Under the pieces are notes generated by a model. The model was not told the DNA's origin. It saw only the letters and a list, made by a program, of their open reading frames with translations, and did no database searches. DNA of 64,000 nucleotides from Pseudogemmobacter bohemicus. GTDB lineage: Bacteria; Pseudomonadota; Alphaproteobacteria; Rhodobacterales; Rhodobacteraceae. The stretch covers positions 446,941-510,940 of the forward strand of contig NZ_QNHG01000002.1 in the NCBI RefSeq assembly GCF_003290025.1, given 5' to 3'. Positions 1-64,000 of the stretch are shown one piece after another. Position 1 is the first letter of the stretch, and each line of letters starts with the position of its first letter. Both the position numbers and the translations under genes were made by a program.

Positions 1-783
1 GGGTTCAGGCTGAATCATCTCACCGGGAGCAGGAAAGCTGCCGGCCGCCACTTCGGCACGAAAAGCCGCGAGGGCGCTCTGTCGTTCCTCACATATCTGC
101 TGACGAAGGGTGGCAATATTGCCCCATGATCTCGCATGGCGAGGCAGGTGCGGGCTGTCGCCGGTAATATCTGATGTAAAGAGAAACACCACATCCCCTC
201 CGGGGCCAGAGCCCAGAGAAACGGTGACCAGCCCGGATTTGCGGGTAATCGCCGCCAACAGCGGGGCCGCGACCAGTTCGGCCTCGACGGCGAAGGCGCC
301 GGCGTCTTCCAGACGGCGGAATCGGTGCCAGAGGTCCTCGGCCTCGGCCAGATCGCGTCCGACACCCCGGACCCGGCCGGTCCAGGTGCTCTTGCGTGGT
401 ACAAAGCCGAGATGTCCCATGACGGGAATATCTTCGGCAGCCAGCAGGCTGACCAGAGACAGGCGACGCGCGGTGATGACCGCGTCTGCGCCGTCAGTCA
501 GGGCGCGGAAGGCGGTGCGCAGGATCTCGTCTTCGGTGACAGCCTCGGCAAAACCGAGAGCTGCGGTCACAAAGACCCGCTTCGATCCGCGCCGCACGGT
601 CGCGACATTGGCGGCCCGGCAGATCACCATCTCGATGCCGGCAGCCTCCGCCGCCGCTGCCTCTTCGGCGGTGTCAGCCGTGACCTGGGCGTGGCGGGCC
701 GGTGCTCCCTTACCTGCCCGGAGCGAACCCACCGTCACCAACCGCTCGGCAGGCCGCGCGCTCCAGTCAAATATCTTCGGCAT
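1..783 (-). CDS. PanB-like protein lacking the metal ligands (partial, 3' end outside window)
   Basis: The minus-strand frame is open from an ATG at 783 to the window edge (261 codons). Its start overlaps the rbsD stop (TGATG), so it is the last visible gene of the sugar operon. The second half resembles ketopantoate hydroxymethyltransferase: a GHLGFVP stretch (family GHLGLTP), an EDAGAFAVEAELV stretch that keeps the catalytic Glu, and a C-terminal part aligning with the family tail, so only a few residues are probably missing. The N-terminal half has lost the family's metal ligands: the GDS aspartate lies in CRAAN, the second Asp in TAALGF and the Glu in VITARR. I infer a paralogue with another chemistry or role, not pantothenate synthesis. 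Family membership is fairly secure; function is unknown. Confidence 0.7.
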   Translation of the reverse strand, partial: MPKIFDWSARPAERLVTVGSLRAGKGAPARHAQVTADTAEEAAAAEAAGIEMVICRAANVATVRRGSKRVFVTAALGFAEAVTEDEILRTAFRALTDGADAVITARRLSLVSLLAAEDIPVMGHLGFVPRKSTWTGRVRGVGRDLAEAEDLWHRFRRLEDAGAFAVEAELVAAPLLAAITRKSGLVTVSLGSGPGGDVVFLFTSDITGDSPHLPRHARSWGNIATLRQQICEERQSALAAFRAEVAAGSFPAPGEMIQPEP

Positions 784-1244
784 CAGGCTTTCAGCTTCCG
801 CGCATATTCGGGCGGCGCCACGACGCCGGGCTTATCAAACCATTTCGGAACATCCACCCCGGACCACAGCAGGATATTGCCCCATGGGTCAAAAGCGCCG
901 GTGCGTACAATCACCTTTGCCTGAGCGGCCATATCGCCAAGAATACGGCCATGGGTGGTCACCTCGTGATCGGAATCCGGGAAAAGCGTTTTCACCTTAT
1001 CCAGCAGAACGGGATTATTTGTCGGCAGATTGTCGGCGTAACCGACCTTCTCGGCGACAAAATCCGAAGCGATCAGCGACAGCACCTGCTCCAGATCCGG
1101 CAGGTCTTTCTCAATCGCGAGATCAACACGCCAGACGGTGTCTGGGATCGGGAAACCCGCGTCACAGACGATCATAAGATCGCCATGCCCCATCGAGGCG
1201 ATGGCATGGTTCAGTTCTGCATTCAGGATACGCCCACGTTTCAT
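783..1244 (-). CDS. rbsD: RbsD/FucU-type sugar pyranase (mutarotase)
   Basis: This 153-residue cytoplasmic protein belongs to the RbsD/FucU family, which interconverts beta-pyran and beta-furan forms of ribose or related sugars so that the kinase receives its preferred form. The N-terminus reads MKRGRILNAEL, followed by SMGHGD, whose His corresponds to the catalytic His20 of E. coli RbsD, and then CDAGFPIP, a family hallmark. The C-terminal VIRTG...GNILLWSGV matches the RbsD end, with about 16 extra residues (KWFDKPG onward) beyond the E. coli protein. It overlaps the kinase gene upstream and the PanB-like gene downstream by a few bases, implying translational coupling. The true substrate may not be ribose, because the neighbouring kinase lacks ribose-contacting residues. 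Confidence 0.85.
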   Translation of the reverse strand: MKRGRILNAELNHAIASMGHGDLMIVCDAGFPIPDTVWRVDLAIEKDLPDLEQVLSLIASDFVAEKVGYADNLPTNNPVLLDKVKTLFPDSDHEVTTHGRILGDMAAQAKVIVRTGAFDPWGNILLWSGVDVPKWFDKPGVVAPPEYARKLKA

Positions 1245-2167
1245 TGGTTTTCCTTTGCAAAGGCTTCGATTTCATGGCGTCGACCGAGCGAAGGCACCAC
1301 CCCAAGTTTCGTGCAGGCCCAGGAGCCGCACAGAGTACCAAAGCGCGCGGCGTCGGGGATGGATTTCCCCTCGGCCAGCGCCACGGCAAAGCCGGAACAG
1401 AAGGCGTCGCCGGCGCCGGTGGTATCGACCACCGCGACCTCGCGGGCGCGAATATGCAGATCATGCTCATCGGAAAGGACCAGAACGCCTTCACGGCCCA
1501 GCGTCACCACCACCGTGCCAACCCCCAGCCGCCGGAGCCGGATCGCCAGATCGCGCGAGGGCGTCGGATCATCGGGTTTCAGCCCCAGCAGAATGCGCAG
1601 CTCGCTTTCATTCGGGATCAGCACATCGACATGTCTGAAGATCGACGGATGCAGCGCGCGGGCAGGCGCCGGGTTCAGCACTGTCCTGGCCCCCGAGGCC
1701 TTCCCCAGTTCCATCGCGCGCGCGGCGGCGGCATCCGGGATTTCCAGCACGGTCATCACCACATCCGACATTGCCAGCCGGTCGGCGGATTTATCCACCT
1801 GGGCGGCATCCATCGCGTTATTCGCGCCCATATCGAGGATGATGAAATTATTGCCTTCGGTATTGAGTATGATGAACCCCACCCCGGTCGAACGATCCGG
1901 AAGCTCGGCGACATGGCGTGAATTCACACTCTCGGCGCGATACATATCGAGGCCGATCTTCGCCAGGGCATCATTTCCCACGCAGGCGACCAGCGCAGAA
2001 TCCGCCCCAAGCCGGGCTGTCGCGACCGCCTGGTTCGACCCCTTGCCCCCCGGCCCCATGTCGAAATCCGAGCCGAGGATCGTCTGGCCGAATATCGGCA
2101 GGGTCGGGGTTCTGATCGTCATCCCAACCGCAAAACTGCCGACGACGGTTATAACCGGTCTCTTCAT
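1241..2167 (-). CDS. PfkB-family (ribokinase-like) sugar kinase
   Basis: A 308-residue carbohydrate kinase that should phosphorylate the imported sugar with ATP. The PfkB signatures are present: GGKGSNQAVATARLG at about residues 40-54 and DTTGAGDAF at 248-256, with Asp254 as the predicted catalytic base. The N-terminal ribokinase motif GSxNxD, whose Asn and Asp hold ribose in E. coli RbsK, reads GSFAVGM here, so both sugar contacts are replaced. I therefore call it ribokinase-like rather than ribokinase and expect a different sugar or derivative. Its start overlaps the ATPase stop by four bases (ATGA) and its stop overlaps rbsD, which fits one polycistronic mRNA. Length is normal for the family. 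Confidence 0.85.
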   Translation of the reverse strand: MKRPVITVVGSFAVGMTIRTPTLPIFGQTILGSDFDMGPGGKGSNQAVATARLGADSALVACVGNDALAKIGLDMYRAESVNSRHVAELPDRSTGVGFIILNTEGNNFIILDMGANNAMDAAQVDKSADRLAMSDVVMTVLEIPDAAAARAMELGKASGARTVLNPAPARALHPSIFRHVDVLIPNESELRILLGLKPDDPTPSRDLAIRLRRLGVGTVVVTLGREGVLVLSDEHDLHIRAREVAVVDTTGAGDAFCSGFAVALAEGKSIPDAARFGTLCGSWACTKLGVVPSLGRRHEIEAFAKENQ

Positions 2168-3702
2168 GCTGCCCCCTCCGCGACCAGATGCGCGGGCTGT
2201 ACGCTCGCCGCCATCATAAGATTCTGTTCGGTGATCTCTGCCCCGGTGAAATCGCGCGACAGCGTGCCATGCGCCATCATCACCACCCGATTGGCATGCA
2301 GCACCAGCTCCGGCAGTTCAGACGAGATCATCAGCACGGCCAGCCCTTCCTGCGCGAGGCGCTTGAGGATCGCGTAAATCTCGGCCTTGGCACCGACATC
2401 AATGCCTCGGGTCGGCTCATGCAGGATCAGCACCCTCGGCTCGGAGACGATGCCGCGCGACAGGATGATCTTCTGCTGATTGCCGCCGGACAGAGTGCCC
2501 ATCACCTGCGCGGGGCCGGAGACCCGCGCGTCGAAAGCCCGGATCTGCCGCGCAGCCGTGTCGCCGATCAGCGCGTTCAGCAACACGCCGATCCGCGAAT
2601 GGCGATCCAGCGTCGAAGAGACCACATTCTGCGCCACCGACATGGTCAGCAGCGCACCGCCATTGCGTCGGTCGGCCGGGATAAGCGCGATGCCCCCCTG
2701 AATAGCCGCCATCGGCTTTTGCGCAGGCAGGATCTGCCCGCAGACCGTCACCTCGCCCGAGCGCGGGCAAAGGCCGAAGATCGCTTCGGCCAGAATATCC
2801 TTGCCGCTGCCCGGCAGACCGCCAACCCCCAGGATCTCGCCCGGGCGCAGATCAAGGTCGATGCCATGGATCTCACCTGGCACCCGGAAATCGCGCAGCG
2901 AAAGCACCGGCTGCGCCTCTGCCGGCTTATGGGTCAGCCCATAGGGCACCGCATCGCCGAGATCACGACCGACCATCGAGGCAACCAGATGCGGCACCGT
3001 CACGCCCGAAAGGTCGGTGATGCTCTCGACCAGTTCACCATCGCGCATAACGCTGATCCGGTCCGAGATCGCCAGCACTTCATTCAGGTGATGCGAGATA
3101 TAGACAATGGCAACGCCGTCATCGCGAAGCTGGCGCATAATATTGAAAAGGTGCTCGGATTCATGGGGAGAGAGCGCGGAGTTCGGCTCATCCAGCACCA
3201 GAACCCGCACTTTGCGGACCAGGGCGCGGGCAATTTCCACCAGTTGCATCTGGGCGACCGAGAGGTCGCGCAAAGGCGTGGCCGGGTCAGTATCCATGCC
3301 AAGCCGGGCCAGAATCTCACGCGACCGGGCCTGGGCCCGCGCGCGGCGGATCAACTGCCAGGGCGGGATTTCTGCCAGCGCCGGCAGCATCACATTCTCG
3401 CCGACCGAGAGATTGCGGCACAGTGACAATTCCTGGAACACCACGGCAATCCCGCGCCGCCGCACCTCCAGCGGCGAAGAGAGCCGCAGCGGTTTGCCGT
3501 CGAGCATCAGCGTACCCTCACTGGGCGCCAGCACACCCGCGAGGATATTCATCAGGGTCGATTTGCCTGCGCCATTCTCACCGATCACGGCATGAATCTC
3601 GCCCGGGTTCAGGGCCAACGACACATTCGAGAGTGCCCGCACGCCCGGGAAGGATTTGCCGATCCGCTGAAAAGAGACGACAGGGAGAGTGTCTGTCTGC
3701 AT
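2164..3702 (-). CDS. Sugar ABC transporter ATPase (RbsA/XylG type, two nucleotide-binding domains)
   Basis: A 512-residue tandem ATPase energising uptake of a monosaccharide by the permease and binding protein encoded upstream. Domain 1 has Walker A GENGAGKS (residues 41-48), a divergent signature LSVAQMQ and Walker B VLVLDEP. Domain 2 has the modified P-loop GLPGSGKD and the signature LSGGNQQK, then LILHEPTRGIDVGAKAE. The weak second P-loop and divergent first signature are typical of the CUT2 family. It lies 82 bases after the binding-protein gene, across a hairpin, and overlaps the kinase gene. It is probably co-transcribed with the whole operon under the divergent AraC regulator. Confidence 0.92.
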   Translation of the reverse strand: MQTDTLPVVSFQRIGKSFPGVRALSNVSLALNPGEIHAVIGENGAGKSTLMNILAGVLAPSEGTLMLDGKPLRLSSPLEVRRRGIAVVFQELSLCRNLSVGENVMLPALAEIPPWQLIRRARAQARSREILARLGMDTDPATPLRDLSVAQMQLVEIARALVRKVRVLVLDEPNSALSPHESEHLFNIMRQLRDDGVAIVYISHHLNEVLAISDRISVMRDGELVESITDLSGVTVPHLVASMVGRDLGDAVPYGLTHKPAEAQPVLSLRDFRVPGEIHGIDLDLRPGEILGVGGLPGSGKDILAEAIFGLCPRSGEVTVCGQILPAQKPMAAIQGGIALIPADRRNGGALLTMSVAQNVVSSTLDRHSRIGVLLNALIGDTAARQIRAFDARVSGPAQVMGTLSGGNQQKIILSRGIVSEPRVLILHEPTRGIDVGAKAEIYAILKRLAQEGLAVLMISSELPELVLHANRVVMMAHGTLSRDFTGAEITEQNLMMAASVQPAHLVAEGAA

Positions 3703-3735
3703 TCGGTGCCGATCTGTTCAAAACTGTTCGAGGTA

Positions 3736-3764
3736 GTGGCCCGGACCAGACCGGCCCGGGCCAC
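3736..3764 (-). terminator. Hairpin between binding-protein and ATPase genes (attenuator or mRNA-stabilising)
   Basis: Perfect 9-bp arms GTGGCCCGG (3736-3744) and CCGGGCCAC (3756-3764) with an 11-base loop. No T-run follows on the minus strand, so a full terminator is unlikely. Such hairpins after binding-protein genes usually protect the upstream mRNA and lower expression of the ATPase; this role is inferred. Confidence 0.55.
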
Positions 3765-3784
3765 AGCAGCTCAGGCCGCTTTGA

Positions 3785-4750
3785 TCAGTTCACCTCTGCA
3801 ATATTCTCAGAGGTATAGATGCCAACGCCGGTATCGACATTGTCGATGGTTTCGCCATTCAGGAACTTCACCAGCAGGTCGACGGCAGCGAAGCCCTGCG
3901 CTTCCGGCGCCTGGTCGATCGTCGCCTGGATGACGCCTTTCTCGACAAACTCGACGGTCTGATCGAGCAGATCGAAGCCGACGATCTTCACCGCACCTGC
4001 CTTGCCATTGCGGTCAACCCAGGACCCGGCCGCCGGAGTGGTGCAGCATTCAAGGCTCAGCAGGCCCGAGATTTCGGGATTGCCAAGCATGGCATTCTCA
4101 ATCGCCGCATACATCTCCTGCGGGTCGGTGCCGGTATTGATGGTCTGAACCACTTCGGTGCCGGTGCAGTCAGCGGCCAGCGCATCACGCGCACCGCTTT
4201 CGCGGTCAAGGGACCATTGCGCGGCGGCATCCAGCGTCAGGATCAGGATCTTGCCCTCGGGGTGAACCTGGCACATCAGCTTGCCCGCTTCACGACCCGA
4301 TTGGATCAGATCCTGGCCAGCAAAGGCCAGACGCTTGCTGTCGGGGTTGTCGGTATTATAGGTGATGACCGGAATCCCGGCATCGACCACGCGGTCGATG
4401 ATCGGCGCCAGCGCATCGGTCGAGACCGAGGAAATCGCCAGCCCGTCCATCGTATCCAGCAGCGCCTCGATCTCATTGATCTGGCCATCGGCATCAGCGC
4501 CCACCGGACCGATGAACTTTGCCGCAACCTTATCCAGCGCATCGCCCCGTTCGACACCGGCGCGGATCTGCGGCGCAAACTCGTTCGAGACATCGTGATA
4601 GGAGACAAAGATGTTCAGCTCTTCGCCGGCCGCTACCTTGTCAGCGATCCGCTGGGCAAGCGCGAAATCTTTGACATTGACCGGCTCCGCCGCAGCCAGC
4701 ATCGGCCAGACCATCCCCACGATCAAAGCAGTTCCAAGCAGTTTTTTCAT
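3785..4750 (-). CDS. Periplasmic sugar-binding protein (RbsB-like, CUT2)
   Basis: A 321-residue substrate-binding protein of the periplasmic binding protein type 1 fold. The N-terminus MKKLLGTALIVGMVWPMLAAAEP is a Sec signal peptide, with probable cleavage after AAA near residue 21. The mature part shows the alternating alpha/beta lobe pattern, with GIPVITYNTDNP and KIVGFDLLDQTV typical of the family. The start is well supported: GGGAGGAATAAAAA precedes the ATG. It is encoded between the permease (upstream) and the ATPase (downstream), so all three transporter parts are present. The ligand cannot be read from sequence; a ribose-like sugar is suggested by RbsD and the kinase, but a modified sugar is equally possible. 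Confidence 0.9.
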   Translation of the reverse strand: MKKLLGTALIVGMVWPMLAAAEPVNVKDFALAQRIADKVAAGEELNIFVSYHDVSNEFAPQIRAGVERGDALDKVAAKFIGPVGADADGQINEIEALLDTMDGLAISSVSTDALAPIIDRVVDAGIPVITYNTDNPDSKRLAFAGQDLIQSGREAGKLMCQVHPEGKILILTLDAAAQWSLDRESGARDALAADCTGTEVVQTINTGTDPQEMYAAIENAMLGNPEISGLLSLECCTTPAAGSWVDRNGKAGAVKIVGFDLLDQTVEFVEKGVIQATIDQAPEAQGFAAVDLLVKFLNGETIDNVDTGVGIYTSENIAEVN

Positions 4751-4832
4751 TTTTTATTCCTCCCAGATTTGTTATTTCCGATCATACCCTCCCGCATGAC
4801 CGTCCCTTTCGGGTTCTGTCAGATTCACCTTT

Positions 4833-5846
4833 TCAGACACGGCGCTCCCTGATGGTCCACCGGTCGATGGCAACCGCCACGACGATGACCAGGCCAATCA
4901 GAAACTCCTGTGCGAAAGGCGAAACGCCGGTCAGCACAAGCCCGTTACGCAACACACCGATGATCAGCACGCCGAGGATGGTTCCGATGATGGTGCCCTC
5001 GCCCCCGGCAAGCGAGGTGCCCCCCACAATCGTCGCAGCGATGACGTCCAGTTCCAGCCCCAGCCCTGTGCGCCCGGCCTGGCCCGACGGCAGGAAAGCG
5101 ATCGACAGGATGCCGGCAAAGGCCGCAAGCCCCCCCATCAGCGCAAAGGCCGCGATCTTGACCTTCTCGACAGAGATGCCAGAGACACGCGCTGCTTTGG
5201 TCGATCCGCCAACTGCCAGCACGCGAAAACCGAACGATGTCCGCGCCAGCAGGAACCAGCCCGCCAGTGCGATCAGCACAAAGAAGACGAGCTGCATGGG
5301 CACACCGGCAATCGCCCCCTGCCCAAGGAACGTGAACTGTCCCAGAACATCGGGATTCGCGCCGTTTCTCGCATTCACCGTGACCGGGCGCCCATCGGTC
5401 AGGATCAGCGCTGCGCCCCGCACCATTGAAAGCATCCCCAGCGTTGCGATCAGCGAGGGCAGCCGCCCATAGGTCGACAAAAGCCCGTTGATGATGCCGA
5501 TCACGATACCTGCCAGAATTCCGACCATCAGTGACGGGAAAAGCCCGTAACCGGCGACGATCACCATCCCGGTCACCAGACCGCAAAATGCATAAATCGA
5601 CCCCACCGAGAGGTCGACTTCGCCCGAGGCCAGTACGAATGTCATTCCGACCGCCATGATCCCGAGCAGCGAGACCTGACGGCCGATATTCAGCAGATTG
5701 TTGGTCGTGAGAAAACGGTCATTCAAGATGGCCAGCACAATGCACATGACCAGAAGGGCCAGCGCGACGCCGGTTTCGCGCCCGCCAAATCGGGAGAACC
5801 GCTTTTTTACCGCTTTTGTTGCGGGCTGTGCCAGAGACCCTGTCAT
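4833..5846 (-). CDS. Sugar ABC transporter permease (RbsC-like)
   Basis: A 337-residue inner-membrane permease of the ribose/xylose CUT2 family, forming the translocation pore with the tandem ATPase. About eight to ten hydrophobic segments are visible, including GVALALLVMCIVLAI near the N-terminus. Family motifs GEVDLSVGS and the C-terminal GGTSLAGGEGT...GVLIIGVLRNGL are intact. I chose the ATG at 5846 (MTGSLAQ) over an upstream ATG at 5900 because GGAAAGGAAG sits just before it and the extra 18 residues are not family-like. It is the second gene of the operon after the dioxygenase and is followed by the binding-protein gene. Confidence 0.9.
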   Translation of the reverse strand: MTGSLAQPATKAVKKRFSRFGGRETGVALALLVMCIVLAILNDRFLTTNNLLNIGRQVSLLGIMAVGMTFVLASGEVDLSVGSIYAFCGLVTGMVIVAGYGLFPSLMVGILAGIVIGIINGLLSTYGRLPSLIATLGMLSMVRGAALILTDGRPVTVNARNGANPDVLGQFTFLGQGAIAGVPMQLVFFVLIALAGWFLLARTSFGFRVLAVGGSTKAARVSGISVEKVKIAAFALMGGLAAFAGILSIAFLPSGQAGRTGLGLELDVIAATIVGGTSLAGGEGTIIGTILGVLIIGVLRNGLVLTGVSPFAQEFLIGLVIVVAVAIDRWTIRERRV

Positions 5847-5899
5847 CAGCTTCCTTTCCGGGATGGCCTTCTGTTGAAGGGCCTTTCTGGGATGGCGCA

Positions 5900-5918
5900 C
5901 GGCCCGCGAGGCGGGCCG
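5900..5918 (-). other. Hairpin between the dioxygenase and permease genes
   Basis: Perfect inverted repeat CGGCCCGC-GAG-GCGGGCCG with a 3-base loop. There is no T-run downstream on the minus strand, so it is more likely an mRNA processing or stabilising element than a terminator. It separates the oxygenase gene from the transporter genes and could set different mRNA levels. Confidence 0.45.
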
Positions 5919-5940
5919 CCGTGGCTCAGGAAAACCGAAG

Positions 5941-6702
5941 TCAGGCAGCCATGAAGCTGCCAGCGGGAACCGGCTTCATCTCTTCGTAATTGCCGTATTC
6001 GCGCAGGCGGGCAAAGGGCGCATTCGAGACAGCGTTGTAAGAGCAGATGTACCCCCAGCGATAGGTGTCGCTGTTGTTTGCATCCGAGCGGTGCAGCAGG
6101 TTTCCGTGGAACACCAGCGCATCACCGGCCTCCATCTCGACATAGAGATGCTCGTATCGCTCAAGAGCAGCCTCAAGATGGGCACGCGCCACATTGGTCT
6201 GGCCATCTTCGCGGATGTGGTCAAGACGGCCAAGCTTATGCGTGCCGCTCAACACCTGAAGGCAGCCATTTTCTTTGGTGGCTTTGTCAAGCGAGATATA
6301 GATCGAGAGCATATCGGGGCGCAGGCAGCCATTGTTATACCAATAGCCGAAATCCTGATGCCACTCCCATGCACCGCCTTCTCGCGGCTGCTTCATCGTC
6401 ATCTTGTGGCTGTAGAGATAGGTCTCTTCGCCAAGAAGCGCCTCAGCCTGCAACACCATACGCTGATCGCGGGCAAGCAGCCCGTATTTGTCGTCACCCG
6501 CAGTGTTCCACATTTTCAGCAGGGTGCTTTTGCCGTCACGGTCCCCCTTGGCCATCACGCTGCCCTCGCGCGCCTCTTCCTCAAGCTGCCTGCGGGCGTG
6601 ATCACGGAAATTGGTGACTTCGTCGGCTGAAAGCAGCCCTTTGACGATATAGAAGCCATCTTCTGCATAGCGAACCTGCTGGTCCCTGGTCGGCATAAGC
6701 AT
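5941..6702 (-). CDS. Phytanoyl-CoA dioxygenase (PhyH) family Fe(II)/2-oxoglutarate oxygenase
   Basis: A 253-residue cytoplasmic non-haem iron oxygenase. The Fe-binding triad is visible: HQD (H115, D117) in WEWHQDFGYW and the distal His204 in HGNLLHRSDAN, with the nearby Arg that usually binds 2-oxoglutarate. Family members hydroxylate unactivated carbons using O2 and 2-oxoglutarate. It is the first gene of the sugar-transport operon, divergent from the AraC regulator, so I infer that it acts on the imported compound or a derivative, for example oxidative removal of a substituent before kinase action. A GAGGGAGGG ribosome site precedes ATG 6702. Family assignment is firm; the substrate is unknown. 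Confidence 0.88.
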   Translation of the reverse strand: MLMPTRDQQVRYAEDGFYIVKGLLSADEVTNFRDHARRQLEEEAREGSVMAKGDRDGKSTLLKMWNTAGDDKYGLLARDQRMVLQAEALLGEETYLYSHKMTMKQPREGGAWEWHQDFGYWYNNGCLRPDMLSIYISLDKATKENGCLQVLSGTHKLGRLDHIREDGQTNVARAHLEAALERYEHLYVEMEAGDALVFHGNLLHRSDANNSDTYRWGYICSYNAVSNAPFARLREYGNYEEMKPVPAGSFMAA

Positions 6703-6812
6703 GACCCGGCCCTCCCTCTGTCTTCAATATGAGATCTGTTCCTCCGAACCGCTGGCACAGGGCCAACGGCTCCTCCTGACGGGCATATTGACGGCTGCGC
6801 CACCATTCTAAA

Positions 6813-7706
6813 ATGGACTCTCAGATCAATTATTTATACAAAACGCGCATGATTCAGCCAAGTTTAAAACGAACGGTTTTTGTCGAGAACCTGCACACCC
6901 TTCCCGACCCTCGCTGGGAAGGGGCCGTTGCCCGGGTGCCACGGGCAGGCCATGTGATCTGTGGTCCGGATTACGCGGTCAGCCGGCTTTCCTCTCCCGG
7001 CTTCGACCTCCTTTACTGCCGCGAGGGTCAGGGCACGATCCATATCGGTGACGAGATCCGGCGGATCGGCCCTTCGACCTGTGCGGTGATTGCAGGGGAT
7101 CGCCCACATGGCCATTTTGCCGACCGGCAGGATCCCTGGGTGCTGTACTGGCTGCGCATCACAGGTGCCGAGGCGACGACCATGATCCGAATGCTGTTCG
7201 GGCCTGATGGCAGAATTCCGATCGCGCGCGGAGCGGCAATTGCCGACTGGTTTGCCCGCCTGTTCGATCTGATGCGAGAGCGGGGCAAGAACCAGGAGTT
7301 GCTGATCAACAGGCAAATAGCCGAGCTGTGGTCGCTGCTCAACGCCGAGCGTCTTGCGATGGAGAGCGATCGCCTGCCACCCGCCCTGACGCGGCTGATT
7401 GCCGCGATGGGCGACAGACCCGAGCTGCGCTGGCCGGCAGAAGACATGACAGCAACAGCCCGGCTGAGTGGGGCGCAGCTGCGCCGCCTGTTCAGCGCGC
7501 ATCTGCACATGACGCCCCGCGAATGGCTGCGCCGACAACGCATCCAGCGTGCCCAGGATCTGCTGCTCCGCCAGGGCGTGAAGGTCTCCTGGGTCGCAGA
7601 GACCTGTGGCTTCAGCGACATTTACCATTTCAGCCGCGAATTTCGCCGGGTGGTCGGCATGTCACCGACCGCCTGGCGACAATCGGACAGCGGCAGCAGC
7701 AGGTAA
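6813..7706 (+). CDS. AraC-family transcriptional regulator of the adjacent sugar operon
   Basis: A 297-residue regulator with an N-terminal cupin-like ligand-sensing domain (about residues 40-150, including a GDRPHGHF metal-site-like stretch) and a C-terminal pair of helix-turn-helix motifs (about 215-290). The second includes the conserved VAETCGFSDIYHFSREFRR...SPTAWR signature of the family. It is transcribed divergently from the oxygenase/transporter operon across a 110-base AT-rich gap and is the obvious candidate activator. Two starts are possible, ATG 6813 and ATG 6849 (MIQPSL), and neither has a clear Shine-Dalgarno sequence, so the first 12 residues are uncertain. Confidence 0.88.
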   Translation: MDSQINYLYKTRMIQPSLKRTVFVENLHTLPDPRWEGAVARVPRAGHVICGPDYAVSRLSSPGFDLLYCREGQGTIHIGDEIRRIGPSTCAVIAGDRPHGHFADRQDPWVLYWLRITGAEATTMIRMLFGPDGRIPIARGAAIADWFARLFDLMRERGKNQELLINRQIAELWSLLNAERLAMESDRLPPALTRLIAAMGDRPELRWPAEDMTATARLSGAQLRRLFSAHLHMTPREWLRRQRIQRAQDLLLRQGVKVSWVAETCGFSDIYHFSREFRRVVGMSPTAWRQSDSGSSR

Positions 7707-7979
7707 AGCGTCGTCGCTCTGAGCTGAAGCATAAGCCCTGCGATGACTGCTGACATTCGGGTGTGTCCCGGCTCCGAAGCCCCCGCTTCCCCCGGCCTTG
7801 TCGCGACAGATCCGGCCGTCAATCGGCGTGGAACGCTGCCCCCTATCGGCGCGCGATATTGGCTCTGACGCAGGTTTGGTGCAGTTGAGCCTCAAGCTCG
7901 CTACATTTTGGCCTTTCTTGTAGGGGAATCGCCCATAGCTTCATGGTTTTCGCGCCGAGATTTTCCGACAGCAGGGCCA

Positions 7980-8180
7980 CAGCAGGGCTTACGTCCAATC
8001 GGATTGAGATCGACGGCAACACAATCCGTATCCACGCCGCTCATCGGAAGCCACAGCCGCCTGTCCGCGCTGCGGGAGTGCCTCGCACCATATTGACAGT
8101 CGTTACCTGCGCCGGCCCGCTGATGGTCCTGCGCATGGTCGTATGCCAGGCGAACGTTCTTCGAACTTGCAGACATCAAT
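7980..8180 (+). pseudogene. Remnant of ISL3-type transposase (N-terminal zinc finger)
   Basis: In one plus frame the sequence reads RIEIDGNTIRIHA, then shifts frame to CPRCGSASHHIDSRYLRRPAD (8062-8124), which matches the N-terminal CPxCG zinc finger of ISL3-family transposases (RxHSRYxRxLADLP). A further frame change follows at HGRM. No terminal repeats or remaining transposase body are visible, so this is a short, multiply frameshifted fragment. The surrounding 7707-7979 holds no gene that I can support. Confidence 0.55.
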
Positions 8181-8371
8181 TCCACGACCAGAAAGGATGA
8201 AAAGGTCGCCGACCACGGGATCACCGGCCTGAACACCGAAACCATCACGACATCCATCAGCGCGGCGTGCCCCGCTGGCTAAGGAGTTGACTGACTGCGT
8301 GCCGGGCGTGCCTGAATGTCGAAGCACAACCCCGACGCCAGGACGATCAACTGCCTGTGCGAAGAAAAGGG

Positions 8372-8690
8372 GCAATGGGAAGTCTTCACGCGTCTTCCTG
8401 ATGACGGACGGATATGTCTCAGCGGCAACGCCGCGGGACGCGCCCTTCGTGGTGCAGCACTTCGCGGAAAGGCCTGGTTCTTTGCCGTTTCTCCCCGCGA
8501 TGGCGGCCGAGCCACCTTGAGATATACCCCGATCGTCACCGCGAAAATCAACGACACCGATCCTCAGACCTGGCTTGCCGATGTTCGCGCGCCTGCCCGA
8601 ACTGCTCCCGTGGCATTGGAAGAGCAAGGACGTCGTTACAAGGGCATCCGGACCACGGCTTCCCCGGACAGTTCCTCCCGAAGCGACGAA
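8372..8690 (+). pseudogene. Remnant of IS66-family transposase (TnpC C-terminus)
   Basis: The plus-strand translation runs through LPDDGRICLSGN (family LxDGRIELDNN), a stretch like the IR.IAL.RKN..F region, and TAKINDTDPQTWLADVRA (family TAKLNGVDPQAWL.DVLA). It then frameshifts by one base into RARLPELLPWHWK, the IS66 C-terminal signature. An internal stretch is shortened and there is no N-terminal part, no TnpA or TnpB, and no terminal repeat. It is a decayed IS66 tail lying next to the ISL3-type relic. Confidence 0.65.
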
Positions 8691-8941
8691 GCCCGGAGTT
8701 CAGGCATTTCCTCGGCAGGCAATTCAGAAATCCATGATGTCATCCAGACCATAGTAAGCCTGTGACCCGGAGAGCGAACAAAACCGCAAATGTAATGATC
8801 GGCAATAAATTCTATGCTATGCGATTGAGAGGCTTGTATCCCCCTCGGTTTTGCCGTCAGCTTTTCAGCCGTGAGGCCAGCCCTTGGAATCCTCCCTGGG
8901 AGGCGCTGCCGGGCCAAAACCCGCATAACAGAGTGAGTGCC

Positions 8942-9322
8942 ATGACGGATCTGTCGAAATACCATCAAACCACTCTGGGTCTTTTGCGCATTGCAATCGG
9001 CCTTGTCTTTCTGAATTTTGGCCTTGCCAAAATTTTTCATTTTGCGGCCGGGGATTACACGCCGCCGATTGGCTCGCTTTCCTGGATTGCAGGCTTGATT
9101 GAGCTTGTTGGCGGCGCGCTCCTTCTTGTCGGATTCAAAACCCGGATCGTGGCCTTCGTGCTCTCGGGTCTGATGGCCTGCGCCTATTTCATCGCACACT
9201 TCCCTGTGAGCATTTTCCCAACCATCAATGGTGGAGCTGCTGCTGCGGTTTTCGCGTTTGTTTGCCTGAATTTCGTGACGGCGGGCGCGGGGCGTTTCAG
9301 CGTGGATGGCATGCGCAACTGA
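8942..9322 (+). CDS. DoxX-family small membrane protein
   Basis: A 126-residue integral membrane protein with four hydrophobic helices. Family features are GLLRIAIGLVFLNFGLAKI near the N-terminus and GLIELVGGALLLVGFKTRIVA in the second helix. DoxX/YkgB-like proteins are associated with quinone handling and redox stress, but most have no defined reaction. The start at 8942 (MTDLSKYHQ) was chosen because homologues begin there; the upstream open frame to 8762 has no ribosome site. It stands alone between IS relics. This is a different DoxX from the one in the 21-kb operon. Confidence 0.8.
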   Translation: MTDLSKYHQTTLGLLRIAIGLVFLNFGLAKIFHFAAGDYTPPIGSLSWIAGLIELVGGALLLVGFKTRIVAFVLSGLMACAYFIAHFPVSIFPTINGGAAAAVFAFVCLNFVTAGAGRFSVDGMRN

Positions 9323-9659
9323 CCGCTTTTTCAGACCCGTTCTCGTCTGGACAGGGAGTGCTGCAAAAGCCTCACGCCGCAGGATTTCCCTGTCCCACTG
9401 CGGACCTGCCCTGCGAGGAATGACGAGACCGGTGAAGCTGTTCTGAGCCGCGATACGAGGCAAGACGCCGTGACCTGGCAGTTAAGGTCACGGGCCATGA
9501 GCATGTGGCGCCTTCCCGGCAATTTCGCGCTATGCGTCGTGGTTCCGCTGCGTTTCAGAGGTGGAACCCCCTGCATCCTCGGCAGAGTACACGACCAGAG
9601 TTTTTTACAACCACAGGGGGATGTATCGAACAAACTCACGCTGAGCGAGATCGGCAGAC
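9323..9659. other. Stretch without a recognisable gene
   Basis: About 340 bases between the DoxX gene and the IS5 relic. Open frames here are short, lack ribosome sites and resemble no family known to me. It may be decayed mobile-element sequence. Confidence 0.4.
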
Positions 9660-10252
9660 CGAAAACCACCACTTGCCAGAGGACGCACTGGCCAGCCTAC
9701 AACCAGGCGCGCAAGCGCCGTGGTTCGCTGACAATCTGGCGCGCTCTGGCAGACGACCGGGTTCATCGGGTGGTAGGTCAACCTCGGACTTGACGAGCGA
9801 ACGCCGGAGGTCCGGGTCATTGGGATCACCGCAGGCACTATCGGCGAGGCGGCAGTCTTGCCCGATCTGATCGCCGGGATCCCTCCGGACGAGAAGACTG
9901 GCTGCGTCACAGCTGATGGTGTCTGTGATACCCGAAAGTGCCATGATCCCATCGCAGAGTGCGGCACATATGCTGTCATCCCACCGCGCCGGAACGCAAA
10001 ACCATGAAAGGCTGTCACCGCTGGCGCCATTGCCCGCAACGATGCCCTGCGGGCATCCAAATACCTCGGCCGCGCCTTGTAGCGATGATGGAGCGGCTAT
10101 CATCGCCGGAACCGCGCCGAAGCGAACATGCATTGCCTGAAACTCCTGGGCCAACTCTTCCTGGGCCGGGGCCTCGATCGCCAGGTCGGTGAACTACAGG
10201 TCGATATCGCTGTCCTGAACGACTACACCGCCCTCGGCATAGCGGCCAAATA
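9660..10252 (+). pseudogene. Degenerate IS5-family transposase (third, oldest copy)
   Basis: Reading across several frames on the plus strand gives AYNQARKRRGSLTIW at the N-terminus, then GCVTADGVCDTRKCHDPIA, AVIPPRRNAKP, GAIARNDALRASK and CLKLLGQL...DRQVGELQV. These correspond one by one to segments of the two better-preserved IS5 copies at 17029-18089 and 49797-50839. The middle (the LLIDSTGIKVEG part) is missing, in-frame stops and shifts are frequent, and no inverted repeat remains. It is therefore an old relic of the same element family and not mobile. Confidence 0.75.
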
Positions 10253-10286
10253 GGCCGTGCGATAAGTCCTTCCGTAAATTTGGAAA

Positions 10287-11213
10287 TTAAGCTGTCTGCT
10301 GATTTCTGCAACACATCCCCGCTGCCCGTTTCCGCTCGGCCTCAGCGAGCATGGCCACAAAGGCAGTAAGCTTTGCAGGCCGGAAACGCGCCATCGGGCT
10401 GACGCTGTAAATCCCCCCTGATGGCAGGGTCCAGTCCGGCAGAACATGGATCAGCCTGCCCTGGGCCAGCAATTCGGCGACAAAGAAATCGGGCAACACC
10501 GAAAGCCCGCCGCCTTCGCAAACGGCGCGCAGCACGGCGGGTGTCGCGTCAATCGAGAGCGAGGGTGTCATTCGCACCTGCTGCTGCGGCAGCCGGTCAT
10601 GGGAAAAAGCCCAGAGCAGCGGATCGCGCAGTGCGGTATTCGCAACAAAGGGCAGGCCGGCCAGATCCGCCGGTGCCCGACGGGGGGCAAGGCGCGCCTG
10701 CAGGGCAGGGTCAGCGACCAGCAGCTGGCGGAAAGCCCCGATCCTCCGCGCCTTAAGGCTGGAATCCGGCAGCCAGCCGATGCGGATCGCGAGGTCCGCT
10801 TCGCCGGCGGCAAGGTCAACCGGCCGATCCCCCAGCATGAGTTCAACCTGGCAGTCGGGGTAGCGGCTGGCGAAATCCGTCGCGACCGGCACCACAACCT
10901 GGCAGCCATAGTCATTCGTCGCGGCGATCCGCAAAACGCCGCGCGGCTCGGCGGCGGATTGTGCAAGCTCGCCCCAGGCATCCTCGGCCTCACGCAGGAT
11001 CAGGCTGCAGCGCTCGTAAAAGATCCGCCCGGCCTCGGTCGGTCGCACTTTGCGGGTCGAGCGGGTCAGCAGGGTCGCCCCGAGCTCGGTTTCGAGTTGC
11101 GCAACCTGCTGGCTGACCACCGCCTTGGTGATCCCCAGGCGCGTAGCGGCATGGGTGAAAGACCCCGCATCCACCACGGCCACGAAATAGGCGAGACGGT
11201 TGAGGTTTCTCAT
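10287..11213 (-). CDS. LysR-family transcriptional regulator
   Basis: A 308-residue LysR regulator. The N-terminal winged helix-turn-helix covers about residues 1-60 (LNRLAYFVAVVDAGSFTHAA, ITKAVVSQQVAQLE), and the two-lobed effector domain follows from about residue 90. I start at 11213 (MRNLNRL); the upstream ATG at 11246 adds an atypical MYAISKPKQPQ. It is divergent from the small monooxygenase-like gene and the pirin gene across 75 bases, a common arrangement in which LysR controls pirin expression. The inducer cannot be inferred. Confidence 0.88.
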   Translation of the reverse strand: MRNLNRLAYFVAVVDAGSFTHAATRLGITKAVVSQQVAQLETELGATLLTRSTRKVRPTEAGRIFYERCSLILREAEDAWGELAQSAAEPRGVLRIAATNDYGCQVVVPVATDFASRYPDCQVELMLGDRPVDLAAGEADLAIRIGWLPDSSLKARRIGAFRQLLVADPALQARLAPRRAPADLAGLPFVANTALRDPLLWAFSHDRLPQQQVRMTPSLSIDATPAVLRAVCEGGGLSVLPDFFVAELLAQGRLIHVLPDWTLPSGGIYSVSPMARFRPAKLTAFVAMLAEAERKRAAGMCCRNQQTA

Positions 11214-11288
11214 CTGAGGCTGCTTTGGTTTGCTGATGGCATACAATCAGTATGGATCGTTTGCCTTATCACCTGCGATCAGCGCGCC

Positions 11289-11585
11289 ATGATCAGCGTC
11301 ACCTACCGGATCGATGAGGCGGATCGGGAAGAGTTTATCCGGCGGCTGCTCCTTGCCTCGAAAGAGCGGATGCGCAACGGCGCGACCCAGTGGTTCTTCC
11401 ATCAAAGCGTCGAAGAGCCCGGGCTGTGGGTCGAGATTTTTCTGCTGCCAAGCTGGGCGGAACACATGGAACAACATGAGCGTGTCAGCCATACCGATGC
11501 AGATCTGCACAGTGATCTGCGGGCGCTGGATCGGCATGAGACAGGCCCGGTGGTGCGCCACTATATCGGCCCCCACCACGCCTGA
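11289..11585 (+). CDS. Small ferredoxin-like (ABM-type) protein related to the C-terminal domain of MFS_3 transporters
   Basis: A 98-residue protein, MISVTYRID at the N-terminus, with DREEFIRRL, a WFFHQSVEEPGLWVEIF strand pair, SWAEHMEQHERV and a C-terminal GPVVRHYIG. This pattern matches the antibiotic-biosynthesis-monooxygenase-like domain found at the C-terminus of some MFS transporters and as stand-alone proteins. No transporter portion is present, so it is either a true stand-alone dimeric-barrel protein or a surviving fragment. It is followed after 23 bases by pirin and probably shares its promoter. The upstream frame is open far into the LysR gene but is its antisense shadow, so ATG 11289 is preferred. 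Confidence 0.65.
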   Translation: MISVTYRIDEADREEFIRRLLLASKERMRNGATQWFFHQSVEEPGLWVEIFLLPSWAEHMEQHERVSHTDADLHSDLRALDRHETGPVVRHYIGPHHA

Positions 11586-11608
11586 ACCCTATTCAAGAGG
11601 AGAGATCC

Positions 11609-12565
11609 GTGAGCTGGAACCCGGCCCATAATCCCGATTGCCCGCTGGGCGGCGAAGGCGCGATTGAAACGCTGATCATTCCGCGCGCCCGCGATCTTGG
11701 CGGTTTCGAGGTGCGCCGCGCGCTGCCCTCGCCAGAGCGGCAGATGGTCGGGCCGTTCATCTTCTTCGATCAGATGGGGCCGGCCGAATTCATCACCGAT
11801 GGCGGCATCGACGTGCGGCCGCATCCGCATATCGGGCTTGGCACCGTCACCTATCTCTATCAGGGCGAGTTCGAGCATCGCGACAGCCTTGGCACCCATC
11901 AGATGATCTATCCGGGCGAGGTGAACTGGATGGTTGCCGGGCGCGGCGTCACCCATTCCGAACGCACCAGCGCCGAGACCCGCGCCACCCGGCACAAGCT
12001 GTTCGGCATCCAGACCTGGATCGCGCTGCCCGCCGACCGCGAGGATATGGCGCCCGATTTCGAACATCACAAAGAAGCCGTGCTGCCTTTCATTGAAGAT
12101 GGCGGCGCCAGTGCCCGGCTCATTCTTGGCTCCGCCTATGGCGAGACCAGCCCGGTGACGATGCAGTCGGAAACCTTCTATCTGGATGTGGTTTTGCAGC
12201 CGGGCGCGATTTTCCCGATGCCTGACAACCATGAGGACCGGGGCATCTACGTCACCGCCGGCTCCATCGAGGTTGCAGGCGATCTGTTTGAGGAGGGTCG
12301 GATGATGGTCTTCCGCCCCGGTGACCGCATCAGCGTGAAAGCGGGGCCGCAAGGCGCACGACTTATGGCTCTGGGTGGGGCCACACTGAATGAGAAACGC
12401 TATATCTGGTGGAACTTCGTCTCGTCATCGAAAGAGCGGATCGCACAGGCGATGGAGGACTGGAAGGCTGCCGACTGGCAGAACGGACCATTCCGCCTGC
12501 CGCCCGGGGATGATCACGAATTCATCCCGATCTCGCCGGAAGTGGAACGCAGCCGGCCCGCCTGA
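11609..12565 (+). CDS. Pirin-family bicupin
   Basis: A 318-residue bicupin. The four metal ligands of the N-terminal cupin are present: H72 and H74 in RPHPHIGLGT, H116 and E118 in GRGVTHSER. Bacterial pirins of this type bind iron; some oxidise quercetin and others act in redox regulation. The start is GTG at 11609, six bases after AAGAGGAG; no in-frame ATG fits the conserved N-terminus. The C-terminal WWNFVSSSKERI and the FRLPPGDDHEFIPIP-like end are family-typical. Induction by the divergent LysR is likely from the gene order. Confidence 0.9.
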   Translation: MSWNPAHNPDCPLGGEGAIETLIIPRARDLGGFEVRRALPSPERQMVGPFIFFDQMGPAEFITDGGIDVRPHPHIGLGTVTYLYQGEFEHRDSLGTHQMIYPGEVNWMVAGRGVTHSERTSAETRATRHKLFGIQTWIALPADREDMAPDFEHHKEAVLPFIEDGGASARLILGSAYGETSPVTMQSETFYLDVVLQPGAIFPMPDNHEDRGIYVTAGSIEVAGDLFEEGRMMVFRPGDRISVKAGPQGARLMALGGATLNEKRYIWWNFVSSSKERIAQAMEDWKAADWQNGPFRLPPGDDHEFIPISPEVERSRPA

Positions 12566-12590
12566 GCGCTGGCACAGCCGCCCCGTAAGC

Positions 12591-12621
12591 AGGCGCCACC
12601 TTGAAACAGGGGGCGCCTTTT
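12591..12621 (+). terminator. Rho-independent terminator after the pirin gene
   Basis: AGGCGCCACC and GGGGGCGCCT form a 10-bp stem with one mismatch around the loop TTGAAACA, followed directly by TTTT. It lies 25 bases after the pirin stop and may also serve the convergent PEBP gene. Confidence 0.75.
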
Positions 12622-12647
12622 CTGTTCAGTTCACAAGGCTTGCGGCC

Positions 12648-13196
12648 TTACTGACCATACAGCCCGACAACGGATTGCCCCGCCAGCGCATGGCCCTGCA
12701 GCGCCTCCATCAGGGCGGCGCGGTCAAGCCCTTCCGGCAATGCGCCCGGCTCCAGATCTGTGGCGATGACGGTCATCGTGTAATGGTGCGGATTGTCGGT
12801 GGGTTGCGCACACATGCCGCGATAAACCGGCTCGCCTGTCAGGTTGGGGCCAACCGAGATCCCCTCTCCGCTTTGGGTGGCAGCCCCCTCAGCCAGCGCT
12901 CCGATTTCAGCGGGGATGTTATAGGCAACCAGATGCGAGGTCCCGAGACCCTTCTGCCCATCCGGGTCCAGGATCAGGATGGCAACGGATTTTGCACCCT
13001 CGGGCAGGTTGGACCAAGTGACCTGTGGCGAAAGTCCTCCCCCGCTGCCGCAATTCTCCGCTGCGCCGGCATTCTTCTTCGGGATCACACCCCCGTCGGC
13101 ATATGAAGAGGACGTAACCGTGAATTTTGCATCCTGCGCGGCGGCAATGCCGCTACCGGCCATGATCAGGGCAACCGAGGCAATCATATATTTCAT
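12648..13196 (-). CDS. Secreted PEBP (YbhB/YbcL, Raf kinase inhibitor-like) protein
   Basis: A 182-residue protein with a Sec signal peptide (MKYMIASVALIMAGSGIAAAQ, cleavage near residue 20), so it is periplasmic. The phosphatidylethanolamine-binding protein fold is indicated by SPQVTWSNLPEGAKSVAILILDPD (the DPD ligand-pocket motif), then SHLVAYNIPAE and the YRGMCAQP...HHYTMTVIATD part, whose His residues line the anion pocket. Bacterial members have no settled function. An AAAGGA site precedes ATG 13196. Two Cys residues, in NCGSG and RGMCAQ, could form a disulfide in the periplasm. Confidence 0.88.
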   Translation of the reverse strand: MKYMIASVALIMAGSGIAAAQDAKFTVTSSSYADGGVIPKKNAGAAENCGSGGGLSPQVTWSNLPEGAKSVAILILDPDGQKGLGTSHLVAYNIPAEIGALAEGAATQSGEGISVGPNLTGEPVYRGMCAQPTDNPHHYTMTVIATDLEPGALPEGLDRAALMEALQGHALAGQSVVGLYGQ

Positions 13197-13641
13197 GGGG
13201 GAATCCTTTACTGAGTGAGAAACCGGAGGTGCATGACGAAGGGGCTGGACCCTTTGGGCATCATTGTTTATCCAATATCCAATCTTGCCGCCTCAAAGTG
13301 AACTGACGATGTCGTGACCCGGCGGCAAGCTGCGACACCGCCAGGGCGGCAGCAGGAAGACGGGGCACATAATCGCAACTGAAGACCGCCAGCCGGAGGC
13401 GGTCACGCCGAATTTACGGGCAACAGGCGAGGCCAGAGCAGGTATCAAAACCGCGAGGCTCAGGGCTTCTGCATGATATAAAAGGCAAAATATCCCTGCT
13501 GCGCCGATGTTCTGTTTTGGCAAACAATGCGTCAGGCGAGCCGGGCTTGATCTGACGGCAGGCCAGGCCCGACTTCTGTTCTCATGGGGTGGCCCTCGTC
13601 ACTCCGAAACCGCACCGCGATGATGAAAGTATGAAAATTCC
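13197..13641. other. Intergenic region without a recognisable gene
   Basis: About 445 bases. It contains tandem TATCCAAT half-sites near 13268-13285, upstream of the PEBP gene, which may belong to its promoter. A 76-codon minus frame (13293-13523) starts at TTG, has no ribosome site and matches no family I recognise, so it is not called. Confidence 0.4.
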
Positions 13642-13929
13642 ATGCTGCTTGACCAGTTCATGCCGCGCTGGATCAGCTACACGCTTTATGTCTTTCTGAT
13701 CATCGCGCCACCTGCCCTGTCGCGCTACCGGCACATGCGGCACTTCGCATTGACCGTCGTGGCCGTCGTGGTGTTGGACGTGACCCTGCTGCGCTACGCC
13801 TACATCTCGTTCTTCTGCCTGCTGGCGGGGCTGGCGACGGTGCATCTGGCCTGGATCATTCTGACCAACAAATGCGCCGAAGAATGTCCGGAGTTGTTCG
13901 GGCACGACCGGGCAGGAAGGCCGGCCTGA
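13642..13929 (+). CDS. Small membrane protein, possibly a truncated DUF6629-like protein
   Basis: A 95-residue protein with about three hydrophobic helices: TLYVFLIIAPPALSRY, HFALTVVAVVVLDVTLLRYAY and ISFFCLLAGLATVHLAWIIL. The polar tail is NKCAEECPELFGHD. The helix order and the NxCxEECPE tail recall the C-terminal half of roughly 200-residue DUF6629-type membrane proteins, so this could be the remaining end of a longer gene whose front was lost. No good ribosome site precedes ATG 13642. Family assignment is from memory and weak; that it encodes a membrane protein is clear. Confidence 0.5.
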   Translation: MLLDQFMPRWISYTLYVFLIIAPPALSRYRHMRHFALTVVAVVVLDVTLLRYAYISFFCLLAGLATVHLAWIILTNKCAEECPELFGHDRAGRPA

Positions 13930-14094
13930 AACGGCAGGAAAAGCCACTTCGCGCGGATTTCCTCGGCAAGCTGACTTCGAAGATATGTGGGACAGGCGCG
14001 CCAATTTGACGATTTTGCACAGATGTAATGTCCGGCTCGCAGGAGCGTCTTTCTCCATATCGGCAACTAGTGCCGGATCGTTGGAGAAATCGTC

Positions 14095-14367
14095 ATGGAT
14101 CAGCGCGAATTTCGTCGCCTTTCTATCGTGCCGCTTGGCTGCACGCTGTCGGTGTTCCTAGCAGTCAGTTTCATCCTTTGCCTGCTGGCGGCACTAGTCC
14201 TGCCTGCGCAAGGAATGCAAATGGCATTCGAAGAAGTCTTTCCGGGCTTCGTCTGGCTCGATTCAGCCAGTGTCTTTCTGGGACTATTCTGGACGGTCTT
14301 CTACGAGTGGTACATTGCCGTTCTGTTTGTCCCGATCCGAAACTATTTCTTTCGTCAATTTGCGTGA
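14095..14367 (+). CDS. DUF5676-like small membrane protein
   Basis: A 90-residue protein with two hydrophobic helices, VPLGCTLSVFLAVSFILCLLA and SASVFLGLFWTVFYEWYIAVLF, separated by a loop with FPGFVWL. The PG-W spacing and the C-terminal helix followed by PIRNYFF match DUF5676 family proteins of unknown function, which often occur near metal-resistance or mobile genes. GGAGAAATCGTC precedes the ATG. It appears monocistronic. Confidence 0.6.
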   Translation: MDQREFRRLSIVPLGCTLSVFLAVSFILCLLAALVLPAQGMQMAFEEVFPGFVWLDSASVFLGLFWTVFYEWYIAVLFVPIRNYFFRQFA

Positions 14368-14728
14368 TGGCCGAGCGTGAATTGAGCCAAGTTGCCATCG
14401 TGAAGGTAGGGACAATGGATAAGCCTATTATCTTGCCAATGCCTGGCAATGAAAACTTCGCCCGCGAGCTTGCTTTTGCCGGGGGCGGGGAGGTAAGCGC
14501 TATTGAACCTGCATTCCCCAAGTGGCGTGTCGTTTGAGGTGAAGATCGCCTGTATCCGAGCGCTAGACAAGGATTTTCTGCCGCAAGCGGCACCTGCGGT
14601 CGCGCAGACTGCTGGATCTGGACGGATCAGACCGCGAAGCCGCTGTTTCCTTGCCCAGGGGCGGCGTTTTTCAGCGCAGCGGACAGATCTGTCCAGCCGC
14701 TTTCGTTCAGTTTGAGCGTGGATCGCGA
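14368..14728. other. Intergenic region without a recognisable gene
   Basis: About 360 bases between the DUF5676-like gene and the IS1380 transposase stop. It should contain one end of the IS1380 element, but I could not identify the terminal repeat by eye. No coding frame here looks real. Confidence 0.4.
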
Positions 14729-16084
14729 TCATGCGCATAGCGGTGGCGCTCGCAATCGGCGGATAGCGGCGAGGATGGCGCGTACCATCGTGCCGGTGAC
14801 AGCGACCTCGGCCAGCTGGAAGGTGATGGTGCGGGCGTGACGGACCACACGTGCCCCGATCTTGATCAGCTTCAGTTGCAGGCTGGTCAACGACCAGTCG
14901 GCCATGGCCTCGGGCAGCTCGATGCAGCGCAAGAAGGTGGCCAGGTTGTACGCCAGGGCGTGCAGTTGCAGCCGCACCTCATTGTCGCGGAACTTCCGGC
15001 ACGACAGCCGCGTCCAGCGAAAGGCGTATTTGCCCTCTTTGATGTGCTGCTCGGCGGTGCCGCGCTGGTTGTAGAACCGCACCACCCAGTCCGGCTCCAT
15101 CGGCAGGTTGGTGACGATGAAGCCGACACGCGGGAACAGTTCGCCCGGATGCCATTCGATCTTGGCGATCACCCGGCGTTCCTTGTCCCAGGACGCCGCC
15201 TGATACTCGAATTCCTCGAAGAACCGCTTGACCTTGGTCAGTGACGGCCGCCCGACAGGGCGCGTTAGCCGATGCGCGATCTTGTCCTTGAGGACCGCGT
15301 TTGCGGGCAGCCGGATGGCGTAGAAGAACCGCGCTTCTTCCAATCGCTCATAGATCGCCGGGATCGCGTAGGCAGCATCGGCCCGGAAGAACCTGCCACC
15401 AAGGTCGCGCTCCGCGTAGCGCGCAATGACGGGGTCGAGAACATCACGCCAGCCATCGGCGCTGTGGACGTTGCCATGGCGCAGGGCGCAGCGTTCCAGC
15501 ATCCCGAACTGGTTGAACAGAAAGTTGGGGTGATAGCAGCTACAGTCGAAATGGCCATTCCAGGCAGACCCTTCCTGGTCGCCATGGGTCGGGCTGACCG
15601 AGCTGTCCATGTCCAGAACGATGTACTTCAGCCCGTTACGGTCATGGAACCGGTCGATCCATTGCCCGTTCAGGTCGGCCAGCGCGGCACGGTTCCCGGC
15701 CAGAGCCAGCGTCTCGGTCTCGAACCGTCCCATCTGCGATGCCGAGGCCGCTTGTGCATCGACCGCTCTGCCGCCGACAACTTGGCGCATGACCGGATCG
15801 CAGGCGAGACGGTTGGCGTCGTTGACATCCTCGTATCCGGCCAGCCGCCCAAAGACTGATTGCCGGAACAGGCCGTCGAGCCGATGGACCGTGTTCTTGC
15901 CAGAGCGAGTATCGCGCAGCGCCGCTGACGCCAAATCGGACAACCCGAGCGCGTCATCAAGCTCGCGCATCACCAGAAGGCCGCCGTCGGAACTGAGCTG
16001 CGTGCCGCGAAATTCCAGCCGCACGCGAGGGTCGAAATCCACCCGATCTGCCCGTTGCAAGCCCGCACCCTCTGGGTGATCCAT
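14729..16084 (-). mobile_element. IS1380-family transposase
   Basis: An intact 451-codon transposase. Recognisable features are FRGTQLSSDGGLLVMRELDDALGL at the N-terminus, the first catalytic Asp region in LKYIVLDMDSSVSPTHGDQEGS, the NGHFDCSCYHPNFLFNQFG block, FRADAAYAIPAIYERLE with the second Asp, and the Glu-containing YNQRGTAEQHIKEGKYAF block near the C-terminus. These are hallmarks of IS1380 DDE transposases. The frame is uninterrupted, so it may be active. Terminal inverted repeats and the usual 4-bp duplication were not found by eye, so the element ends are undefined; coordinates are for the gene only. Confidence 0.92.
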
Positions 16085-16191
16085 GAAACGCGCCCCTCGC
16101 AGCCTTCAACACCATGTTTTATATAGGAAATATAATGGTCAGGACAGCGAAATCAGCGCCTTACTTGGGAAATGTGGGGAAAGGACAGAGA

Positions 16192-16826
16192 ATGAGCGAA
16201 GATCACACCTCGCCTTATCGGCGCCGGGTCCTGGCGCTGTTTGGCGGTTGTATCGCCTGGATACGAGCCCCTGGCACCGGTTTTGCTCAGCAGGTGCAGA
16301 AGACACCAGCCCAGACAGAGGGTCCCTATTATCCGACCCCCTCAATGCGCTTTGCCGATCAGGACAATGATCTGGTCCGGATCGCCTCTGCGGTTCGCGA
16401 GGCGGGCGGCGAGATTATTCACCTGACCGGGCGGGTTTTCACGACCAACGGCGAGGCAGCGGTCGGCGCGCGTGTCGAAATCTGGCAGGTAGACAATAAT
16501 GGACGCTATCTTCACAGCCGGGAACGTGGCCCGCCCCGAGAGATTCGAATTTTCAGGGCTTTGGATTTGCGATTACAGATGAAACCGGATTTTATTCATT
16601 TCGTACGATCAAGCCGGTGGCCTATCCAGGGCGCACCCCGCATATCCATGCCAGGATCCTTCATGCAGAACAGGAGCTGACCACGCAATTCTATCTTCAT
16701 GGTCATAATCTGAATGACCGGGATTCGATCTGGCGACGGCTCAGCCCGGCCGAACGCAATGCCGTCGAAATGCGATTCATCTCCGGACCCGAGGGTGAGA
16801 TGACAAATATCGACATTCAGCTATAA
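16192..16826 (+). pseudogene. Intradiol ring-cleavage dioxygenase, frameshifted
   Basis: The frame from ATG 16192 (MSEDHTSPYRRRVLALF) encodes a twin-arginine-like leader, then QTEGPYYPTP, the family entry motif with a Tyr ligand, and RVEIWQVDNNGRYLHS, with a second Tyr ligand. A one-base shift near 16520-16545 moves the rest into another frame, which continues NFQGFGFAITDETGFYSF and PGRTPHIHARILH, carrying the two His ligands, to a stop at 16826. All four Fe(III) ligands are thus encoded but not in one frame. Intact homologues are exported dioxygenases acting on catechol-like rings. It is either a recent pseudogene or a sequencing error. The GAAAGGACAGAGA ribosome site is intact. Confidence 0.8.
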
Positions 16827-17028
16827 CGTGTGCCATTCTCATTTGGGAATATGTCAATCATAAATTCCGGAGAAAGATGGAACCCGCTTTCGCGCATACT
16901 GGATTTTTGCCATATTGCCAGGATACCCAAATGCGCATGATCCGACTGAGTAAGCTGTTAGGCCGTTCTGTGAGGGTATAATGGCTGTCCAATCGCCGAC
17001 CTGCATACATCTGGAAATAATCCGACAC

Positions 17029-18089
17029 GGCTCTGTTGCACAAATCACCTGCTGACCGGACTTTCTCTTTCCCGGGACAGACTTAGCCCACGACTTCAGT
17101 GAGAGATATGCCGGGCGCCGTGAAGCCGTTCCGGACGGCGACACGGACCTGGAACTCGGCCACCTGACGGTCGAAATCCCGCGCCATGAGGCGCTGACCC
17201 AGCAGTTTCACACAGTTCACTTCGTTTCTGCGCGGCTCCGGCGGTGATAGCCGCCCCATCGTCGCCAGATGGTCCTGCCGAAGCACCGTGATGCGCGCAG
17301 GGCCTCGTTGCGGGCGATCGGGCCGGGTGTGTCGGGCTTCCGGGGCCTGGCGTTCTTTCGGGGAGGGATGATCGCGGTGGCACCTCGGGCGGCGATGGCA
17401 CCATGGCATTTTCGGGTGTCGAAGGCACCGTCGGCGGTGACGCTGCCGATCTCCTGATCGGGCGGGATCTGGTCGGGCAGTTCGGGCAGCATGGGTGCGT
17501 CACCGACGTCGCCTGTGGTGAACCCGGCCGCCCGGATCTCCACTGTTTTCTCGTCAATTCCGATGTGGATCTTACGCCAGACGCGCCGTTTCGGGCCGCC
17601 GTGCTTGTGGGCGTTCCATTCGCCTTCGCCTTCGACCTTGATTCCGGTGCTGTCGATCAGCAGGTGCAGCGGCCCTTGCGATCCGCGATACGGGATGTTG
17701 ACCTTCAGGGTCTTCTGGCGCCGCGACAGCGTGCTGAAGTTCGGCACCGCCCAGTCAAGGCCGATCAGACGCAAAAGGCTCTCGACGAACCCTGTCGTTT
17801 GCCGCAGCGCCATGCCGGACAGCACCTTCATCGTCAGGCAGGTCTGGGATGGCGGTATCGCTGTAGTCCGCCTGCCGTCCACGCTTCCCCATCGGCGCTT
17901 CCCCGTCGGTGCAGCCTCCCAGGTCATGGCGGGGGCGTACCAAATCGTCAGCGAGCCGCGACGCTTCAGCGCTGTGTTATATGCGGGCCGGTTCCTGGTC
18001 TTGTAGGCGGGTGTGGGTCGGCTCAGGCCGACCAGCTGTCACGCTGGATTCACAACATGAAACCCTCGTCAGATTTGTGCAACAGAGCC
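17029..18089 (-). mobile_element. IS5-family insertion sequence, copy 1
   Basis: A 1061-bp element with perfect 18-bp terminal inverted repeats: GGCTCTGTTGCACAAATC at 17029-17046 and its complement at 18072-18089. The transposase runs on the minus strand. It is colinear with copy 2 at 49797-50839; the 18-bp size difference is fully explained by a 14-bp duplication near 17880-17910 and an extra GGCGAA hexamer near 17630 here, minus two single bases present only in copy 2. No clear target duplication is visible (flanks CCGACAC and ATTTGAA). It sits just upstream of a decayed Hint-domain gene. Confidence 0.92.
17217..17927 (-). pseudogene. IS5 transposase of copy 1, C-terminally truncated by a frameshift
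   Basis: A 236-codon DDE transposase frame, continuous from its N-terminal region (the frame extends upstream of 17927 into AYNTALKRRGSLTIW without a clear start codon) to a premature stop after SRAETK. The final roughly 45 residues (NCVKLLGQRLMARDFDRQVAEF region) continue in another frame to 17083, owing to one missing base near 17219. Catalytic landmarks are LLIDSTGIKVEG with the first Asp, SVTADGAFDTRKCH with the second and IARNEALRAS with the Glu. A 14-base duplication plus one extra C cancel each other near the N-terminus, keeping the frame open. Probably inactive. Confidence 0.85.
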
Positions 18090-18339
18090 ATTTGAATCGG
18101 AAAAATGCATGGCGTGCGTGTTTTCGGCACGCCGGCGGCCAATAATGGCATCAGCTTTGGCCGTGGCAAGGACCCGCCCAGCTACACGTTTGAGCAGGAT
18201 GGCGGCGGTGCTGTGTCCCATACCCAGCTCTATACGAGCCATGTTGTCCTTCAGGTGACGGCGAGATTTGACCCGACAAACCCGACTGCAGATGCAAGCG
18301 GCGTGATGAATGGATGAATGGCCGGGTTCATCTGTGCAG

Positions 18340-18828
18340 GGTCATTATCCAGATGGACAATGGTGACCTGTTCATGCGGACTTAGCGCGGAATGCCCTTG
18401 GTCAGAATATGCCGGAGCGTGATCTGCTGGTCTCGCCTCAGCACAGGCTGTTGCTGATATCGCCTGTCGTCCGGCGCATGTTCGGCAGTGACGAAGTGCT
18501 GATCTCGGCCAGGCATATGCTGGCCTATCCCCGTGTCACCGGTGATACCCCTTCACAAAGCGTCACCTATGTGCATTTTATGTGTGACAGGCATAAGACT
18601 GGTTTTGCAGATAAAATGGCCACAAAAAAGCCGCTGCCAGGACGGGTGGCGCTGAAAAGCCCCGGCGCCGTCGTGCCGATGGAACTGATCGCGCTGTTCC
18701 CGAACATCCTGCAGGAATGCGATGCGCCGATCACTGCCCGTCATCGCGTGGGATCGGGAAGGCTTAACAGCCTGGTCGCGCGTTCGGATCGCAATGATCT
18801 GCCTCTGGAAAGCGCGGCGCCGTCCTGA
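18340..18828 (+). pseudogene. Decayed Hint-domain (intein/hedgehog-like) protein
   Basis: From 18409 the plus frame reads MPERDLLVSPQHRLLL, then VLISARHMLAYP, VTYVHFMCDRHKTGFAD and PMELIALFPNI. This is the C-terminal part of the Hint domain common in secreted RTX-type proteins of Rhodobacterales (family: LPERDLLVSPQHR, VTYxHLMFDRHE). A MDNGD fragment near 18350 resembles the preceding TMDNG motif, but frameshifts separate it. The N-terminal catalytic block is missing. The stretch 18100-18317 (MHGVRVFGTP onward) may be more of the same gene but is not recognisable. It lies just downstream of IS5 copy 1. Confidence 0.6.
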
Positions 18829-18903
18829 GATCAATGCCGAAGGAGCCGGGATCCAGTCAGATCAAAAGAGCCGGACAGGTCGTGTCGTCCGGCCCTCTTT
18901 GAA

Positions 18904-20853
18904 TCAGACTGCCCAGCAGCCGCAGCCGAATGCCCCCCAGAAACTGCGTGCATCGGAGACCGGGATCCCGGCGCCATATGCGCTGGCATGGTCATGTCCA
19001 TGCACCTTGCAGCCAGTGCCGCAGCCACAGGCGGTGGCAAATTTAAGCCGGTTTTCCCCAGTCGAGGCGGTCCGGTAATAGCCGCCAAAACGCGCCACCG
19101 GCGACCAGTCTGGCATTGGCCGGGGCAAATCAGGGGCCAGCGGCCCGAAATCGCCATCACCATGAACGACTTTGCCGCCAAGAAGCGTCAATACAGCGCG
19201 CAGATGGATGATCTCGGCCTCTGGCACCGCGAAATAGTCATCCGACAGCAGTGCGCAGTCGGCCAGCTGACCCGCGATGATCTGCCCCTTCTTGCCCTGT
19301 TCATTCGAGAACCAGGTATTCGCCTCGGTCCAGAGCCGCAGCGCTGTCTCACGATCCAGCCGGTTTGCGGCCGGATAAAGCCGGGTGCCGCCAACCGTCA
19401 CCGATGTCACCAGCCAGGACAGCGAAACCCAGGGGTTGTAGCTTGCCACCCGGGTCGCGTCCGTCCCGGCCCCGACCGGCAGCCCCGCCTCCATCATCTT
19501 GCGGATCGGCGGCGTGGTTTCGGCGGCTTTGGCGCCATAACGGTCGATGAAATATTCGCCCTGGAACATCATGCGGTGCTGCACCGCAATGCCACCGCCA
19601 AGCGCCGCAATCCGGTCGATATTGCGATCACTGATGGTTTCAGCATGGTCGAAAAACCAGTTGATCCCCTGAAGGGGGATGTCACGATTGACCTTCTCAA
19701 ACACGTTGAGCGCCCGGTCGATGGTCTCGTCATAGGTCGCGTGCAGCCGCCAGGGCCAGCGGTTCCCGGCCAGGAGCCGGATCACCGGCTCCAGATCGGT
19801 TTCCATATTTGGCGGCATCTCGGGGCGCTCGACCCGGAAATCCTCGAAATCGGCGGCGGAATAGACCAGCATCTCGCCGGCCCCATTATGGCGATAGATG
19901 TCATCGCCCTGACCGGGCGAGATCTGCTTCACCCAGGAGGAAAAATCGGCCAGCTCGTCTTTCGGCTTCTGGGTGAAGAGGTTGTAGCTGATCCTGACGG
20001 TCATCTGCCCGTCCTCATGCAGCTTTTCGATGATCTGATAATCATCCGGGTAATTCTGGAACCCGCCGCCGGCATCGACGACCGAGGTGACGCCAAGGGA
20101 ATTCAGCTCACGCATGAAATGGCGCGAGGAATTGATCTGGTAATCGGGGTCGAGCTTTGGCCCTTTGGCGAGCGTCGCATAAAGGATTGTCGCATTCGGC
20201 TGCGCCAGCAGAAGACCGGTCGGATTGCCCGCCGCATCGCGTAGGATCTCGCCACCCGGCGGATTTGGCGTGTTTTTGGTATAGCCCACCACCCGCAGCG
20301 CGGCGGCATTCAGCAGAGCCCGGTCGTAAAGGTGAAGAATGAAAACCGGCGTATCGGGTGCCACGGCATTCAGCTCTTCCAGCGTTGGCAGGCGTTTTTC
20401 GGCGAATTGCAATTCGGTGAAACCGCCGACCACCCGCACCCATTGCGGCGCGGGCGTGCGGTCAACCTGGTCTTTCAGCATCCGCATCGCCTCAGCGAGC
20501 GAGGGGACGCCATCCCAGCGAAGTTCCATATTATAGTTCAGGCCACCGCGGATGACGTGGATATGGCTGTCGATCAGCCCCGGGATCAGCCGGCGCCCGC
20601 CGGCATCAATCACGGTCGCATCGGGGGCTGCTGCACGGATTTCAGCCTCAGACCCCACGGCCAGGAAGCGCCCGTCCCGGATCGCGACCGCTGTGGCTGC
20701 GGGGTTCTGGCGATCAAGCGTGGTCACCTTTGCATTGACGATGATCAGATCGGTTCCGGGCATTGATGCCTCCTGCGCATGGCTGCGGGTTGAGGAGAGG
20801 AAAGCGTTCGCGGCGGCCCCCTGAAGGGTCTGGCGACGTGTGGGTCGAAACAT
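18904..20853 (-). CDS. Exported YtcJ-like metal-dependent amidohydrolase with Cys/His-rich tail
   Basis: A 649-residue hydrolase. The N-terminus MFRPTRRQTLQGAAANAF suggests twin-arginine export. The amidohydrolase 3 fold follows: LIPGLIDSHIHVIRGG (HxH metal site, around residues 96-98), the WFFDHAETIS His region, and GAGTDATRVASYNPW with the catalytic Asp. The C-terminus is unusual: CGCGTGCKVHGHDH and a final FGCGCW give five Cys and three His in about 45 residues, suggesting an extra metal site. AGGAGG lies six bases before ATG 20853. It ends the minus-strand operon that begins at 23578, after DoxX. The substrate is unknown; family members hydrolyse amides, esters or imides. Confidence 0.85.
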   Translation of the reverse strand: MFRPTRRQTLQGAAANAFLSSTRSHAQEASMPGTDLIIVNAKVTTLDRQNPAATAVAIRDGRFLAVGSEAEIRAAAPDATVIDAGGRRLIPGLIDSHIHVIRGGLNYNMELRWDGVPSLAEAMRMLKDQVDRTPAPQWVRVVGGFTELQFAEKRLPTLEELNAVAPDTPVFILHLYDRALLNAAALRVVGYTKNTPNPPGGEILRDAAGNPTGLLLAQPNATILYATLAKGPKLDPDYQINSSRHFMRELNSLGVTSVVDAGGGFQNYPDDYQIIEKLHEDGQMTVRISYNLFTQKPKDELADFSSWVKQISPGQGDDIYRHNGAGEMLVYSAADFEDFRVERPEMPPNMETDLEPVIRLLAGNRWPWRLHATYDETIDRALNVFEKVNRDIPLQGINWFFDHAETISDRNIDRIAALGGGIAVQHRMMFQGEYFIDRYGAKAAETTPPIRKMMEAGLPVGAGTDATRVASYNPWVSLSWLVTSVTVGGTRLYPAANRLDRETALRLWTEANTWFSNEQGKKGQIIAGQLADCALLSDDYFAVPEAEIIHLRAVLTLLGGKVVHGDGDFGPLAPDLPRPMPDWSPVARFGGYYRTASTGENRLKFATACGCGTGCKVHGHDHASAYGAGIPVSDARSFWGAFGCGCWAV

Positions 20854-20941
20854 GCCCGGCCTCCTGTTCTGGTTTGTGCTGTCGCAGGCCTTTGCGGCGA
20901 TGATCCCCTGCCCTGGCCGGGCAGGGGCGGATACGCGGAGT

Positions 20942-21352
20942 TCAGTCCTTCTTCGTCAGGTCAAGCAGGGCGACCAGCAGGAAACCACCAACAAGACCCA
21001 GATGTTCAAAGAAGGAATTCGCCGCCATGAACCGGTCCTGACCGACCGGCAGGTCCCAGAACCGCAGCGCGACGAAGGTGGCCATCAGGGTGAACCCGGC
21101 CAGCGCAAGGGCGCCCAGCCAGCGCAGACGCCCGGTCAGGATCATGGCCGAGGCAATCAGCTCCAGCGCGATCACCAGACCTGCAAACAGCGCGGGCGGG
21201 GTCAGACCGAAATGCGTCATCTCGGCTATGGCACCGGAGAAATCGGTCAGCTTCACCAGACCGCCCTGGATATAGGCGGCGCAAAGCCCCAGCAACGCGA
21301 TGAACTTCAGCCCGGCCACAGCGGGATTGCGGGGATCAATTCTGAATGACAT
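20942..21352 (-). CDS. DoxX-family membrane protein (quinone-stress operon)
   Basis: A 136-residue membrane protein starting MSFRIDPRNPAVAGLKF, with four hydrophobic helices and the DoxX motifs GLCAAYIQGGLVKLTDF and GLVIALELIASAMILTGRLRWLGA. In Firmicutes a DoxX protein (MhqP) is co-encoded with an MhqO-type dioxygenase and an MhqD-type esterase for quinone detoxification; the same trio occurs here. Start 21352 overlaps the GNAT gene end by 17 bases, so translation is likely coupled. Confidence 0.8.
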   Translation of the reverse strand: MSFRIDPRNPAVAGLKFIALLGLCAAYIQGGLVKLTDFSGAIAEMTHFGLTPPALFAGLVIALELIASAMILTGRLRWLGALALAGFTLMATFVALRFWDLPVGQDRFMAANSFFEHLGLVGGFLLVALLDLTKKD

Positions 21353-21641
21353 CGGCCCATTCCGGATGAAGCTGCGATTGCGCGCGGACATAGGGACACA
21401 GAGGCACGATCCGGAAGTGTTTTGCCCGCGCATCGGCGATCAGATGATCCACCAGGGCACGCGCAATACCGGCGCCCCGCATCGTCTCGGGCACAAACGT
21501 ATGATCGGCAATCACCAGGGTTTCAGAGACCTTCGAGAGGGTCAGCTCTGCCTCATCCGCAATCCCTTTTATGCGGGCACGATAGCGGCCTTTATGGTCC
21601 AGATCCTGATAAGTGATCTCAACGTCAACGGTATCTTTCAT
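21336..21641 (-). CDS. GNAT-type N-acetyltransferase (YjdJ/NATD1-like)
   Basis: A 101-residue minimal GNAT. The acetyl-CoA-binding region reads TFVPETMRGAGIARALVDHLIADAR (R-x-x-G-x-A/G core), and the C-terminal RIVPLCPYVRAQSQLHPEW is diagnostic of the YjdJ/NATD1 subgroup. The substrate of this subgroup is unknown. AGGAAGTGTTT precedes ATG 21641. It lies in the operon between XapX and DoxX genes. The longer frame upstream to 21791 is not family-like. Confidence 0.82.
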   Translation of the reverse strand: MKDTVDVEITYQDLDHKGRYRARIKGIADEAELTLSKVSETLVIADHTFVPETMRGAGIARALVDHLIADARAKHFRIVPLCPYVRAQSQLHPEWADVIQN

Positions 21642-21696
21642 AAACACTTCCTGATGGAGGGCACAGCACTGAGTGGTCAGATCACGGGATGCGGGG

Positions 21697-21972
21697 TCAG
21701 ACGGTATCGCGGTTCTGAGGCGGGGTGTCGCCCTCTGCCCTGACCGTTTCCGATGCCCCGGGGCCCGGGCGGATCGCGAATGATTTCTCATGCAGACAGG
21801 CCTGGATTACATTCCGGTGACCCTTCAGCCACTGAACGGCGGCCTCGCCGGAAACCATGCCCAACAGGCCAAGCAGCGCGATGATCGGAGGGGCGGGGGA
21901 TTTGACGGCAAGACCGGCATAGATGGCACCGACACCAAAGCCGACCAGAAGCGAGAGGATATAGGGGTTCAT
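21697..21972 (-). CDS. XapX domain small membrane protein (DUF1427)
   Basis: A 91-residue protein with two hydrophobic helices (ILSLLVGFGVGAIYAGLAV and IIALLGLLGMVSGEAAVQWL) matching the XapX domain, in which a PAPPxxALxGLxGMxxGE-like stretch links the helices. The C-terminal 35 residues are polar and probably cytoplasmic. XapX proteins often sit beside hydrolases and antioxidant genes; their function is unknown. It is encoded 15 bases after the esterase stop in the same operon. Confidence 0.8.
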   Translation of the reverse strand: MNPYILSLLVGFGVGAIYAGLAVKSPAPPIIALLGLLGMVSGEAAVQWLKGHRNVIQACLHEKSFAIRPGPGASETVRAEGDTPPQNRDTV

Positions 21973-21987
21973 GCAGATTGCCTTATT

Positions 21988-22599
21988 TTACGCGGAGGGC
22001 TGACCAGCGGAAAGGAAACGGTGCAGACTGGTGATCTCGCTTTGGCCAATCTGATGACCGCCCGGAGAAATGACAGTTTCTACGGCAGCCGCCTGGCCGG
22101 TGAACCAGTCAATCAGTGCGAGAGATGCAGACAGCGGGCAGATCGGATCAGTCCGCCCGGCGCTGATCAGAACCGGAAGCCCCCGCAGGTCAGGCTGAGG
22201 CTCTGGCGTCCAGGGGATCAGCGGGTGCAGCAGCGCCGCCCGGTCAAAAAGCCGTGGCTGGCGAAACAGCATTGCCGCCAGAATATTCGCGCCATTCGAA
22301 TAGCCGAACGCGAAGAGCGGGCGGCCAGGATAATCCGCCCTGATCTGCTCTGCGAACTGCAACAGTTTTGTGGTACGGGCGAAGAGGTCATCCATATCAT
22401 AGACACCTTCGCCGGTGCGGCGGAAAAACCGGTTGGCCCCGCCCTCCGACACATCGCCTCGCGGGGAAACGATGCCCGCTCCCGGCACCATGCTCCGCGC
22501 CAGCCCCACAAACTGATGCTCATCCCCGCCGGTTCCATGCAGGGCAAGAAGCACCGGATGATCAGGCAGGCCATCTTCGCGAAAGCTGTGATACGTCAT
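21988..22599 (-). CDS. Alpha/beta hydrolase, carboxylesterase (MhqD-like)
   Basis: A 203-residue cytoplasmic esterase of the phospholipase/carboxylesterase family. The catalytic triad is clear: S101 in GYSNGAN, D151 in SAGRTDPICP, H182 in GGHQIG. The oxyanion region is LLALHGTGGDEHQF. I start at 22599 (MTYHSF), where homologues begin; the upstream frame to 22698 overlaps the VOC gene. Co-encoded with an MhqO-type dioxygenase and DoxX, it probably processes ring-cleavage products or quinone adducts, by analogy with MhqD. Confidence 0.88.
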   Translation of the reverse strand: MTYHSFREDGLPDHPVLLALHGTGGDEHQFVGLARSMVPGAGIVSPRGDVSEGGANRFFRRTGEGVYDMDDLFARTTKLLQFAEQIRADYPGRPLFAFGYSNGANILAAMLFRQPRLFDRAALLHPLIPWTPEPQPDLRGLPVLISAGRTDPICPLSASLALIDWFTGQAAAVETVISPGGHQIGQSEITSLHRFLSAGQPSA

Positions 22600-22645
22600 A
22601 ATCGGGTTCCGTTTCTGCGATATGGCATCCGGGGGGCGTGCGTCC

Positions 22646-23578
22646 TTACGGATCGAGCGGCTCCAGTTGTTCTTCGATCCGCTGCCGGTATGGCTCATAA
22701 CGGCCGGGCAACTTCAGGGCCTCGCCCAGATGGGCGGTGTCTTCATCGCGGTCGAAACCGGGCTCATTGGTGGCCACTTCGAACAGCACGCCGCCGGGGG
22801 TGCGGAAATAGATCGCCCAGAAATAATCCCGGTCGATCACCGGCGTGACCTGATGACCGGTATCCATCAGCGCCTTGCGCACCTCCAGCTGCGCGGCGCG
22901 GTCGGGTACGGCGAAGGCTATATGATGGACCGAGCCTGCGCCCTGCCGCGCCAGCGGGGCCTCTGGCAGCAATTCGAGGTCGATCGTATCGGCCCCATTG
23001 CCGTTCCCGATCACATAGCGGGTCACGTCGCCTTCGGCCCCGGCCTTCTGGTAGCCCATAAAGCCCAGAAGCTCGGCCATGGCACCGGTATCGCGCAGGC
23101 GCAGCCTTGCGCCGGCAAAGCCACGGATCGCTTCGGCATCCCCGATGCCGGCGCCGGTCCAGGGGGTGCGGGCATCGTCATCCGCTTCGATCAGTGCAAA
23201 ACCATCCCCGTCCGGGCCGCGAAACCTGAGCCGCTTCGCGCCAAAGGTCACATCCTGTTCCAGCCCTGCCACTTTTTCAGCCGCAAGCCGTTCCCGCCAG
23301 AAAGGCAGCGCGCCTTTCGGGACGGAAAACTGGGTCTCCCCCACTTCGCCGACACCGGGGCGGCCCTGCATCATATGCGGGAAGGGGAAATAGGTCATAA
23401 CGGTTCCGGGGGTTCCGGCTTCGTCGCCATAATAAAGATGATAAACGCCGGGGTCGTCGAAATTCACCGTCTTTTTAACCCGGCGCAATCCGAGCTTTCC
23501 GGTAAAGAAGTCATTATTCTGACGTGCATCCGCAGCCATTGACGTTACATGGTGCAACCCTGTGATCCGGGTCAGCAT
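22646..23578 (-). CDS. VOC-family ring-cleaving dioxygenase (MhqO-like)
   Basis: A 310-residue enzyme made of two vicinal-oxygen-chelate halves. The metal ligands fit a His-His-Glu site: GLHHVTS (around H9/H10), VHHIAFAVPD (around H218/H219) and LFEVATNEPGF (E267). Family members (MhqO, LinE/PcpA-like) cleave hydroquinones with O2 and Fe(II). It is the first gene of the six-gene operon, divergent from a LysR regulator with a palindromic operator between them. The start is MLTRITGL at 23578; the upstream open frame crosses the operator and is not coding. Confidence 0.88.
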   Translation of the reverse strand: MLTRITGLHHVTSMAADARQNNDFFTGKLGLRRVKKTVNFDDPGVYHLYYGDEAGTPGTVMTYFPFPHMMQGRPGVGEVGETQFSVPKGALPFWRERLAAEKVAGLEQDVTFGAKRLRFRGPDGDGFALIEADDDARTPWTGAGIGDAEAIRGFAGARLRLRDTGAMAELLGFMGYQKAGAEGDVTRYVIGNGNGADTIDLELLPEAPLARQGAGSVHHIAFAVPDRAAQLEVRKALMDTGHQVTPVIDRDYFWAIYFRTPGGVLFEVATNEPGFDRDEDTAHLGEALKLPGRYEPYRQRIEEQLEPLDP

Positions 23579-23637
23579 GGCATTTGCCTTTCTGCTGTCT
23601 GGCTGACAGCCTGTCTTCGCGATGAAGGTAGTCGAAT

Positions 23638-23659
23638 CGGCAATTCGGCAGAATTGCCG
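23638..23659. promoter_or_regulatory. LysR operator palindrome between the divergent LysR and ring-cleavage operon
   Basis: CGGCAATTC-GGCA-GAATTGCCG is a perfect inverted repeat with 9-bp arms and a 4-base spacer; its inner ATTC/GAAT fits the LysR-type T-N11-A logic. It lies 59 bases upstream of the dioxygenase start and 34 bases upstream of the LysR start, as expected for an autoregulating, effector-responsive regulator. Confidence 0.8.
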
Positions 23660-23693
23660 ATAATGTTTCGAGTGAATTGCACAGGGCGCAATA

Positions 23694-24599
23694 ATGGCGA
23701 TCAATGAACTGAAAGCTTTGCAGACCTTTCTCCTTGCGGCGAGGATGCAAAGCTTTGCGCAGGTTGCACGCGCGCTTGACACAACGCCGGCTTCGGTCAC
23801 CCGCACGATTGCAGCGCTGGAGGCGGATCTGGGCGTGCAGCTTTTCGTGCGCACCACCCGCCAGGTCTCGCTGACGACGGATGGCGCCGCCTTTGCCAGC
23901 CGGGTGGAACCGGCGGTGCAGATGCTTGAACGCGCCCGAAACGATCTTCTCGATGCGCATAAGGCCGATGAGGGCCGCCTGCGGCTGAATGCGCCGATGT
24001 CGATGGGCCAGCGTGTCCTGCCAATGATACTGTGCGGCTTTCAGGGCGTGTTTCCAAAGATAGATGTCGAGGTTTCGCTGACCGATGCTTTGCTTGACAT
24101 GGTGAATGAGAATTTCGATCTGGCGATCCGCATTTCAGAACCACCGCTGGACAAGTTCACCATCTGGCGCAAAATCTGTGAGATCCGCCGGGTTCTTGTC
24201 GCGGCCCCCGGCACCGCCCATGCCGCTGTCACCCATCCCGACGATCTGATGCCCGCCGCCTGTCTGGGCTATAGCGGTGAGAGCCGCCGCGAGGTCTGGC
24301 AGCTTTCGCGCGATGCCGAGAGCCGCAGCATCTCTGCCGGGCGGTTTATCAGCGCGAATAACGGTGATCTTCTGGCCGAAATGGCGGCAGACGGGGCGGG
24401 CGTCGCCCTTCTGCCGCTTTTCATTGTCTCCGAGCATTTGCGATCGGGCCGGCTGGTTCGCCTTCTTCCCGAATGGAGCACGCCGCAGCTCTGGCTGATG
24501 CTCTATTACCCGCCCTATCAAAGCCTGCCCCCGAGGATTGCGTCCTTTTCGGACTATTTTGAACGTGAGATCCCGCCGCTCGTCTCAGCACTGGAATAA
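23694..24599 (+). CDS. LysR-family regulator of the ring-cleavage operon
   Basis: A 301-residue LysR protein. The DNA-binding helix-turn-helix is at about residues 8-60 (ALQTFLLAARMQSFAQVARAL, TTPASVTRTIAALEADL), followed by the effector-binding domain with GRLRLNAPMSMGQRVLPMI at its start. It resembles the aromatic/quinone-responsive subgroup related to AaeR and QhpR-like regulators, although the ligand is not readable. It is divergent from the MhqO-like gene with a palindromic operator between. Its stop is 13 bases from the convergent lactonase stop. Confidence 0.9.
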   Translation: MAINELKALQTFLLAARMQSFAQVARALDTTPASVTRTIAALEADLGVQLFVRTTRQVSLTTDGAAFASRVEPAVQMLERARNDLLDAHKADEGRLRLNAPMSMGQRVLPMILCGFQGVFPKIDVEVSLTDALLDMVNENFDLAIRISEPPLDKFTIWRKICEIRRVLVAAPGTAHAAVTHPDDLMPAACLGYSGESRREVWQLSRDAESRSISAGRFISANNGDLLAEMAADGAGVALLPLFIVSEHLRSGRLVRLLPEWSTPQLWLMLYYPPYQSLPPRIASFSDYFEREIPPLVSALE

Positions 24600-24612
24600 A
24601 GCGGCGGGTCAC

Positions 24613-25722
24613 TCAGCGAACGAACTGAACGCAGACGGGTGTCGGCATGGCGAGGCTGTGGCCGGTGGCGCTGAGCGCGCCGCTTGCCGTGTCGATCAGG
24701 AAGGAGACCAGCAGATCGCTGTCCTGATTGGCCGCCACCAGAACGCGCCCGCCCGGCTCGATCCCGAAGGCGCGCGGGGTGCGGCCACCGGTTGAAACCC
24801 AGGTGGGCTGCCCCAACAGCCCCGTTGCCGCGTCGATCCGCCAGCTGATGATGCTGTCATGCCCGCGATTGGAGGCGTAAAGCGCATGACCCGAGGGGGA
24901 GACCTGAATATCCGCGCAGGTGCTGTGGCCGGTAAAGCCTTCGGGCAGCGTCGGCACCGTGCCGAGATAGCGGAAGCCGCCGGTCTCCCGATTGAGTTCC
25001 AGCATCGAAACCGTGCTGTTCAGCTCATTCACCAGATAGCCGAAACGGTTGCCGGGATGCAGCGCAAGGTGGCGCGGCCCCGCCCCGGGTTTCATTTTGA
25101 CCGAAGGCACCGGACCCGGCTCCAGCATCTGGCGTGCGCGATCCATGCGGTAGATCATCAGCTTGTCGAGCCCGAGATCCGGCACGAAGACCCAGGGGCC
25201 CTCCGGGTCCAGCGTGGCGGCATGGGCATGTGGCCCGGCCTGCCGCCCCGGATCGGCACCCGATCCGATATGCTGGACAAAATCGCTGGGCGCGCCCAGG
25301 CTGCCATCTGCCGCAACCGGGAGCAAGGTGACACTGCCGCTCATGAAGTTCGAGATGATGGCGACCTTCGCACGGTCATCCACCACAATATGGCAGGGGT
25401 CGGTGCCAAGGCTGGGCTGCTGGTTCAGAAACCTCAGCTGCCCGCTGGCGCGGTCAAGCCGGAAGGCGCTGACAGTGCCGCCAAAGATATCGCCATGCAC
25501 CTTCAGTTCATTCACCGCATAGAGATGATCCTGCGCCGCATCCAGCGCAAGGAAAGAGGGGTTGATCACCCCTTTGGTCACCGGCCCGGCGCGCATGGCG
25601 CCGGTCTGCGGGTCAAGAAAGAGCGCATGGATGCCCTGACCTTTCCCCTGCATGATCTCGCCCGTGCCAAAGCGGATCGCCTCGGTATAGGTGCCGATAA
25701 AGGCCAGAATTTCACCCGACAT
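24613..25722 (-). CDS. Lactonase, 7-bladed beta-propeller (6-phosphogluconolactonase/Pgl type)
   Basis: A 369-residue cytoplasmic lactonase of the YbhE/Pgl propeller family. Family landmarks are FIGTYTE at the N-terminus, the NPSFLALD and YAVNEL blade edge, GTDPCHIVVDD, GAGPRHLALHP and the repeated blade pattern SPSGHALYASNRGHDSIISW. It would hydrolyse an aldonolactone to the aldonic acid. It follows the Zn-dehydrogenase gene by 14 bases on the same strand, so dehydrogenase product (lactone) to acid is the natural reading. With gluconokinase and 6-phosphogluconate dehydrogenase nearby, the pathway continues to ribulose 5-phosphate. Confidence 0.85.
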   Translation of the reverse strand: MSGEILAFIGTYTEAIRFGTGEIMQGKGQGIHALFLDPQTGAMRAGPVTKGVINPSFLALDAAQDHLYAVNELKVHGDIFGGTVSAFRLDRASGQLRFLNQQPSLGTDPCHIVVDDRAKVAIISNFMSGSVTLLPVAADGSLGAPSDFVQHIGSGADPGRQAGPHAHAATLDPEGPWVFVPDLGLDKLMIYRMDRARQMLEPGPVPSVKMKPGAGPRHLALHPGNRFGYLVNELNSTVSMLELNRETGGFRYLGTVPTLPEGFTGHSTCADIQVSPSGHALYASNRGHDSIISWRIDAATGLLGQPTWVSTGGRTPRAFGIEPGGRVLVAANQDSDLLVSFLIDTASGALSATGHSLAMPTPVCVQFVR

Positions 25723-25736
25723 TGCTCTGGCCCCGC

Positions 25737-26846
25737 TCAGTTCGGTTCGACCACGACCTTGATCGCGCCGTCGCGGCGATTGACGAAAGTATCAAGCGCG
25801 GTTGCGAAATTTTCGAGCGGGAAGGTGTGGGTCACGAGATCATCGACCTTCAGCTGGCGCGAGGCCATCTGCGCGATCACCTTGCGCGAGACATTGGGAT
25901 TGGCGCGCGAGCCATAGATCGCGATCTCATTATGGACGATATATTTGAAGGGCAGCGGCTCCTGCACATGATCGGGCGGCACACCCAAAAGCGAGACCGA
26001 ACCGCCTTTGCGCACCATTTCAACGCATTGGCGCAGGGTGCCTGCGGCGCCCGAGGCCTCGATTGCCTCATCGACGCCGCGCCCGCCGGTGGCGGTGCGC
26101 ACCGCAGCCACCGGATCCTCCTTCTCGAAATCGACCAGTACATCGGCTCCGACATCCGCCGCAGCCTGCAACCGCGCACCGCGCCCGACTGCAATCACCT
26201 GCGCCGCGCCCAGCAGTTTCGCCATGCGGATCGCGATCAGCCCGATCGGCCCCGGCCCGATCACCACGACAGAGCCACCATGGGTGATGCCCGACAGCTC
26301 CAGCCCGTGCAGAACCACGCCTGCGGTGTCGACCATCGAGGCTTCATGGAAGCTGACCGCATCCGGCAGATGGCTGACGCTTTTGATGTTATAGACCGCA
26401 TATTGCGCATAGGCGCCCTGGGTGATGAAGCCGTAATGGCGGTGGCCCTCATCCTGGCGGCCATAATTGTAGCAGATGGTATAGCGCCCTTCGAGGCAGT
26501 TGGGGCAATGACCACAGCCGCTATGGGCCTCACCGGCGACGCGGTCACCCGGATTGAAATCATGGACACCGGCCCCGACTGCAACCACCTCGCCCGCCCA
26601 TTCATGGCCGGGGACAAAGGGGTAAGAAGGCGGCCAGGTCCCGGCCAGCCCGCCATGGATGATCTCGGGGTCGCTGCCGCAGATCGCAACGGCACGAATG
26701 CGGCACAGCACCTCGCCCGGACCGGGCGCGGGCGGCATCGCCACGGTTTCAATCGAGAATGCGCCCGGCGCGCTCAGGACAAGGGCGCGCATGGTTTCGG
26801 GCAGGGTTTGCGCGGTGGGACGGGAAACTTCGGTCACTTGAGACAT
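25737..26846 (-). CDS. Zinc-dependent medium-chain alcohol/polyol dehydrogenase
   Basis: A 369-residue MDR enzyme. Catalytic zinc ligands are C56, H81 and E82 (AICGSD, GHEW); structural zinc cysteines are C111, C114, C117 and C125 (SGCGHCPNCLEGRYTIC). The Rossmann motif is VVVIGPGPIGLIA. The sequence groups with sorbitol/threonine dehydrogenase-like enzymes. Downstream of the ABC permeases and upstream of the lactonase, it likely oxidises the imported sugar to its lactone, or a polyol to a ketose; the lactonase favours the first. A long N-terminal lead (about 20 residues) precedes the conserved fold. Confidence 0.88.
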   Translation of the reverse strand: MSQVTEVSRPTAQTLPETMRALVLSAPGAFSIETVAMPPAPGPGEVLCRIRAVAICGSDPEIIHGGLAGTWPPSYPFVPGHEWAGEVVAVGAGVHDFNPGDRVAGEAHSGCGHCPNCLEGRYTICYNYGRQDEGHRHYGFITQGAYAQYAVYNIKSVSHLPDAVSFHEASMVDTAGVVLHGLELSGITHGGSVVVIGPGPIGLIAIRMAKLLGAAQVIAVGRGARLQAAADVGADVLVDFEKEDPVAAVRTATGGRGVDEAIEASGAAGTLRQCVEMVRKGGSVSLLGVPPDHVQEPLPFKYIVHNEIAIYGSRANPNVSRKVIAQMASRQLKVDDLVTHTFPLENFATALDTFVNRRDGAIKVVVEPN

Positions 26847-27006
26847 GGTTTTTCCTTACGGCTTACAGGGGGGGATGCCATTGCACAGGCATCGGAAATG
26901 GATATCCCGCGCCCTGGAAGGGACGTGCGAAGGGCGCGGGAGGGAGGGCCGGCGCGATGAGAGGAGGGAGCGCGCGCCGGAGGGGTGTGCAGTCAGGCGA
27001 AAGGGG

Positions 27007-27909
27007 CTATTTCAGCCCGGTGCCGGCAATGCCCTGGATGAAGGCGCGTTGCAGGAAGAAGAAGAGCAGCGCCATCGGCAAGGTGCCAAGAACCGCAATC
27101 GCCATCACCTGATCCCATGCGGTGCCATAGCCCGACATGAAAAGCGAAATCCCAAGCGGCAGCGTGCGCAGCGCGTCATCGGTGATGATGACCAGCGGCC
27201 AGATGTACAGATCCCAGGCCTCACGGAAGGTGAAGATCGCCAGCGCCACCAGCGCGGGTTTGCACAAAGGCATGACGATCATCCAGAAAATCCGCAGCTC
27301 TGACGCACCGTCGATCCGCGCGGCCTCGATCACATCGGTGGGGATGCTGAGCATATATTGCCGCATCAGGAAGACACCGAAACCCTCGACCAGGAAAGGC
27401 ACCACCAGCCCCTGATAGCTGTTGGTCCAGCCGAAAGAGTTCACGATCAGGAACAGCGGCACCATGGTGATTTCAAGCGGCAGCATCATGGTCGAGAGGA
27501 TCAGCATGAAAGAGAGATGCCGGCCGCGGAAACGGAACTTGGTCAGGCTATAGGCGGCAAGCGAGCAGAAGAGCAGATTGCCCAGCGTGATCAGCACCGC
27601 CACCACACTGCTGTTGAAGAAGTAGCGCCCGAAATTCTGCGCGCCCCAGGCCTCGGGATATGAGGCCCAGTTGATCGGGTTCGGGATCCATTGCACCGGA
27701 TTGGCGAACATCTGATCCGGCATCCGCAGCGAGGAGGACAGCATCCAGTAGAACGGCAGCAAAGCCACCACCGCCACCAGCAAAAGGACTGCCAGCACCA
27801 GAAGGTTGCCCTTGCGCAGAGCCTCTCCTTCCGCCCGGGCGGCAATCAGCCTGCGCAGACGGCCTGGTTTGCCATTGGAAACAGGGGCTGAAACATCGCT
27901 GGGCATCAC
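27007..27909 (-). CDS. Carbohydrate ABC transporter permease (MalG type)
   Basis: A 300-residue inner-membrane permease of the CUT1 family with six predicted helices. The EAA loop that docks the ATPase reads EAARIDGASELRIFWMIVMPLCKPAL, near residue 190. The N-terminus is cytoplasmic and basic (RLRRLIAARAEG). Its start overlaps the MalF-type permease stop by four bases, so the two are translated together. No ATPase lies on this strand; the MsmK/UgpC-like ATPase at 35074 is the likely partner. About 160 bases separate it from the dehydrogenase gene. Confidence 0.9.
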   Translation of the reverse strand: MMPSDVSAPVSNGKPGRLRRLIAARAEGEALRKGNLLVLAVLLLVAVVALLPFYWMLSSSLRMPDQMFANPVQWIPNPINWASYPEAWGAQNFGRYFFNSSVVAVLITLGNLLFCSLAAYSLTKFRFRGRHLSFMLILSTMMLPLEITMVPLFLIVNSFGWTNSYQGLVVPFLVEGFGVFLMRQYMLSIPTDVIEAARIDGASELRIFWMIVMPLCKPALVALAIFTFREAWDLYIWPLVIITDDALRTLPLGISLFMSGYGTAWDQVMAIAVLGTLPMALLFFFLQRAFIQGIAGTGLK

Positions 27910-28856
27910 TGCTCCTCCTTGCGTGTGAACAGACGGACCTGGATGAAGGCGAAGGCCATCAGGATGGCGAACATCACCACGCTCATCGCCGAGGCTTTGC
28001 CCATGTCGAAGAACTCGAACGCGGTCTGGTAGATAAAGAGCGGCAACACGCGGGTCGCATCACCCGGGCCGCCGCCGGTCATAATCATCGGCACCGCAAA
28101 GACCTTCATCGCGACGATCACATTCATCACCACGACCAGCAGCATGGTCGGCTTCAGCAGCGGCAGCGTGATATAGCGGAAGGTGGCCCAGCTGCCGGCG
28201 CCGTCGATCTTCGCGGCGTCATAATAGTCGCGCGGAATTGCCTGTAGCCCGGCAAGAAAGATCACCATGTAATAGGGAACCGCCCGCCAGATGCCGATCA
28301 TGATCACCGACCACAGCGCGGTGGAGCTGGAGCGCAACCACGGCACCGGATCAATGCCGACCCAGCCTAGGATCGTATTCATCACCCCGTCCTGCTGATA
28401 CATGAAGGTCCAGACCACGGCCATGACCACAGCCGGCATCACCACCGGCATGAAGATCGCCGAGCGCAGGAAATTGCGCGCCAGCAGCGCCCGGTTGAAC
28501 AGGATCGCCAGCCCCAGCGAGAGCGGGATCACCGGGATCACGCTGCAGCTGACATAGATCAGCGAGACCTGCACCGATTTCAGAAAAAGCGGATCCTGGG
28601 TCAGGTCGATGAAATTCTGCAAGCCGACCCAACGCGGCGGGCTGATCAGGTCATAATCGGTGAAGGAGAGGTAAAAGGCCTCCAGCATCGGCAGGAAGCG
28701 GAAAATGGCCAGGATCAGCAATGCGGGCAACAAAATGGCCCAGGCAAAGGCGGTCTGTTTGCTGCCGGGCGTAAGCCATGGGCGGCGCCCCGGGGTTTTT
28801 GGCCCCGAACTGGCAGGCCCCGGTCTCGCAGACCTTGAGGAACTGACGGGTGACAT
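27906..28856 (-). CDS. Carbohydrate ABC transporter permease (MalF type)
   Basis: A 316-residue permease pairing with the MalG-type subunit. After a Pro/Ser-rich cytoplasmic lead (residues 1-34) comes the first helix, FAWAILLPALLILAIF, then the periplasmic NF-containing part WVGLQNFIDLTQDP, and the EAA-like loop YYDAAKIDGAGSWATFRYITLPLLKP. Six helices are apparent. The lead is longer than usual, so a later start is possible but no better site is visible. It is encoded about 100 bases after the binding-protein gene. Confidence 0.9.
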   Translation of the reverse strand: MSPVSSSRSARPGPASSGPKTPGRRPWLTPGSKQTAFAWAILLPALLILAIFRFLPMLEAFYLSFTDYDLISPPRWVGLQNFIDLTQDPLFLKSVQVSLIYVSCSVIPVIPLSLGLAILFNRALLARNFLRSAIFMPVVMPAVVMAVVWTFMYQQDGVMNTILGWVGIDPVPWLRSSSTALWSVIMIGIWRAVPYYMVIFLAGLQAIPRDYYDAAKIDGAGSWATFRYITLPLLKPTMLLVVVMNVIVAMKVFAVPMIMTGGGPGDATRVLPLFIYQTAFEFFDMGKASAMSVVMFAILMAFAFIQVRLFTRKEEQ

Positions 28857-28959
28857 GGTGATCCCCTCAGGCGCGCGCGGGCGCCGATATGTTTTCGGTG
28901 TGAGTCAGATGACGGCAAGAGGCCCGCTGCCAGGTCGGAGGCCGGCAGCGGGGCAGGGC

Positions 28960-30246
28960 TTATCTGATGGCGCGTTCAATCTCGCTTTGCGCCTGATCCA
29001 GCGAAGCCTGCGGATCGACATCGTCATAAACCGTACGCTCGATCGCCCGGCCAATGGCCTGGCTGATCTCATTGGTGAATTCCGAACGGACATACCAGGA
29101 ACCGGTTTCGATATCCTTCATATGAACCGCGAAGAAGGGGAAGTTCTTCGCCACCTCGGTCTCGGCCACACCTTTGAGCGGCTGCAGGAAACCTACTTTG
29201 GCGATCCATTCTTCCGGCTTCGACAGCATGAAACGGATGAAATCCCAGGCCACAGCCTTCTCGGCATCCGGTTTGGACGAATTCACCGCCCACATGAAAC
29301 CATAGAGAATGGTGCGGGGGTTCTGCGGATCCAGCTGCGGATAGGAGACCACGGTGAAATCCTCACCGATGGCCGAGGCATGGATCTGCGGCGTGGCCCA
29401 GGGACCGGTGGTCCACATCGCGGTGCGGCCGTCAAGGAAATCCTGGTTCGGCGCCGAAGAGACATTCATCGTCGTGCGCGGATCGCCGGTCACCCGGGTC
29501 ACATCACGCCACAAAGTCAGCGCCTTGACCGCCGCCTCGCTGTTGGCGGCCACCGTCACGCCATCCTCGGCCAGCAGGCGCCCGCCAAACTGCTCGACCA
29601 GCGGCTGGAAGAGCTGCAATTCCCAACGCGGGCTGTGATAGGGGAAATCAAAGGCCTTCTGAACGGTGCGGCTGCCCTCGGTGATCTTCAGCTTCGGGCC
29701 AAGCGCGATCATGTCTTCCCAGGTCTTCGGCGCATCAGCGACCGGATCCAGACCTGCTGCCGCGAATTCCTTGTTATTGATGAAAAGGCTCATGGAATTG
29801 GCCTGGAAGGGCAGCGCATAGACCTTGCCGTCAAAGGTCGCGGCATCAAGGCCACCCGGCGTGTAAAGGTCCTGGATGCCCTGATAATCAGCGGTGCCGA
29901 ACACATCGAGGTTCAGCGGGTCCAGCAGGCCCTTGCTGTAATAAAGCCCGAAGAAAGAGGCGTCATTGTCAATGATATGCGGGCCGGTGCCGGTCGCCAG
30001 CGCGACGGTCAGCTTTTGATTGAGGTCCCCGGAGGAAACCACCACCGACTCGATCCGGATATTCGGATGCAGCCCCTGATAGGCAGCGATCAGCTCATTC
30101 ATATAGGCGGTCAGAGGCCCGAACTCATGCCACCAGATCTGGATGGTCATCGGCTCGGATGGAAATTCAAAAGCGCGCAATAGTCCCGGAACCGTAAGCA
30201 GCGTGGTTCCCGCCAGAGCACCAAACATCGTTCTGCGTGTAATCAT
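28960..30246 (-). CDS. Extracellular sugar-binding protein (CUT1, MalE-like)
   Basis: A 428-residue solute-binding protein, first gene of the transport arm. The N-terminus MITRRTMFGALAGTTLLTVPGLLRAF has paired arginines and may use the Tat route, unlike the two RbsB-like proteins here. The mature part has family landmarks: VTAL-like hinge stretches, NNKEFAAAGLDPVADAPKTWEDM, MWTTGPWATPQI and NSSKPDAEKAVAWDFIRFML. GGGAGGAAACGGTA precedes the ATG. A TTGGATACAA operator lies 89 bases upstream. The ligand is not readable; by context it is an aldose or derivative feeding gluconate metabolism. Confidence 0.9.
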   Translation of the reverse strand: MITRRTMFGALAGTTLLTVPGLLRAFEFPSEPMTIQIWWHEFGPLTAYMNELIAAYQGLHPNIRIESVVVSSGDLNQKLTVALATGTGPHIIDNDASFFGLYYSKGLLDPLNLDVFGTADYQGIQDLYTPGGLDAATFDGKVYALPFQANSMSLFINNKEFAAAGLDPVADAPKTWEDMIALGPKLKITEGSRTVQKAFDFPYHSPRWELQLFQPLVEQFGGRLLAEDGVTVAANSEAAVKALTLWRDVTRVTGDPRTTMNVSSAPNQDFLDGRTAMWTTGPWATPQIHASAIGEDFTVVSYPQLDPQNPRTILYGFMWAVNSSKPDAEKAVAWDFIRFMLSKPEEWIAKVGFLQPLKGVAETEVAKNFPFFAVHMKDIETGSWYVRSEFTNEISQAIGRAIERTVYDDVDPQASLDQAQSEIERAIR

Positions 30247-30334
30247 TACCGTTTCCTCCCTGAAACACCCATGCGCTCATCTGTCTGATGCCTTTTTGCT
30301 GCCTCTTTCGGGGCGGTGCAGATGAGCCGCAAGA

Positions 30335-30344
30335 TTGGATACAA
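30335..30344. promoter_or_regulatory. GntR-type operator TTGGATACAA upstream of the binding-protein operon
   Basis: Core TTG-GATA-CAA within ATTGGATACAAAAT. The same core recurs at 32023-32032 upstream of gnd. The TNG...CNA symmetry matches FadR-subfamily GntR sites, and a GntR/FCD regulator is encoded at 37054. Regulation by that protein is inferred. Confidence 0.65.
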
Positions 30345-30566
30345 AATACGCGGCAGTGAAAAGCTGTCAATCCTTCTATTGCCGCCCGGGTAGCTTCACA
30401 GGCCTGTCTCGAAGAGAGCGGTGAAGATTTGGCCAACAAATATCAATATTTTCAATGTAATACCATGAATCTGGCGCAACCCCTGCCCCGCAAAACAGCG
30501 CGGTGGCAGGGAGAGTCTCGGCGAAAAGCCTTCACAAAGTCTTGCGCCTCGCGGGATCTTTTCGGG

Positions 30567-31793
30567 TCAAAGCTGCTTCTGGCTCTCACCCGATGGCAGC
30601 CCGCCGCCGCCCGCGCGCAGCAGAATCACCGCAACGATCAGGCCGCAAAGTGCCGTGATCGCGCCGGTGAGGAAGACGCTGCCAAGGCCCGCCCGGTCGG
30701 CCAGCAGCCCGGCAAGCGGCCCGGTCAGCCCATAGGCGAGATCCTGAAAGGCCGAAAAGCCCCCCACGGCGGTTGCCCTCAGATGCGGCTGCACACGTCG
30801 CACCACCTCGCGGCCCATTGCGGGATAGACCATCGAAACGCCCAGCCCGGTCAGAAGCGCCCCGGTCAGGCCGGTCACCGGACCGGGCGCGACCCAGATG
30901 GTGAACTGCCCGACCGCCGCGACCGCCAGCGAGAAGATCGCGACCGGCAGGCCGCCGATCCGGTCCGGCAAGCCACCAAAGAACAGCCGGGCCGCGACAA
31001 AGCCGATGCCGAAAGCCGTCAGGCCGAGGCCCGCATGGCTCCAGCCCTGCGCCAGGAAATAGAGCGAGAAGAAAGTGCCGATCAGCGCGAAACCGACGCC
31101 CTGAAGGTAGACCACGATGCCGAAGGGCCAGATCTGCGCGATGATGCGCAAAAAGCCCGGGCGCGGGCTGGCCGGAGCCGGCGCGGTGGCGGGCAGCCTC
31201 CAGATCACGATCAGGCCAAGCATGGGCAGGATCGTCGCCAGCAGCATCGTCCCGGCAAAGCCGATATGGCTCAGGAGCAAAAGGCCGAACGGAGCCCCAA
31301 GCGCCAGGGCGCCGTAAATCGCCGCCCCGACCAGCGCGAGCACTTTGCCCGAACGGGAGGGGCCGACGATGCTGATCCCCCAGGCGATGATGCCGACCGC
31401 GACAAAGCTCTCGCCAAGGCCAAGCACGAACCGTCCCGCCAGCAGGATCACACAGGCCAGCCAGGGGTTCAGGCCGGGCAGACCGACAAACAGCGAAGCG
31501 GTCGCGCCGGAAATGTAGAGGATCAGCCCGCGCATGACCGCAGCCTTCGGCCCGCGCCGGTCCGACATCAGGCCCGCCGGCCCGCGCATCAGGAAGGTCG
31601 CGATAAAGGCGATGCCGACGGCCAGCCCGGCCAGGCTGTTGCCCAGCCCGAGCTGTCCGCTGACAAAGACCGGTACTGCCGGCAATGACAGGCCGATACA
31701 GAGATATGAGACGAAAAGAATGGCCGCGAGAATCAGCAATCTGATCTGATCGTGCCGCTCTGTCCGGGTTGGGGATGGGGATGAAAGCGCCAT
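30567..31793 (-). CDS. Major facilitator superfamily transporter (YhhS/arabinose-efflux-like)
   Basis: A 408-residue MFS protein with about twelve helices. The loop 2-3 motif A variant is RGPAGLMSDRRGPKAA, and a corresponding FFGGLPDRIGG repeat occurs in the second half, as expected for the duplicated fold. The start is MALSSP at 31793, preceded by CAGGAGAGCTTT; the longer frame upstream is not family-like. It is divergent from gnd, with the GATA-centred operator between, so it may belong to the same regulon. The substrate, and import versus efflux, cannot be told from sequence. Confidence 0.85.
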   Translation of the reverse strand: MALSSPSPTRTERHDQIRLLILAAILFVSYLCIGLSLPAVPVFVSGQLGLGNSLAGLAVGIAFIATFLMRGPAGLMSDRRGPKAAVMRGLILYISGATASLFVGLPGLNPWLACVILLAGRFVLGLGESFVAVGIIAWGISIVGPSRSGKVLALVGAAIYGALALGAPFGLLLLSHIGFAGTMLLATILPMLGLIVIWRLPATAPAPASPRPGFLRIIAQIWPFGIVVYLQGVGFALIGTFFSLYFLAQGWSHAGLGLTAFGIGFVAARLFFGGLPDRIGGLPVAIFSLAVAAVGQFTIWVAPGPVTGLTGALLTGLGVSMVYPAMGREVVRRVQPHLRATAVGGFSAFQDLAYGLTGPLAGLLADRAGLGSVFLTGAITALCGLIVAVILLRAGGGGLPSGESQKQL

Positions 31794-32019
31794 AAAGCTC
31801 TCCTGTTTTCCCCGGCAGCGCCACATGCAAAGCACTCCGATCACCGGGGATCGTTGAGTGCGTTGAATGACGGTAACGCTTACGGCCCATATGGGCAGGC
31901 GATTGCTAACAACCCGCCTGGGGCGCTGTCAACCCTGCCGCCTCGGTCGCAAGTAACCCGAAGAATGGCCCGGTTTTCACGGCGACAGGTTGGGGCTTGC
32001 GCGAGATTTTAAACTGTGG

Positions 32020-32035
32020 ATATTGGATACAATAT
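32020..32035. promoter_or_regulatory. GntR-type operator upstream of the gnd operon
   Basis: Perfect inverted repeat ATATTG-GATA-CAATAT (6-bp arms), 34 bases before the gnd start and containing the same TTGGATACAA core as the site at 30335. Its position could control both gnd and the divergent MFS gene. Confidence 0.75.
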
Positions 32036-32068
32036 GGCGACCAAAGTCGACGCCATGGGAGGAATCAC

Positions 32069-33469
32069 TTGCAACGCACTGATTTGGGACTGATCGGTCT
32101 CGGAACGATGGGGGCTGCGCTCGCGCTGAACTTCGCCGGGAAGGGCTACCGGATCGCGGTGGCCAACCGCACGCCAGGGGTGGCGGCGCGCTTTGCCGCA
32201 GAGGCCGGAGCGCTGGCCGGAAATATCGTGCCCGCCGGGGGTCTTGCCGCGCTTGTGGCCGCCGTTACGCCGCCGCGTACGATCATTTTGATGGTTCCTG
32301 CCGGACAGGCGGTGGACGATCAGATCGCGGCACTCCGCCCGCTGCTGGGCAAGGATGATCTGATCATTGACGCCGGAAATGCGCATTTCCGCGACACCGA
32401 GCGCCGGATCGCCGACAACCCGGACCTTCTCTTTATGGGGATCGGCGTTTCGGGTGGCGAGGAAGGCGCGCGTCACGGCCCCGCCATCATGGGCGGTGGC
32501 GCGCAATCGGCCTGGAACCGGGTTGGTCCGATGCTTGAGGCAATTGCCGCCAGGCATCAGGGCACGCCCTGCGCGGCCCTGATGGGGCCGGGCGGGGCCG
32601 GGCATTTCGTCAAGATGGTGCATAATGGCATCGAATATGCCGATATGCAGATGATTGCCGAGATTTACGGGCTGATGCGCGACGGTATGGCGATGGGCGC
32701 CGCCGATATCGGCGCCGTTTTCCAGCGCTGGAACGAGGGGCCACTGAAAAGCTACCTGGTCGAGATTGCTGCAGCGGTTGCGCTTGCCACCGATCCCGAA
32801 ACCGGCCGCCCGATGCTGGATGTCATCCTCGATATTGCCGGACAGAAGGGCACCGGGCGCTGGACCGCGATCGAAGCCCAGACCCTCGCAACGCCGGTGC
32901 CGGTGATCGAGGCCGCCGTCATGGCGCGCAACCTCTCGGGCGCAACGGCCCTGCGCAGTGCAGGGGTGCAAAAATTCCCGGCGGCGCAATCGGGTATCAC
33001 GCTCTCCGTCGAAGATCTGGAGGATGCGCTGATCGCCGGCAAAATCCTTTGCTATGCGCAGGGCTTTGACATGCTTGCCGCCGCATCGGCAGCGTCGGGC
33101 TGGACGCTGTCGCTGCCGGAATGCGCCCGGGTCTGGCGCGCGGGCTGCATCATCCGCTCCGAAATGCTTGATCACATGGCCGAGGCGCTGACCCTTGATC
33201 CGGACAGCAATCTTGCTGTGTCGGAGACTTTCAGCGCCCTCTTGCGCAAACATGAGCGCGGCCTGCGCCAGGTGGTATCGGCCGCCGTTGCGGGCGGCCA
33301 TGGGGTTCCCGCCCTCGCGGCGGCAATCTCCTGGTTCGATCTGATCCGCGCGCCCCGCGGCACGGCGAACATGCTCCAGGCCCAGCGGGACTTTTTCGGC
33401 GCTCATGGTTTTGAGCGCATAGATGGGCTGCCGTTGCATCATGGCCCCTGGGCCGCAGCGGCACCCTGA
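32069..33469 (+). CDS. gnd: 6-phosphogluconate dehydrogenase (decarboxylating)
   Basis: A 466-residue enzyme converting 6-phosphogluconate and NADP+ to ribulose 5-phosphate, CO2 and NADPH. Motifs: GLGTMG (residues 10-15) with NRT after strand 2, suggesting NADP+; GVSGGEEGARHGPAIM; the catalytic Lys in HFVKMVHNGIEYADMQ; GQKGTGRWT; and FFGAHGFERID near the C-terminus. The start is TTG at 32069, six bases after GGGAGG; the nearby ATG at 32055 is out of frame. First gene of the plus-strand catabolic arm, it is followed by a GarR-like reductase and gluconokinase, and preceded by a GntR-type operator. Confidence 0.93.
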   Translation: MQRTDLGLIGLGTMGAALALNFAGKGYRIAVANRTPGVAARFAAEAGALAGNIVPAGGLAALVAAVTPPRTIILMVPAGQAVDDQIAALRPLLGKDDLIIDAGNAHFRDTERRIADNPDLLFMGIGVSGGEEGARHGPAIMGGGAQSAWNRVGPMLEAIAARHQGTPCAALMGPGGAGHFVKMVHNGIEYADMQMIAEIYGLMRDGMAMGAADIGAVFQRWNEGPLKSYLVEIAAAVALATDPETGRPMLDVILDIAGQKGTGRWTAIEAQTLATPVPVIEAAVMARNLSGATALRSAGVQKFPAAQSGITLSVEDLEDALIAGKILCYAQGFDMLAAASAASGWTLSLPECARVWRAGCIIRSEMLDHMAEALTLDPDSNLAVSETFSALLRKHERGLRQVVSAAVAGGHGVPALAAAISWFDLIRAPRGTANMLQAQRDFFGAHGFERIDGLPLHHGPWAAAAP

Positions 33470-33576
33470 GGCGTCCGGCAGGTCGGTCGGTCTTTGTGCA
33501 GTAACGAGTGCTTTTCGCCCAGGTCCGGTCGTCACCCGAAACGACCGGGCCGGGGCGGGATTTCAGGATTGGGACA

Positions 33577-34476
33577 ATGGACAGACAATGTATCGCCTTT
33601 CTCGGACTGGGGCTGATGGGGTCGCGCATGGCGCGGCGTCTGATTGATGCGGGCCTGGCGCCTGTGTTGTGGAACCGCAGCCCTGAAAAGCTTGCGCCCT
33701 TCGCGGGGCTGGCGACTGAACTGGCTGCCACCGCGCCCGAAGCGGCGCGACAGGCTGACATCATCATCCTGATGACCGATCGCCCCGAAACCGTTGAGGC
33801 GTTGCTTTTTGGTCCGGGGCGGGATGCTCTGATCCATGTCCTGAAACCGGGGGCGCTGGTGATCGATATGAGCAGCAACAATCCCGATTTTGCCCGCAGC
33901 TGCGCCCGCAGGCTGGCGGCAAATGGCATGCGCTTTCTGGATGCGCCGGTCTCAGGCGGCACCGATGGTGCGGCGCGCGGCACGCTTGCGATCATGGCGG
34001 GCGGTGCCGCAGCCGATTTTGCCGAGGCCGAACCCATCTTCTCGGCTCTGGGAAATCCGGTCCATGTCGGCGGCAGCGGCGCGGGTCAGCTGGTCAAGCT
34101 GGCCAATCAGATCATCGTCGCCGTAACAATTGGCGCCGTGGCCGAAGCGACGGTGCTGGCCCGCGCGGGCGGCGCCGACCCCGCCGCTTTGCGCCAGGCG
34201 CTGGCCGGGGGCTTTGCTGACAGCCGCATTCTGCAACTCCATGGCGGTCGCATGGTCTCGCGCGATTTCCGGCCCGGGGGCTCGGTCGACAATCAGATCA
34301 AGGATCTGGACGCGGCCTCCGGCGTGGCAGCTGCTGCCGGCGTCACGCTTCCTTTGCTGCAAGCGGTGCGCAGCGCCTTCACCGACCTCGCCAGCCAGGG
34401 GGATGGCGACAAGGATCACAGCGCCCTGATCCTGTGGCTGGAACGGCTTAATCTGCCATTGCAGGCCGCCCAATGA
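33577..34476 (+). CDS. NAD(P)-dependent beta-hydroxyacid dehydrogenase (GarR/3-hydroxyisobutyrate dehydrogenase family)
   Basis: A 299-residue two-domain oxidoreductase. Motifs: FLGLGLMGSRMA at the N-terminal Rossmann fold, FLDAPVSGGTDGAARGTLAIM in the substrate-binding region, and GQLVKLANQIIVAV with the catalytic Lys near residue 170. The family includes tartronate semialdehyde reductase (GarR), 3-hydroxyisobutyrate and related dehydrogenases. With a hydroxypyruvate isomerase-like gene nearby, tartronate semialdehyde/glycerate metabolism is attractive but unproven. Its stop overlaps the gluconokinase start by four bases. Confidence 0.87.
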   Translation: MDRQCIAFLGLGLMGSRMARRLIDAGLAPVLWNRSPEKLAPFAGLATELAATAPEAARQADIIILMTDRPETVEALLFGPGRDALIHVLKPGALVIDMSSNNPDFARSCARRLAANGMRFLDAPVSGGTDGAARGTLAIMAGGAAADFAEAEPIFSALGNPVHVGGSGAGQLVKLANQIIVAVTIGAVAEATVLARAGGADPAALRQALAGGFADSRILQLHGGRMVSRDFRPGGSVDNQIKDLDAASGVAAAAGVTLPLLQAVRSAFTDLASQGDGDKDHSALILWLERLNLPLQAAQ

Positions 34477-34997
34477 GGAATGCTCAGACCCGTCTCGTTG
34501 TCATGGGTGTGGCCGGTTCGGGGAAATCAACCCTTGGCCAAGAGATTGCCGACCGGCTTGATCTGGTCTTCATTGAGGGCGACGACCTGCATCCGGCAGC
34601 GAATATCCGGAAAATGGCCACCGGGATCCCTCTTGATGACGCAGATCGCCTGCCCTGGCTTGATGCGGTTGGAAAGGCGCTCCGCGCGCCCGGCCCGGGG
34701 GCGGTGGCCTCCTGCTCGGCGCTGCGCCGTAAGTACCGGGATCATTTGCGTCAGGTCGCCGGGCCGGATCTGGCCTTCCTTTACCTGTCAGGCGCGCCAG
34801 AGCTGCTCACCCGCCGTCTGGAGGATCGCAAAGGGCATTTCATGGGGGCCGCCATGCTTGAAAGCCAGCTTGCAACGCTGGAGCCGCCGACCGGCGAACC
34901 CGGCGTTCTGGAGCAGAATATTAACCTGCCGGTGTCTGCAATTCTGGAGCGGTCCCTCGCCTGGCTGAAAGAAAGGGCGTGGCGCTACGGCTTCTGA
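34473..34997 (+). CDS. gntK: Gluconokinase
   Basis: A 174-residue P-loop kinase phosphorylating D-gluconate to 6-phosphogluconate. Walker A is GVAGSGKST (residues 12-20), followed by [24 protein letters not shown], a gluconokinase-specific stretch, then the [11 protein letters not shown] motif and [19 protein letters not shown], the lid region typical of GntK. The length fits the GntK/IdnK family. It links the lactonase product to the 6-phosphogluconate dehydrogenase encoded two genes upstream. Start codon overlap with the preceding gene implies coupling. Confidence 0.93.
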
Positions 34998-35073
34998 AAC
35001 CAGAGCGGGCATAAGCGGTCATTGCGCGCGACGCTTCGATCCGGCGCGAAACGAAGAGTGGGAGAGAGTAAAG

Positions 35074-36165
35074 ATGGCATCGGTCACGATACGGAATGTG
35101 AAGAAATCCTATGGCGCGGTGAATGTGGTTCATGGCGTGAATATCGACATTCGCGACGGGGAGTTCATGGTCCTTGTCGGGCCGTCCGGCTGCGGCAAAA
35201 GCACTACGATGCGTATGGTGGCCGGGCTGGAGACAATCACCTCGGGAGAGATCCTGATCGGCGACCGGGTGGTGAATGACCTCGCGCCGAAAGACCGCGA
35301 TATCGCGATGGTTTTCCAGAATTACGCGCTCTATCCCCATATGACGGTCTTCGACAATATGGCCTTCGGGCTGAAAATGGCGAAGGTCGGCAAAGCGGAA
35401 ATTGACCGCCGCGTGCGCGATGCCGCCGGTATCCTGAACCTTGCCAGCTATCTGGATCGCAAACCCGGCCAGCTTTCGGGCGGACAGCGCCAGCGGGTCG
35501 CGCTTGGCCGCGCGCTGGTGCGAAACCCGCAGGTCTTCCTGTTTGACGAGCCACTGTCGAACCTTGACGCCAAGCTGCGCGGCCAGATGCGGGTCGAGAT
35601 CAAAAAGCTGCAATCGCGGCTGGGCACCACCTCGATCTATGTGACCCATGATCAGGTCGAGGCGATGACGCTTGGTGACCGTGTCGTGGTGATGCGCGAT
35701 GGTTATGTACAGCAGATCGGCACCCCGCTGGAGCTGTATCACAAGCCGGTCAACCGCTTTGTCGCTGGCTTCCTCGGCTCTCCGTCGATGAATTTCGTCG
35801 AGACGGAGCTGGTCGATGAGGCAGGCGAACTGGTGGCAAAGGCCGAGGGCTTCCGCCTCGCTCTGCCAAAGGAAGCCGCAGAGAAGCTGAAGGCGCGCAA
35901 GCTGCGCCATGTGGTGATCGGGATCCGCCCCGAGGATCTGCTGGTGATTGGGGAGGGAGCGCCGGGCGAACCCGTCGTCACCGCCCAGGTCGAGGTGGTC
36001 GAGCATCTGGGTGCCGATGTGCTGCTGGATGTGAAGGCGGGCGTCTGCCAGCTTGCCGCCACCGTTGAGCCCACTGTTTCGGCCCGGATCGGCGACACCA
36101 TCCGCTTTGGTGTCAATGCCGGGCAACTGCATTACTTCGATCCGGAAGATGATGTCGCGATCTGA
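35074..36165 (+). CDS. Sugar ABC transporter ATPase (UgpC/MalK/MsmK-like)
   Basis: A 363-residue CUT1 ATPase. Walker A is [10 protein letters not shown] (residues 38-47), the signature [19 protein letters not shown], Walker [13 protein letters not shown], and the switch His in [16 protein letters not shown] regulatory region occupies the last 120 residues. GGGAGAGAG sits six bases before the ATG. It is the only ATPase suited to the MalFG-type permeases and binding protein encoded at 27.0-30.2 kb on the other strand, so the transporter is split between divergent operons. Such ATPases can serve several importers. Confidence 0.92.
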
Positions 36166-36202
36166 GCCGCCGCCCCCTGTCCGTCTGTAAGAGAGTATTG
36201 AT

Positions 36203-36973
36203 ATGCCCCGCTTTTCCGCCAATCTCGGCTTTTTGTGGAAAGAGCTTGCACTGCCCGATGCCATCGCAGCCGCCGGGCGGGCCGGTTTTCAGGCGGTAGA
36301 GCTGCATTTTCCCTATGAGACCGACGCCGATCTGGTGCGCGATGCCTGTGCACGGGCCGGGGTTGAGCTTCTCGCGGTCAATACCGGGCTCGGGGACATC
36401 ACCGCGCAGGAGCGCGGCCTTGGTGCCGTCCCTGGCCGCGAGGCCGATTTCCAGACGCAGGCGGATCGCGCGCTTGCCTGGCTGCGCCGGGCCGGAGGGC
36501 GGATGCTGCATTGCATGGCGGGAAATGTCACCGCACCGCAGCGGCCAGAGGCCTTCAGCACCTTCCTGCGCAACCTGCGCCACCTTGCTGATCGCGCCGG
36601 CGACGTGACGCTGCTGCTTGAGGCACAGAATATCCGCGATGCGCCGCATTACTTCCTCAATTCAGTGGACCGCGCTGCCGAGTTGATCGAGGCGGTCGAC
36701 CGCCCGAATGTGCGGCTGATGTTCGACATCTATCATGTCGGCGTCCAGGACGGTGACGTGCTGACCAGGTTGCAACGGCTGCTGCCACTGACCGGCCATG
36801 TGCAGATCGCCGCTGTGCCGTCGCGCCATGAACCGGATGAAGGCGAGATTGCCTACTGCAACATCTTCCGCTCGCTTGATCAGATGGGTTATGCCGGCTG
36901 GATCGGCGCCGAGTATATCCCGCGTCAGGGCACCGATGCGGGCCTTGGCTGGCGCGGGGCGCTGACCGCATAG
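36203..36973 (+). CDS. hyi: Hydroxypyruvate isomerase-like TIM-barrel protein
   Basis: A 256-residue xylose isomerase-type TIM barrel. It starts MPRFSANLGFLWKELALPDAIAAA, as in Hyi, with FQAVELHFPYE, LLLEAQNIRDAPHYFLN (first metal Glu), MFDIYHVGVQDGD (Asp/His ligands), HVQIAAVPSRHEPDEGE and a C-terminal WIGAEYIPRQGT. Hyi interconverts hydroxypyruvate and tartronate semialdehyde. The GarR-like reductase at 33577 could then make glycerate. Related barrels act on 3-oxo-tetronates, so the exact substrate is open. AAGAGAG precedes the ATG. Confidence 0.82.
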   Translation: MPRFSANLGFLWKELALPDAIAAAGRAGFQAVELHFPYETDADLVRDACARAGVELLAVNTGLGDITAQERGLGAVPGREADFQTQADRALAWLRRAGGRMLHCMAGNVTAPQRPEAFSTFLRNLRHLADRAGDVTLLLEAQNIRDAPHYFLNSVDRAAELIEAVDRPNVRLMFDIYHVGVQDGDVLTRLQRLLPLTGHVQIAAVPSRHEPDEGEIAYCNIFRSLDQMGYAGWIGAEYIPRQGTDAGLGWRGALTA

Positions 36974-37053
36974 GCATCGCCTGGCCCGCCAGTCTCGTTG
37001 CGACAACGGGATGGCGGGACTATAATACTGTGGTTCGAAAGGTTGGGACGGGA

Positions 37054-37734
37054 ATGGCAGCGCCTCTGGAAAAGCACCGCACCATGCAGGATATCGTCTA
37101 TGGGGCGATAAAAGAACGCGTCCTGAATGCTGACTATCAGCCTGGACAGCGCCTGATGACGGCCGACCTCGCAAGCGAATTCGGCATGAGCCGGATGCCG
37201 GTGCGCGAGGCGTTGCAACGGCTTGAGGCCGCGACCGGCCTCGTGACGCTGATCCCGCATCGCGGCGCGGTCGTCAACGGGATTTCCGTCGGTGATCTGC
37301 GGGAGATTTTTGAGCTGCGTGCCGTGCTGGAAGGGCTGGCTGCACAAATGGCCATGCCCAATATGACGCCGGAACTGCTGTCGCAGATGAAGGAAACCAA
37401 TGCGCAGATCGGGCGCTGCAACATCGAGGATGATGAAGAGATCTTCGTCAGCCTGAACTATGAATTCCATCGCCCGATCTGGGAGTCCTGCAACGCTCCG
37501 CGGCTCAATTCGATCCTGCATACATTGTATGAGGCCAGCCGTGGCTACCGGTATAAGAGCATCAAAGTGCCGGGCCGCCTGACAAATGTTGTGCAAGAGC
37601 ATCAGGAAATTATTGATGCTTTCGAGAGAAACGATGTCGAGGGGATCGAGCGGACGGTTCGCGGCCACTACCGGCACACACTGAACAGTCTGCAAAATGG
37701 CCCGGGTAAGCCAACTGATGTGCCCACTCCGTAA
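37054..37734 (+). CDS. GntR-family regulator (FadR subfamily, FCD domain)
   Basis: A 226-residue regulator, last gene of the catabolic arm. The winged helix is at about residues 10-75 (YGAIKERVLNADYQPGQRL, LASEFGMSRMPVREALQRLEA). The all-helical FCD domain follows, with metal/ligand residues in NYEFHRPIWE, VVQEHQEIIDAF and VRGHYRHT. FadR-type regulators recognise short TNG...CNA palindromes, which fits the TTGGATACAA sites at 30335 and 32023. I use ATG 37054; GTG 37030 is an alternative adding eight residues. The ligand is presumably a gluconate-pathway metabolite. Confidence 0.88.
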   Translation: MAAPLEKHRTMQDIVYGAIKERVLNADYQPGQRLMTADLASEFGMSRMPVREALQRLEAATGLVTLIPHRGAVVNGISVGDLREIFELRAVLEGLAAQMAMPNMTPELLSQMKETNAQIGRCNIEDDEEIFVSLNYEFHRPIWESCNAPRLNSILHTLYEASRGYRYKSIKVPGRLTNVVQEHQEIIDAFERNDVEGIERTVRGHYRHTLNSLQNGPGKPTDVPTP

Positions 37735-38403
37735 TTCACCGATGAGAGGTGGCCCGGCTGAGCCAGCAACTGTGTTGATCGTCCGTGCCGAGACTGCCAC
37801 GGGATGCCTGTTTTGAGGGTAGCGATTGCGACAAGCCTGTGGGCGAACGCGATGGTGACCAGTTTGTGGGGCTTGCCTCATATCCTGAAGCCCTGCGCGA
37901 CAGGCTTCAGGACAGGATTATGACATGCCGCAGCAAGTGCGGCCTGGAACAGGACATGTCTGAGTGCGCGCCGATCTCCTGCGACTTCTCGCTTGCCTCG
38001 CATTGCATCGCTGTCATGGGGGAGGGGAGCAAGACCGGTCAGATGTATTCCTGTTCCGAGGCTCTGCGAACTGAATGCCGCAGCATATCGGGAATGACCC
38101 GCGGCTGAAGGTTATGGCTGCCTGCGCAGCCCGCACAATTGCGCAGCAGGCGGTCATAACCGGAGTCCAATGGGAGCAGCGTATGGCGCCGAAATGCCAA
38201 GAAAACATTGCTTCTTCCGCCGGGCGGGCTGCTGAAAAGGTATTTCAGGGCTGCGTTTCGGCGAATAAATTCCCGAAATCCGCGAAAATTACCAAGAAGA
38301 CCTACCTTTTTTGCGGCGAGCGGAAGCGGTATTTCCGCTTTAAAGCGCCACCATCAGCCTTCGTTCGACCTTTTCAGCAGCCTGCCAGGGTAATCCTCCC
38401 CGT
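37735..38403. other. Intergenic region with imperfect inverted repeat, no recognised gene
   Basis: About 670 bases. A Cys-rich plus frame (37785-38108) and an overlapping frame (38075-38407) have no clear ribosome sites and match no family I know. An imperfect inverted repeat at 38110-38161 has arms GGTTATGGCTGCCTGC and GCAGGCGGTCATAACC. A short CCCCG-TTTAA-CGGGG hairpin at 38398-38412 marks the edge of the IS3 relic. Confidence 0.45.
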
Positions 38404-39470
38404 TTAACGGGGCACAGAAATAGACTTCAGGCAGCCATCTTCAGTTGTCTCGAGCGGGTTTAATTCCGCCGATGCCCATGTTGGGGCCTCATTGTTGTAA
38501 GCCCATAGCCAGTCGGTTGCGATCTCCTGCGCCTCCTTGATGGTTTCAAAGATGGAGAGGTCCGGCCATTCATGCCGGAGCGAGCCATTGAAGGCGCCAT
38601 TGGTTCGAGCCCAATGGCGAGCCCTGTTGTATCGCTCGATGTAGGCGTTCTGCTGCGGCTTGCGGGGCTGGATGTGGTTCAGGGCGATGCCCTGCGTCGA
38701 CGCCCGGATCATCAACGTGGAGCGGATGTATTCCGGGCCGTCGCCAATGGTTGCCCCCGAACCAGTGGCGCAACCATTGGCAACTCCACCCTGATGGCCA
38801 GCGGCTTTCCGCCCACGCGATGTGGAGGAGGATCAGGAAACGGTCCGATGGACCGTTTTCCCGACGAATGTGAAGTCGATCTCGATGCCCAAGGCCCTCG
38901 CGGCTGAAGTCGCCCAGCACATTCAAAAGCCGGAACTGGCCAAAGCCGGAACTGGCGGCCATCGGCCAGACGGTCAGCCATGACGTCCATCGACCAGGCC
39001 GTGTTCGGCGCCTCTGGGACGCTGAGCTCTTCCGGTTTGTCACGCCTGATCCTTCGCCTGGGTTTGATCCGCAGGTTCAGCTCCAGGTCACAGCAGATCC
39101 GATGAACACGCTTGTGGTTCCTGGGCGTCCGTCATGGCCTTGAACCAGTGGCGGCTCATGCCTTCCACCCTGGACGTTGCGCATGTGTGAGGCAAGCATA
39201 GCCCAAAGCCCCAGGTCCGGTGCGCCGTTGTCAGACCCTACAAAAGGTCTTCTATGAACTCATTCCCGGCATTGCGCTTCGGGCTGTAGCGAAAGCAGGT
39301 CTCGCTCACACCAAAGGCCCGGCAAGCCAGCGCGATGCTGACCCCCTTCGTCGCCAAAGCCTTCCCGGCCTTCGCCAGTGGCCGCGAACCGATGGCGGCT
39401 CGCTGGCTCACCCGGAGTTCCCGCCTCCTGCGGCCAGAGTTGCGGGCCTTGCCCGCAAAATCGGCCACGG
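38404..39470 (-). pseudogene. IS3-family transposase relic (OrfB)
   Basis: Read in several minus frames, this stretch shows the order of an IS3 OrfB. VSIALACRAFGVSETCFRYSPK opens it (near 39300). TAWSMDFMADRLADGRQFRL-like sequence follows near 38990, with the first catalytic Asp region. PLAIRVELP gives the second block, and TQGIALNHIQPRKPQQNAYIERYN the third, with the catalytic Glu (near 38680). The IFETIKEAQEIATDWLWAYNNE C-terminus follows. At least four frame changes or stops interrupt it, and OrfA is absent. It abuts the SDR gene stop at 39480. Dead element. Confidence 0.82.
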
Positions 39471-39479
39471 GTCACAGGT

Positions 39480-40265
39480 TCAGGACATGATCAGCCCGCC
39501 ATCGACATTGATGGTCTGGCCGGTGATATAGGCGGCATCCTGAGAGGCCAGAAATGCGACCAGCGCCCCCACTTCGGCGGGGGTTCCGGCGCGGCCCATC
39601 GGGATGCCCTCGACCCATTCCGCCATCAGCTCGCCCGGGCCATATTCGCCCAGCATCCTGCCCCAGACGCGGTCGTTATAATCCCACATCTCGGTATGGA
39701 TGATGCCGGGGCAGATCGCGTTGGCGGTGATGCCTTCCCGCGCCAGTTCCTTTGCGAGGCTCTGTGTCAGCCCGACCACGCCGAATTTCGAGGCGGCATA
39801 ATGCGGCGTATAGATGAAACCCTGGCGTGCCTGGCCCGATGCTGTGTTGATCAGCCGGCCTTTGGTGCCACTGGCGCGGAAACGCTTCACCGCCTCCTGG
39901 CAGCAGAGGAAAACGCCCTTGGTGTTCACATCGAGGTTCAGATCCCATTCGCGCTCGGTCAGGTCTTCGACCTTCGCGATGGTGATCACACCCGCATTCT
40001 GGACCGAGACCGACAGCGTGCCGAGCCTGGCTTCCGCCTCGGCATAAGCCTCACGCACCGCCGCCGCATCGGTCACGTCGAGCGTCACACCAAGCGTCTT
40101 CGCACCGGTTTCAGCCGCAATCGCCGCCGCGATCTCCGGCGTATCGGCCTCAATCGCGGCTATGGCGACCTGCGCGCCTTCCTCGGCAAAGCGGGTGGCG
40201 ATGCCGCGCCCGATCCCCTTATTGCCGCCCGTCACGAATACGGTCTGCCCTGCGAAACGTTTCAT
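39480..40265 (-). CDS. Short-chain dehydrogenase/reductase (polyol locus, distal gene)
   Basis: A 261-residue classical SDR. Cofactor motif TGGNKGIGRGI (residues about 10-20), the acidic/AAIEAD region after strand 2, NAG at VQNAGV, catalytic Ser in NTASGQARQG, then YAASK (Tyr and Lys), and the C-terminal GQTINVDGGLIMS. It likely oxidises a polyol or sugar alcohol carbon to a ketose using NAD+. GGAGGAGAGACC precedes ATG 40265. It is the last gene of the minus-strand operon after the SorC regulator. A second SDR ends the opposite operon at 49072. Confidence 0.88.
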   Translation of the reverse strand: MKRFAGQTVFVTGGNKGIGRGIATRFAEEGAQVAIAAIEADTPEIAAAIAAETGAKTLGVTLDVTDAAAVREAYAEAEARLGTLSVSVQNAGVITIAKVEDLTEREWDLNLDVNTKGVFLCCQEAVKRFRASGTKGRLINTASGQARQGFIYTPHYAASKFGVVGLTQSLAKELAREGITANAICPGIIHTEMWDYNDRVWGRMLGEYGPGELMAEWVEGIPMGRAGTPAEVGALVAFLASQDAAYITGQTINVDGGLIMS

Positions 40266-40301
40266 GGTCTCTCCTCCATAAGTCGTGCAGGGCGCCACCT
40301 C

Positions 40302-41252
40302 TCAGGCGATCAGCCGCCCTGCGGTGAATTTATCCGTGACCAGCACGTCGATCAGCCCAAGCCGCAGCGCGCCGGCAATCGCCTCGGTCTTTTTCGCGCC
40401 GCCGGCCAGCGCCATCACGCGATCCGCGCGGCGCAGTTCTTCCAGAGAAATCCCGATGACCCGGTCATTCAGCGGCGTCTCCACCGGGCGGCCCTCGCGG
40501 TCATAAAAGCGGAAGGATATCTCGCCCACCGCCCCCGCCTCATCGAGCTGGGCCATTTCCTGCTTTGAGAACACGTTGCCCGAGCGCGCGAGGAACTCGG
40601 ACGGCTCGACAGCGCCGATCCCGACAATCGCCAGCGACAGCGCGCCAAACAGATCCATCGAGCCGCGCACCACCGGGTCCGACAGCATCACCAGTTTTGC
40701 CTCACGCGAAGAGGTGATCCCCTGCACCAGCAGCGGGCGCGGATCACCCCCGGTCAGCCGGGCAAGCCTTGCGATCAGCTGGCTGGCATCGGATTGCACC
40801 GAGGCATCACCCATGCCGCCGAGGATCTGCACCACATAGCGCGATTTTCCATTCCGGAACGGATGAACATTCTCAACCATGCGCAGGATGGTCTGGCTCC
40901 AGCTGGAGACGCCGATCACCTCGCCCGGTTGCAGCGTCACCTCAAGGAAATGGGCGGCCGCCTCGCCGATCCTGGCCATGATCGCGCCGTCGCGGTCTTC
41001 GCTGCAATCGACGACAATCGCCTCGGTCAGCCCGTAACGTTCGCGAAGCCCCTGTTCCAGTTCGGCAAATGTGCCGGCGGGGGGGATGACCGAGATGCGG
41101 ACGATATCCTCATCCGCCGCGCGTTTCACCATGCGGGACACGGTGGCCTGCGACATGCGCAGGCTCTCGGCGATCTCGGCCTGGCGTTTGCCTTCGATGT
41201 GATACATCTGCGCGACCCGTGCGATCAGCCTTAACTCGTTGATCCGTCCCAT
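40302..41252 (-). CDS. SorC-family sugar-binding transcriptional regulator
   Basis: A 316-residue regulator. The N-terminal helix-turn-helix is at about residues 10-50 (ARVAQMYHIEGKRQAEIAESL, SQATVSRMVKRAA). The C-terminal effector domain resembles sugar-phosphate isomerases of the SorC/DeoR class, with VIGVSSWSQTILRMVENV, GIGAVEPSEFL, GEISFRFYDREG and RVMALAGGAKKTEAIAGAL. The effector is expected to be a phosphorylated sugar, matching the FGGY kinase encoded just upstream. A perfect palindrome immediately before the gene suggests autoregulation. Confidence 0.92.
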   Translation of the reverse strand: MGRINELRLIARVAQMYHIEGKRQAEIAESLRMSQATVSRMVKRAADEDIVRISVIPPAGTFAELEQGLRERYGLTEAIVVDCSEDRDGAIMARIGEAAAHFLEVTLQPGEVIGVSSWSQTILRMVENVHPFRNGKSRYVVQILGGMGDASVQSDASQLIARLARLTGGDPRPLLVQGITSSREAKLVMLSDPVVRGSMDLFGALSLAIVGIGAVEPSEFLARSGNVFSKQEMAQLDEAGAVGEISFRFYDREGRPVETPLNDRVIGISLEELRRADRVMALAGGAKKTEAIAGALRLGLIDVLVTDKFTAGRLIA

Positions 41253-41264
41253 ATGGCCTCCATG

Positions 41265-41282
41265 GGTGAATATCTATTCACC
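41265..41282. promoter_or_regulatory. Operator palindrome before the SorC regulator gene
   Basis: GGTGAATA-TC-TATTCACC is a perfect inverted repeat (8-bp arms) 13 bases upstream of the SorC start and overlapping the FGGY kinase stop. Its TGAAT/ATTCA symmetry suits SorC/DeoR-type binding, so autoregulation is likely. Confidence 0.72.
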
Positions 41283-42743
41283 TGTAGCGGCGGGGGGCGA
41301 AACCGTCGAGCGGAAGATTGCGTCGCGCCAGGTGGCGAGGCGCTGGACCGCGTCGGAGGGCGCAGGGGTGATCAGGCGGGTCTGGCGCGGCAGCGCCTCG
41401 ATGGCGGAAAGATCGGTCCAGATCCCGAGGCTCAGCCCCGCGAGACAGGCCGCGCCAAGCGCCGAGGCCTCGGGCGCGTCGCATTGCGTCAGCGGGCGGT
41501 TCAGGATGTCGGCGACGCATTGCATGAGGAAGAGGTTGCCGCTCGGGCCGCCATCGACCGAGATGCTGCCCTGGGGTGTTGCGGCGCCTGCCGCCATGGC
41601 GGCAAAGACATCATGGACCTGGCAGGCCAGCGAATCGGTGACCGCCCGCGCCATCTGCGCCCGGCTGGTGCCGAATGTGATGCCGGAAAACAGCGCCCGT
41701 GCCTCGCTTTGCCAATGCGGCGCGCCAAGGCCGACAAAGGCCGGCACGAAACCGGGGCCACCGGGCTCCGCCGTTGCGGCAAGGTCGGTCAGGGCCTGAA
41801 CATCGGCGAGGCCCAGCATCTCCGCCATCCAGGGCAAGGACGCCGCCGAGACGAGGATATTGCCCTCGAACGCATAGGTGGGTCGCCCGTTCACCGCCCA
41901 GGCGATGGTGGTGGTGATGCCGGCGGGCGGCGGGCTGTGATGCGCAAGTGTCGCCATAACCGAGGAACCGGTGCCGAAGGTCACCTTGCCATCGCCGGGC
42001 CGGAAGGCGCGGTGGCTGAAGAGCGCGGCATGGCTGTCACCAATCGCCGCGCCGATGGGAGTGCCGTCTTTGATCCCCGCGACACCTTTCGTCACGCTAA
42101 AGCGCGAGGCGCTGTCCTGCACCTCTGGCAGCGCCTCTTTCGGCACGCCGAACAGCGCGCAAAGCTCATCGCTCCAGCGCATTTCCTTCAGGTCGAAAAG
42201 CTGGCTGCGGGCGGCGTTGGAGGCGTCGCAGGCATGGGTTGCACCATTGGTCAGGCAATGGATCAGCCAGGCGTCAACGGTACCAAGACGGAAGGCCTTT
42301 CCCGAAGGCACGCGGTCCACCAGCCAGCGCAGCTTTGGCCCCGGAAACATCGGGTCGAGCGGCAGGCCGGTCAGTTCCCGCACCCGATCGGCATGGCCTT
42401 CGGTGATCAGTCGGGTGCAATCGGGGTCAGTGCGGCGACATTGCCACGAGATCACCGGCCCGAGCGGCGCGCCGCTTGCCGCATCCCAGACCGTCACCGA
42501 TTCGCGCTGGTTCGAGATCGCGATTCCCGCGACCTCATGGCCGGGCGCAGTGGCGAGACAGGCGGCAATCGCCTCCTCAACCGAGGCCCAGATCCGCAGC
42601 GGATCCTGCTCGACCCAGCCGGGCTGCGGGTGCGAGATCCCGACCGGGGCAGAGCCGCGCGCGAGTACCTCGCCGGTTTCCGAGACGAGGATCGCCTTGG
42701 AATTGGTGGTGCCCTGGTCGATGGCGAGAATGGCGCGGGTCAT
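41274..42743 (-). CDS. FGGY-family carbohydrate kinase (glycerol/xylulose kinase type)
   Basis: A 489-residue kinase of the hexokinase/actin fold. Phosphate-binding AIDQGTTNSKAI is at residues 5-16, followed by QPGWVEQDP, the sugar-contact WQCRRTDP, GTVDAWLIHCLTNGA and VTFGTGSSVMA, then GLGAPHWQSEARALFSG and GPSGNLFLMQ, which stands for the adenosine motif. It should phosphorylate a ketose or polyol; the split transketolase beside it suggests a product such as a ketopentose or ketotetrose phosphate. Gene order is transketolase N, transketolase C, kinase, SorC, SDR. Gap to the transketolase C gene is 15 bases. Confidence 0.9.
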   Translation of the reverse strand: MTRAILAIDQGTTNSKAILVSETGEVLARGSAPVGISHPQPGWVEQDPLRIWASVEEAIAACLATAPGHEVAGIAISNQRESVTVWDAASGAPLGPVISWQCRRTDPDCTRLITEGHADRVRELTGLPLDPMFPGPKLRWLVDRVPSGKAFRLGTVDAWLIHCLTNGATHACDASNAARSQLFDLKEMRWSDELCALFGVPKEALPEVQDSASRFSVTKGVAGIKDGTPIGAAIGDSHAALFSHRAFRPGDGKVTFGTGSSVMATLAHHSPPPAGITTTIAWAVNGRPTYAFEGNILVSAASLPWMAEMLGLADVQALTDLAATAEPGGPGFVPAFVGLGAPHWQSEARALFSGITFGTSRAQMARAVTDSLACQVHDVFAAMAAGAATPQGSISVDGGPSGNLFLMQCVADILNRPLTQCDAPEASALGAACLAGLSLGIWTDLSAIEALPRQTRLITPAPSDAVQRLATWRDAIFRSTVSPPAATGE

Positions 42744-42758
42744 ATCCGGTCCTGGTGG

Positions 42759-43721
42759 TCAGCGGGTCTTGCGGGCGATCAGGGCGCGGGCAGCCTCGGC
42801 TACGCCGGCAGGCGACATGCCGAAATCGTCCAGCAGCGCCTCGGCCGAGGCGGTATGGGCGAAGACGCCCGGCACGCCGAGGATCTTCATCGGCACCGGC
42901 GCCGCGTCAACCACCACTTCGGCGATGGCCGAGCCAAGCCCGCCATAGGTCGAATGCTCTTCGGCGGTCAGGATAGCGCCAGTCTCGGTCGCGGCGGCGA
43001 TCACCGCCTCGCGGTCGATGGGGCGCACGGTTGCCATGTTCAGCACCCGGGCCTGAATGCCCTCCGCCGCCAGCAGATCCGCGGCTTTCATCAGGCGATG
43101 CGTTACGGTGCCATTGGCGATCAGGGTCACGTCGCCGCCCTCACGCAAGAGGTTGGCGCGGCCCGGCACGAAGACATGGCCCGGGGCCAGCAGATCCGGC
43201 ACGCCGACCCGCGACAGCCGCAGGAAGACCGGGCCGGGATAAGTCGCCGCCCATTCCACCGCCGCCGCCGTCTCAATCGAATCACAGGGCGCGATCACCG
43301 GCAGGTTCGGCAGCACCCGGGTCCAGGCGAAATCCTCGATCGAGTGATGCGTCGGCCCAAGCTCGCCATAGGCCATGCCGGAAGAAATCCCGATCAGCTT
43401 CACATTGGCGTTTGAGTAGGAAATGTCGGCCTTGATCTGTTCCAGCGAGCGCCCGGTCAGGAAGCACGCCGCCGCACAGACGAATGGCAGCATGCCGCCA
43501 TTCGCCAGACCCGCACCGACGCCGACCATATTCTGCTCGGCAATGCCGACATTGATCAGGCGTTCGGGGAATTTCTTCTTGAACCCGTTCAGCTTTGACG
43601 AGCCGACCGAGTCGTTGCAAACCGCCACCACGCGGTCATTTTCTGCGCCGAGGCGTTCCAGCACTGCCACAAACGCATCGCGGCAGTCATGCAGTTTCAC
43701 AGGGGCTACCGCGTTCATCAC
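42759..43721 (-). CDS. Transketolase, C-terminal subunit
   Basis: A 320-residue protein equal to the pyrimidine-binding plus C-terminal domains of transketolase. Features include RLINVGIAEQNMVGVGAGLA, with the catalytic Glu that activates thiamine diphosphate, then YGELGPTHHSIEDFAWTRVLPNLPVIAPCD, and the C-terminal ILTAEEHSTYGGLGSAIAEVV. The partner N-terminal subunit gene overlaps its start by four bases. Split transketolases commonly accompany pentose, tetrose or apiose catabolic clusters. Confidence 0.92.
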   Translation of the reverse strand: MMNAVAPVKLHDCRDAFVAVLERLGAENDRVVAVCNDSVGSSKLNGFKKKFPERLINVGIAEQNMVGVGAGLANGGMLPFVCAAACFLTGRSLEQIKADISYSNANVKLIGISSGMAYGELGPTHHSIEDFAWTRVLPNLPVIAPCDSIETAAAVEWAATYPGPVFLRLSRVGVPDLLAPGHVFVPGRANLLREGGDVTLIANGTVTHRLMKAADLLAAEGIQARVLNMATVRPIDREAVIAAATETGAILTAEEHSTYGGLGSAIAEVVVDAAPVPMKILGVPGVFAHTASAEALLDDFGMSPAGVAEAARALIARKTR

Positions 43722-44527
43722 ACTTCCTCCGCCAGCTCTGCGAGCGCGATTTTATATTGTTCGGCATTGGGCACTTTATGGTGCCAGTCGACCGTATCCT
43801 GCATGAAGGAAATGCCCTGGCCCTTGTTCGTATGGGCAATGACGCAATGCGGGCGCGGCCCGCGATGTTCCAGTGCCGGCACGATTTCCGCCATGCTATG
43901 GCCGTCGATCTCGGTCACCTCCCAGCCAAACGCCTCCAGCTTGGGGCGGAAGGGCGCGAGATTGTTGGTCTCGGACAGCGAGGCGCCCTGTTGAAAGCGG
44001 TTATGGTCGATGATCAGCGTCAGATTGCTCAGCCCGAATTGCGCGGCGGAGGCGATGGCCTCCCAGTTGGAGCCCTCCTGCATCTCGCCATCGCCGGTCA
44101 TCACATAGGTATGGTAACCGGCCCCGGTCAGCTGTGCGGCCTTCGCGATGCCGACCGCGACCGGCAGACCATGGCCGAGCGGGCCGGTGCAGGTCTCAAC
44201 ACCCGGTACTTTATTGCTGTTTGGATGGCCGTTCAGGCGGGAATTCGGCTTCAGGAAGGTCGAAATCTCCTCCCAGGGCAGGAAACCGCGCTTCGCCAAA
44301 GTCACATAAAGCGCCAGAGCGACATGCCCCTTGGACAGGATGAAGCGGTCCCGCGACGCATCGCGCGGAAAGTCCGGGTTGACCTTCAGCACGCGGAAAT
44401 AAAGCGCGGTCAGCATGTCGATGGCGGACATTTCGCCGCCGATATGACCGGCGCCGGCCTCTACCACCGCCTGGAGGTCGCGCAGGCGGATCTGCCGGGC
44501 GATATGCTCGAGATCATTTGGCTGCAT
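43718..44527 (-). CDS. Transketolase, N-terminal (thiamine diphosphate-binding) subunit
   Basis: A 269-residue protein. GHIGGEMSAIDMLTALYF near residue 28, LSKGHVALALYVTLA, and the thiamine diphosphate motif GDGEMQEGSN (145-154) followed by LSNLTLIIDHNRFQ define the PP domain. Together with the C-terminal subunit it transfers two-carbon ketol units between sugar phosphates. The start at 44527 is preceded by GAGAGGAAAT; the frame upstream enters the operator region. It is the first gene of the minus-strand operon, facing the permease operon across a 218-base AT-rich control region. Confidence 0.92.
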   Translation of the reverse strand: MQPNDLEHIARQIRLRDLQAVVEAGAGHIGGEMSAIDMLTALYFRVLKVNPDFPRDASRDRFILSKGHVALALYVTLAKRGFLPWEEISTFLKPNSRLNGHPNSNKVPGVETCTGPLGHGLPVAVGIAKAAQLTGAGYHTYVMTGDGEMQEGSNWEAIASAAQFGLSNLTLIIDHNRFQQGASLSETNNLAPFRPKLEAFGWEVTEIDGHSMAEIVPALEHRGPRPHCVIAHTNKGQGISFMQDTVDWHHKVPNAEQYKIALAELAEEV

Positions 44528-44541
44528 GATTTCCTCTCGGT

Positions 44542-44553
44542 GCATAATTATAC
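44542..44553. promoter_or_regulatory. Operator-like site GCATAATTATAC before the transketolase operon
   Basis: Eleven of twelve bases match the perfect palindrome at 44693-44704. It lies 15 bases upstream of the transketolase N start, where bound protein would block transcription. Confidence 0.6.
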
Positions 44554-44674
44554 AGTACGATATATAATTGCAGCCCTTTGCCACAAGTCAAGCGGGAAAC
44601 TGCGCCATCACAAAGATCGGTGGCGCCGCAAGAGTCGAAATCCGTGGTTGACAGCAGGGGGCGCCTCTTGTTAC

Positions 44675-44704
44675 GCATTATATGCCGAGAGTGCATAATT
44701 ATGC
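44675..44704. promoter_or_regulatory. Tandem palindromes before the permease operon
   Basis: GCAT-TAT-ATGC (44675-44685) and the perfect 12-bp palindrome GCATAATTATGC (44693-44704) lie about 40-70 bases before ATG 44746. With the near-copy at 44542 they form a symmetric control region for both divergent operons. The cognate protein may be SorC or another regulator. Confidence 0.65.
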
Positions 44705-44745
44705 GATCTGGCAAAAAGATACGGTCTGGTGCGAGGGGAGGAACC

Positions 44746-45726
44746 ATGCTGGCACAGAAAGGTGAGGCGCAGGGCTTTGACTGGCGCCGGCTGGCAGGGT
44801 CGATGCGCGGCGCGACAGGGCCGCTGATCGGGCTTATCCTGCTCTGCCTCTATCTGTCCTTCGCCACCGACAAATTCCTGTCAGTGCGCAATTTTCTGAA
44901 CATTCTCGACCAGATCACCGTGCTGGGGATCATGGCGGTCGGCATGACCTGGGTTATTCTGATCGGCGGCATCGACCTTGCGGTCGGTTCGGTCATGGCG
45001 CTGGCGATGATGGTGCTGGGCTGGCTGAACGTCACCATGGGCGTGCCGATGGGTATCGCGATCCCGCTGGCGCTGGCTTCGGCGGCGGTGAACGGCCTGA
45101 TTGCCGGGGTGCTGATCACCCGCTTCAACGTGCCGGCCTTTATCGCGACGCTGGCGATGATGTCGATCACGCGCGGCCTTGCGAATATGATCACCGATGG
45201 CCAGCAGATCATCGGTTTCCCGGCCTGGTTCAACACGATGGCGATTGTGCGCTATGGCGGCTACCTGACGCTGACGGTTGCGCTGATGCTGGCGGTCTTC
45301 GCGATTGCCCTGATCTATCAGCGCTATCGCCATGGAGGTCGCGTGCTTTACGCCATCGGCGGCAACCCCGAGGTTGCGCGGCTCGCCGGCATCAATGTGC
45401 GCCGCGCGACGGTGCTGGTCTATGTCGTCTGCAGCTTCCTCGCCGGGCTTTCGGGCATGGTGCTGGCGGCGCGGCTCGACTCGGTGCAGCCCTCATCCGG
45501 GATGTCTTATGAACTCGACGCCATCGCGGCGGTGGTGATCGGCGGCACGTCTTTGTCGGGCGGCACCGGCGGCGTCGGCGGCACCATTATCGGCGTGCTG
45601 ATCATCGGGGTGCTGAGAAACGGCCTCAATCTGCTCAGCGTTTCGCCCTTCATGCAGCAGGTGATTATCGGCGCGGTGATCGTCCTCGCCGTGATGGCCG
45701 AGACCTGGAAGAAGCGCAGCCGCTAA
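44746..45726 (+). CDS. Sugar ABC transporter permease (RbsC-like), polyol locus
   Basis: A 326-residue CUT2 permease with about nine hydrophobic segments; GPLIGLILLCLYLSFAT is the first. Motifs GIDLAVGSVMALAMM and the C-terminal GGTSLSGGTGGVGGTIIGVLIIGVLRNGLN are characteristic. The start at 44746 (MLAQKGEAQ) follows GGGGAGGAACC; the open frame further upstream crosses the operator sites and is rejected. It is the first gene of the plus-strand arm and is followed by binding-protein, ATPase and SDR genes. Confidence 0.92.
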   Translation: MLAQKGEAQGFDWRRLAGSMRGATGPLIGLILLCLYLSFATDKFLSVRNFLNILDQITVLGIMAVGMTWVILIGGIDLAVGSVMALAMMVLGWLNVTMGVPMGIAIPLALASAAVNGLIAGVLITRFNVPAFIATLAMMSITRGLANMITDGQQIIGFPAWFNTMAIVRYGGYLTLTVALMLAVFAIALIYQRYRHGGRVLYAIGGNPEVARLAGINVRRATVLVYVVCSFLAGLSGMVLAARLDSVQPSSGMSYELDAIAAVVIGGTSLSGGTGGVGGTIIGVLIIGVLRNGLNLLSVSPFMQQVIIGAVIVLAVMAETWKKRSR

Positions 45727-45818
45727 GAAATACGCTCCGCACGGGAGAGGCGGGGCGGAGACGGGAGAGTGGCGCCCGGAAATCTGGTGGCCACTTCAAC
45801 AACACGGAGGAGAGAGAC

Positions 45819-46763
45819 ATGACACTCAAAGGTATTTTGCTGGCGGCGACGGCTGCGATGGCACTGACCCTGCCGGGAATGGCCTCGGCCGAAGGCAAGG
45901 AAGTGAAGAAGATCGGCCTCGCGGTGCCGAACCTGCAGGCGGATTTCTTCAACCAGATCAAACTGGGCGTTGAGAAATACGCGAAGGAAAAGGGCATCGA
46001 GGTCGTCGTGGTTGACGCCAAGAACGACACCGCGACGCAGGTGAGCCAGGTCCAGGACCTGATGACCCAGGAAATTGACGCCTTCATCTATATCCCGGCC
46101 GGTGCGGCCGCTGCCGCCGTGCCGACCCGCCTCGCGCGCGAAGCCGGCATCCCGGTGATCAACGTCGACCGCGTGCCGGATGGCGCTCCGGGCGACACTT
46201 TCATCGCCGGCGAGAGCGTTGAATCGGCCTATGAGGTCTGCAAGTATATCATCGAGAAAGCCGGCGGCTCGGGAAAGATGGCAATCATCCACGGCCAGAA
46301 AGGCACCACGCCGGAAGTTGACCGTTTCGCCGGCTGTGAGCGCGCGATCAAGGAAAACGCGGGCGTCGAGCTCGTCGATCAGCAATGGTCGAATATGTGG
46401 TCGGCGGATGAGGGCTTCTCGATCGCGCAGAACATGCTTCAGGCGAACCCCGATATCACCATCATCTTCGGTCAGGCTGACGGCCTCGCGATGGGTGCGG
46501 CCAAGGCGGTCGATGTGGCGAACCTTTCCGACAAGGTGATCATCGGCGGCTATGACGGCGACGTCTCGGCGCTGGAATATCTGGCGAAATGCGAAGGCCC
46601 GTTCATCGCGACCGCAACCCAGTCGACGCAGGCCATGGGTGTGCTGGCGGTGGAATCGGCGCTGAAGGTGGCGGCTGGTGAATCTGTGCCGGAGCGTCAG
46701 ACCCCGAACGCGGTGCTGACCACCTGCGACAACGCGCCGGAATTCGTCAAAAACCACCCGTAA
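45819..46763 (+). CDS. Periplasmic sugar-binding protein (RbsB-like), polyol locus
   Basis: A 314-residue CUT2 binding protein. Signal peptide MTLKGILLAATAAMALTLPGMASA is probably cleaved after residue 24. The mature lobes show KKIGLAVPNLQADFFNQIK, VDAKNDTATQVSQVQDL, GIPVINVDRVPDG and KVIIGGYDGDVSALEYL, close to ribose/xylitol-type binding proteins. CGGAGGAGAGAGAC gives a strong ribosome site. Position between permease and ATPase completes the importer. The ligand is likely a polyol or ketose, given the dehydrogenases and FGGY kinase nearby. Confidence 0.92.
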   Translation: MTLKGILLAATAAMALTLPGMASAEGKEVKKIGLAVPNLQADFFNQIKLGVEKYAKEKGIEVVVVDAKNDTATQVSQVQDLMTQEIDAFIYIPAGAAAAAVPTRLAREAGIPVINVDRVPDGAPGDTFIAGESVESAYEVCKYIIEKAGGSGKMAIIHGQKGTTPEVDRFAGCERAIKENAGVELVDQQWSNMWSADEGFSIAQNMLQANPDITIIFGQADGLAMGAAKAVDVANLSDKVIIGGYDGDVSALEYLAKCEGPFIATATQSTQAMGVLAVESALKVAAGESVPERQTPNAVLTTCDNAPEFVKNHP

Positions 46764-46779
46764 GCAAAGGGCACGCGCC

Positions 46780-48258
46780 ATGACCTCTCTCCTGTCGCTG
46801 AATGGGATTGCGAAATCCTATGGCCCGATCAGGGTGCTGCACGGGATCGACCTCGATATCCGTCCGGGTGAGGTCGTGGCGCTGCTTGGCGAAAACGGTG
46901 CCGGGAAATCGACTTTGTCGAATATCATTTCCGGCACCGTGCAGCCTGGCGCGGGGTCTATGACCTTCCAGGGCAGGGCCTATGCGCCGGCCAGCCCGCG
47001 CGAGGCGATGGATGCCGGCGTCGGCATGATCCATCAGGAGCTGAAACTGCTGCCGGCGCTGTCGGTGGCCGAGAATATCTTCGTCGGGCGCTATCCGATG
47101 AAGGCGGGCCGTCTGGACCGTCGTGAGATGGAAGCGCGGGCGCAGGCGGGGCTGGAACGGCTTGGTCTGGACATCGCGCCGGACCGGGTGGTCGAGGGGC
47201 TGTCAACCGGTCGCCAGCAGCTGATCGAGATCGCCAAGGCGCTGACGCTGAACGCGCGACTTCTGATCCTTGATGAGCCGACCGCCGCACTTGGCGGCGA
47301 GGAGACGCAGCTTCTGTTCCGCCAGATCGAACGGCTGAAGGCCGATGGCGTCGGCATCATCTATATCTCGCACCGGCTGGACGAAATCCGCCAGATCGCT
47401 GACCGCATCGTCGTGATGCGCGATGGCGCCAAGGTGCAGGAGTTCGATCGCGGCGATGTGCCGGTTCGGCAGATCGTCGAGGCGATGGTTGGCCGCTCGC
47501 TGGAGCGGATGTTCCCGACCGTGCCGGAACCTTTGCCGGGCGTGGTGCTGGAGGTGAAGGCGCTGACCGGCGCTCCCGGCACCTTTCAGGATGTCAGTTT
47601 CCAGGTGCAGCGCGGCGAGGTTTTCGGGATTGCCGGGCTGATGGGCGCGGGCCGCACAGAATTGGTGCGCGCGATCACCGGGGCAGACCCGGTGCGCTCG
47701 GGCGAGATCAGACTGAACGGCGATGTGCTGCGGCTCCGTGACCCCTCGGATGCGATCCGCAAAGGGGTCGTGCTGGTGCCGGAGGATCGCAAGCTCCAGG
47801 GCGTGGTGCTGGATCACTCGATTGCCGAAAACATCGCTTACCCGAGTCTGAAACAGGTGGCTCAGGGCGGCTGGCTGTCGTCGCGCCGGGTGACGGAATT
47901 CGCCGAAGGGCTGATCGGGCGGTTCGGCGTCAAGGGGCGCGCCGGGCAAAACGCGGGCGAACTTTCCGGCGGCAACCAGCAAAAGGTCGTGCTGGCGAAA
48001 TGGCTGGCGAAAGACCCCGGCGTTGTGGTGCTTGATGAGCCGACGCGCGGGATTGATGTCGGCGCGCGCTCGTCAATCTATGAGCTGATCATGGAGCTGG
48101 CGCGCAAGGGCGTCGCGGTGATCGTGGTCAGCTCGGACCTCGAAGAGGTGCTGGGTGTCTCGCACCGGATCATGGTCATGGCCCAGGGTCGCCAGGCCGG
48201 GATCCTCAGCCGCGATCAGGCCAATGACGTGGCGATTATGGAACTCGCGACCAGCTGA
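46780..48258 (+). CDS. Sugar ABC transporter ATPase (RbsA-like), polyol locus
   Basis: A 492-residue tandem ATPase. The first P-loop GENGAGKSTLSN is near residues 38-49, with signature LSTGRQQLIEIAKAL and Walker B LLILDEPTAAL. The second half has the degenerate loop GLMGAGRTELVRAITG and an intact LSGGNQQKVVLAKWL followed by VVVLDEPTRGIDVGARS. It differs clearly from the ATPase at 2164 (different second P-loop), so the two importers are not a recent duplication. It is 16 bases after the binding-protein gene. Confidence 0.93.
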   Translation: MTSLLSLNGIAKSYGPIRVLHGIDLDIRPGEVVALLGENGAGKSTLSNIISGTVQPGAGSMTFQGRAYAPASPREAMDAGVGMIHQELKLLPALSVAENIFVGRYPMKAGRLDRREMEARAQAGLERLGLDIAPDRVVEGLSTGRQQLIEIAKALTLNARLLILDEPTAALGGEETQLLFRQIERLKADGVGIIYISHRLDEIRQIADRIVVMRDGAKVQEFDRGDVPVRQIVEAMVGRSLERMFPTVPEPLPGVVLEVKALTGAPGTFQDVSFQVQRGEVFGIAGLMGAGRTELVRAITGADPVRSGEIRLNGDVLRLRDPSDAIRKGVVLVPEDRKLQGVVLDHSIAENIAYPSLKQVAQGGWLSSRRVTEFAEGLIGRFGVKGRAGQNAGELSGGNQQKVVLAKWLAKDPGVVVLDEPTRGIDVGARSSIYELIMELARKGVAVIVVSSDLEEVLGVSHRIMVMAQGRQAGILSRDQANDVAIMELATS

Positions 48259-48283
48259 GGTTGGCGAAGAACAGGAAGAATTG

Positions 48284-49072
48284 ATGTCTCAGATCACCCT
48301 TGACGCCCCGAAACTCTTCGATCTTTCCGGACAGGTGGCATTTGTCACCGGCGCAGGGAGTGGCATCGGGCAGCGCATCGCCATGGGTCTGGCGCAATGC
48401 GGGGCGGATGTGGCGCTTCTCGACCGGCGCGAGGATGACGGGCTGGCGGTGACCGCTGATTTCATCGCCCGCGCCGGGCGGAGCAGCATTTCCATCGCCG
48501 CAGATGTGACCAGCGGTGCCGCGCTGCATGATGCAGTGGCGCGCACGGTGAAAGACCTGGGCGGGCTGTCGCTGGCCGTGAACGCCGCCGGTATCGCCAC
48601 CGCCAACCCCGCCGAGGAAATGGCCGAAAGCCAGTTCCAGACCATGATGGATATCAACCTCAAGGGCGTGTTCCTGTCATGCCAGGCTGAGGCAAAAGTG
48701 ATGCTCGCCCAAGGGCGCGGCGCCATCGTCAACATCGCCTCGATGTCGGGGGTGATCGTCAATCGCGGCCTCAGCCAGTGCCATTACAACGCCTCGAAAG
48801 CCGGCGTTATCCATATGTCGAAATCGATGGCGATGGAGTGGGTGACGCGCGGCGTTCGCGTCAACACGATCTCGCCCGGCTATACCGCGACGCCGATGAA
48901 CACCCGGCCCGAGATGGTGCATCAGACCAGGCTGTTCGAGGATGGCACGCCGATGGGCCGCATGGCCTCGGTCGATGAGATGGTCGGGCCGGCGGTGTTC
49001 CTGCTGTCGGGTGCCGCGAGCTATGTGACAGGCGTTGATCTGCTGGTCGATGGCGGCTTTTGCTGCTGGTGA
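48284..49072 (+). CDS. Short-chain dehydrogenase/reductase (polyol locus, plus arm)
   Basis: A 262-residue classical SDR. The cofactor motif is TGAGSGIGQRI, with D in LLDRRED favouring NAD(H). NAAG is at AVNAAGIA, catalytic Ser in NIASMSG, YNASK (Tyr, Lys), and the end is DLLVDGGFCCW. It resembles sorbitol/xylitol-type dehydrogenases. AGGAAGA precedes ATG 48284; the upstream frame overlaps the ATPase gene and is discarded. With the second SDR at 39480 it could give two successive or alternative oxidations before phosphorylation. Confidence 0.9.
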   Translation: MSQITLDAPKLFDLSGQVAFVTGAGSGIGQRIAMGLAQCGADVALLDRREDDGLAVTADFIARAGRSSISIAADVTSGAALHDAVARTVKDLGGLSLAVNAAGIATANPAEEMAESQFQTMMDINLKGVFLSCQAEAKVMLAQGRGAIVNIASMSGVIVNRGLSQCHYNASKAGVIHMSKSMAMEWVTRGVRVNTISPGYTATPMNTRPEMVHQTRLFEDGTPMGRMASVDEMVGPAVFLLSGAASYVTGVDLLVDGGFCCW

Positions 49073-49560
49073 GGGGCGGCGTGGAGCCCCACGGGGACCG
49101 GAGGTGAGCCCCGGCGGGTGGACCGGATCCAGCGAAACAGGGCCGGAGATCGGGTCCGAGGGGCCATAGGGCTTTGGCGGCGTGGGTCGGTCCTGCGATT
49201 ATGTGCCCCTGCCGAGATCCGGAAAGGTTCAGGCGGCCATGCTGGCTTAACATTTTCTGGCTGATCGGAGCTCCGATGCTGTGGCTGTGGATGCCTTCAT
49301 CCCGTCGCGCTGGAAACACTTCTGTGCTTGCCCGGTATCATCGGGCTTGCCCCCAATCCGGTCTGCGGCGCAGTGAAATATCTTGACGGTCGACCCGGGG
49401 ATCTCGCCGAGGACGAAATCGAGGCTTGTATCGGCCATGGTGGAGATGAGGGCGTCAAAGATGTCGGAAACCGCAGCCTGGATAGCCTGGTCTTCGGTAA
49501 GCGAAGCATCAAGCGTCTCTTGATAAACCTTCTCACGTTGCCGGTCGTCCCGAAAGGCGA
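49073..49560. other. Region without a recognised gene; one unassigned minus-strand frame
   Basis: A minus-strand frame of about 115 codons (roughly 49250-49590), containing EKVYQETLDASLTEDQAI and STMADTSLDFVLGEIPGSTV, looks amino-acid-plausible but matches no family I know and lacks a start. It could be the tail of a disrupted mobile gene. Confidence 0.35.
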
Positions 49561-49561
49561 A

Positions 49562-49590
49562 ATGGCGCCGGTCTGAGAAGCCGGCGCCAT
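49562..49590 (-). terminator. Strong hairpin downstream of the IS66 remnant
   Basis: Perfect 10-bp stem ATGGCGCCGG / CCGGCGCCAT with a 9-base loop, starting five bases after the IS66 fragment stop on the minus strand. It lacks a long T-run but its position suits a terminator. Confidence 0.5.
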
Positions 49591-49594
49591 AGAA

Positions 49595-49796
49595 TCATGC
49601 TGCCCGATTACGTGACTTCTCAACGAGCTTTAGGGCCTTGCTCTCCCAGGGCCCGAGATCTGCCGGAAGGATCAATCCATGGCGCCCTTCATGTCCGTGC
49701 AACGGCAGCAGAAGATGCATAATTGAGAGGCGTGGCTTCTGAGCAAGACGATCAAATAGCCAGGTAAGATAGATTCTTGGATTTATACCGTTCAGC
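49595..49796 (-). pseudogene. IS66-like transposase C-terminal fragment truncated by IS5 copy 2
   Basis: The minus frame entering from the IS5 boundary reads LNGINPRIYLTWLFDRLAQKP, like the IS66 TnpC pattern LNxVDPxAYL, and continues LSIMHLLLPLHGHEGRHG to a stop at 49595. It begins exactly at the IS5 end, so the upstream part of the gene has been removed or displaced. It is a different sequence from the IS66 relic at 8372. Confidence 0.55.
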
Positions 49797-50839
49797 GGCT
49801 CTGTTGCATAAATCTGACGAGGGTTTCATGTTGTGAATCCAGCGTGACAGCTGGTCGGCATGATCCGACCCACACCCGCCTACAAGACCAGGAACCGGCC
49901 CGCATATAACACAGCGCTGAAGCGTCGCGGCTCGCTGACGATTTGGTACGCCCCCGCCATGACCTGGGAGGCTGCACCGACGGGGAAGCGTGGACGGCAG
50001 GCGGACTACAGCGATACCGCCATCCCAGACCTGCCTGACGATGAAGGTGCTGTCCGGCATGGCGCTGCGGCAAACGACAGGGTTCGTCGAGAGCCTTTTG
50101 CGTCTGATCGGCCTTGACTGGGCGGTGCCGAACTTCAGCACGCTGTCGCGGCGCCAGAAGACCCTGAAGGTCAACATCCCGTATCGCGGATCGCAAGGGC
50201 CGCTGCACCTGCTGATCGACAGCACCGGAATCAAGGTCGAAGGCGAATGGAACGGCCCACAAGCACGGCGGCCCGAAACGGCGCGTCTGGCGTAAGATCC
50301 ACATCGGAATTGACGAGAAAACAGTGGAGATCCGGGCGGCCGGGTTCACCACAGGCGACGTCGGTGACGCACCCATGCTGCCCGAACTGCCCGACCAGAT
50401 CCCGCCCGATCAGGAGATCGGCAGCGTCACCGCCGACGGTGCCTTCGACACCCGAAAATGCCATGGTGCCATCGCCGCCCGAGGTGCCACCGCGATCATC
50501 CCTCCCCGAAAGAACGCCAGGCCCCGGAGGCCCGACACCTCCGGCTCGATCGCCCGCAACGAGGCCCTGCGCGCATCACGGCGCTTCGGCAGGACCATCT
50601 GGCGACGATGGAGCGGCTATCACCGCCGGAGCCGCGCAGAAACGAAGATGAACTGTGTGAAACTGCTGGGTCAGCGCCTCATGGCGCGGGATTTCGACCG
50701 TCAGGTGGCCGAGTTCCAGGTCCGTGTCGCCGTCCGGAACGGCTTCACGGCGCCCGGCATACCTCTCACTGAAGTCGTGGGCTAAGTCTGTCCCGGGAAA
50801 GAGAAAGTCCGGTCAGCAGGTGATTTGTGCAACAGAGTT
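49797..50839 (+). mobile_element. IS5-family insertion sequence, copy 2 (transposase frameshifted)
   Basis: A 1043-bp element, inverted relative to copy 1. The left end is GGCTCTGTTGCATAAATC (one difference from copy 1); the right repeat ends ...GCAACAGAG but its last two bases are TT instead of CC. The transposase begins MIRPTPAYKTR at 49860. It shifts frame at GATACCGCCATCCCAGACC (an extra C shared with copy 1) and again near 50252, where an added G in AACGGCCCA breaks the frame after KVEGEWN. The C-terminal third (50324-50785) is intact and, unlike copy 1, reads through SRAETKMNCVKLL. Probably inactive. Confidence 0.9.
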
Positions 50840-50988
50840 CCGCATAGGCCTTTCGGGTATTGGCCGCACTCGCCGCCTCGGCATAGGTCCGCGTCCGCTC
50901 AGCGAGATCCCGCAGGGCAGGCGGCTGATGACCCGTGGCCGCAGGGGAGGGGGGCTGCGGCGTCCTGACCGGGAGCCTTATCTGTCAT
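50839..50988 (-). pseudogene. Site-specific tyrosine integrase, N-terminal fragment cut by IS5 copy 2
   Basis: From ATG 50988, preceded by GGAGGAGCACCCC, the frame reads MTDKAPGQDAAAPSPA, then LRDLAERTRTYAEAASAANTRKAYAE and runs into the IS5 repeat. The AASAANTRKAY motif is typical of the core-binding domain of phage-type integrases that continue SDWRHFxxWC. Only about 50 residues remain; no continuation is present on the other side of the IS. This suggests that a mobile island boundary was here. Confidence 0.7.
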
Positions 50989-51644
50989 GGGGTGCTCCTC
51001 CGGGTGGATGCGCGGATATGGGCAGGCTGTTCAGCGATGCGGACAGGGCAATCGCAGCGATCCGGTCAGAGCCATGCCCCGGACAGCTTTGCCGGGATGC
51101 TCCGATTGTGCTCCGGGCTGGTTTCGCGGTTTCTGTGCGCATATCTCTGTAAAATCTCATAATACCGATAATGCGGCTATGCGGAGATCGCGGTGCCCGC
51201 CGGCATCCGGACGGTGCTTTGGCAACGGTTTCCGGGCTGACGTCCGGCGATCCGGGTCCCTGATCGGGTCGGAGACCTGTGCGAGCCCATCTGAACCCTA
51301 CGAATCCAGCCACTAGCGGCGGCGGCGGTGATCTTTTGGTCACCAGGCGGTAAGATATGAGGCCATAATTAAATCCGATCCGGCCATATTATCCTGAATT
51401 TATGGGCAGACCCACTCAATAAATCTGTTGATCGGTAAAATTAAGGCAGTATATAGGACCTATATGCGCGTTCGGACCCGGTTTTCCGATTCGCGCCACC
51501 CATCCATGTGCCTCAGGGCACCGAGAACCCCAGCCGGATCGTCCCAACGATCTCCGCCAGACACGCCCGGGCCCGTCGCCTGTCCGGAGCCGTTTGCCAG
51601 GACTTTTGGGCGATCTCGACCATGGCGGCAGGGGGATGACGCGA
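50989..51644. other. Upstream region of the glutamate synthase-like operon, with a palindrome
   Basis: About 650 bases with no credible gene; short frames here look like noise. A perfect palindrome ATATAGG-A-CCTATAT lies at 51451-51465, 180 bases before the start codon, in an AT-rich stretch (51340-51470) that probably holds the promoter. It may be a regulator site for the downstream operon. Confidence 0.45.
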
Positions 51645-54600
51645 ATGAACCAGGAACCGGCGCAAATCGGGCTTTATGACCGCGATCCCGACAAAAGCAG
51701 CTGTGGCGTCGGGTTTCTGACCCGCAAGGACGGCCTTCAGACCCATGAGATTCTGACCCTCGGCCATGAGGCGCTTTGTGCCGTGCCCCATCGCGGGGGC
51801 ATGTCGGCCGAAGGGGTGGGCGACGGCGCCGGCGTGTCGGTGGATCTGTCGCTCGGCTTCTTTTCAGCGCTGACGGGCGCGGCGCTGGAACCCGGGGCGT
51901 TCGGCGTCGGGAACTTCTTCCTGCCCGATGAGACCGCACAGCAGGCCCGGGCGGAAAACCTCATCGGAGAGGCGCTGAACGCCCAGGGCCTCGGCACTCT
52001 GCTGCTGCGCGACGTGCCGGTGAACAATGCGGTGCTGCGTCCGGCGGCTTTGCGCTGCCAGCAGGCGATCCGGCAATGGGTCTTTGCCGCGCCGGAGGGT
52101 CTGCGCGGCGCGGGCCTTGATCTGCGCATCCACCGCGCGCTGCTGGCGATCGAGGCGGAGGCCTATACCGACCCCGCGCTGGCGGGGCTTTACCCCTTGT
52201 CGCTTTCGGCCAGGATGCAGGTGCTGAAGGGGCGGCTCAATTCCGATGAAATCGTGCCGTATTTTCTGGATCTGATGGACCCCTCGCATGGCGTCCACAC
52301 CCTGTATTTCCACACGCGGTTTTCCACCAATACCGACCCGCATCCCTCGATGGCGCAGCCCTTCCGCTTCATGGCGCATAATGGCGAGCTGAACACCGAC
52401 AAGAAGAACCGCCTGTCCGAGGCTGCCGTCGCGCGGGCGAAAAACAGCAATATCACCCGCCCGAAAGGCCAGTCGGACAGCTGCCGGCTGGATCAGACGC
52501 TGCAGGCCCGCGTGGTGGAGGACGGGCTGGACCTCGTCACCGCCGTCGTCTCGATGATGCCGCCGGCCTGGGAGAATGACGACACGCTTTCGCCGCAGGT
52601 GCGGGCGATGCTGGAATATTTCTCGCTCTATGAGGAGAAGAATGACGGCCCCGCTGCGCTGATCTTCGGCGATGGCCAGATCATCGGCGCGCGGCTGGAC
52701 CGGCTGGGCCTGCGCCCGCTGCGGGTGGTGGAGACCGCCGATTACCTCGCCGTGATGTCCGAGGCCGGGCAGATCGCCTTTGCCCCCGACAGCGTGCTGG
52801 CGCGCGGGCGGATCGAGGCGGGCGGGATGCTCTATTATGACCACGCCGGGCGGCGCGCTTTTGGCACCCATGAGGCGCTGGAGATGCTGGCGGCGCGGCG
52901 CGATTATACCGAACTCCTGACCTCGGCCCGCACCCGTCTGGCCGATCTGCCCGAGGTTCCGGCCGAGCGTCAGGGCAGCCCGCTGCGCTATTCCGGCGAT
53001 CTGAACCGCCATGCCCGTTACGTCGCCTATAGCCACAACCAGGAGAGCTTCCGCTTCCTGATGGACCCGATGCTGGCAACCGGGGCCGAGAAGGTCTCGG
53101 CAATGGGATATGGCAATGCGATCAACGCCTTGTCGGATAACGAAGGCGGCGTGGCGAAGTATTTCAGCCAGCGCTTTGCCCAGGTCACCAACCCGCCGCT
53201 GGACAGCATCCGGGAAGCGGATGGGATGACTTTGCGTGTGGCGTTTGGCGCAAAGCCGGGTCTCGGCGGCCAGGTCGCGCCGCAGATCGTGGTCGATACG
53301 CCGATCCTCTCGCATCTCGATATGCTGAAAATCCGCGAACAGGCGGCGACGCCGGTCGCGCGGTTCGAGATGCTTTATGAGCCGGTCCTTGGCGATGCAA
53401 AGGTCAATCAGCAGGCGCTGACCGGCGCCATCGACCGTATCGCGGGCGAAGTCGCGGGCTTTGCCGGCGCGCAGGGCGGCATCGCGATCCTCTCGGACCG
53501 GCATGTCAGCTCGGGCCGCGCCGCGATCCCGATGACGCTGATGGTCTCGGCCATCAACCAGCGCCTGATCGAGGAGGGGCTGCGCCTCCGCGTTTCGCTG
53601 ATCGTCGAATCCGGCCAGATCTCCAGCTCCCATCACATCGCCTGCGCGCTCGGGTTCGGGGCGGCGGCGGTTTACCCGCTGGGCGTCCAGTTCCGCGCCG
53701 AGGAGAAATATGGCGCTGAGGCCGATAAGGCCTTCAAAAAATTCGCCAAAGCTGCCGAGAAGGCGCTGATGAAGACCATGGGCAAGGTCGGGCTTTGCAC
53801 GGTGGAAAGCTATTCCGGCGGCGAGTTTTTCGAGCCGAATTTCCTCGACACCAATGATCCGGTGTTTCGCCGCTATTTCCCTAATGTGAAAACCCCGGTG
53901 GGGGGCGTGACCTTTGACGTGGTGGCCCAGGCCGTGGCCGACTGGCATGCCCGCGCGCTGCATGTGTCGCGCGAGGATGACATCCCGCTGCTGGGTCTGT
54001 TCAAGGAACGGGCCGAGGGCGCGGGCCACAGTTACGGCACCACCGCCGTGCGCGGTTTCGTCGACATGACGGAAGAGGCAATCAGCCAGCCCCAGGGCAC
54101 GGAAGAGGTTGATCCTCTGCGGCTGATGACGCTGAACCGGCTGGAGGATGCGTTCGGCATCTCGGATGAGGGCTATACCAATACCAGTTTCGACCGGCTG
54201 ACGCCGGAGCGGATCGACGCCTTCCGGGTGACGCCGGGCTATCGCAGCTTTTCGCGGATGATGGCCGAGGAGCGCGCCCGCCGCCCGGCGGCTTTGCGCG
54301 ACGTGCTGGCCTTTCCGGCCGATGTGACCCGCGCGGCCTCGCCCGGGGATTTCCGGCGCGAGATGAAGAAGTTCAATCGCAAGGGGAATAACAGCTTCCT
54401 CGTGCGGGGCGTGTATTGCGCCGATCTGAGCGCGGGACGGTTCCGGCTGGGCCTGACCGGCATACCGGACTTTGCGCGGCTGGATGCCTTGTCGCAAAGC
54501 CTGATCCAGCGTTTCGGGCCCGAAATCACCGGCCACTGGCTGGAAGGCACTGCGCTGATGATCGAGGCGACGGGCGAGGCGCAAAGCTGGCTGTCGCGGC

Positions 54601-57089
54601 TGCGGCCTGCGCCCGAGGCGATTGCGCTGGATCAGGTGCAGCCCGCGCATCAGATCACGCCGAAACTGGCATCAGGTGCGATGTCGCATGGCGCGCTGGT
54701 TGCGACCGCGCATGAGGCGGTGGCGCATGGCACCAATATGGTCGGCGGCATGTCGAATTGCGGCGAGGGGGGCGAGCATATCTCGCGCTATGGCACCATT
54801 CGCGGCTCGAAGATAAAGCAGTTTGCCTCTGGCCGTTTCGGGGTCTGGGCGGGCTACCTTGCCGATCCGCAACTGGAAGAGATCGAGATCAAGATCGGCC
54901 AGGGCGCGAAGCCCGGCGAGGGCGGCCAGCTGCCCGCGCCGAAGGTCACCGTCGAGATCGCCGCCGCGCGGGGCGGCACGCCGGGGGTGGAGCTGGTCTC
55001 GCCGCCGCCGCATCATGATACTTACTCGATCGAGGATCTGGCGCAGCTGATCCATGACGCCAAATCCGCGCGGGTGCGGGTGGTGGTGAAGCTGGTTTCC
55101 TCGGAAGGGATCGGCACGATTGCGGTCGGCGTCGCCAAGGCGGGGGCCGATGTGATCAATGTCGCCGGGAATACCGGCGGCACCGGCGCGGCCTCGGTCA
55201 CCTCGCTGAAATACACCGGCCGCGCGGCAGAGATCGGCATTGCCGAGGTGCATCAGGCACTGAGCGCAAACGGCTTGCGCGATCTGGTCACGCTGCGCTG
55301 TTCGGGTGCGCATCAGACCGGTTCCGATGTGGTGAAATCGGCGCTGATGGGCGGCGACAGTTTTGAATTCGGCACCACGGCGCTGATGATGCTGAAATGC
55401 GTTATGGCGAAGAACTGCAATATCAAATGCCCCGCCGGTCTGACCACGAACCCCGAGGCGTTCGACGGCGATCCGCGCGCGCTGGCGCAGTATCTGCTGA
55501 ACATCGCGCATGAGGTGCGGGAGATCCTCGCCTCGCTGGGTCTGCCGTCCCTTGAGGCCGCGCGCGGACGGGCAGAGCTGTTGCATCTGCTGGATCACCC
55601 CGCTTCGGTCGGGCAGCTGGATCTGCGCGCGATGCTGACCGAAGTGCCCAGCCTGCACATCGAAAACTCGGTCCGGATGCCGCGCGATTTCGCGCTGGAT
55701 GATGCCTTTATCGACCTGTTGCGCCCGGCGCTGGAAGAGGGGGCGATGCAGATCGACCTTGGCGGCAATCTGGTGCTGAACAACCGAAACAAATCGGTCG
55801 GCGGCCAGCTGGCTGTCGATATCGAACGGATGCTGAACCATGAGGGCCATGCGCCGAAAGCCAGCCTGAAGGATGACCGCGGCCGCCGCTATCTGCGCCC
55901 CGGCACGGTTCGGATCACGACGCAGGGTTCTGCGGGCCAAAGCTACGGCGCGTTTTGCAATGACGGCATGGTGATGACCCATACCGGAACCTGCAATGAT
56001 GGCGTCGGCAAGGGGCAATCCGGCGGCGAGCTGGTGGTGAAAAGCCCCGGTGGCGGATCTGACAGCGCGGGCGGCAATGTGCTGATCGGGAATTTCGCGC
56101 TGTTCGGGGCAACCGGCGGGCGGCTTTTCGTCGAGGGTCAGGCCGGCGACCGGTTTGCCGTCCGGAACTCGGGTGCGACGGCGGTGGTCGAGGGCATCGG
56201 CGATTTCGGCGTCGAATACATGACCAATGGCGCGGTGCTGAACCTTGGCGATTTCGGCAAGGGCTTTGCCAATGGCATGTCGGGGGGCTTTGCCTGGCAA
56301 TATGATCCCTACGACCTGTTGCGCGCCAGGGTCAGCCATGATTCCGTGGTTCTGGGGCGGCTGGATGGCTCTGACGCGTCAGAGATCCATGCGCTTGCAG
56401 TGCGGCAATTGCTGGAATGGCACCATGTGGCGACCGGCTCGGCCAAAGCGGAATGGCTGCTGGCGAACTGGGCGCAGGAACAGGTGAACTTTGCCTGGGC
56501 CCTGCCGCGCGCGCTGCTGCAATACCAGGACGCGGATGAGATCCTGCGGGCAAAACCGCGCAAGGATCTGATCGAGGAGCTGGGTCAGGCGCTGGTCTCG
56601 CATCAGATCAGCAAGCTGAAAAAGGCCTGGCGCGCGGGTGTTCCGGTCTTGCGCGGTCAGGTGCCGGGTTATGGCGAGACCGATACAGAACAGATGTTCG
56701 CCCTGCTCAATCAATGGACGGTGCTTGAGGCGGCGCAGGCGATAGTGATGCAGCGTCTGCGCACGAATGCCGATACGCCCGAGGCCCGCAAGGCGGCAAA
56801 AAACCTGATCCTGACCGAGGATTTCGCGCTGATGACGCGGCTGTTGAAACAGGCGCGGGCGGCGGTGACCGATTACGCGGATGCGGAACTGGCGGCGCTG
56901 GTCGCCGGCAAACGGCTGGGCGATTACAAAGAAGCGCTGTCTTTGCGCAATATCCTCTCGATGGACAGCCCGGGCACCTATGGCTGGATCCTCGACCAGG
57001 ACCGCAAGAACCGCCGCATCCTCGGGCAGATCCCCTCTTTCGAGATGCTCTTCGCCCGCAATTCCCTTGCCGATCTGACCGGAGCCTGA
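51645..57089 (+). CDS. Glutamate synthase large subunit-like protein (oversized GltB homologue)
   Basis: A protein of 1814 residues against about 1500 for typical GltB. Domains in order: an N-terminal Ntn glutaminase with Cys20 in SSCGVGF as nucleophile (about 20-420), a central domain (about 460-780), and YRSFSRMMAEERARRPAALRDVL. An inserted segment of about 100 residues (about 890-988) follows. Next come the FMN barrel from ASGAMSHGAL (about 1009), the GXGXG beta-helix (about 1430-1550) and an extra helical C-terminus of about 260 residues. The Fe-S region has C1252-X5-C1258-X3-C1262, whereas GltB normally has CX5CX4C. I start at 51645, nine bases after GGGGG; TTG 51594 would give a 36-residue propeptide. 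No GltD is nearby; a diflavin reductase follows after 5 bases. Confidence 0.85.
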   Translation: MNQEPAQIGLYDRDPDKSSCGVGFLTRKDGLQTHEILTLGHEALCAVPHRGGMSAEGVGDGAGVSVDLSLGFFSALTGAALEPGAFGVGNFFLPDETAQQARAENLIGEALNAQGLGTLLLRDVPVNNAVLRPAALRCQQAIRQWVFAAPEGLRGAGLDLRIHRALLAIEAEAYTDPALAGLYPLSLSARMQVLKGRLNSDEIVPYFLDLMDPSHGVHTLYFHTRFSTNTDPHPSMAQPFRFMAHNGELNTDKKNRLSEAAVARAKNSNITRPKGQSDSCRLDQTLQARVVEDGLDLVTAVVSMMPPAWENDDTLSPQVRAMLEYFSLYEEKNDGPAALIFGDGQIIGARLDRLGLRPLRVVETADYLAVMSEAGQIAFAPDSVLARGRIEAGGMLYYDHAGRRAFGTHEALEMLAARRDYTELLTSARTRLADLPEVPAERQGSPLRYSGDLNRHARYVAYSHNQESFRFLMDPMLATGAEKVSAMGYGNAINALSDNEGGVAKYFSQRFAQVTNPPLDSIREADGMTLRVAFGAKPGLGGQVAPQIVVDTPILSHLDMLKIREQAATPVARFEMLYEPVLGDAKVNQQALTGAIDRIAGEVAGFAGAQGGIAILSDRHVSSGRAAIPMTLMVSAINQRLIEEGLRLRVSLIVESGQISSSHHIACALGFGAAAVYPLGVQFRAEEKYGAEADKAFKKFAKAAEKALMKTMGKVGLCTVESYSGGEFFEPNFLDTNDPVFRRYFPNVKTPVGGVTFDVVAQAVADWHARALHVSREDDIPLLGLFKERAEGAGHSYGTTAVRGFVDMTEEAISQPQGTEEVDPLRLMTLNRLEDAFGISDEGYTNTSFDRLTPERIDAFRVTPGYRSFSRMMAEERARRPAALRDVLAFPADVTRAASPGDFRREMKKFNRKGNNSFLVRGVYCADLSAGRFRLGLTGIPDFARLDALSQSLIQRFGPEITGHWLEGTALMIEATGEAQSWLSRLRPAPEAIALDQVQPAHQITPKLASGAMSHGALVATAHEAVAHGTNMVGGMSNCGEGGEHISRYGTIRGSKIKQFASGRFGVWAGYLADPQLEEIEIKIGQGAKPGEGGQLPAPKVTVEIAAARGGTPGVELVSPPPHHDTYSIEDLAQLIHDAKSARVRVVVKLVSSEGIGTIAVGVAKAGADVINVAGNTGGTGAASVTSLKYTGRAAEIGIAEVHQALSANGLRDLVTLRCSGAHQTGSDVVKSALMGGDSFEFGTTALMMLKCVMAKNCNIKCPAGLTTNPEAFDGDPRALAQYLLNIAHEVREILASLGLPSLEAARGRAELLHLLDHPASVGQLDLRAMLTEVPSLHIENSVRMPRDFALDDAFIDLLRPALEEGAMQIDLGGNLVLNNRNKSVGGQLAVDIERMLNHEGHAPKASLKDDRGRRYLRPGTVRITTQGSAGQSYGAFCNDGMVMTHTGTCNDGVGKGQSGGELVVKSPGGGSDSAGGNVLIGNFALFGATGGRLFVEGQAGDRFAVRNSGATAVVEGIGDFGVEYMTNGAVLNLGDFGKGFANGMSGGFAWQYDPYDLLRARVSHDSVVLGRLDGSDASEIHALAVRQLLEWHHVATGSAKAEWLLANWAQEQVNFAWALPRALLQYQDADEILRAKPRKDLIEELGQALVSHQISKLKKAWRAGVPVLRGQVPGYGETDTEQMFALLNQWTVLEAAQAIVMQRLRTNADTPEARKAAKNLILTEDFALMTRLLKQARAAVTDYADAELAALVAGKRLGDYKEALSLRNILSMDSPGTYGWILDQDRKNRRILGQIPSFEMLFARNSLADLTGA

Positions 57090-57094
57090 GACCC

Positions 57095-58831
57095 ATGCGC
57101 CTTCCCTATATCCCCGAAGATGCGCCGTTCAGCGGTGATCAGCGCGCCTGGCTTTCGGGCTTTCTCGCGGGTCTGCATTCGCGCCAGGCGATGGGGGCTG
57201 TCGCCGTCGCGCCAGCCGTCGGGGCGCGGCCGAAAACGCTGGTGAATGTGCTTTACGGCACCCAGACCGGCAATTCCGAAATGCTGGCCGAAGAGGTTGC
57301 GACCCGCGCCCGCGCCATGGGGTTCGACGCCCGTGTGCAGCCAATGGATGATGTGACGCCCGACGCACTGGCGGCGATGCGGCACGCGATCCTGATCTGC
57401 TCTACCTATGGCGAGGGCGAGATGCCCGACAGCGCCGCGCTCTTTTGGGACGCGCTGACCTCTTCCGCCGCGCCCCGGCTGGAGGGGCTGCATTACGCGG
57501 TGCTGGCGCTTGGCGATACCGGCTATGACGGGTTTTGCCAGGCCGGCAAGCTGATGGATACAAGGCTGGCGCAGCTGGGCGCGCAGCGGATGGCCGAGCG
57601 GGTCGATTGCGACATCGACTTCGAGGCCCCGGCCAATGCCTGGATCGCCGCCACGCTGCCGCTGATCGGCGGAAAGGCCGAAGCGCTGGTGGCAAGCACC
57701 GCCCCGGCCGGGGCAAAGCCGGGTTACAGCCGCAAGGCACCCTTTGCCGCCCGCCTGGCGGTCAACCGGCTTTTATCGGGCGCGCACTCGTCGAAAGAGA
57801 TCCGGCATTATGAATTCGACCTCGGCACCTCGGGGCTGAGCTATGAGGCTGGCGATGCGCTTGGCGTGGTGCCGGTCAATGACCCAGGCCTGGTGGCTTC
57901 GGTGCTGGAGCAGGTCGGGGCTGGCCCTGACACCCTGGTTGCGGGCCAGGACCGCCCGTTCGGCACTTTGCTGACGGATGCTTTCGAGATCGTCACGCCG
58001 TCGCGCGAGATGGTGGCGGCGATCGGCGCGCGGGCCAATGACGAGGCGCTGAGCCATGTCCTTGCCGGCGGCGACCGGGAGGCGCTGGACGCCTGGCTCC
58101 GGGATCGCGACCTGCTGGATCTCCTCAGAATGCTGCCGAAGGGCGGCATGGATGCCGGCACGCTGACCGGCCTGCTGAAGCCGCTGCAACATCGCGCCTA
58201 TTCGATCTCATCAAGCCCGAAAGAGGCGGCGGGATCGGTGCATCTGACCGTCGCGTCAGTGCGCTGGAGGGCCGAAGGCCGCGCCCATGGCGGCGTCTGT
58301 TCCACCTTCCTCGCCGACCGCGCCGGTGAGACGGCGGGGATATTCGTGCAGCCGAACAAGGCCTTCCGCCCGCCCGTCGATGATGAGGCGCCGATGATCA
58401 TGGTCGGCCCCGGAACCGGCATCGCGCCCTTTCGCGCCTTCCTTCAGGAACGCCGGGCGCGGGGCGCGAAGGGGCGCAACTGGCTTTTCTTCGGCGATCA
58501 GCACCGCGAGAGCGACTTCATCTATGATGGCGAATTGTCGGGGATGGCAGAGCAGGGCCTGCTGACCCGGCTGGATCTGGCTTTCTCACGCGATCAGGCC
58601 CAGAAGGTCTATGTCCAGACCAGGATGCGGGAAAATGGCAAAGCGCTGTTCTCCTGGCTTGAGGAAGGCGGCTGTTTCTATGTCTGCGGCGATGCGACCA
58701 GGATGGCGCGCGATGTGGATACCGCCCTTCACGAAATCATCGCCACCCATGGAGGGCTCGGCCCCGAGGCCGCGACCGACTATGCCAACGGCCTGAAACG
58801 TGCGAAGCGCTATCTGCGCGATGTATACTGA
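57095..58831 (+). CDS. CysJ-like diflavin (FMN/FAD) NADPH reductase
   Basis: A 578-residue electron-transfer flavoprotein. Flavodoxin domain: LYGTQTGNSEMLAEEV (about 50-65) and CSTYGEGEMPDSA. FAD domain: RAYSISSSP. NADPH domain: GPGTGIAPFRAFLQERRARG, FFGDQHRESDFIY and YVCGDATRMARDV, ending KRYLRDVY as in sulfite reductase alpha subunits. No sulfite reductase hemoprotein is encoded near it. It starts 5 bases after the GltB-like stop, so the two are surely co-translated; I infer that it passes NADPH electrons to the FMN/Fe-S centre of that protein, replacing GltD. Confidence 0.9.
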   Translation: MRLPYIPEDAPFSGDQRAWLSGFLAGLHSRQAMGAVAVAPAVGARPKTLVNVLYGTQTGNSEMLAEEVATRARAMGFDARVQPMDDVTPDALAAMRHAILICSTYGEGEMPDSAALFWDALTSSAAPRLEGLHYAVLALGDTGYDGFCQAGKLMDTRLAQLGAQRMAERVDCDIDFEAPANAWIAATLPLIGGKAEALVASTAPAGAKPGYSRKAPFAARLAVNRLLSGAHSSKEIRHYEFDLGTSGLSYEAGDALGVVPVNDPGLVASVLEQVGAGPDTLVAGQDRPFGTLLTDAFEIVTPSREMVAAIGARANDEALSHVLAGGDREALDAWLRDRDLLDLLRMLPKGGMDAGTLTGLLKPLQHRAYSISSSPKEAAGSVHLTVASVRWRAEGRAHGGVCSTFLADRAGETAGIFVQPNKAFRPPVDDEAPMIMVGPGTGIAPFRAFLQERRARGAKGRNWLFFGDQHRESDFIYDGELSGMAEQGLLTRLDLAFSRDQAQKVYVQTRMRENGKALFSWLEEGGCFYVCGDATRMARDVDTALHEIIATHGGLGPEAATDYANGLKRAKRYLRDVY

Positions 58832-58901
58832 CCGGAGGCATTACCAGGGCTGGGGCCAGGACTTGCGCCAGGGCTGGGGCACCGAACGCGGATAATGCCT
58901 T

Positions 58902-59460
58902 ATGGCGATGCAAAAGACCGGCCGGGATTGCCCTGGTCCTGCCAGAGCCGCAGCCATCGCGCCGCCTGGGCCCCGGCGCAGCCTGGCCGGGCTGGCCGCA
59001 AGCGGCGCGGCGCTCTCTGAATGGGAGGCCGGGGTGCTGACCCTGCTTATGCCGATATTCGCGCGGGTTTCGGGCGCCACCACCGGCCGCCATGCCCTGA
59101 TCAGCGAGCGCGGCGCCTATGGTCCGGTGCGACTGGCCGGGCAGTGGCTGGCGATTTGTGCTGCGGCTGATTGCGGGCCGGGGCGAGCGGCTGGTGATAC
59201 GCGCGGCCGATCCGGCGCGGCGCCAGCCCGCCGGGCTGCATCTGTTCGACGCGGAGGGGCGGCTCCGCCACCGGCCTGAGATCGCCGTATCCGAGGATCT
59301 GATCCTTCTGGCCTCGCTTGATCGGGAACCCGGCTGCGGGGCGCCGCCGGATATTCCGGCAGAGGATCTTGCCCCCGTTACGCGGCCCGCCCCGATCCCC
59401 GGGATCCACCGCGCCCGTCCGGCTGGCGCGGAATGGATGTCCGTGCGCCTGGCCTCAGCC
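58902..59460 (+). pseudogene. Frameshifted hypothetical gene downstream of the diflavin reductase
   Basis: The frame from ATG 58902 gives MAMQKTGRDCPG, LSEWEAGVLTLLMPIFARV and ALISERGAYGPVRLAGQWLA. A one-base shift near 59150 moves the rest to FVLRLIAGRGERLVIRAADPARRQPAGLHLFDAEGRLRH and ASLDREPGCGAPPDIPAEDL, up to about 59460. The two parts read naturally as one protein of about 185 residues. I do not recognise the family. The end is uncertain because the second frame stays open into the antisense of the next gene. Confidence 0.4.
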
Positions 59461-61843
59461 CGCATCCGGCAGCGCGAAGGCGATCACATAATCGCCCCGA
59501 TCAGGGGATTGCCGCGCGCCGCCGGCGACCACGATGATATATTGCCTGCCGGTTTTCGGCGACACATAGCGCATCGGATTGGCCTGGGCGCCGACCGGCA
59601 GCGGGCCTTTCCACAACTCTTCACCCGTCGCCATGTCGATGGCGCGCAGATAATAGTCCTGGGTCCCGGCATAGAAGGCGATGCCCGAACCGGTCACCAC
59701 CGCGCCCGACAGCGTCGGCATCCCGATCGGCACCGCAAGGCCGGGGCGGATGCCGCCAGGGCTGATATCCTCCAGCGTGCCGGCGGGTTTCTGCCAGACC
59801 AGTTCCGGGATTTTCAGGCTGATCGCGGCAAAGACGCCCCATGGCGGTTGCTGGCAGGGCAAGCCGGGGAACGAGTTGAACGTCTCATGGTCGATGACAA
59901 AGGGCGTCCCCACCATCGGACAGGTCGAGCCGACACCCTGGCCAGAGCTCAGCGCCTCGAAATCAACGCCTTCGGCAGGGGGCAGTGTCACCACCTGCGG
60001 CATGCGGATATCGTTGAGGAAGAGGTAACCCGAGGCGCGGTCCAGCGCGGCGGAACCCCGGTTGAAACCGCCATAATAGCCCGGACAGATCAGCGTCGAC
60101 TCCAGCTGCGGCGCGGTGAATTTCCCCTTGTAGTTCAGCTTTCTGAAGGCGATGCGGCAGGAAAGCTGATCGAAGAAGGGGGTGCCCCCATATCCACCTC
60201 GGTCAGGGGCGCTGCGCCGAAAGCGGCATCCCGGACGACGAGGGCCGGGTGGGCGCGACATAATCGCCAAAGGCCACTTCTTGCGGCACCGGGGGCTCTT
60301 CGACCACCGTGACCGGCGCGCCGGTGCGGCGGTAGAACATGAAGATCTGGCCGCGCCTGGTGATCTGACCAAGGGGGGCGTGCCGTCAGGCAGGTCGTAA
60401 AGCGTCGTTGCGAGCCGATATCGTAATCCCAGATATCGTGATGCGCGGTCTGGAACAGCCATTTGTCGCGGCCCGTGGCCAGATTGACCGCCACCACCGC
60501 CGAGGAATATTTATCCGTCAGCGCCGGGCGGTCACCGCCCCAGAATCGGGCTGCTGATTGTCATCCGGCAGATAAACGAGGCCAGGCGCCTCATCCACCG
60601 CCGGATGGGTACACATATTCGGGGTCGATCGGGTATAGGCCTCGCCCTCGGGCGGCAGTTTCGCAATCGCGGGATTGCCCAGATCCCAGGCACAGACCAG
60701 CGCATCAGTGTCTGCCGAGAAGGCTCGCACCACGCCCGAGGGCTCGTCCAGCGCACGACCGTCAAACACCCAGCCGCCGACCACGATCAGATTGCCCACA
60801 ACGGCCGGCTGCGAGGGATAGGCCCAGGAGAAGCGCGGCCCGAATTTCACATCGCCGATCCCGACCATCATCGAGACTTTGCCATCCTGGCCGAAATCGC
60901 GGCAGATCGCGCCGGTATTGGCATCATAGGCGATCAGGTCCGCATCCATCCTGGCCTGGATGATGCGGCGCGAACACAGCGCGCCCGGGGCCGGAGCGAT
61001 ACGGGTCTCGCCCTCGGCCGGATAGACCTTCGTGACCTTCGCCGCCTCGTAAAAGGCCACGCCGCAGCAGCGGTTCCAGACGGTTCTGGTGTTTTTCAGC
61101 TCTTCGCGATGCTTCTATTTTGCGGCCCGATATCGACATCATCGGCGATGATCTCGGAGGTGGGCGAGCAGTAAATACAGCTTATCGCCGACCTGGATCG
61201 GGGTGTTTTGATCCTCGGAGGCGCCGGTCGCCAGCGCGCCGGTACGCGCCTGCCAGGCGATTGTCAGGTCAGACACATTCTTTTTGGTGATCTGGTCAAA
61301 TGGCGCATAGCGTGCGCCATCGAGGTCATAGCCATATTGCGTCTGGTTGACGGAGCCGTCATTGACCATCGACACCGCATCCGGGACGGGCCCTGGCGGT
61401 GATCACGCCATGTTCGAGGAAGGCGGCAGAGGCACCGAAGACCAGCGCCAGCGCAGATACGCCCGCCACCGCGAAAGACGGCAGCCGCCGGTCATCAGCG
61501 GATTGATCAGCCCGGCGATCAGCCCCATCACGAGGAAGGGCGCAAGGTGCGGCACCAGCGCTCAGTAATTCGCGCCCGCCTCCCAAAAGGCCCAGGCGAC
61601 GGTGCCAAGGGTGACCAGCGCCATCACAAGCATCGCGACCGGTTTCCTGAGGATGTTCAGCACCCCCGCCACCACCAGCCCGGCGCCGGCGATCAGGTAA
61701 TACCAGCTGCCGCCCAGCGAGATCAGCTGAGCGCCTCGCATCGCCAGCCAGAGCCCGGCCAACACCATCAGCGCCCCCGGCAGCCAGAAGACAAAACGAC
61801 GCCCGCCCGGGCCGCGCTCCCCGGGATCAGAGAGTTTATCCAT
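59455..61843 (-). pseudogene. gcd: PQQ-dependent membrane glucose/quinate dehydrogenase, multiply frameshifted
   Basis: The minus strand carries a complete but broken Gcd-type gene. It starts MDKLSDPGERG at 61843 with membrane helices (LPGALMVLAGLWLAM, YYLIAGAGLVVAGV), continues SVAGVSALALVFGASAAFLEHG in another frame, then QTQYGYDLDGARYAPFDQI, MVGIGDVKFGPRFSWAYPSQP, NMCTHPAVDEA, TAHHDIWDYDIGSQ and GVGSTCPMVGTPF, and ends PDRGDYVIAFALPDAG at 59455. At least five frame changes occur (near 61570, 61380, 61150, 60540 and between 60180 and 60430). Intact homologues oxidise glucose to gluconolactone in the periplasm and pass electrons to ubiquinone. Pseudogene, or a low-quality assembly stretch. 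Confidence 0.85.
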
Positions 61844-62014
61844 GAGTGTCCTCGTTGTTCCCAGTGTTCCGCCAGGACGTGCCGCCAGAGGCTCTTTACA
61901 GGGTCAGTCTGGAACGGGGTGCATCATAAGACCGAAACCATACCGTTTCTTTAATGAAAATCGGAACGGATGAAAAACACTTGGTCGCAGCATCCGGGCC
62001 CTCGCGGTCTTGCG

Positions 62015-62926
62015 TCAGAGGCGCATCCCCGCCCCGGCGCGGCCGCCCTCCTGCGCGCGGGCAGGGGTGACGCCGAAGGTGCGCTTGAAGGCGGTCGAGA
62101 AATTCGCCGGGCTGGAATAGCCGGCGATAAAGGCGGCCTGGGCCACATTGGCGCTGCCCCGGCTCAGCGCGGCAAAGGCCGCCTCCAGCCGCTGCGCGCG
62201 GATGAATTCGCCCGGGCTGCAATCGAGCTGCCGCCGGCAGAGCCGTTGCAAACTGCGCAGCCCGAGGCCGCAGGCGCGGGCCAGCGTCTCGGGACCCAGA
62301 TCGGGATCGCCCAGATGGCCGGCAATATAGCCCGCCAGCACCGCGATTTTCGGATCCGGCCGCGCGCCCTCGGCCGGGCGCGGCGCGGCCAGTGCGGGCT
62401 CCGCCGCCTCCAGCGCGGCGCGGTACAGCTCGATCCCGCGCGACATCAGCACCAGATTGCCATGGCCGGGCCGATGCGCGTAATAGCTGCCGCCCCGGTG
62501 GTCATCGGCGATTGCCTGGGCCAGCGCCAGCATGGCCGCATCGGGGCGCCATTGCCGCCAGGAGATGCCGCCCGAGGGGCTGTGCCGCATCTCCGCCCCC
62601 ATGCCGTTGACCTCACCCGCATGATCCAGCCAGTCGGGATCGGTGGTGATCGCCAGCTTGATCAGCGGCTGGCCATAGCTTTCCAGATATTGCAGTTCTG
62701 CCTCGACCCCGATCCGCAGCAGAAGCGCCCTGGGGCCGGGATCGCCGGGGATCACAGTCGAGAGCAGGAACTCGGTCTCATTGACGCGAAAGCGCTGATG
62801 GCCGTTCAGCATCAGAAGCAGCATCTGTTTGGGCGTGATCCTGGCCGGGCCAGGGTCTTCGACCCCGTTCACCGTTTCATGCATGACGCCGATCCTCAGA
62901 TTGCCAGGATAGCGAAACACCGTCAT
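62015..62926 (-). CDS. AraC-family regulator, divergent from siderophore receptor
   Basis: A 303-residue regulator. The C-terminal DNA-binding domain (about 205-295) contains LGPETLARACGLGLRSLQRLCRRQL and AQAAFIAGYSSPANFSTAFKRTFGVTPARAQ, the two helix-turn-helix units with the AraC signature. The N-terminal part (MTVFRYPGNLRIGVMHETV) resembles the siderophore-sensing PchR/OA-type group. GGAGGA lies before ATG 62926; the frame upstream to 63205 is antisense to the receptor. Divergent from the TonB receptor, it probably activates it in response to the cognate siderophore. Confidence 0.88.
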   Translation of the reverse strand: MTVFRYPGNLRIGVMHETVNGVEDPGPARITPKQMLLLMLNGHQRFRVNETEFLLSTVIPGDPGPRALLLRIGVEAELQYLESYGQPLIKLAITTDPDWLDHAGEVNGMGAEMRHSPSGGISWRQWRPDAAMLALAQAIADDHRGGSYYAHRPGHGNLVLMSRGIELYRAALEAAEPALAAPRPAEGARPDPKIAVLAGYIAGHLGDPDLGPETLARACGLGLRSLQRLCRRQLDCSPGEFIRAQRLEAAFAALSRGSANVAQAAFIAGYSSPANFSTAFKRTFGVTPARAQEGGRAGAGMRL

Positions 62927-63115
62927 CTCTGTCCTCCGCGTCTGGCCGCGCCGCCATCCTGGCGCCCCGCCAAACAAGATTGTCGCCCGGTCAAAGCTCT
63001 GCCGCATGGAGCAGTGGCCCCGAGTTCTATAATAATCGTGTAAAATACTCAACAACTCTCCCCTCCGGCAAAACGGGGGCGGAGAAGATGTGCCGAAGGA
63101 CGAAAGGGACAGTTC

Positions 63116-64000
63116 ATGGCAGGCGGCAAGATGCTTCACCGCGCAATGGGAATTCTGCTGACGACCAGCGCACTGACCGTGCTGGCGCCGGTTGCGCAGG
63201 GGCAAACCACGGAAAATCTCGGGACGGTGGTGCTGGAGGCGACGGGCGGCTATGCGGCCGGAAAATCGCGCGCGGGCACCAAGACCGAGACGCCGCTTGA
63301 GGAAACGCCGGCCTCGGTCTCGGTGGTGACCGAAGAGCAGATCGCAGATCAGTCGTCGAAATCGGTGGCCCAGGCGCTGCGCTATACGGCGGGCGTCACT
63401 GCGGAATATCGCGGCGCCTCGAATATCAGTGACGAGGTCTATATGCGCGGCTTCGGCTATGTGCCGCGATATGTGGACGGGCTGTCCTTTGGCGGTTCGG
63501 GGCAGCAGATCGACACCTGGCTTCTGGAAAGCGTGACGGCGGTGAAAGGGCCGGCCTCGCTGCTTTACGGCCAGGCCAATCCGGGCGGGCTGATCGACAG
63601 CACCACCCGCAAGGCGAATGGCAGCACGATCAACCGGATCGGCTTCTCGACCGGATCCGGATCACGGGCCGAAGCGCGGTTCGACTTTGCGCGGCCGGTC
63701 GAGGGCACCGACTTTTCCTGGCGGCTGGTGGGGATCGCCGCCCAGGCCGATACCCAGGAAGAGGGGCTGCAGACCCGGCGCCTGTCGCTGGCGCCCTCGT
63801 TCCGCTGGACGCCGACCGATGCCACCTCGCTGACTGTCTTCGGCATGTATCAGCGCGAGCCCGATGCCGGTTACCGCAATTTCCGTGAATATGCCGGGAC
63901 GGTGGCACCGACCGCCTATGGCTTCATCCCCGCCGATTTCCTCGTTGGCGACCCGGATTTCGAACTCTCAAGCCGCACCTCTTATGCGCTTGGATTCGAG
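63116..64000 (+). CDS. TonB-dependent siderophore receptor (partial, continues beyond window)
   Basis: The first 295 residues of an outer-membrane receptor. The signal peptide covers about residues 1-29 (MGILLTTSALTVLAPVAQG). The plug domain contains TPLEETPASVSVVTEEQI, SVAQALRYTAGV, YMRGFGYVPRYVDGL and LLESVTAVKGPASLLYGQANPGGLID, hallmarks of FhuA/FpvA-type ferric siderophore receptors. Barrel strands begin at about residue 175. Between it and the divergent AraC gene lies an AT-rich promoter stretch with TATAAT at 63028. AAGGGACAGTTC precedes ATG 63116. Confidence 0.9.
   Translation, partial: MAGGKMLHRAMGILLTTSALTVLAPVAQGQTTENLGTVVLEATGGYAAGKSRAGTKTETPLEETPASVSVVTEEQIADQSSKSVAQALRYTAGVTAEYRGASNISDEVYMRGFGYVPRYVDGLSFGGSGQQIDTWLLESVTAVKGPASLLYGQANPGGLIDSTTRKANGSTINRIGFSTGSGSRAEARFDFARPVEGTDFSWRLVGIAAQADTQEEGLQTRRLSLAPSFRWTPTDATSLTVFGMYQREPDAGYRNFREYAGTVAPTAYGFIPADFLVGDPDFELSSRTSYALGFE

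Follow-up and report, generated by a model that had tools for sequence, protein, structure and literature searches.

Which protein delivers electrons to a glutamate synthase whose gene lies beside no gltD, and what does such a synthase make? These questions are raised by a gene pair in a stretch of 64,000 nucleotides of Pseudogemmobacter bohemicus DNA (hereafter the window), and they concern an enzyme that is a main gate of ammonia into metabolism. The pair encodes an 1814-residue GltB homologue (51645-57089) and, after a gap of 5 bases, a CysJ-like NADPH diflavin reductase of 578 residues (57095-58831), the presumed electron-donor subunit; all features of the pair given below are on the forward strand. 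Open reading frame calls and Pfam searches, joined by a family alignment for the GltB homologue and by NCBIfam and PDB relatives for the reductase, bore out this layout and the motif C1252-X5-C1258-X3-C1262 as given in the preliminary description. They also agreed with it that no GltD is adjacent: the GltD of this genome is at C2:958912, approximately 450 kb from the pair, and an ordinary GltB of 1513 residues is encoded at C2:964759. No sulfite reductase haemoprotein was found among the neighbouring proteins scanned, and no CysI is annotated near the pair in four annotated plasmid loci. Overall, the pair is best explained, with high confidence, as a glutamate synthase in which another kind of subunit brings in the electrons.

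The long large subunit

According to Pfam, the long GltB contains the GATase_2, Glu_syn_central, Glu_synthase and GXGXG domains in the order found in glutamate synthase large subunits. The class II glutamine amidotransferase domain (residues 20-423, 51702-52913; PF00310, E 1.2e-81) begins with the catalytic Cys20, which is kept in 85 of the 87 members of the long-GltB family, the other two being gapped at this position. The first in-frame start is a TTG at 51594, and the ATG at 51645 gives a 19-residue leader preceding Cys20. The central domain (residues 459-730, 53019-53834; PF04898, E 2e-71), the FMN/2-oxoglutarate synthase domain (residues 990-1299, 54612-55541; PF01645) and the GXGXG beta-helix domain (residues 1410-1576, 55872-56372; PF01493) follow. 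In the synthase region the long GltB is approximately 41-48% identical to ordinary GltBs, and it falls below the NCBIfam cut-off for the large subunit (PRK11750; 1022.5 vs 1047 bits).

Alignment with 30 ordinary GltBs revealed several additional segments. Extra sequence is indeed present before the FMN barrel, where an insertion at residues 890-988 had been described, but it is spread over residues ~805-986 (54057-54602) in six stretches; this family-specific region is mostly gapped in the ordinary GltBs, and in the predicted structure its later portion folds into a small alpha/beta unit. A further 20-residue extra is found at residues 1399-1418. The C-terminal extension is likewise present, although it comprises approximately 190 residues (~1622-1814, 56508-57086) and not the ~260 first proposed. 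By alignment and model it is a family-specific, all-helical domain predicted with good confidence (pLDDT 87.6), for which no significant relative was found in Pfam, PDB sequences or PDB folds (best fold match, E 0.51), and it is a candidate docking site for the reductase. The 1073-residue model of the synthase region had a pLDDT of 70.5 with low confidence around the cluster, and docking geometry was therefore not taken from it.

The Fe-S cysteine motif (55398-55430) sets the family apart from ordinary GltBs. In the family alignment the spacing CX5CX3C is found in 87/87 family members and 0/30 ordinary GltBs, while CX5CX4C is found in 0/87 and 30/30, respectively. Because of this distribution, the shortened spacing is neither a chance feature nor a sequencing slip.

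The diflavin reductase and its pairing with the long GltB

The reductase consists of a flavodoxin-type FMN domain (residues 52-175, 57248-57619; PF00258, Flavodoxin_1), an FAD-binding domain (residues 212-405, 57728-58309; PF00667, FAD_binding_1) and an NADPH-binding domain (residues 436-542, 58400-58720; PF00175, NAD_binding_1). The last of these includes the sequence SRDQxxK[VI]YVQ, the positions of which are conserved in 85 of 86 partner reductases and gapped in one. This FMN-FAD-NADPH layout, the SRDQxxK[VI]YVQ sequence and a C-terminal RDVY motif are shared with CysJ.

Could the reductase then be an independent sulfite reductase flavoprotein that happens to lie next to the long GltB? Its closest solved relatives are CysJ proteins, and it passes the NCBIfam cut-off of PRK06214 "sulfite reductase subunit alpha" (455.1 vs 432). 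Against this, it scores 590.9 bits with the TIGR01931 CysJ equivalog, below the cut-off of 668.15, and all 86 partner diflavins form a single clade (support 0.987) that includes 0/15 other diflavins, those of Pantoea/Erwinia being among the 15 sampled for comparison. The diflavin search covered 26 genomes. In the P. bohemicus genome, the one other match to the CysJ model is weak and partial.

The distribution of the pair argues in the same direction. The long GltBs constitute a distinct family in Alpha-, Beta- and Gammaproteobacteria, Actinomycetota and one Verrucomicrobiales metagenome-assembled genome (MAG), the model of the large subunit having been built from the window and 54/56 dereplicated loci. 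The diflavin gene is directly downstream of the long GltB gene at 86/86 testable loci in several phyla; one locus (L096), which is cut by a contig end and has no reductase sequence, was left out of this count. The two proteins co-diverge (Mantel r 0.93, n = 84, with L082, L106 and L096 omitted), while the best of 999 permutations reached 0.14. In addition, 17/19 genomes whose only GltB is the long form have no GltD-family donor. Both chance adjacency and a plain CysJ were rejected on the constant adjacency, the separate clade and the co-divergence, and we regard the sulfite reductase explanation as extremely unlikely. The same pairing and the 17/19 genomes uphold the initial proposal of a two-gene synthase unit with the diflavin as the likely donor. 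Both observations that had been named as counting against that proposal turned out otherwise, as 0/30 ordinary GltBs share the cysteine spacing and the two genes stay adjacent across taxa. If this is true, annotations naming the partner a sulfite reductase need correcting.

Comparison with the ferredoxin-dependent enzyme (Fd-GltS) bears on how electrons would enter the large subunit. The long GltB has the large-subunit architecture of Fd-GltS and, by inference, would also receive single electrons from a carrier-like domain. The large subunit might therefore be fed by free ferredoxin or flavodoxin, with the reductase only recycling the carrier, as the flavodoxin domain resembles a carrier able to substitute for ferredoxin and adjacency of the genes would be useful in that case too. 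The long GltB, however, lacks the stretch that aligns with residues ~915-933 of Synechocystis Fd-GltS (1llw), which we take to be the ferredoxin loop. Unlike Fd-GltS, it has a dedicated NADPH diflavin partner encoded next to it, and its strict co-divergence with that one protein also speaks against a free carrier, which we consider improbable to a high degree.

We propose instead that the two proteins act as a two-subunit glutamate synthase. The large subunit would hydrolyse glutamine at Cys20 and channel the ammonia to its FMN site, where 2-iminoglutarate would be reduced to glutamate as in ordinary GltB. NADPH would reduce the FAD of the CysJ-like protein, which would take the place of GltD, and the flavodoxin domain would hand electrons one at a time to the Fe-S centre held by the CX5CX3C cysteines, which in turn would reduce the FMN of the active site. 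Docking of the reductase would probably fall to the helical C-terminal domain and the pre-barrel insert. The physical complex, the direction of electron flow, the cluster type and the docking are all predictions drawn from sequences and models.

The pair has the GltB domain order, catalytic cysteine, 2-oxoglutarate residues and three cluster cysteines of the NADPH-dependent GltB/GltD enzyme and, in Pantoea/Erwinia, its chromosomal site. It differs from that enzyme in having a diflavin in place of GltD, the CX5CX3C spacing, the 805-986 insert and the helical C-terminal domain. The electron donors covered in the consulted part of a review are GltD-type, ferredoxin, fused eukaryotic and, in addition, archaeal separate-domain ORFs; the eukaryotic NADH-GOGAT is pyridine nucleotide-driven, with GltB and GltD fused (PMC8097209), and the pair differs from it in using a diflavin reductase instead of a fused GltD-type module. 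In the portions of the open-access full-text literature consulted, no glutamate synthase was described as coupled to a diflavin or as sparing iron. If the flavin-only donor is real, the pair would give metabolic engineering a compact unit of two genes.

Displacement of GltBD and the substrate of the pair

In some lineages the long GltB pair has replaced GltBD. The synthase search took in 45 of 80 contig loci, and no ordinary-length GltB was found in 19 of these 45 carrier genomes, the absence being weaker evidence in the five of the 19 that are MAGs. GltD searches covered 24 genomes, and 17 of the 19 without ordinary GltB were also without a GltD-family match (E≤1e-30); two Erwinia genomes among the 19 encode GltD-like proteins, the open frames being 651-660 and 1056-1101 residues long. 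Among Enterobacteriaceae (n = 149, the centre genome itself included), 84 have the ordinary GltB and 6 the long GltB, while only 1 has both.

Gene order is in line with replacement. In Pantoea/Erwinia the pair stands at the position of gltBD: arcB adjoins it at 14/14 loci and sspA lies on the opposite side at 12/14, the E. coli order being arcB-yhcC-gltB-gltD-(nan, dcuC)-sspB-sspA. It probably does so in SAR92-type bacteria as well, as the pair directly precedes hemE at 6/6 SAR92/Porticoccaceae loci and the order in Methylobacillus (L139) is gltB-gltD-hemE.

It had been suggested at first that the pair might act on a 2-oxoacid other than 2-oxoglutarate. That 26/45 carrier genomes also have an ordinary GltB, so that the long GltB is accessory there, would suit such a function, and so would substitutions typical of the family close to the FMN/cluster region (for example, W1195 to A, D1220 to S, K1224 to Q and, mostly to S, R1227). 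Residues K1089, Q1095, R1109 and E1130, however, are invariant in 87/87 family members; they match the 2-oxoglutarate ligands of Fd-GltS and its gating Glu, the ligands in the Synechocystis enzyme being K972, Q978 and R992 (numbering counted from the alignment). The position of the pair, which is that of gltBD in Pantoea/Erwinia and probably also among SAR92-type bacteria, likewise tells against another oxoacid.

The third argument comes from Pantoea ananatis. In the consulted passages of a study of strain AJ13355, knockout of gltB led to glutamate auxotrophy, the strain was reported to have no close homologue of the E. coli GOGAT, GS-GOGAT was the main route of ammonia, and the reductase was not mentioned (PMC12364357). 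In another P. ananatis strain (L108), the long protein is 68% identical to an Agrobacterium long form and only 30-39% identical to the ordinary form, and the GltD-family search found no GltD in the genome of P. ananatis LMG 2665. Judging from these sequences and from what those passages report, the gltB that was knocked out almost certainly belongs to the long-GltB family. Because the 2-oxoglutarate residues are kept, GltBD has been replaced and, by the same account, the P. ananatis knockout is auxotrophic, the pair is very likely to be a genuine glutamate synthase that receives its electrons along a predicted NADPH-FAD-FMN path. On these three grounds the suggestion of a different oxoacid was rejected, and we judge it very unlikely. 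A diflavin donor, if true, would account for how P. ananatis manages without GltD despite its use of GS-GOGAT as the main route described in those passages (PMC12364357).

Possible links to iron

What a cell would gain from the exchange is a separate question, for which iron economy is a likely, although less certain, physiological reason. GltD carries FAD and two [4Fe-4S] clusters. As the diflavin donor needs no iron, the pair would need at most 3 Fe, compared with 11 per ordinary protomer. A flavin-only donor, if true, would mean that the iron-rich half of glutamate synthase is replaceable.

An IdeR-like box (≤6 mismatches) was found at 10/11 actinobacterial loci, the exception being L102, compared with 2/11 controls taken from ordinary gltB genes and 0.34% of the 2045 pieces of background sequence; among the ten, the boxes of L089 and L092 are not independent because their sequences are identical. 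In the general box scan L082, L094 and L106 were unanchored, and L094 was then checked by hand. Outside the actinobacteria, L064 and L053 likewise approach the IdeR string to within 5-6 mismatches. Genes for siderophore receptors, iron permeases or HemS-like proteins neighbour the pair at 19/86 loci vs 0/30 controls, or 17/84 without L047 and the P. bohemicus locus, which supplied the queries and so match themselves; L041 and L042 are excluded from this count, and some of its TonB-receptor matches are weak (54-61 bits at L069 and L077). The third gene is a clear match to the HemS model at L114, is barely above the cut-off at L087 and below it at L085, and has no match at L047.

No iron box was recognised in the window, in Pantoea/Erwinia, in Rhizobiaceae or at most alpha- and gammaproteobacterial loci. 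Among Alpha- and Gammaproteobacteria, no convincing pattern emerged with strings for Fur, Irr and two RirA types. A promoter block, TTGACT...AGGTCA, that includes an inverted repeat is conserved at the Rhizobiaceae loci; across 8 genomes or records it gave one match per operon and two others. As the backward control pattern gave five matches, the block was rejected as a regulon motif, and it looks operon-specific.

The IdeR-like boxes and the siderophore and haem neighbours suggest iron sparing in some lineages, which may or may not include P. bohemicus. The same mechanism might instead be favoured for its resistance to oxygen or oxidants, the donor having no [4Fe-4S] cluster, or reflect simple gene replacement. 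The loci of the window, Pantoea/Erwinia and Rhizobiaceae, where no iron box was recognised, fit this explanation, while the actinobacterial boxes and the 19/86 neighbours do not; we rate its chances as substantial but somewhat short of even. By analogy with the replacement of ferredoxin by flavodoxin, the pair may represent a further electron-donor class beyond the GltD, ferredoxin and fused types, an iron-sparing GOGAT in which the diflavin replaces GltD. It would be an iron-shortage-induced spare in many soil and marine bacteria and would have taken over from GltBD for good in Pantoea/Erwinia and SAR92-type marine bacteria; we consider this full account a matter of even odds. If a flavin-only donor is real, nitrogen assimilation would be tied to iron limitation among bacteria of soil and ocean.

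The window itself ends in iron-uptake genes. An AraC-family regulator gene (62015-63205, reverse strand), the open reading frame of which is probably over-extended at its 5' end, adjoins the start of a TonB-dependent receptor gene (63116-64000, forward strand, continuing beyond the window; L129:5057-7168) that is of siderophore type by similarity and is followed by an enterochelin-esterase-like gene (L129). An AraC gene is also found upstream of a siderophore receptor in Ketogulonicigenium (L047).

Identity of the gene pair and its products

Glutamate synthase with a probable diflavin donor is a real and widespread variant, of which no description was found in the open-access literature searched. 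In the window, the long GltB (51645-57089, + strand; 1814 aa) contains four glutamate synthase domains (Pfam) and is followed after 5 bases by the reductase (57095-58831, + strand; 578 aa), which has flavodoxin, FAD and NAD(P) domains (Pfam). The genome also encodes an ordinary GltB of 1513 aa (contig C2, 964759) and a GltD (C2, 958912). Thus, the long GltB is a second, accessory glutamate synthase in this host. In this genome, the CysJ model finds the reductase as its sole full-length match (one other match was partial, E = 8.7e-4), and a search of the genome with the reductase sequence found no match but itself at E ≤ 1e-20.

A reductase gene was found downstream of the long GltB gene in 86/86 related loci with downstream DNA, with gaps of up to 185 bases (L042 was completed by L043, L041 was included, and L096 was left out, as its contig ends there). 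The partner reductases form one clade of 86 (support 0.987), and the 15 other diflavin proteins compared from these genomes all fall outside it. Distances among the long GltBs are correlated with those among the reductases (Mantel r = 0.93, 84 loci; best of 999 permutations, 0.14). The two genes belong together, and the preliminary description was right to propose a diflavin partner for the long GltB. Three other diflavin reductases of carrier genomes (L188, L189, and L190) are found in open frames of 1379-1430 aa, apparently fused with another enzyme. The partner reductase also passes the cut-off of NCBIfam NF004859 (PRK06214), "sulfite reductase subunit alpha," a label that may be wrong for reductases of this type.

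The cluster cysteines are arranged as CX5CX3C in 87 long GltBs (that of the window counted) and as CX5CX4C in 30/30 ordinary GltBs. The glutaminase Cys is invariant wherever that position is present, as are the positions that we take to be equivalent to the 2-oxoglutarate ligands and gating glutamate of Fd-GltS. Family-specific changes are concentrated in the FMN/cluster region, where W1195 is replaced by A, D1220 by S and K1224 by Q in 87/87, and R1227 by S in 82/87. Extra segments of the long GltB comprise residues ~805-986, 1399-1418, and 1622-1814. The C-terminal piece is predicted to be an all-helical domain (pLDDT 87.6) with no significant relative in Pfam, PDB sequences or PDB folds, and is taken to be a candidate docking site for the reductase. 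The partner reductases retain the NADPH motif SRDQxxK[VI]YVQ and the flavodoxin loop.

Distribution and replacement of ordinary GltBD

The long GltB was absent from all 39 relatives examined, including 12 of the same genus; 34/39 gave matches at E ≤ 1e-100, mostly to the synthase region at 43-48% identity. It was also rare in wider samples, being found in 3/385 genomes of the class (own genome counted), 2/296 of the phylum of G422 (a Rhodococcus genome and one of those two), and 3/119 of the order and 6/149 of the family (Enterobacteriaceae) of G431 (a Pantoea genome, counted in both). Plasmid records contained nine copies at 60-80% identity, four from one species, and the other 58 matches were below 60%. 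Scanning genome contigs yielded 80 loci with 64-86% identity, the best 80 among 528 confirmed relatives; the hosts of these 80 loci included Rhizobiales, Rhodobacterales, SAR116, SAR92/Porticoccaceae, Pantoea/Erwinia, Methylobacillus, Lampropedia, Rhodococcus, Mycobacterium, Nocardia, and a Verrucomicrobiales MAG. The long GltB is a distinct and apparently transferred family. A DDE transposase fragment (50324-50785, + strand; PF01609, E = 1.7e-15) ~0.8 kb upstream of the pair is in keeping with gene transfer.

By synthase-domain search, 19/45 carrier genomes had no GltB of ordinary length. Fourteen of them are Pantoea/Erwinia-type genomes, and the other five are MAGs, for which absence is weaker evidence (L127 of SAR116; L068, L088, and L095 of SAR92/HTCC2207; and L072). 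GltD-family models found no match at E ≤ 1e-30 in 17 of the 19, the exceptions being L125 and L128, whose open frames of 651-660 and 1056-1101 aa encode GltD-like proteins. Among the 149 Enterobacteriaceae searched, 84 had an ordinary GltB (two of these frames being short, at 1062 and 1260 aa), 6 a long one and 1 both, while 60 had neither at the cut-off, most of those listed being small genomes. The two forms are nearly mutually exclusive in this family; both were found in 2/3 carriers in the order-level sample of G431.

The gene order in E. coli is arcB-yhcC-gltB-gltD-(nan genes, dcuC)-sspB-sspA-rpsI-rplM and that in Pantoea and Erwinia is arcB-long GltB-reductase-sspB-sspA-rpsI-rplM, with arcB in 14/14 loci (ArcB equivalog model; 75-77% identity to E. 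coli) and sspA in 12/14. It follows from this placing that the pair took over the gltBD site in Pantoea/Erwinia. The hemE gene follows the pair within ~30 bases in 6/6 SAR92/Porticoccaceae loci (HemE equivalog model), and Methylobacillus has the order ordinary gltB, gltD, hemE; gltBD was thus probably likewise replaced in the SAR92 group.

A study of P. ananatis AJ13355 describes a strain without a close homologue of E. coli GOGAT, whose gltB product has 64% identity to an Agrobacterium GOGAT and whose gltB knockout results in glutamate auxotrophy; the passages cited do not name its electron donor (PMC12364357). The long GltB of strain LMG 2665 has 68% identity to a long form from Agrobacterium, compared to 30-39% for the ordinary GltB encoded in the same Agrobacterium genome, and no second synthase-domain match was found in the LMG 2665 genome at the cut-off. 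Judged by these LMG 2665 sequences, the AJ13355 gltB described there is almost certainly a member of the long GltB family. The long GltB is very probably a genuine glutamate synthase. Given the invariant 2-oxoglutarate-ligand positions (where present), the takeover of the gltBD site and the auxotrophy reported for AJ13355, the earlier suggestion of another 2-oxoacid substrate is probably wrong.

Proposed electron path and possible link to iron

Electrons would pass from NADPH to FAD and FMN inside the reductase, and from that FMN via the CX5CX3C centre to the active-site FMN of the long GltB. This is the simplest path, for which we infer direct contact between the two proteins. Ordinary NADPH-GltS has one [3Fe-4S] and two [4Fe-4S] clusters, both [4Fe-4S] clusters being in GltD (PMC8097209). 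The diflavin version would need only the first cluster, i.e., at most 3 Fe compared to 11 in the ordinary enzyme.

Genes for siderophore receptors or iron permeases, or a third gene of HemS/ChuX-like type, were found within 7 kb of 19/86 long GltB loci (17/84 after two query-supplying loci were removed), compared to 0/30 ordinary gltB loci of carrier genomes (Fisher 0.003 and 0.006, respectively, which are not strict probabilities, as the loci are related). In the own genome, the pair is followed closely by genes for an AraC regulator, a TonB-dependent receptor and an enterochelin-esterase-like protein; at the Ketogulonicigenium locus, likewise, an AraC gene accompanies one for a siderophore receptor. 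Near matches (≤6/19 mismatches) to what we assume to be the IdeR-box consensus were found within 400 bases upstream of the catalytic Cys codon in 10/11 actinobacterial long GltB loci, compared to 2/11 ordinary gltB genes of actinobacterial genomes and 0.34% of 2045 background pieces (Fisher 0.002). Counted against iron sparing is the lack of a recognisable iron box in the window and in the Rhizobiaceae and enterobacterial loci. Whether iron sparing is the main reason for this type of glutamate synthase is about evenly balanced, with higher odds for actinobacteria and Rhodobacterales.

At some loci, the product of a third gene ~10-40 bases past the reductase (L087:17250-18218, L114:17319-18275, L085:7634-8686, and L047:16149-17066) resembles HemS/ChuX but is divergent (PF05171: E = 6e-19 in L114, with a weaker match or none at the others), which suggests a haem or iron link. 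Upstream of L044, L046, L054-L061, L083, and L103 is a conserved promoter block, CTTGACT...AGGTCA or nearly so, with an inverted repeat of the type GTCAG-N5-CTGAC. A search of 8 genomes or records suggests that this block is specific to the long GltB operon. In the window, a PQQ-dependent dehydrogenase (59455-61060, - strand), apparently split into at least two ORFs with PF01011 in both, is located between the pair and the iron-uptake genes, and a cluster for sugar uptake and catabolism (41274-49072; FGGY kinase, split transketolase, sugar ABC transporter parts, and SDR) adjoins the pair.
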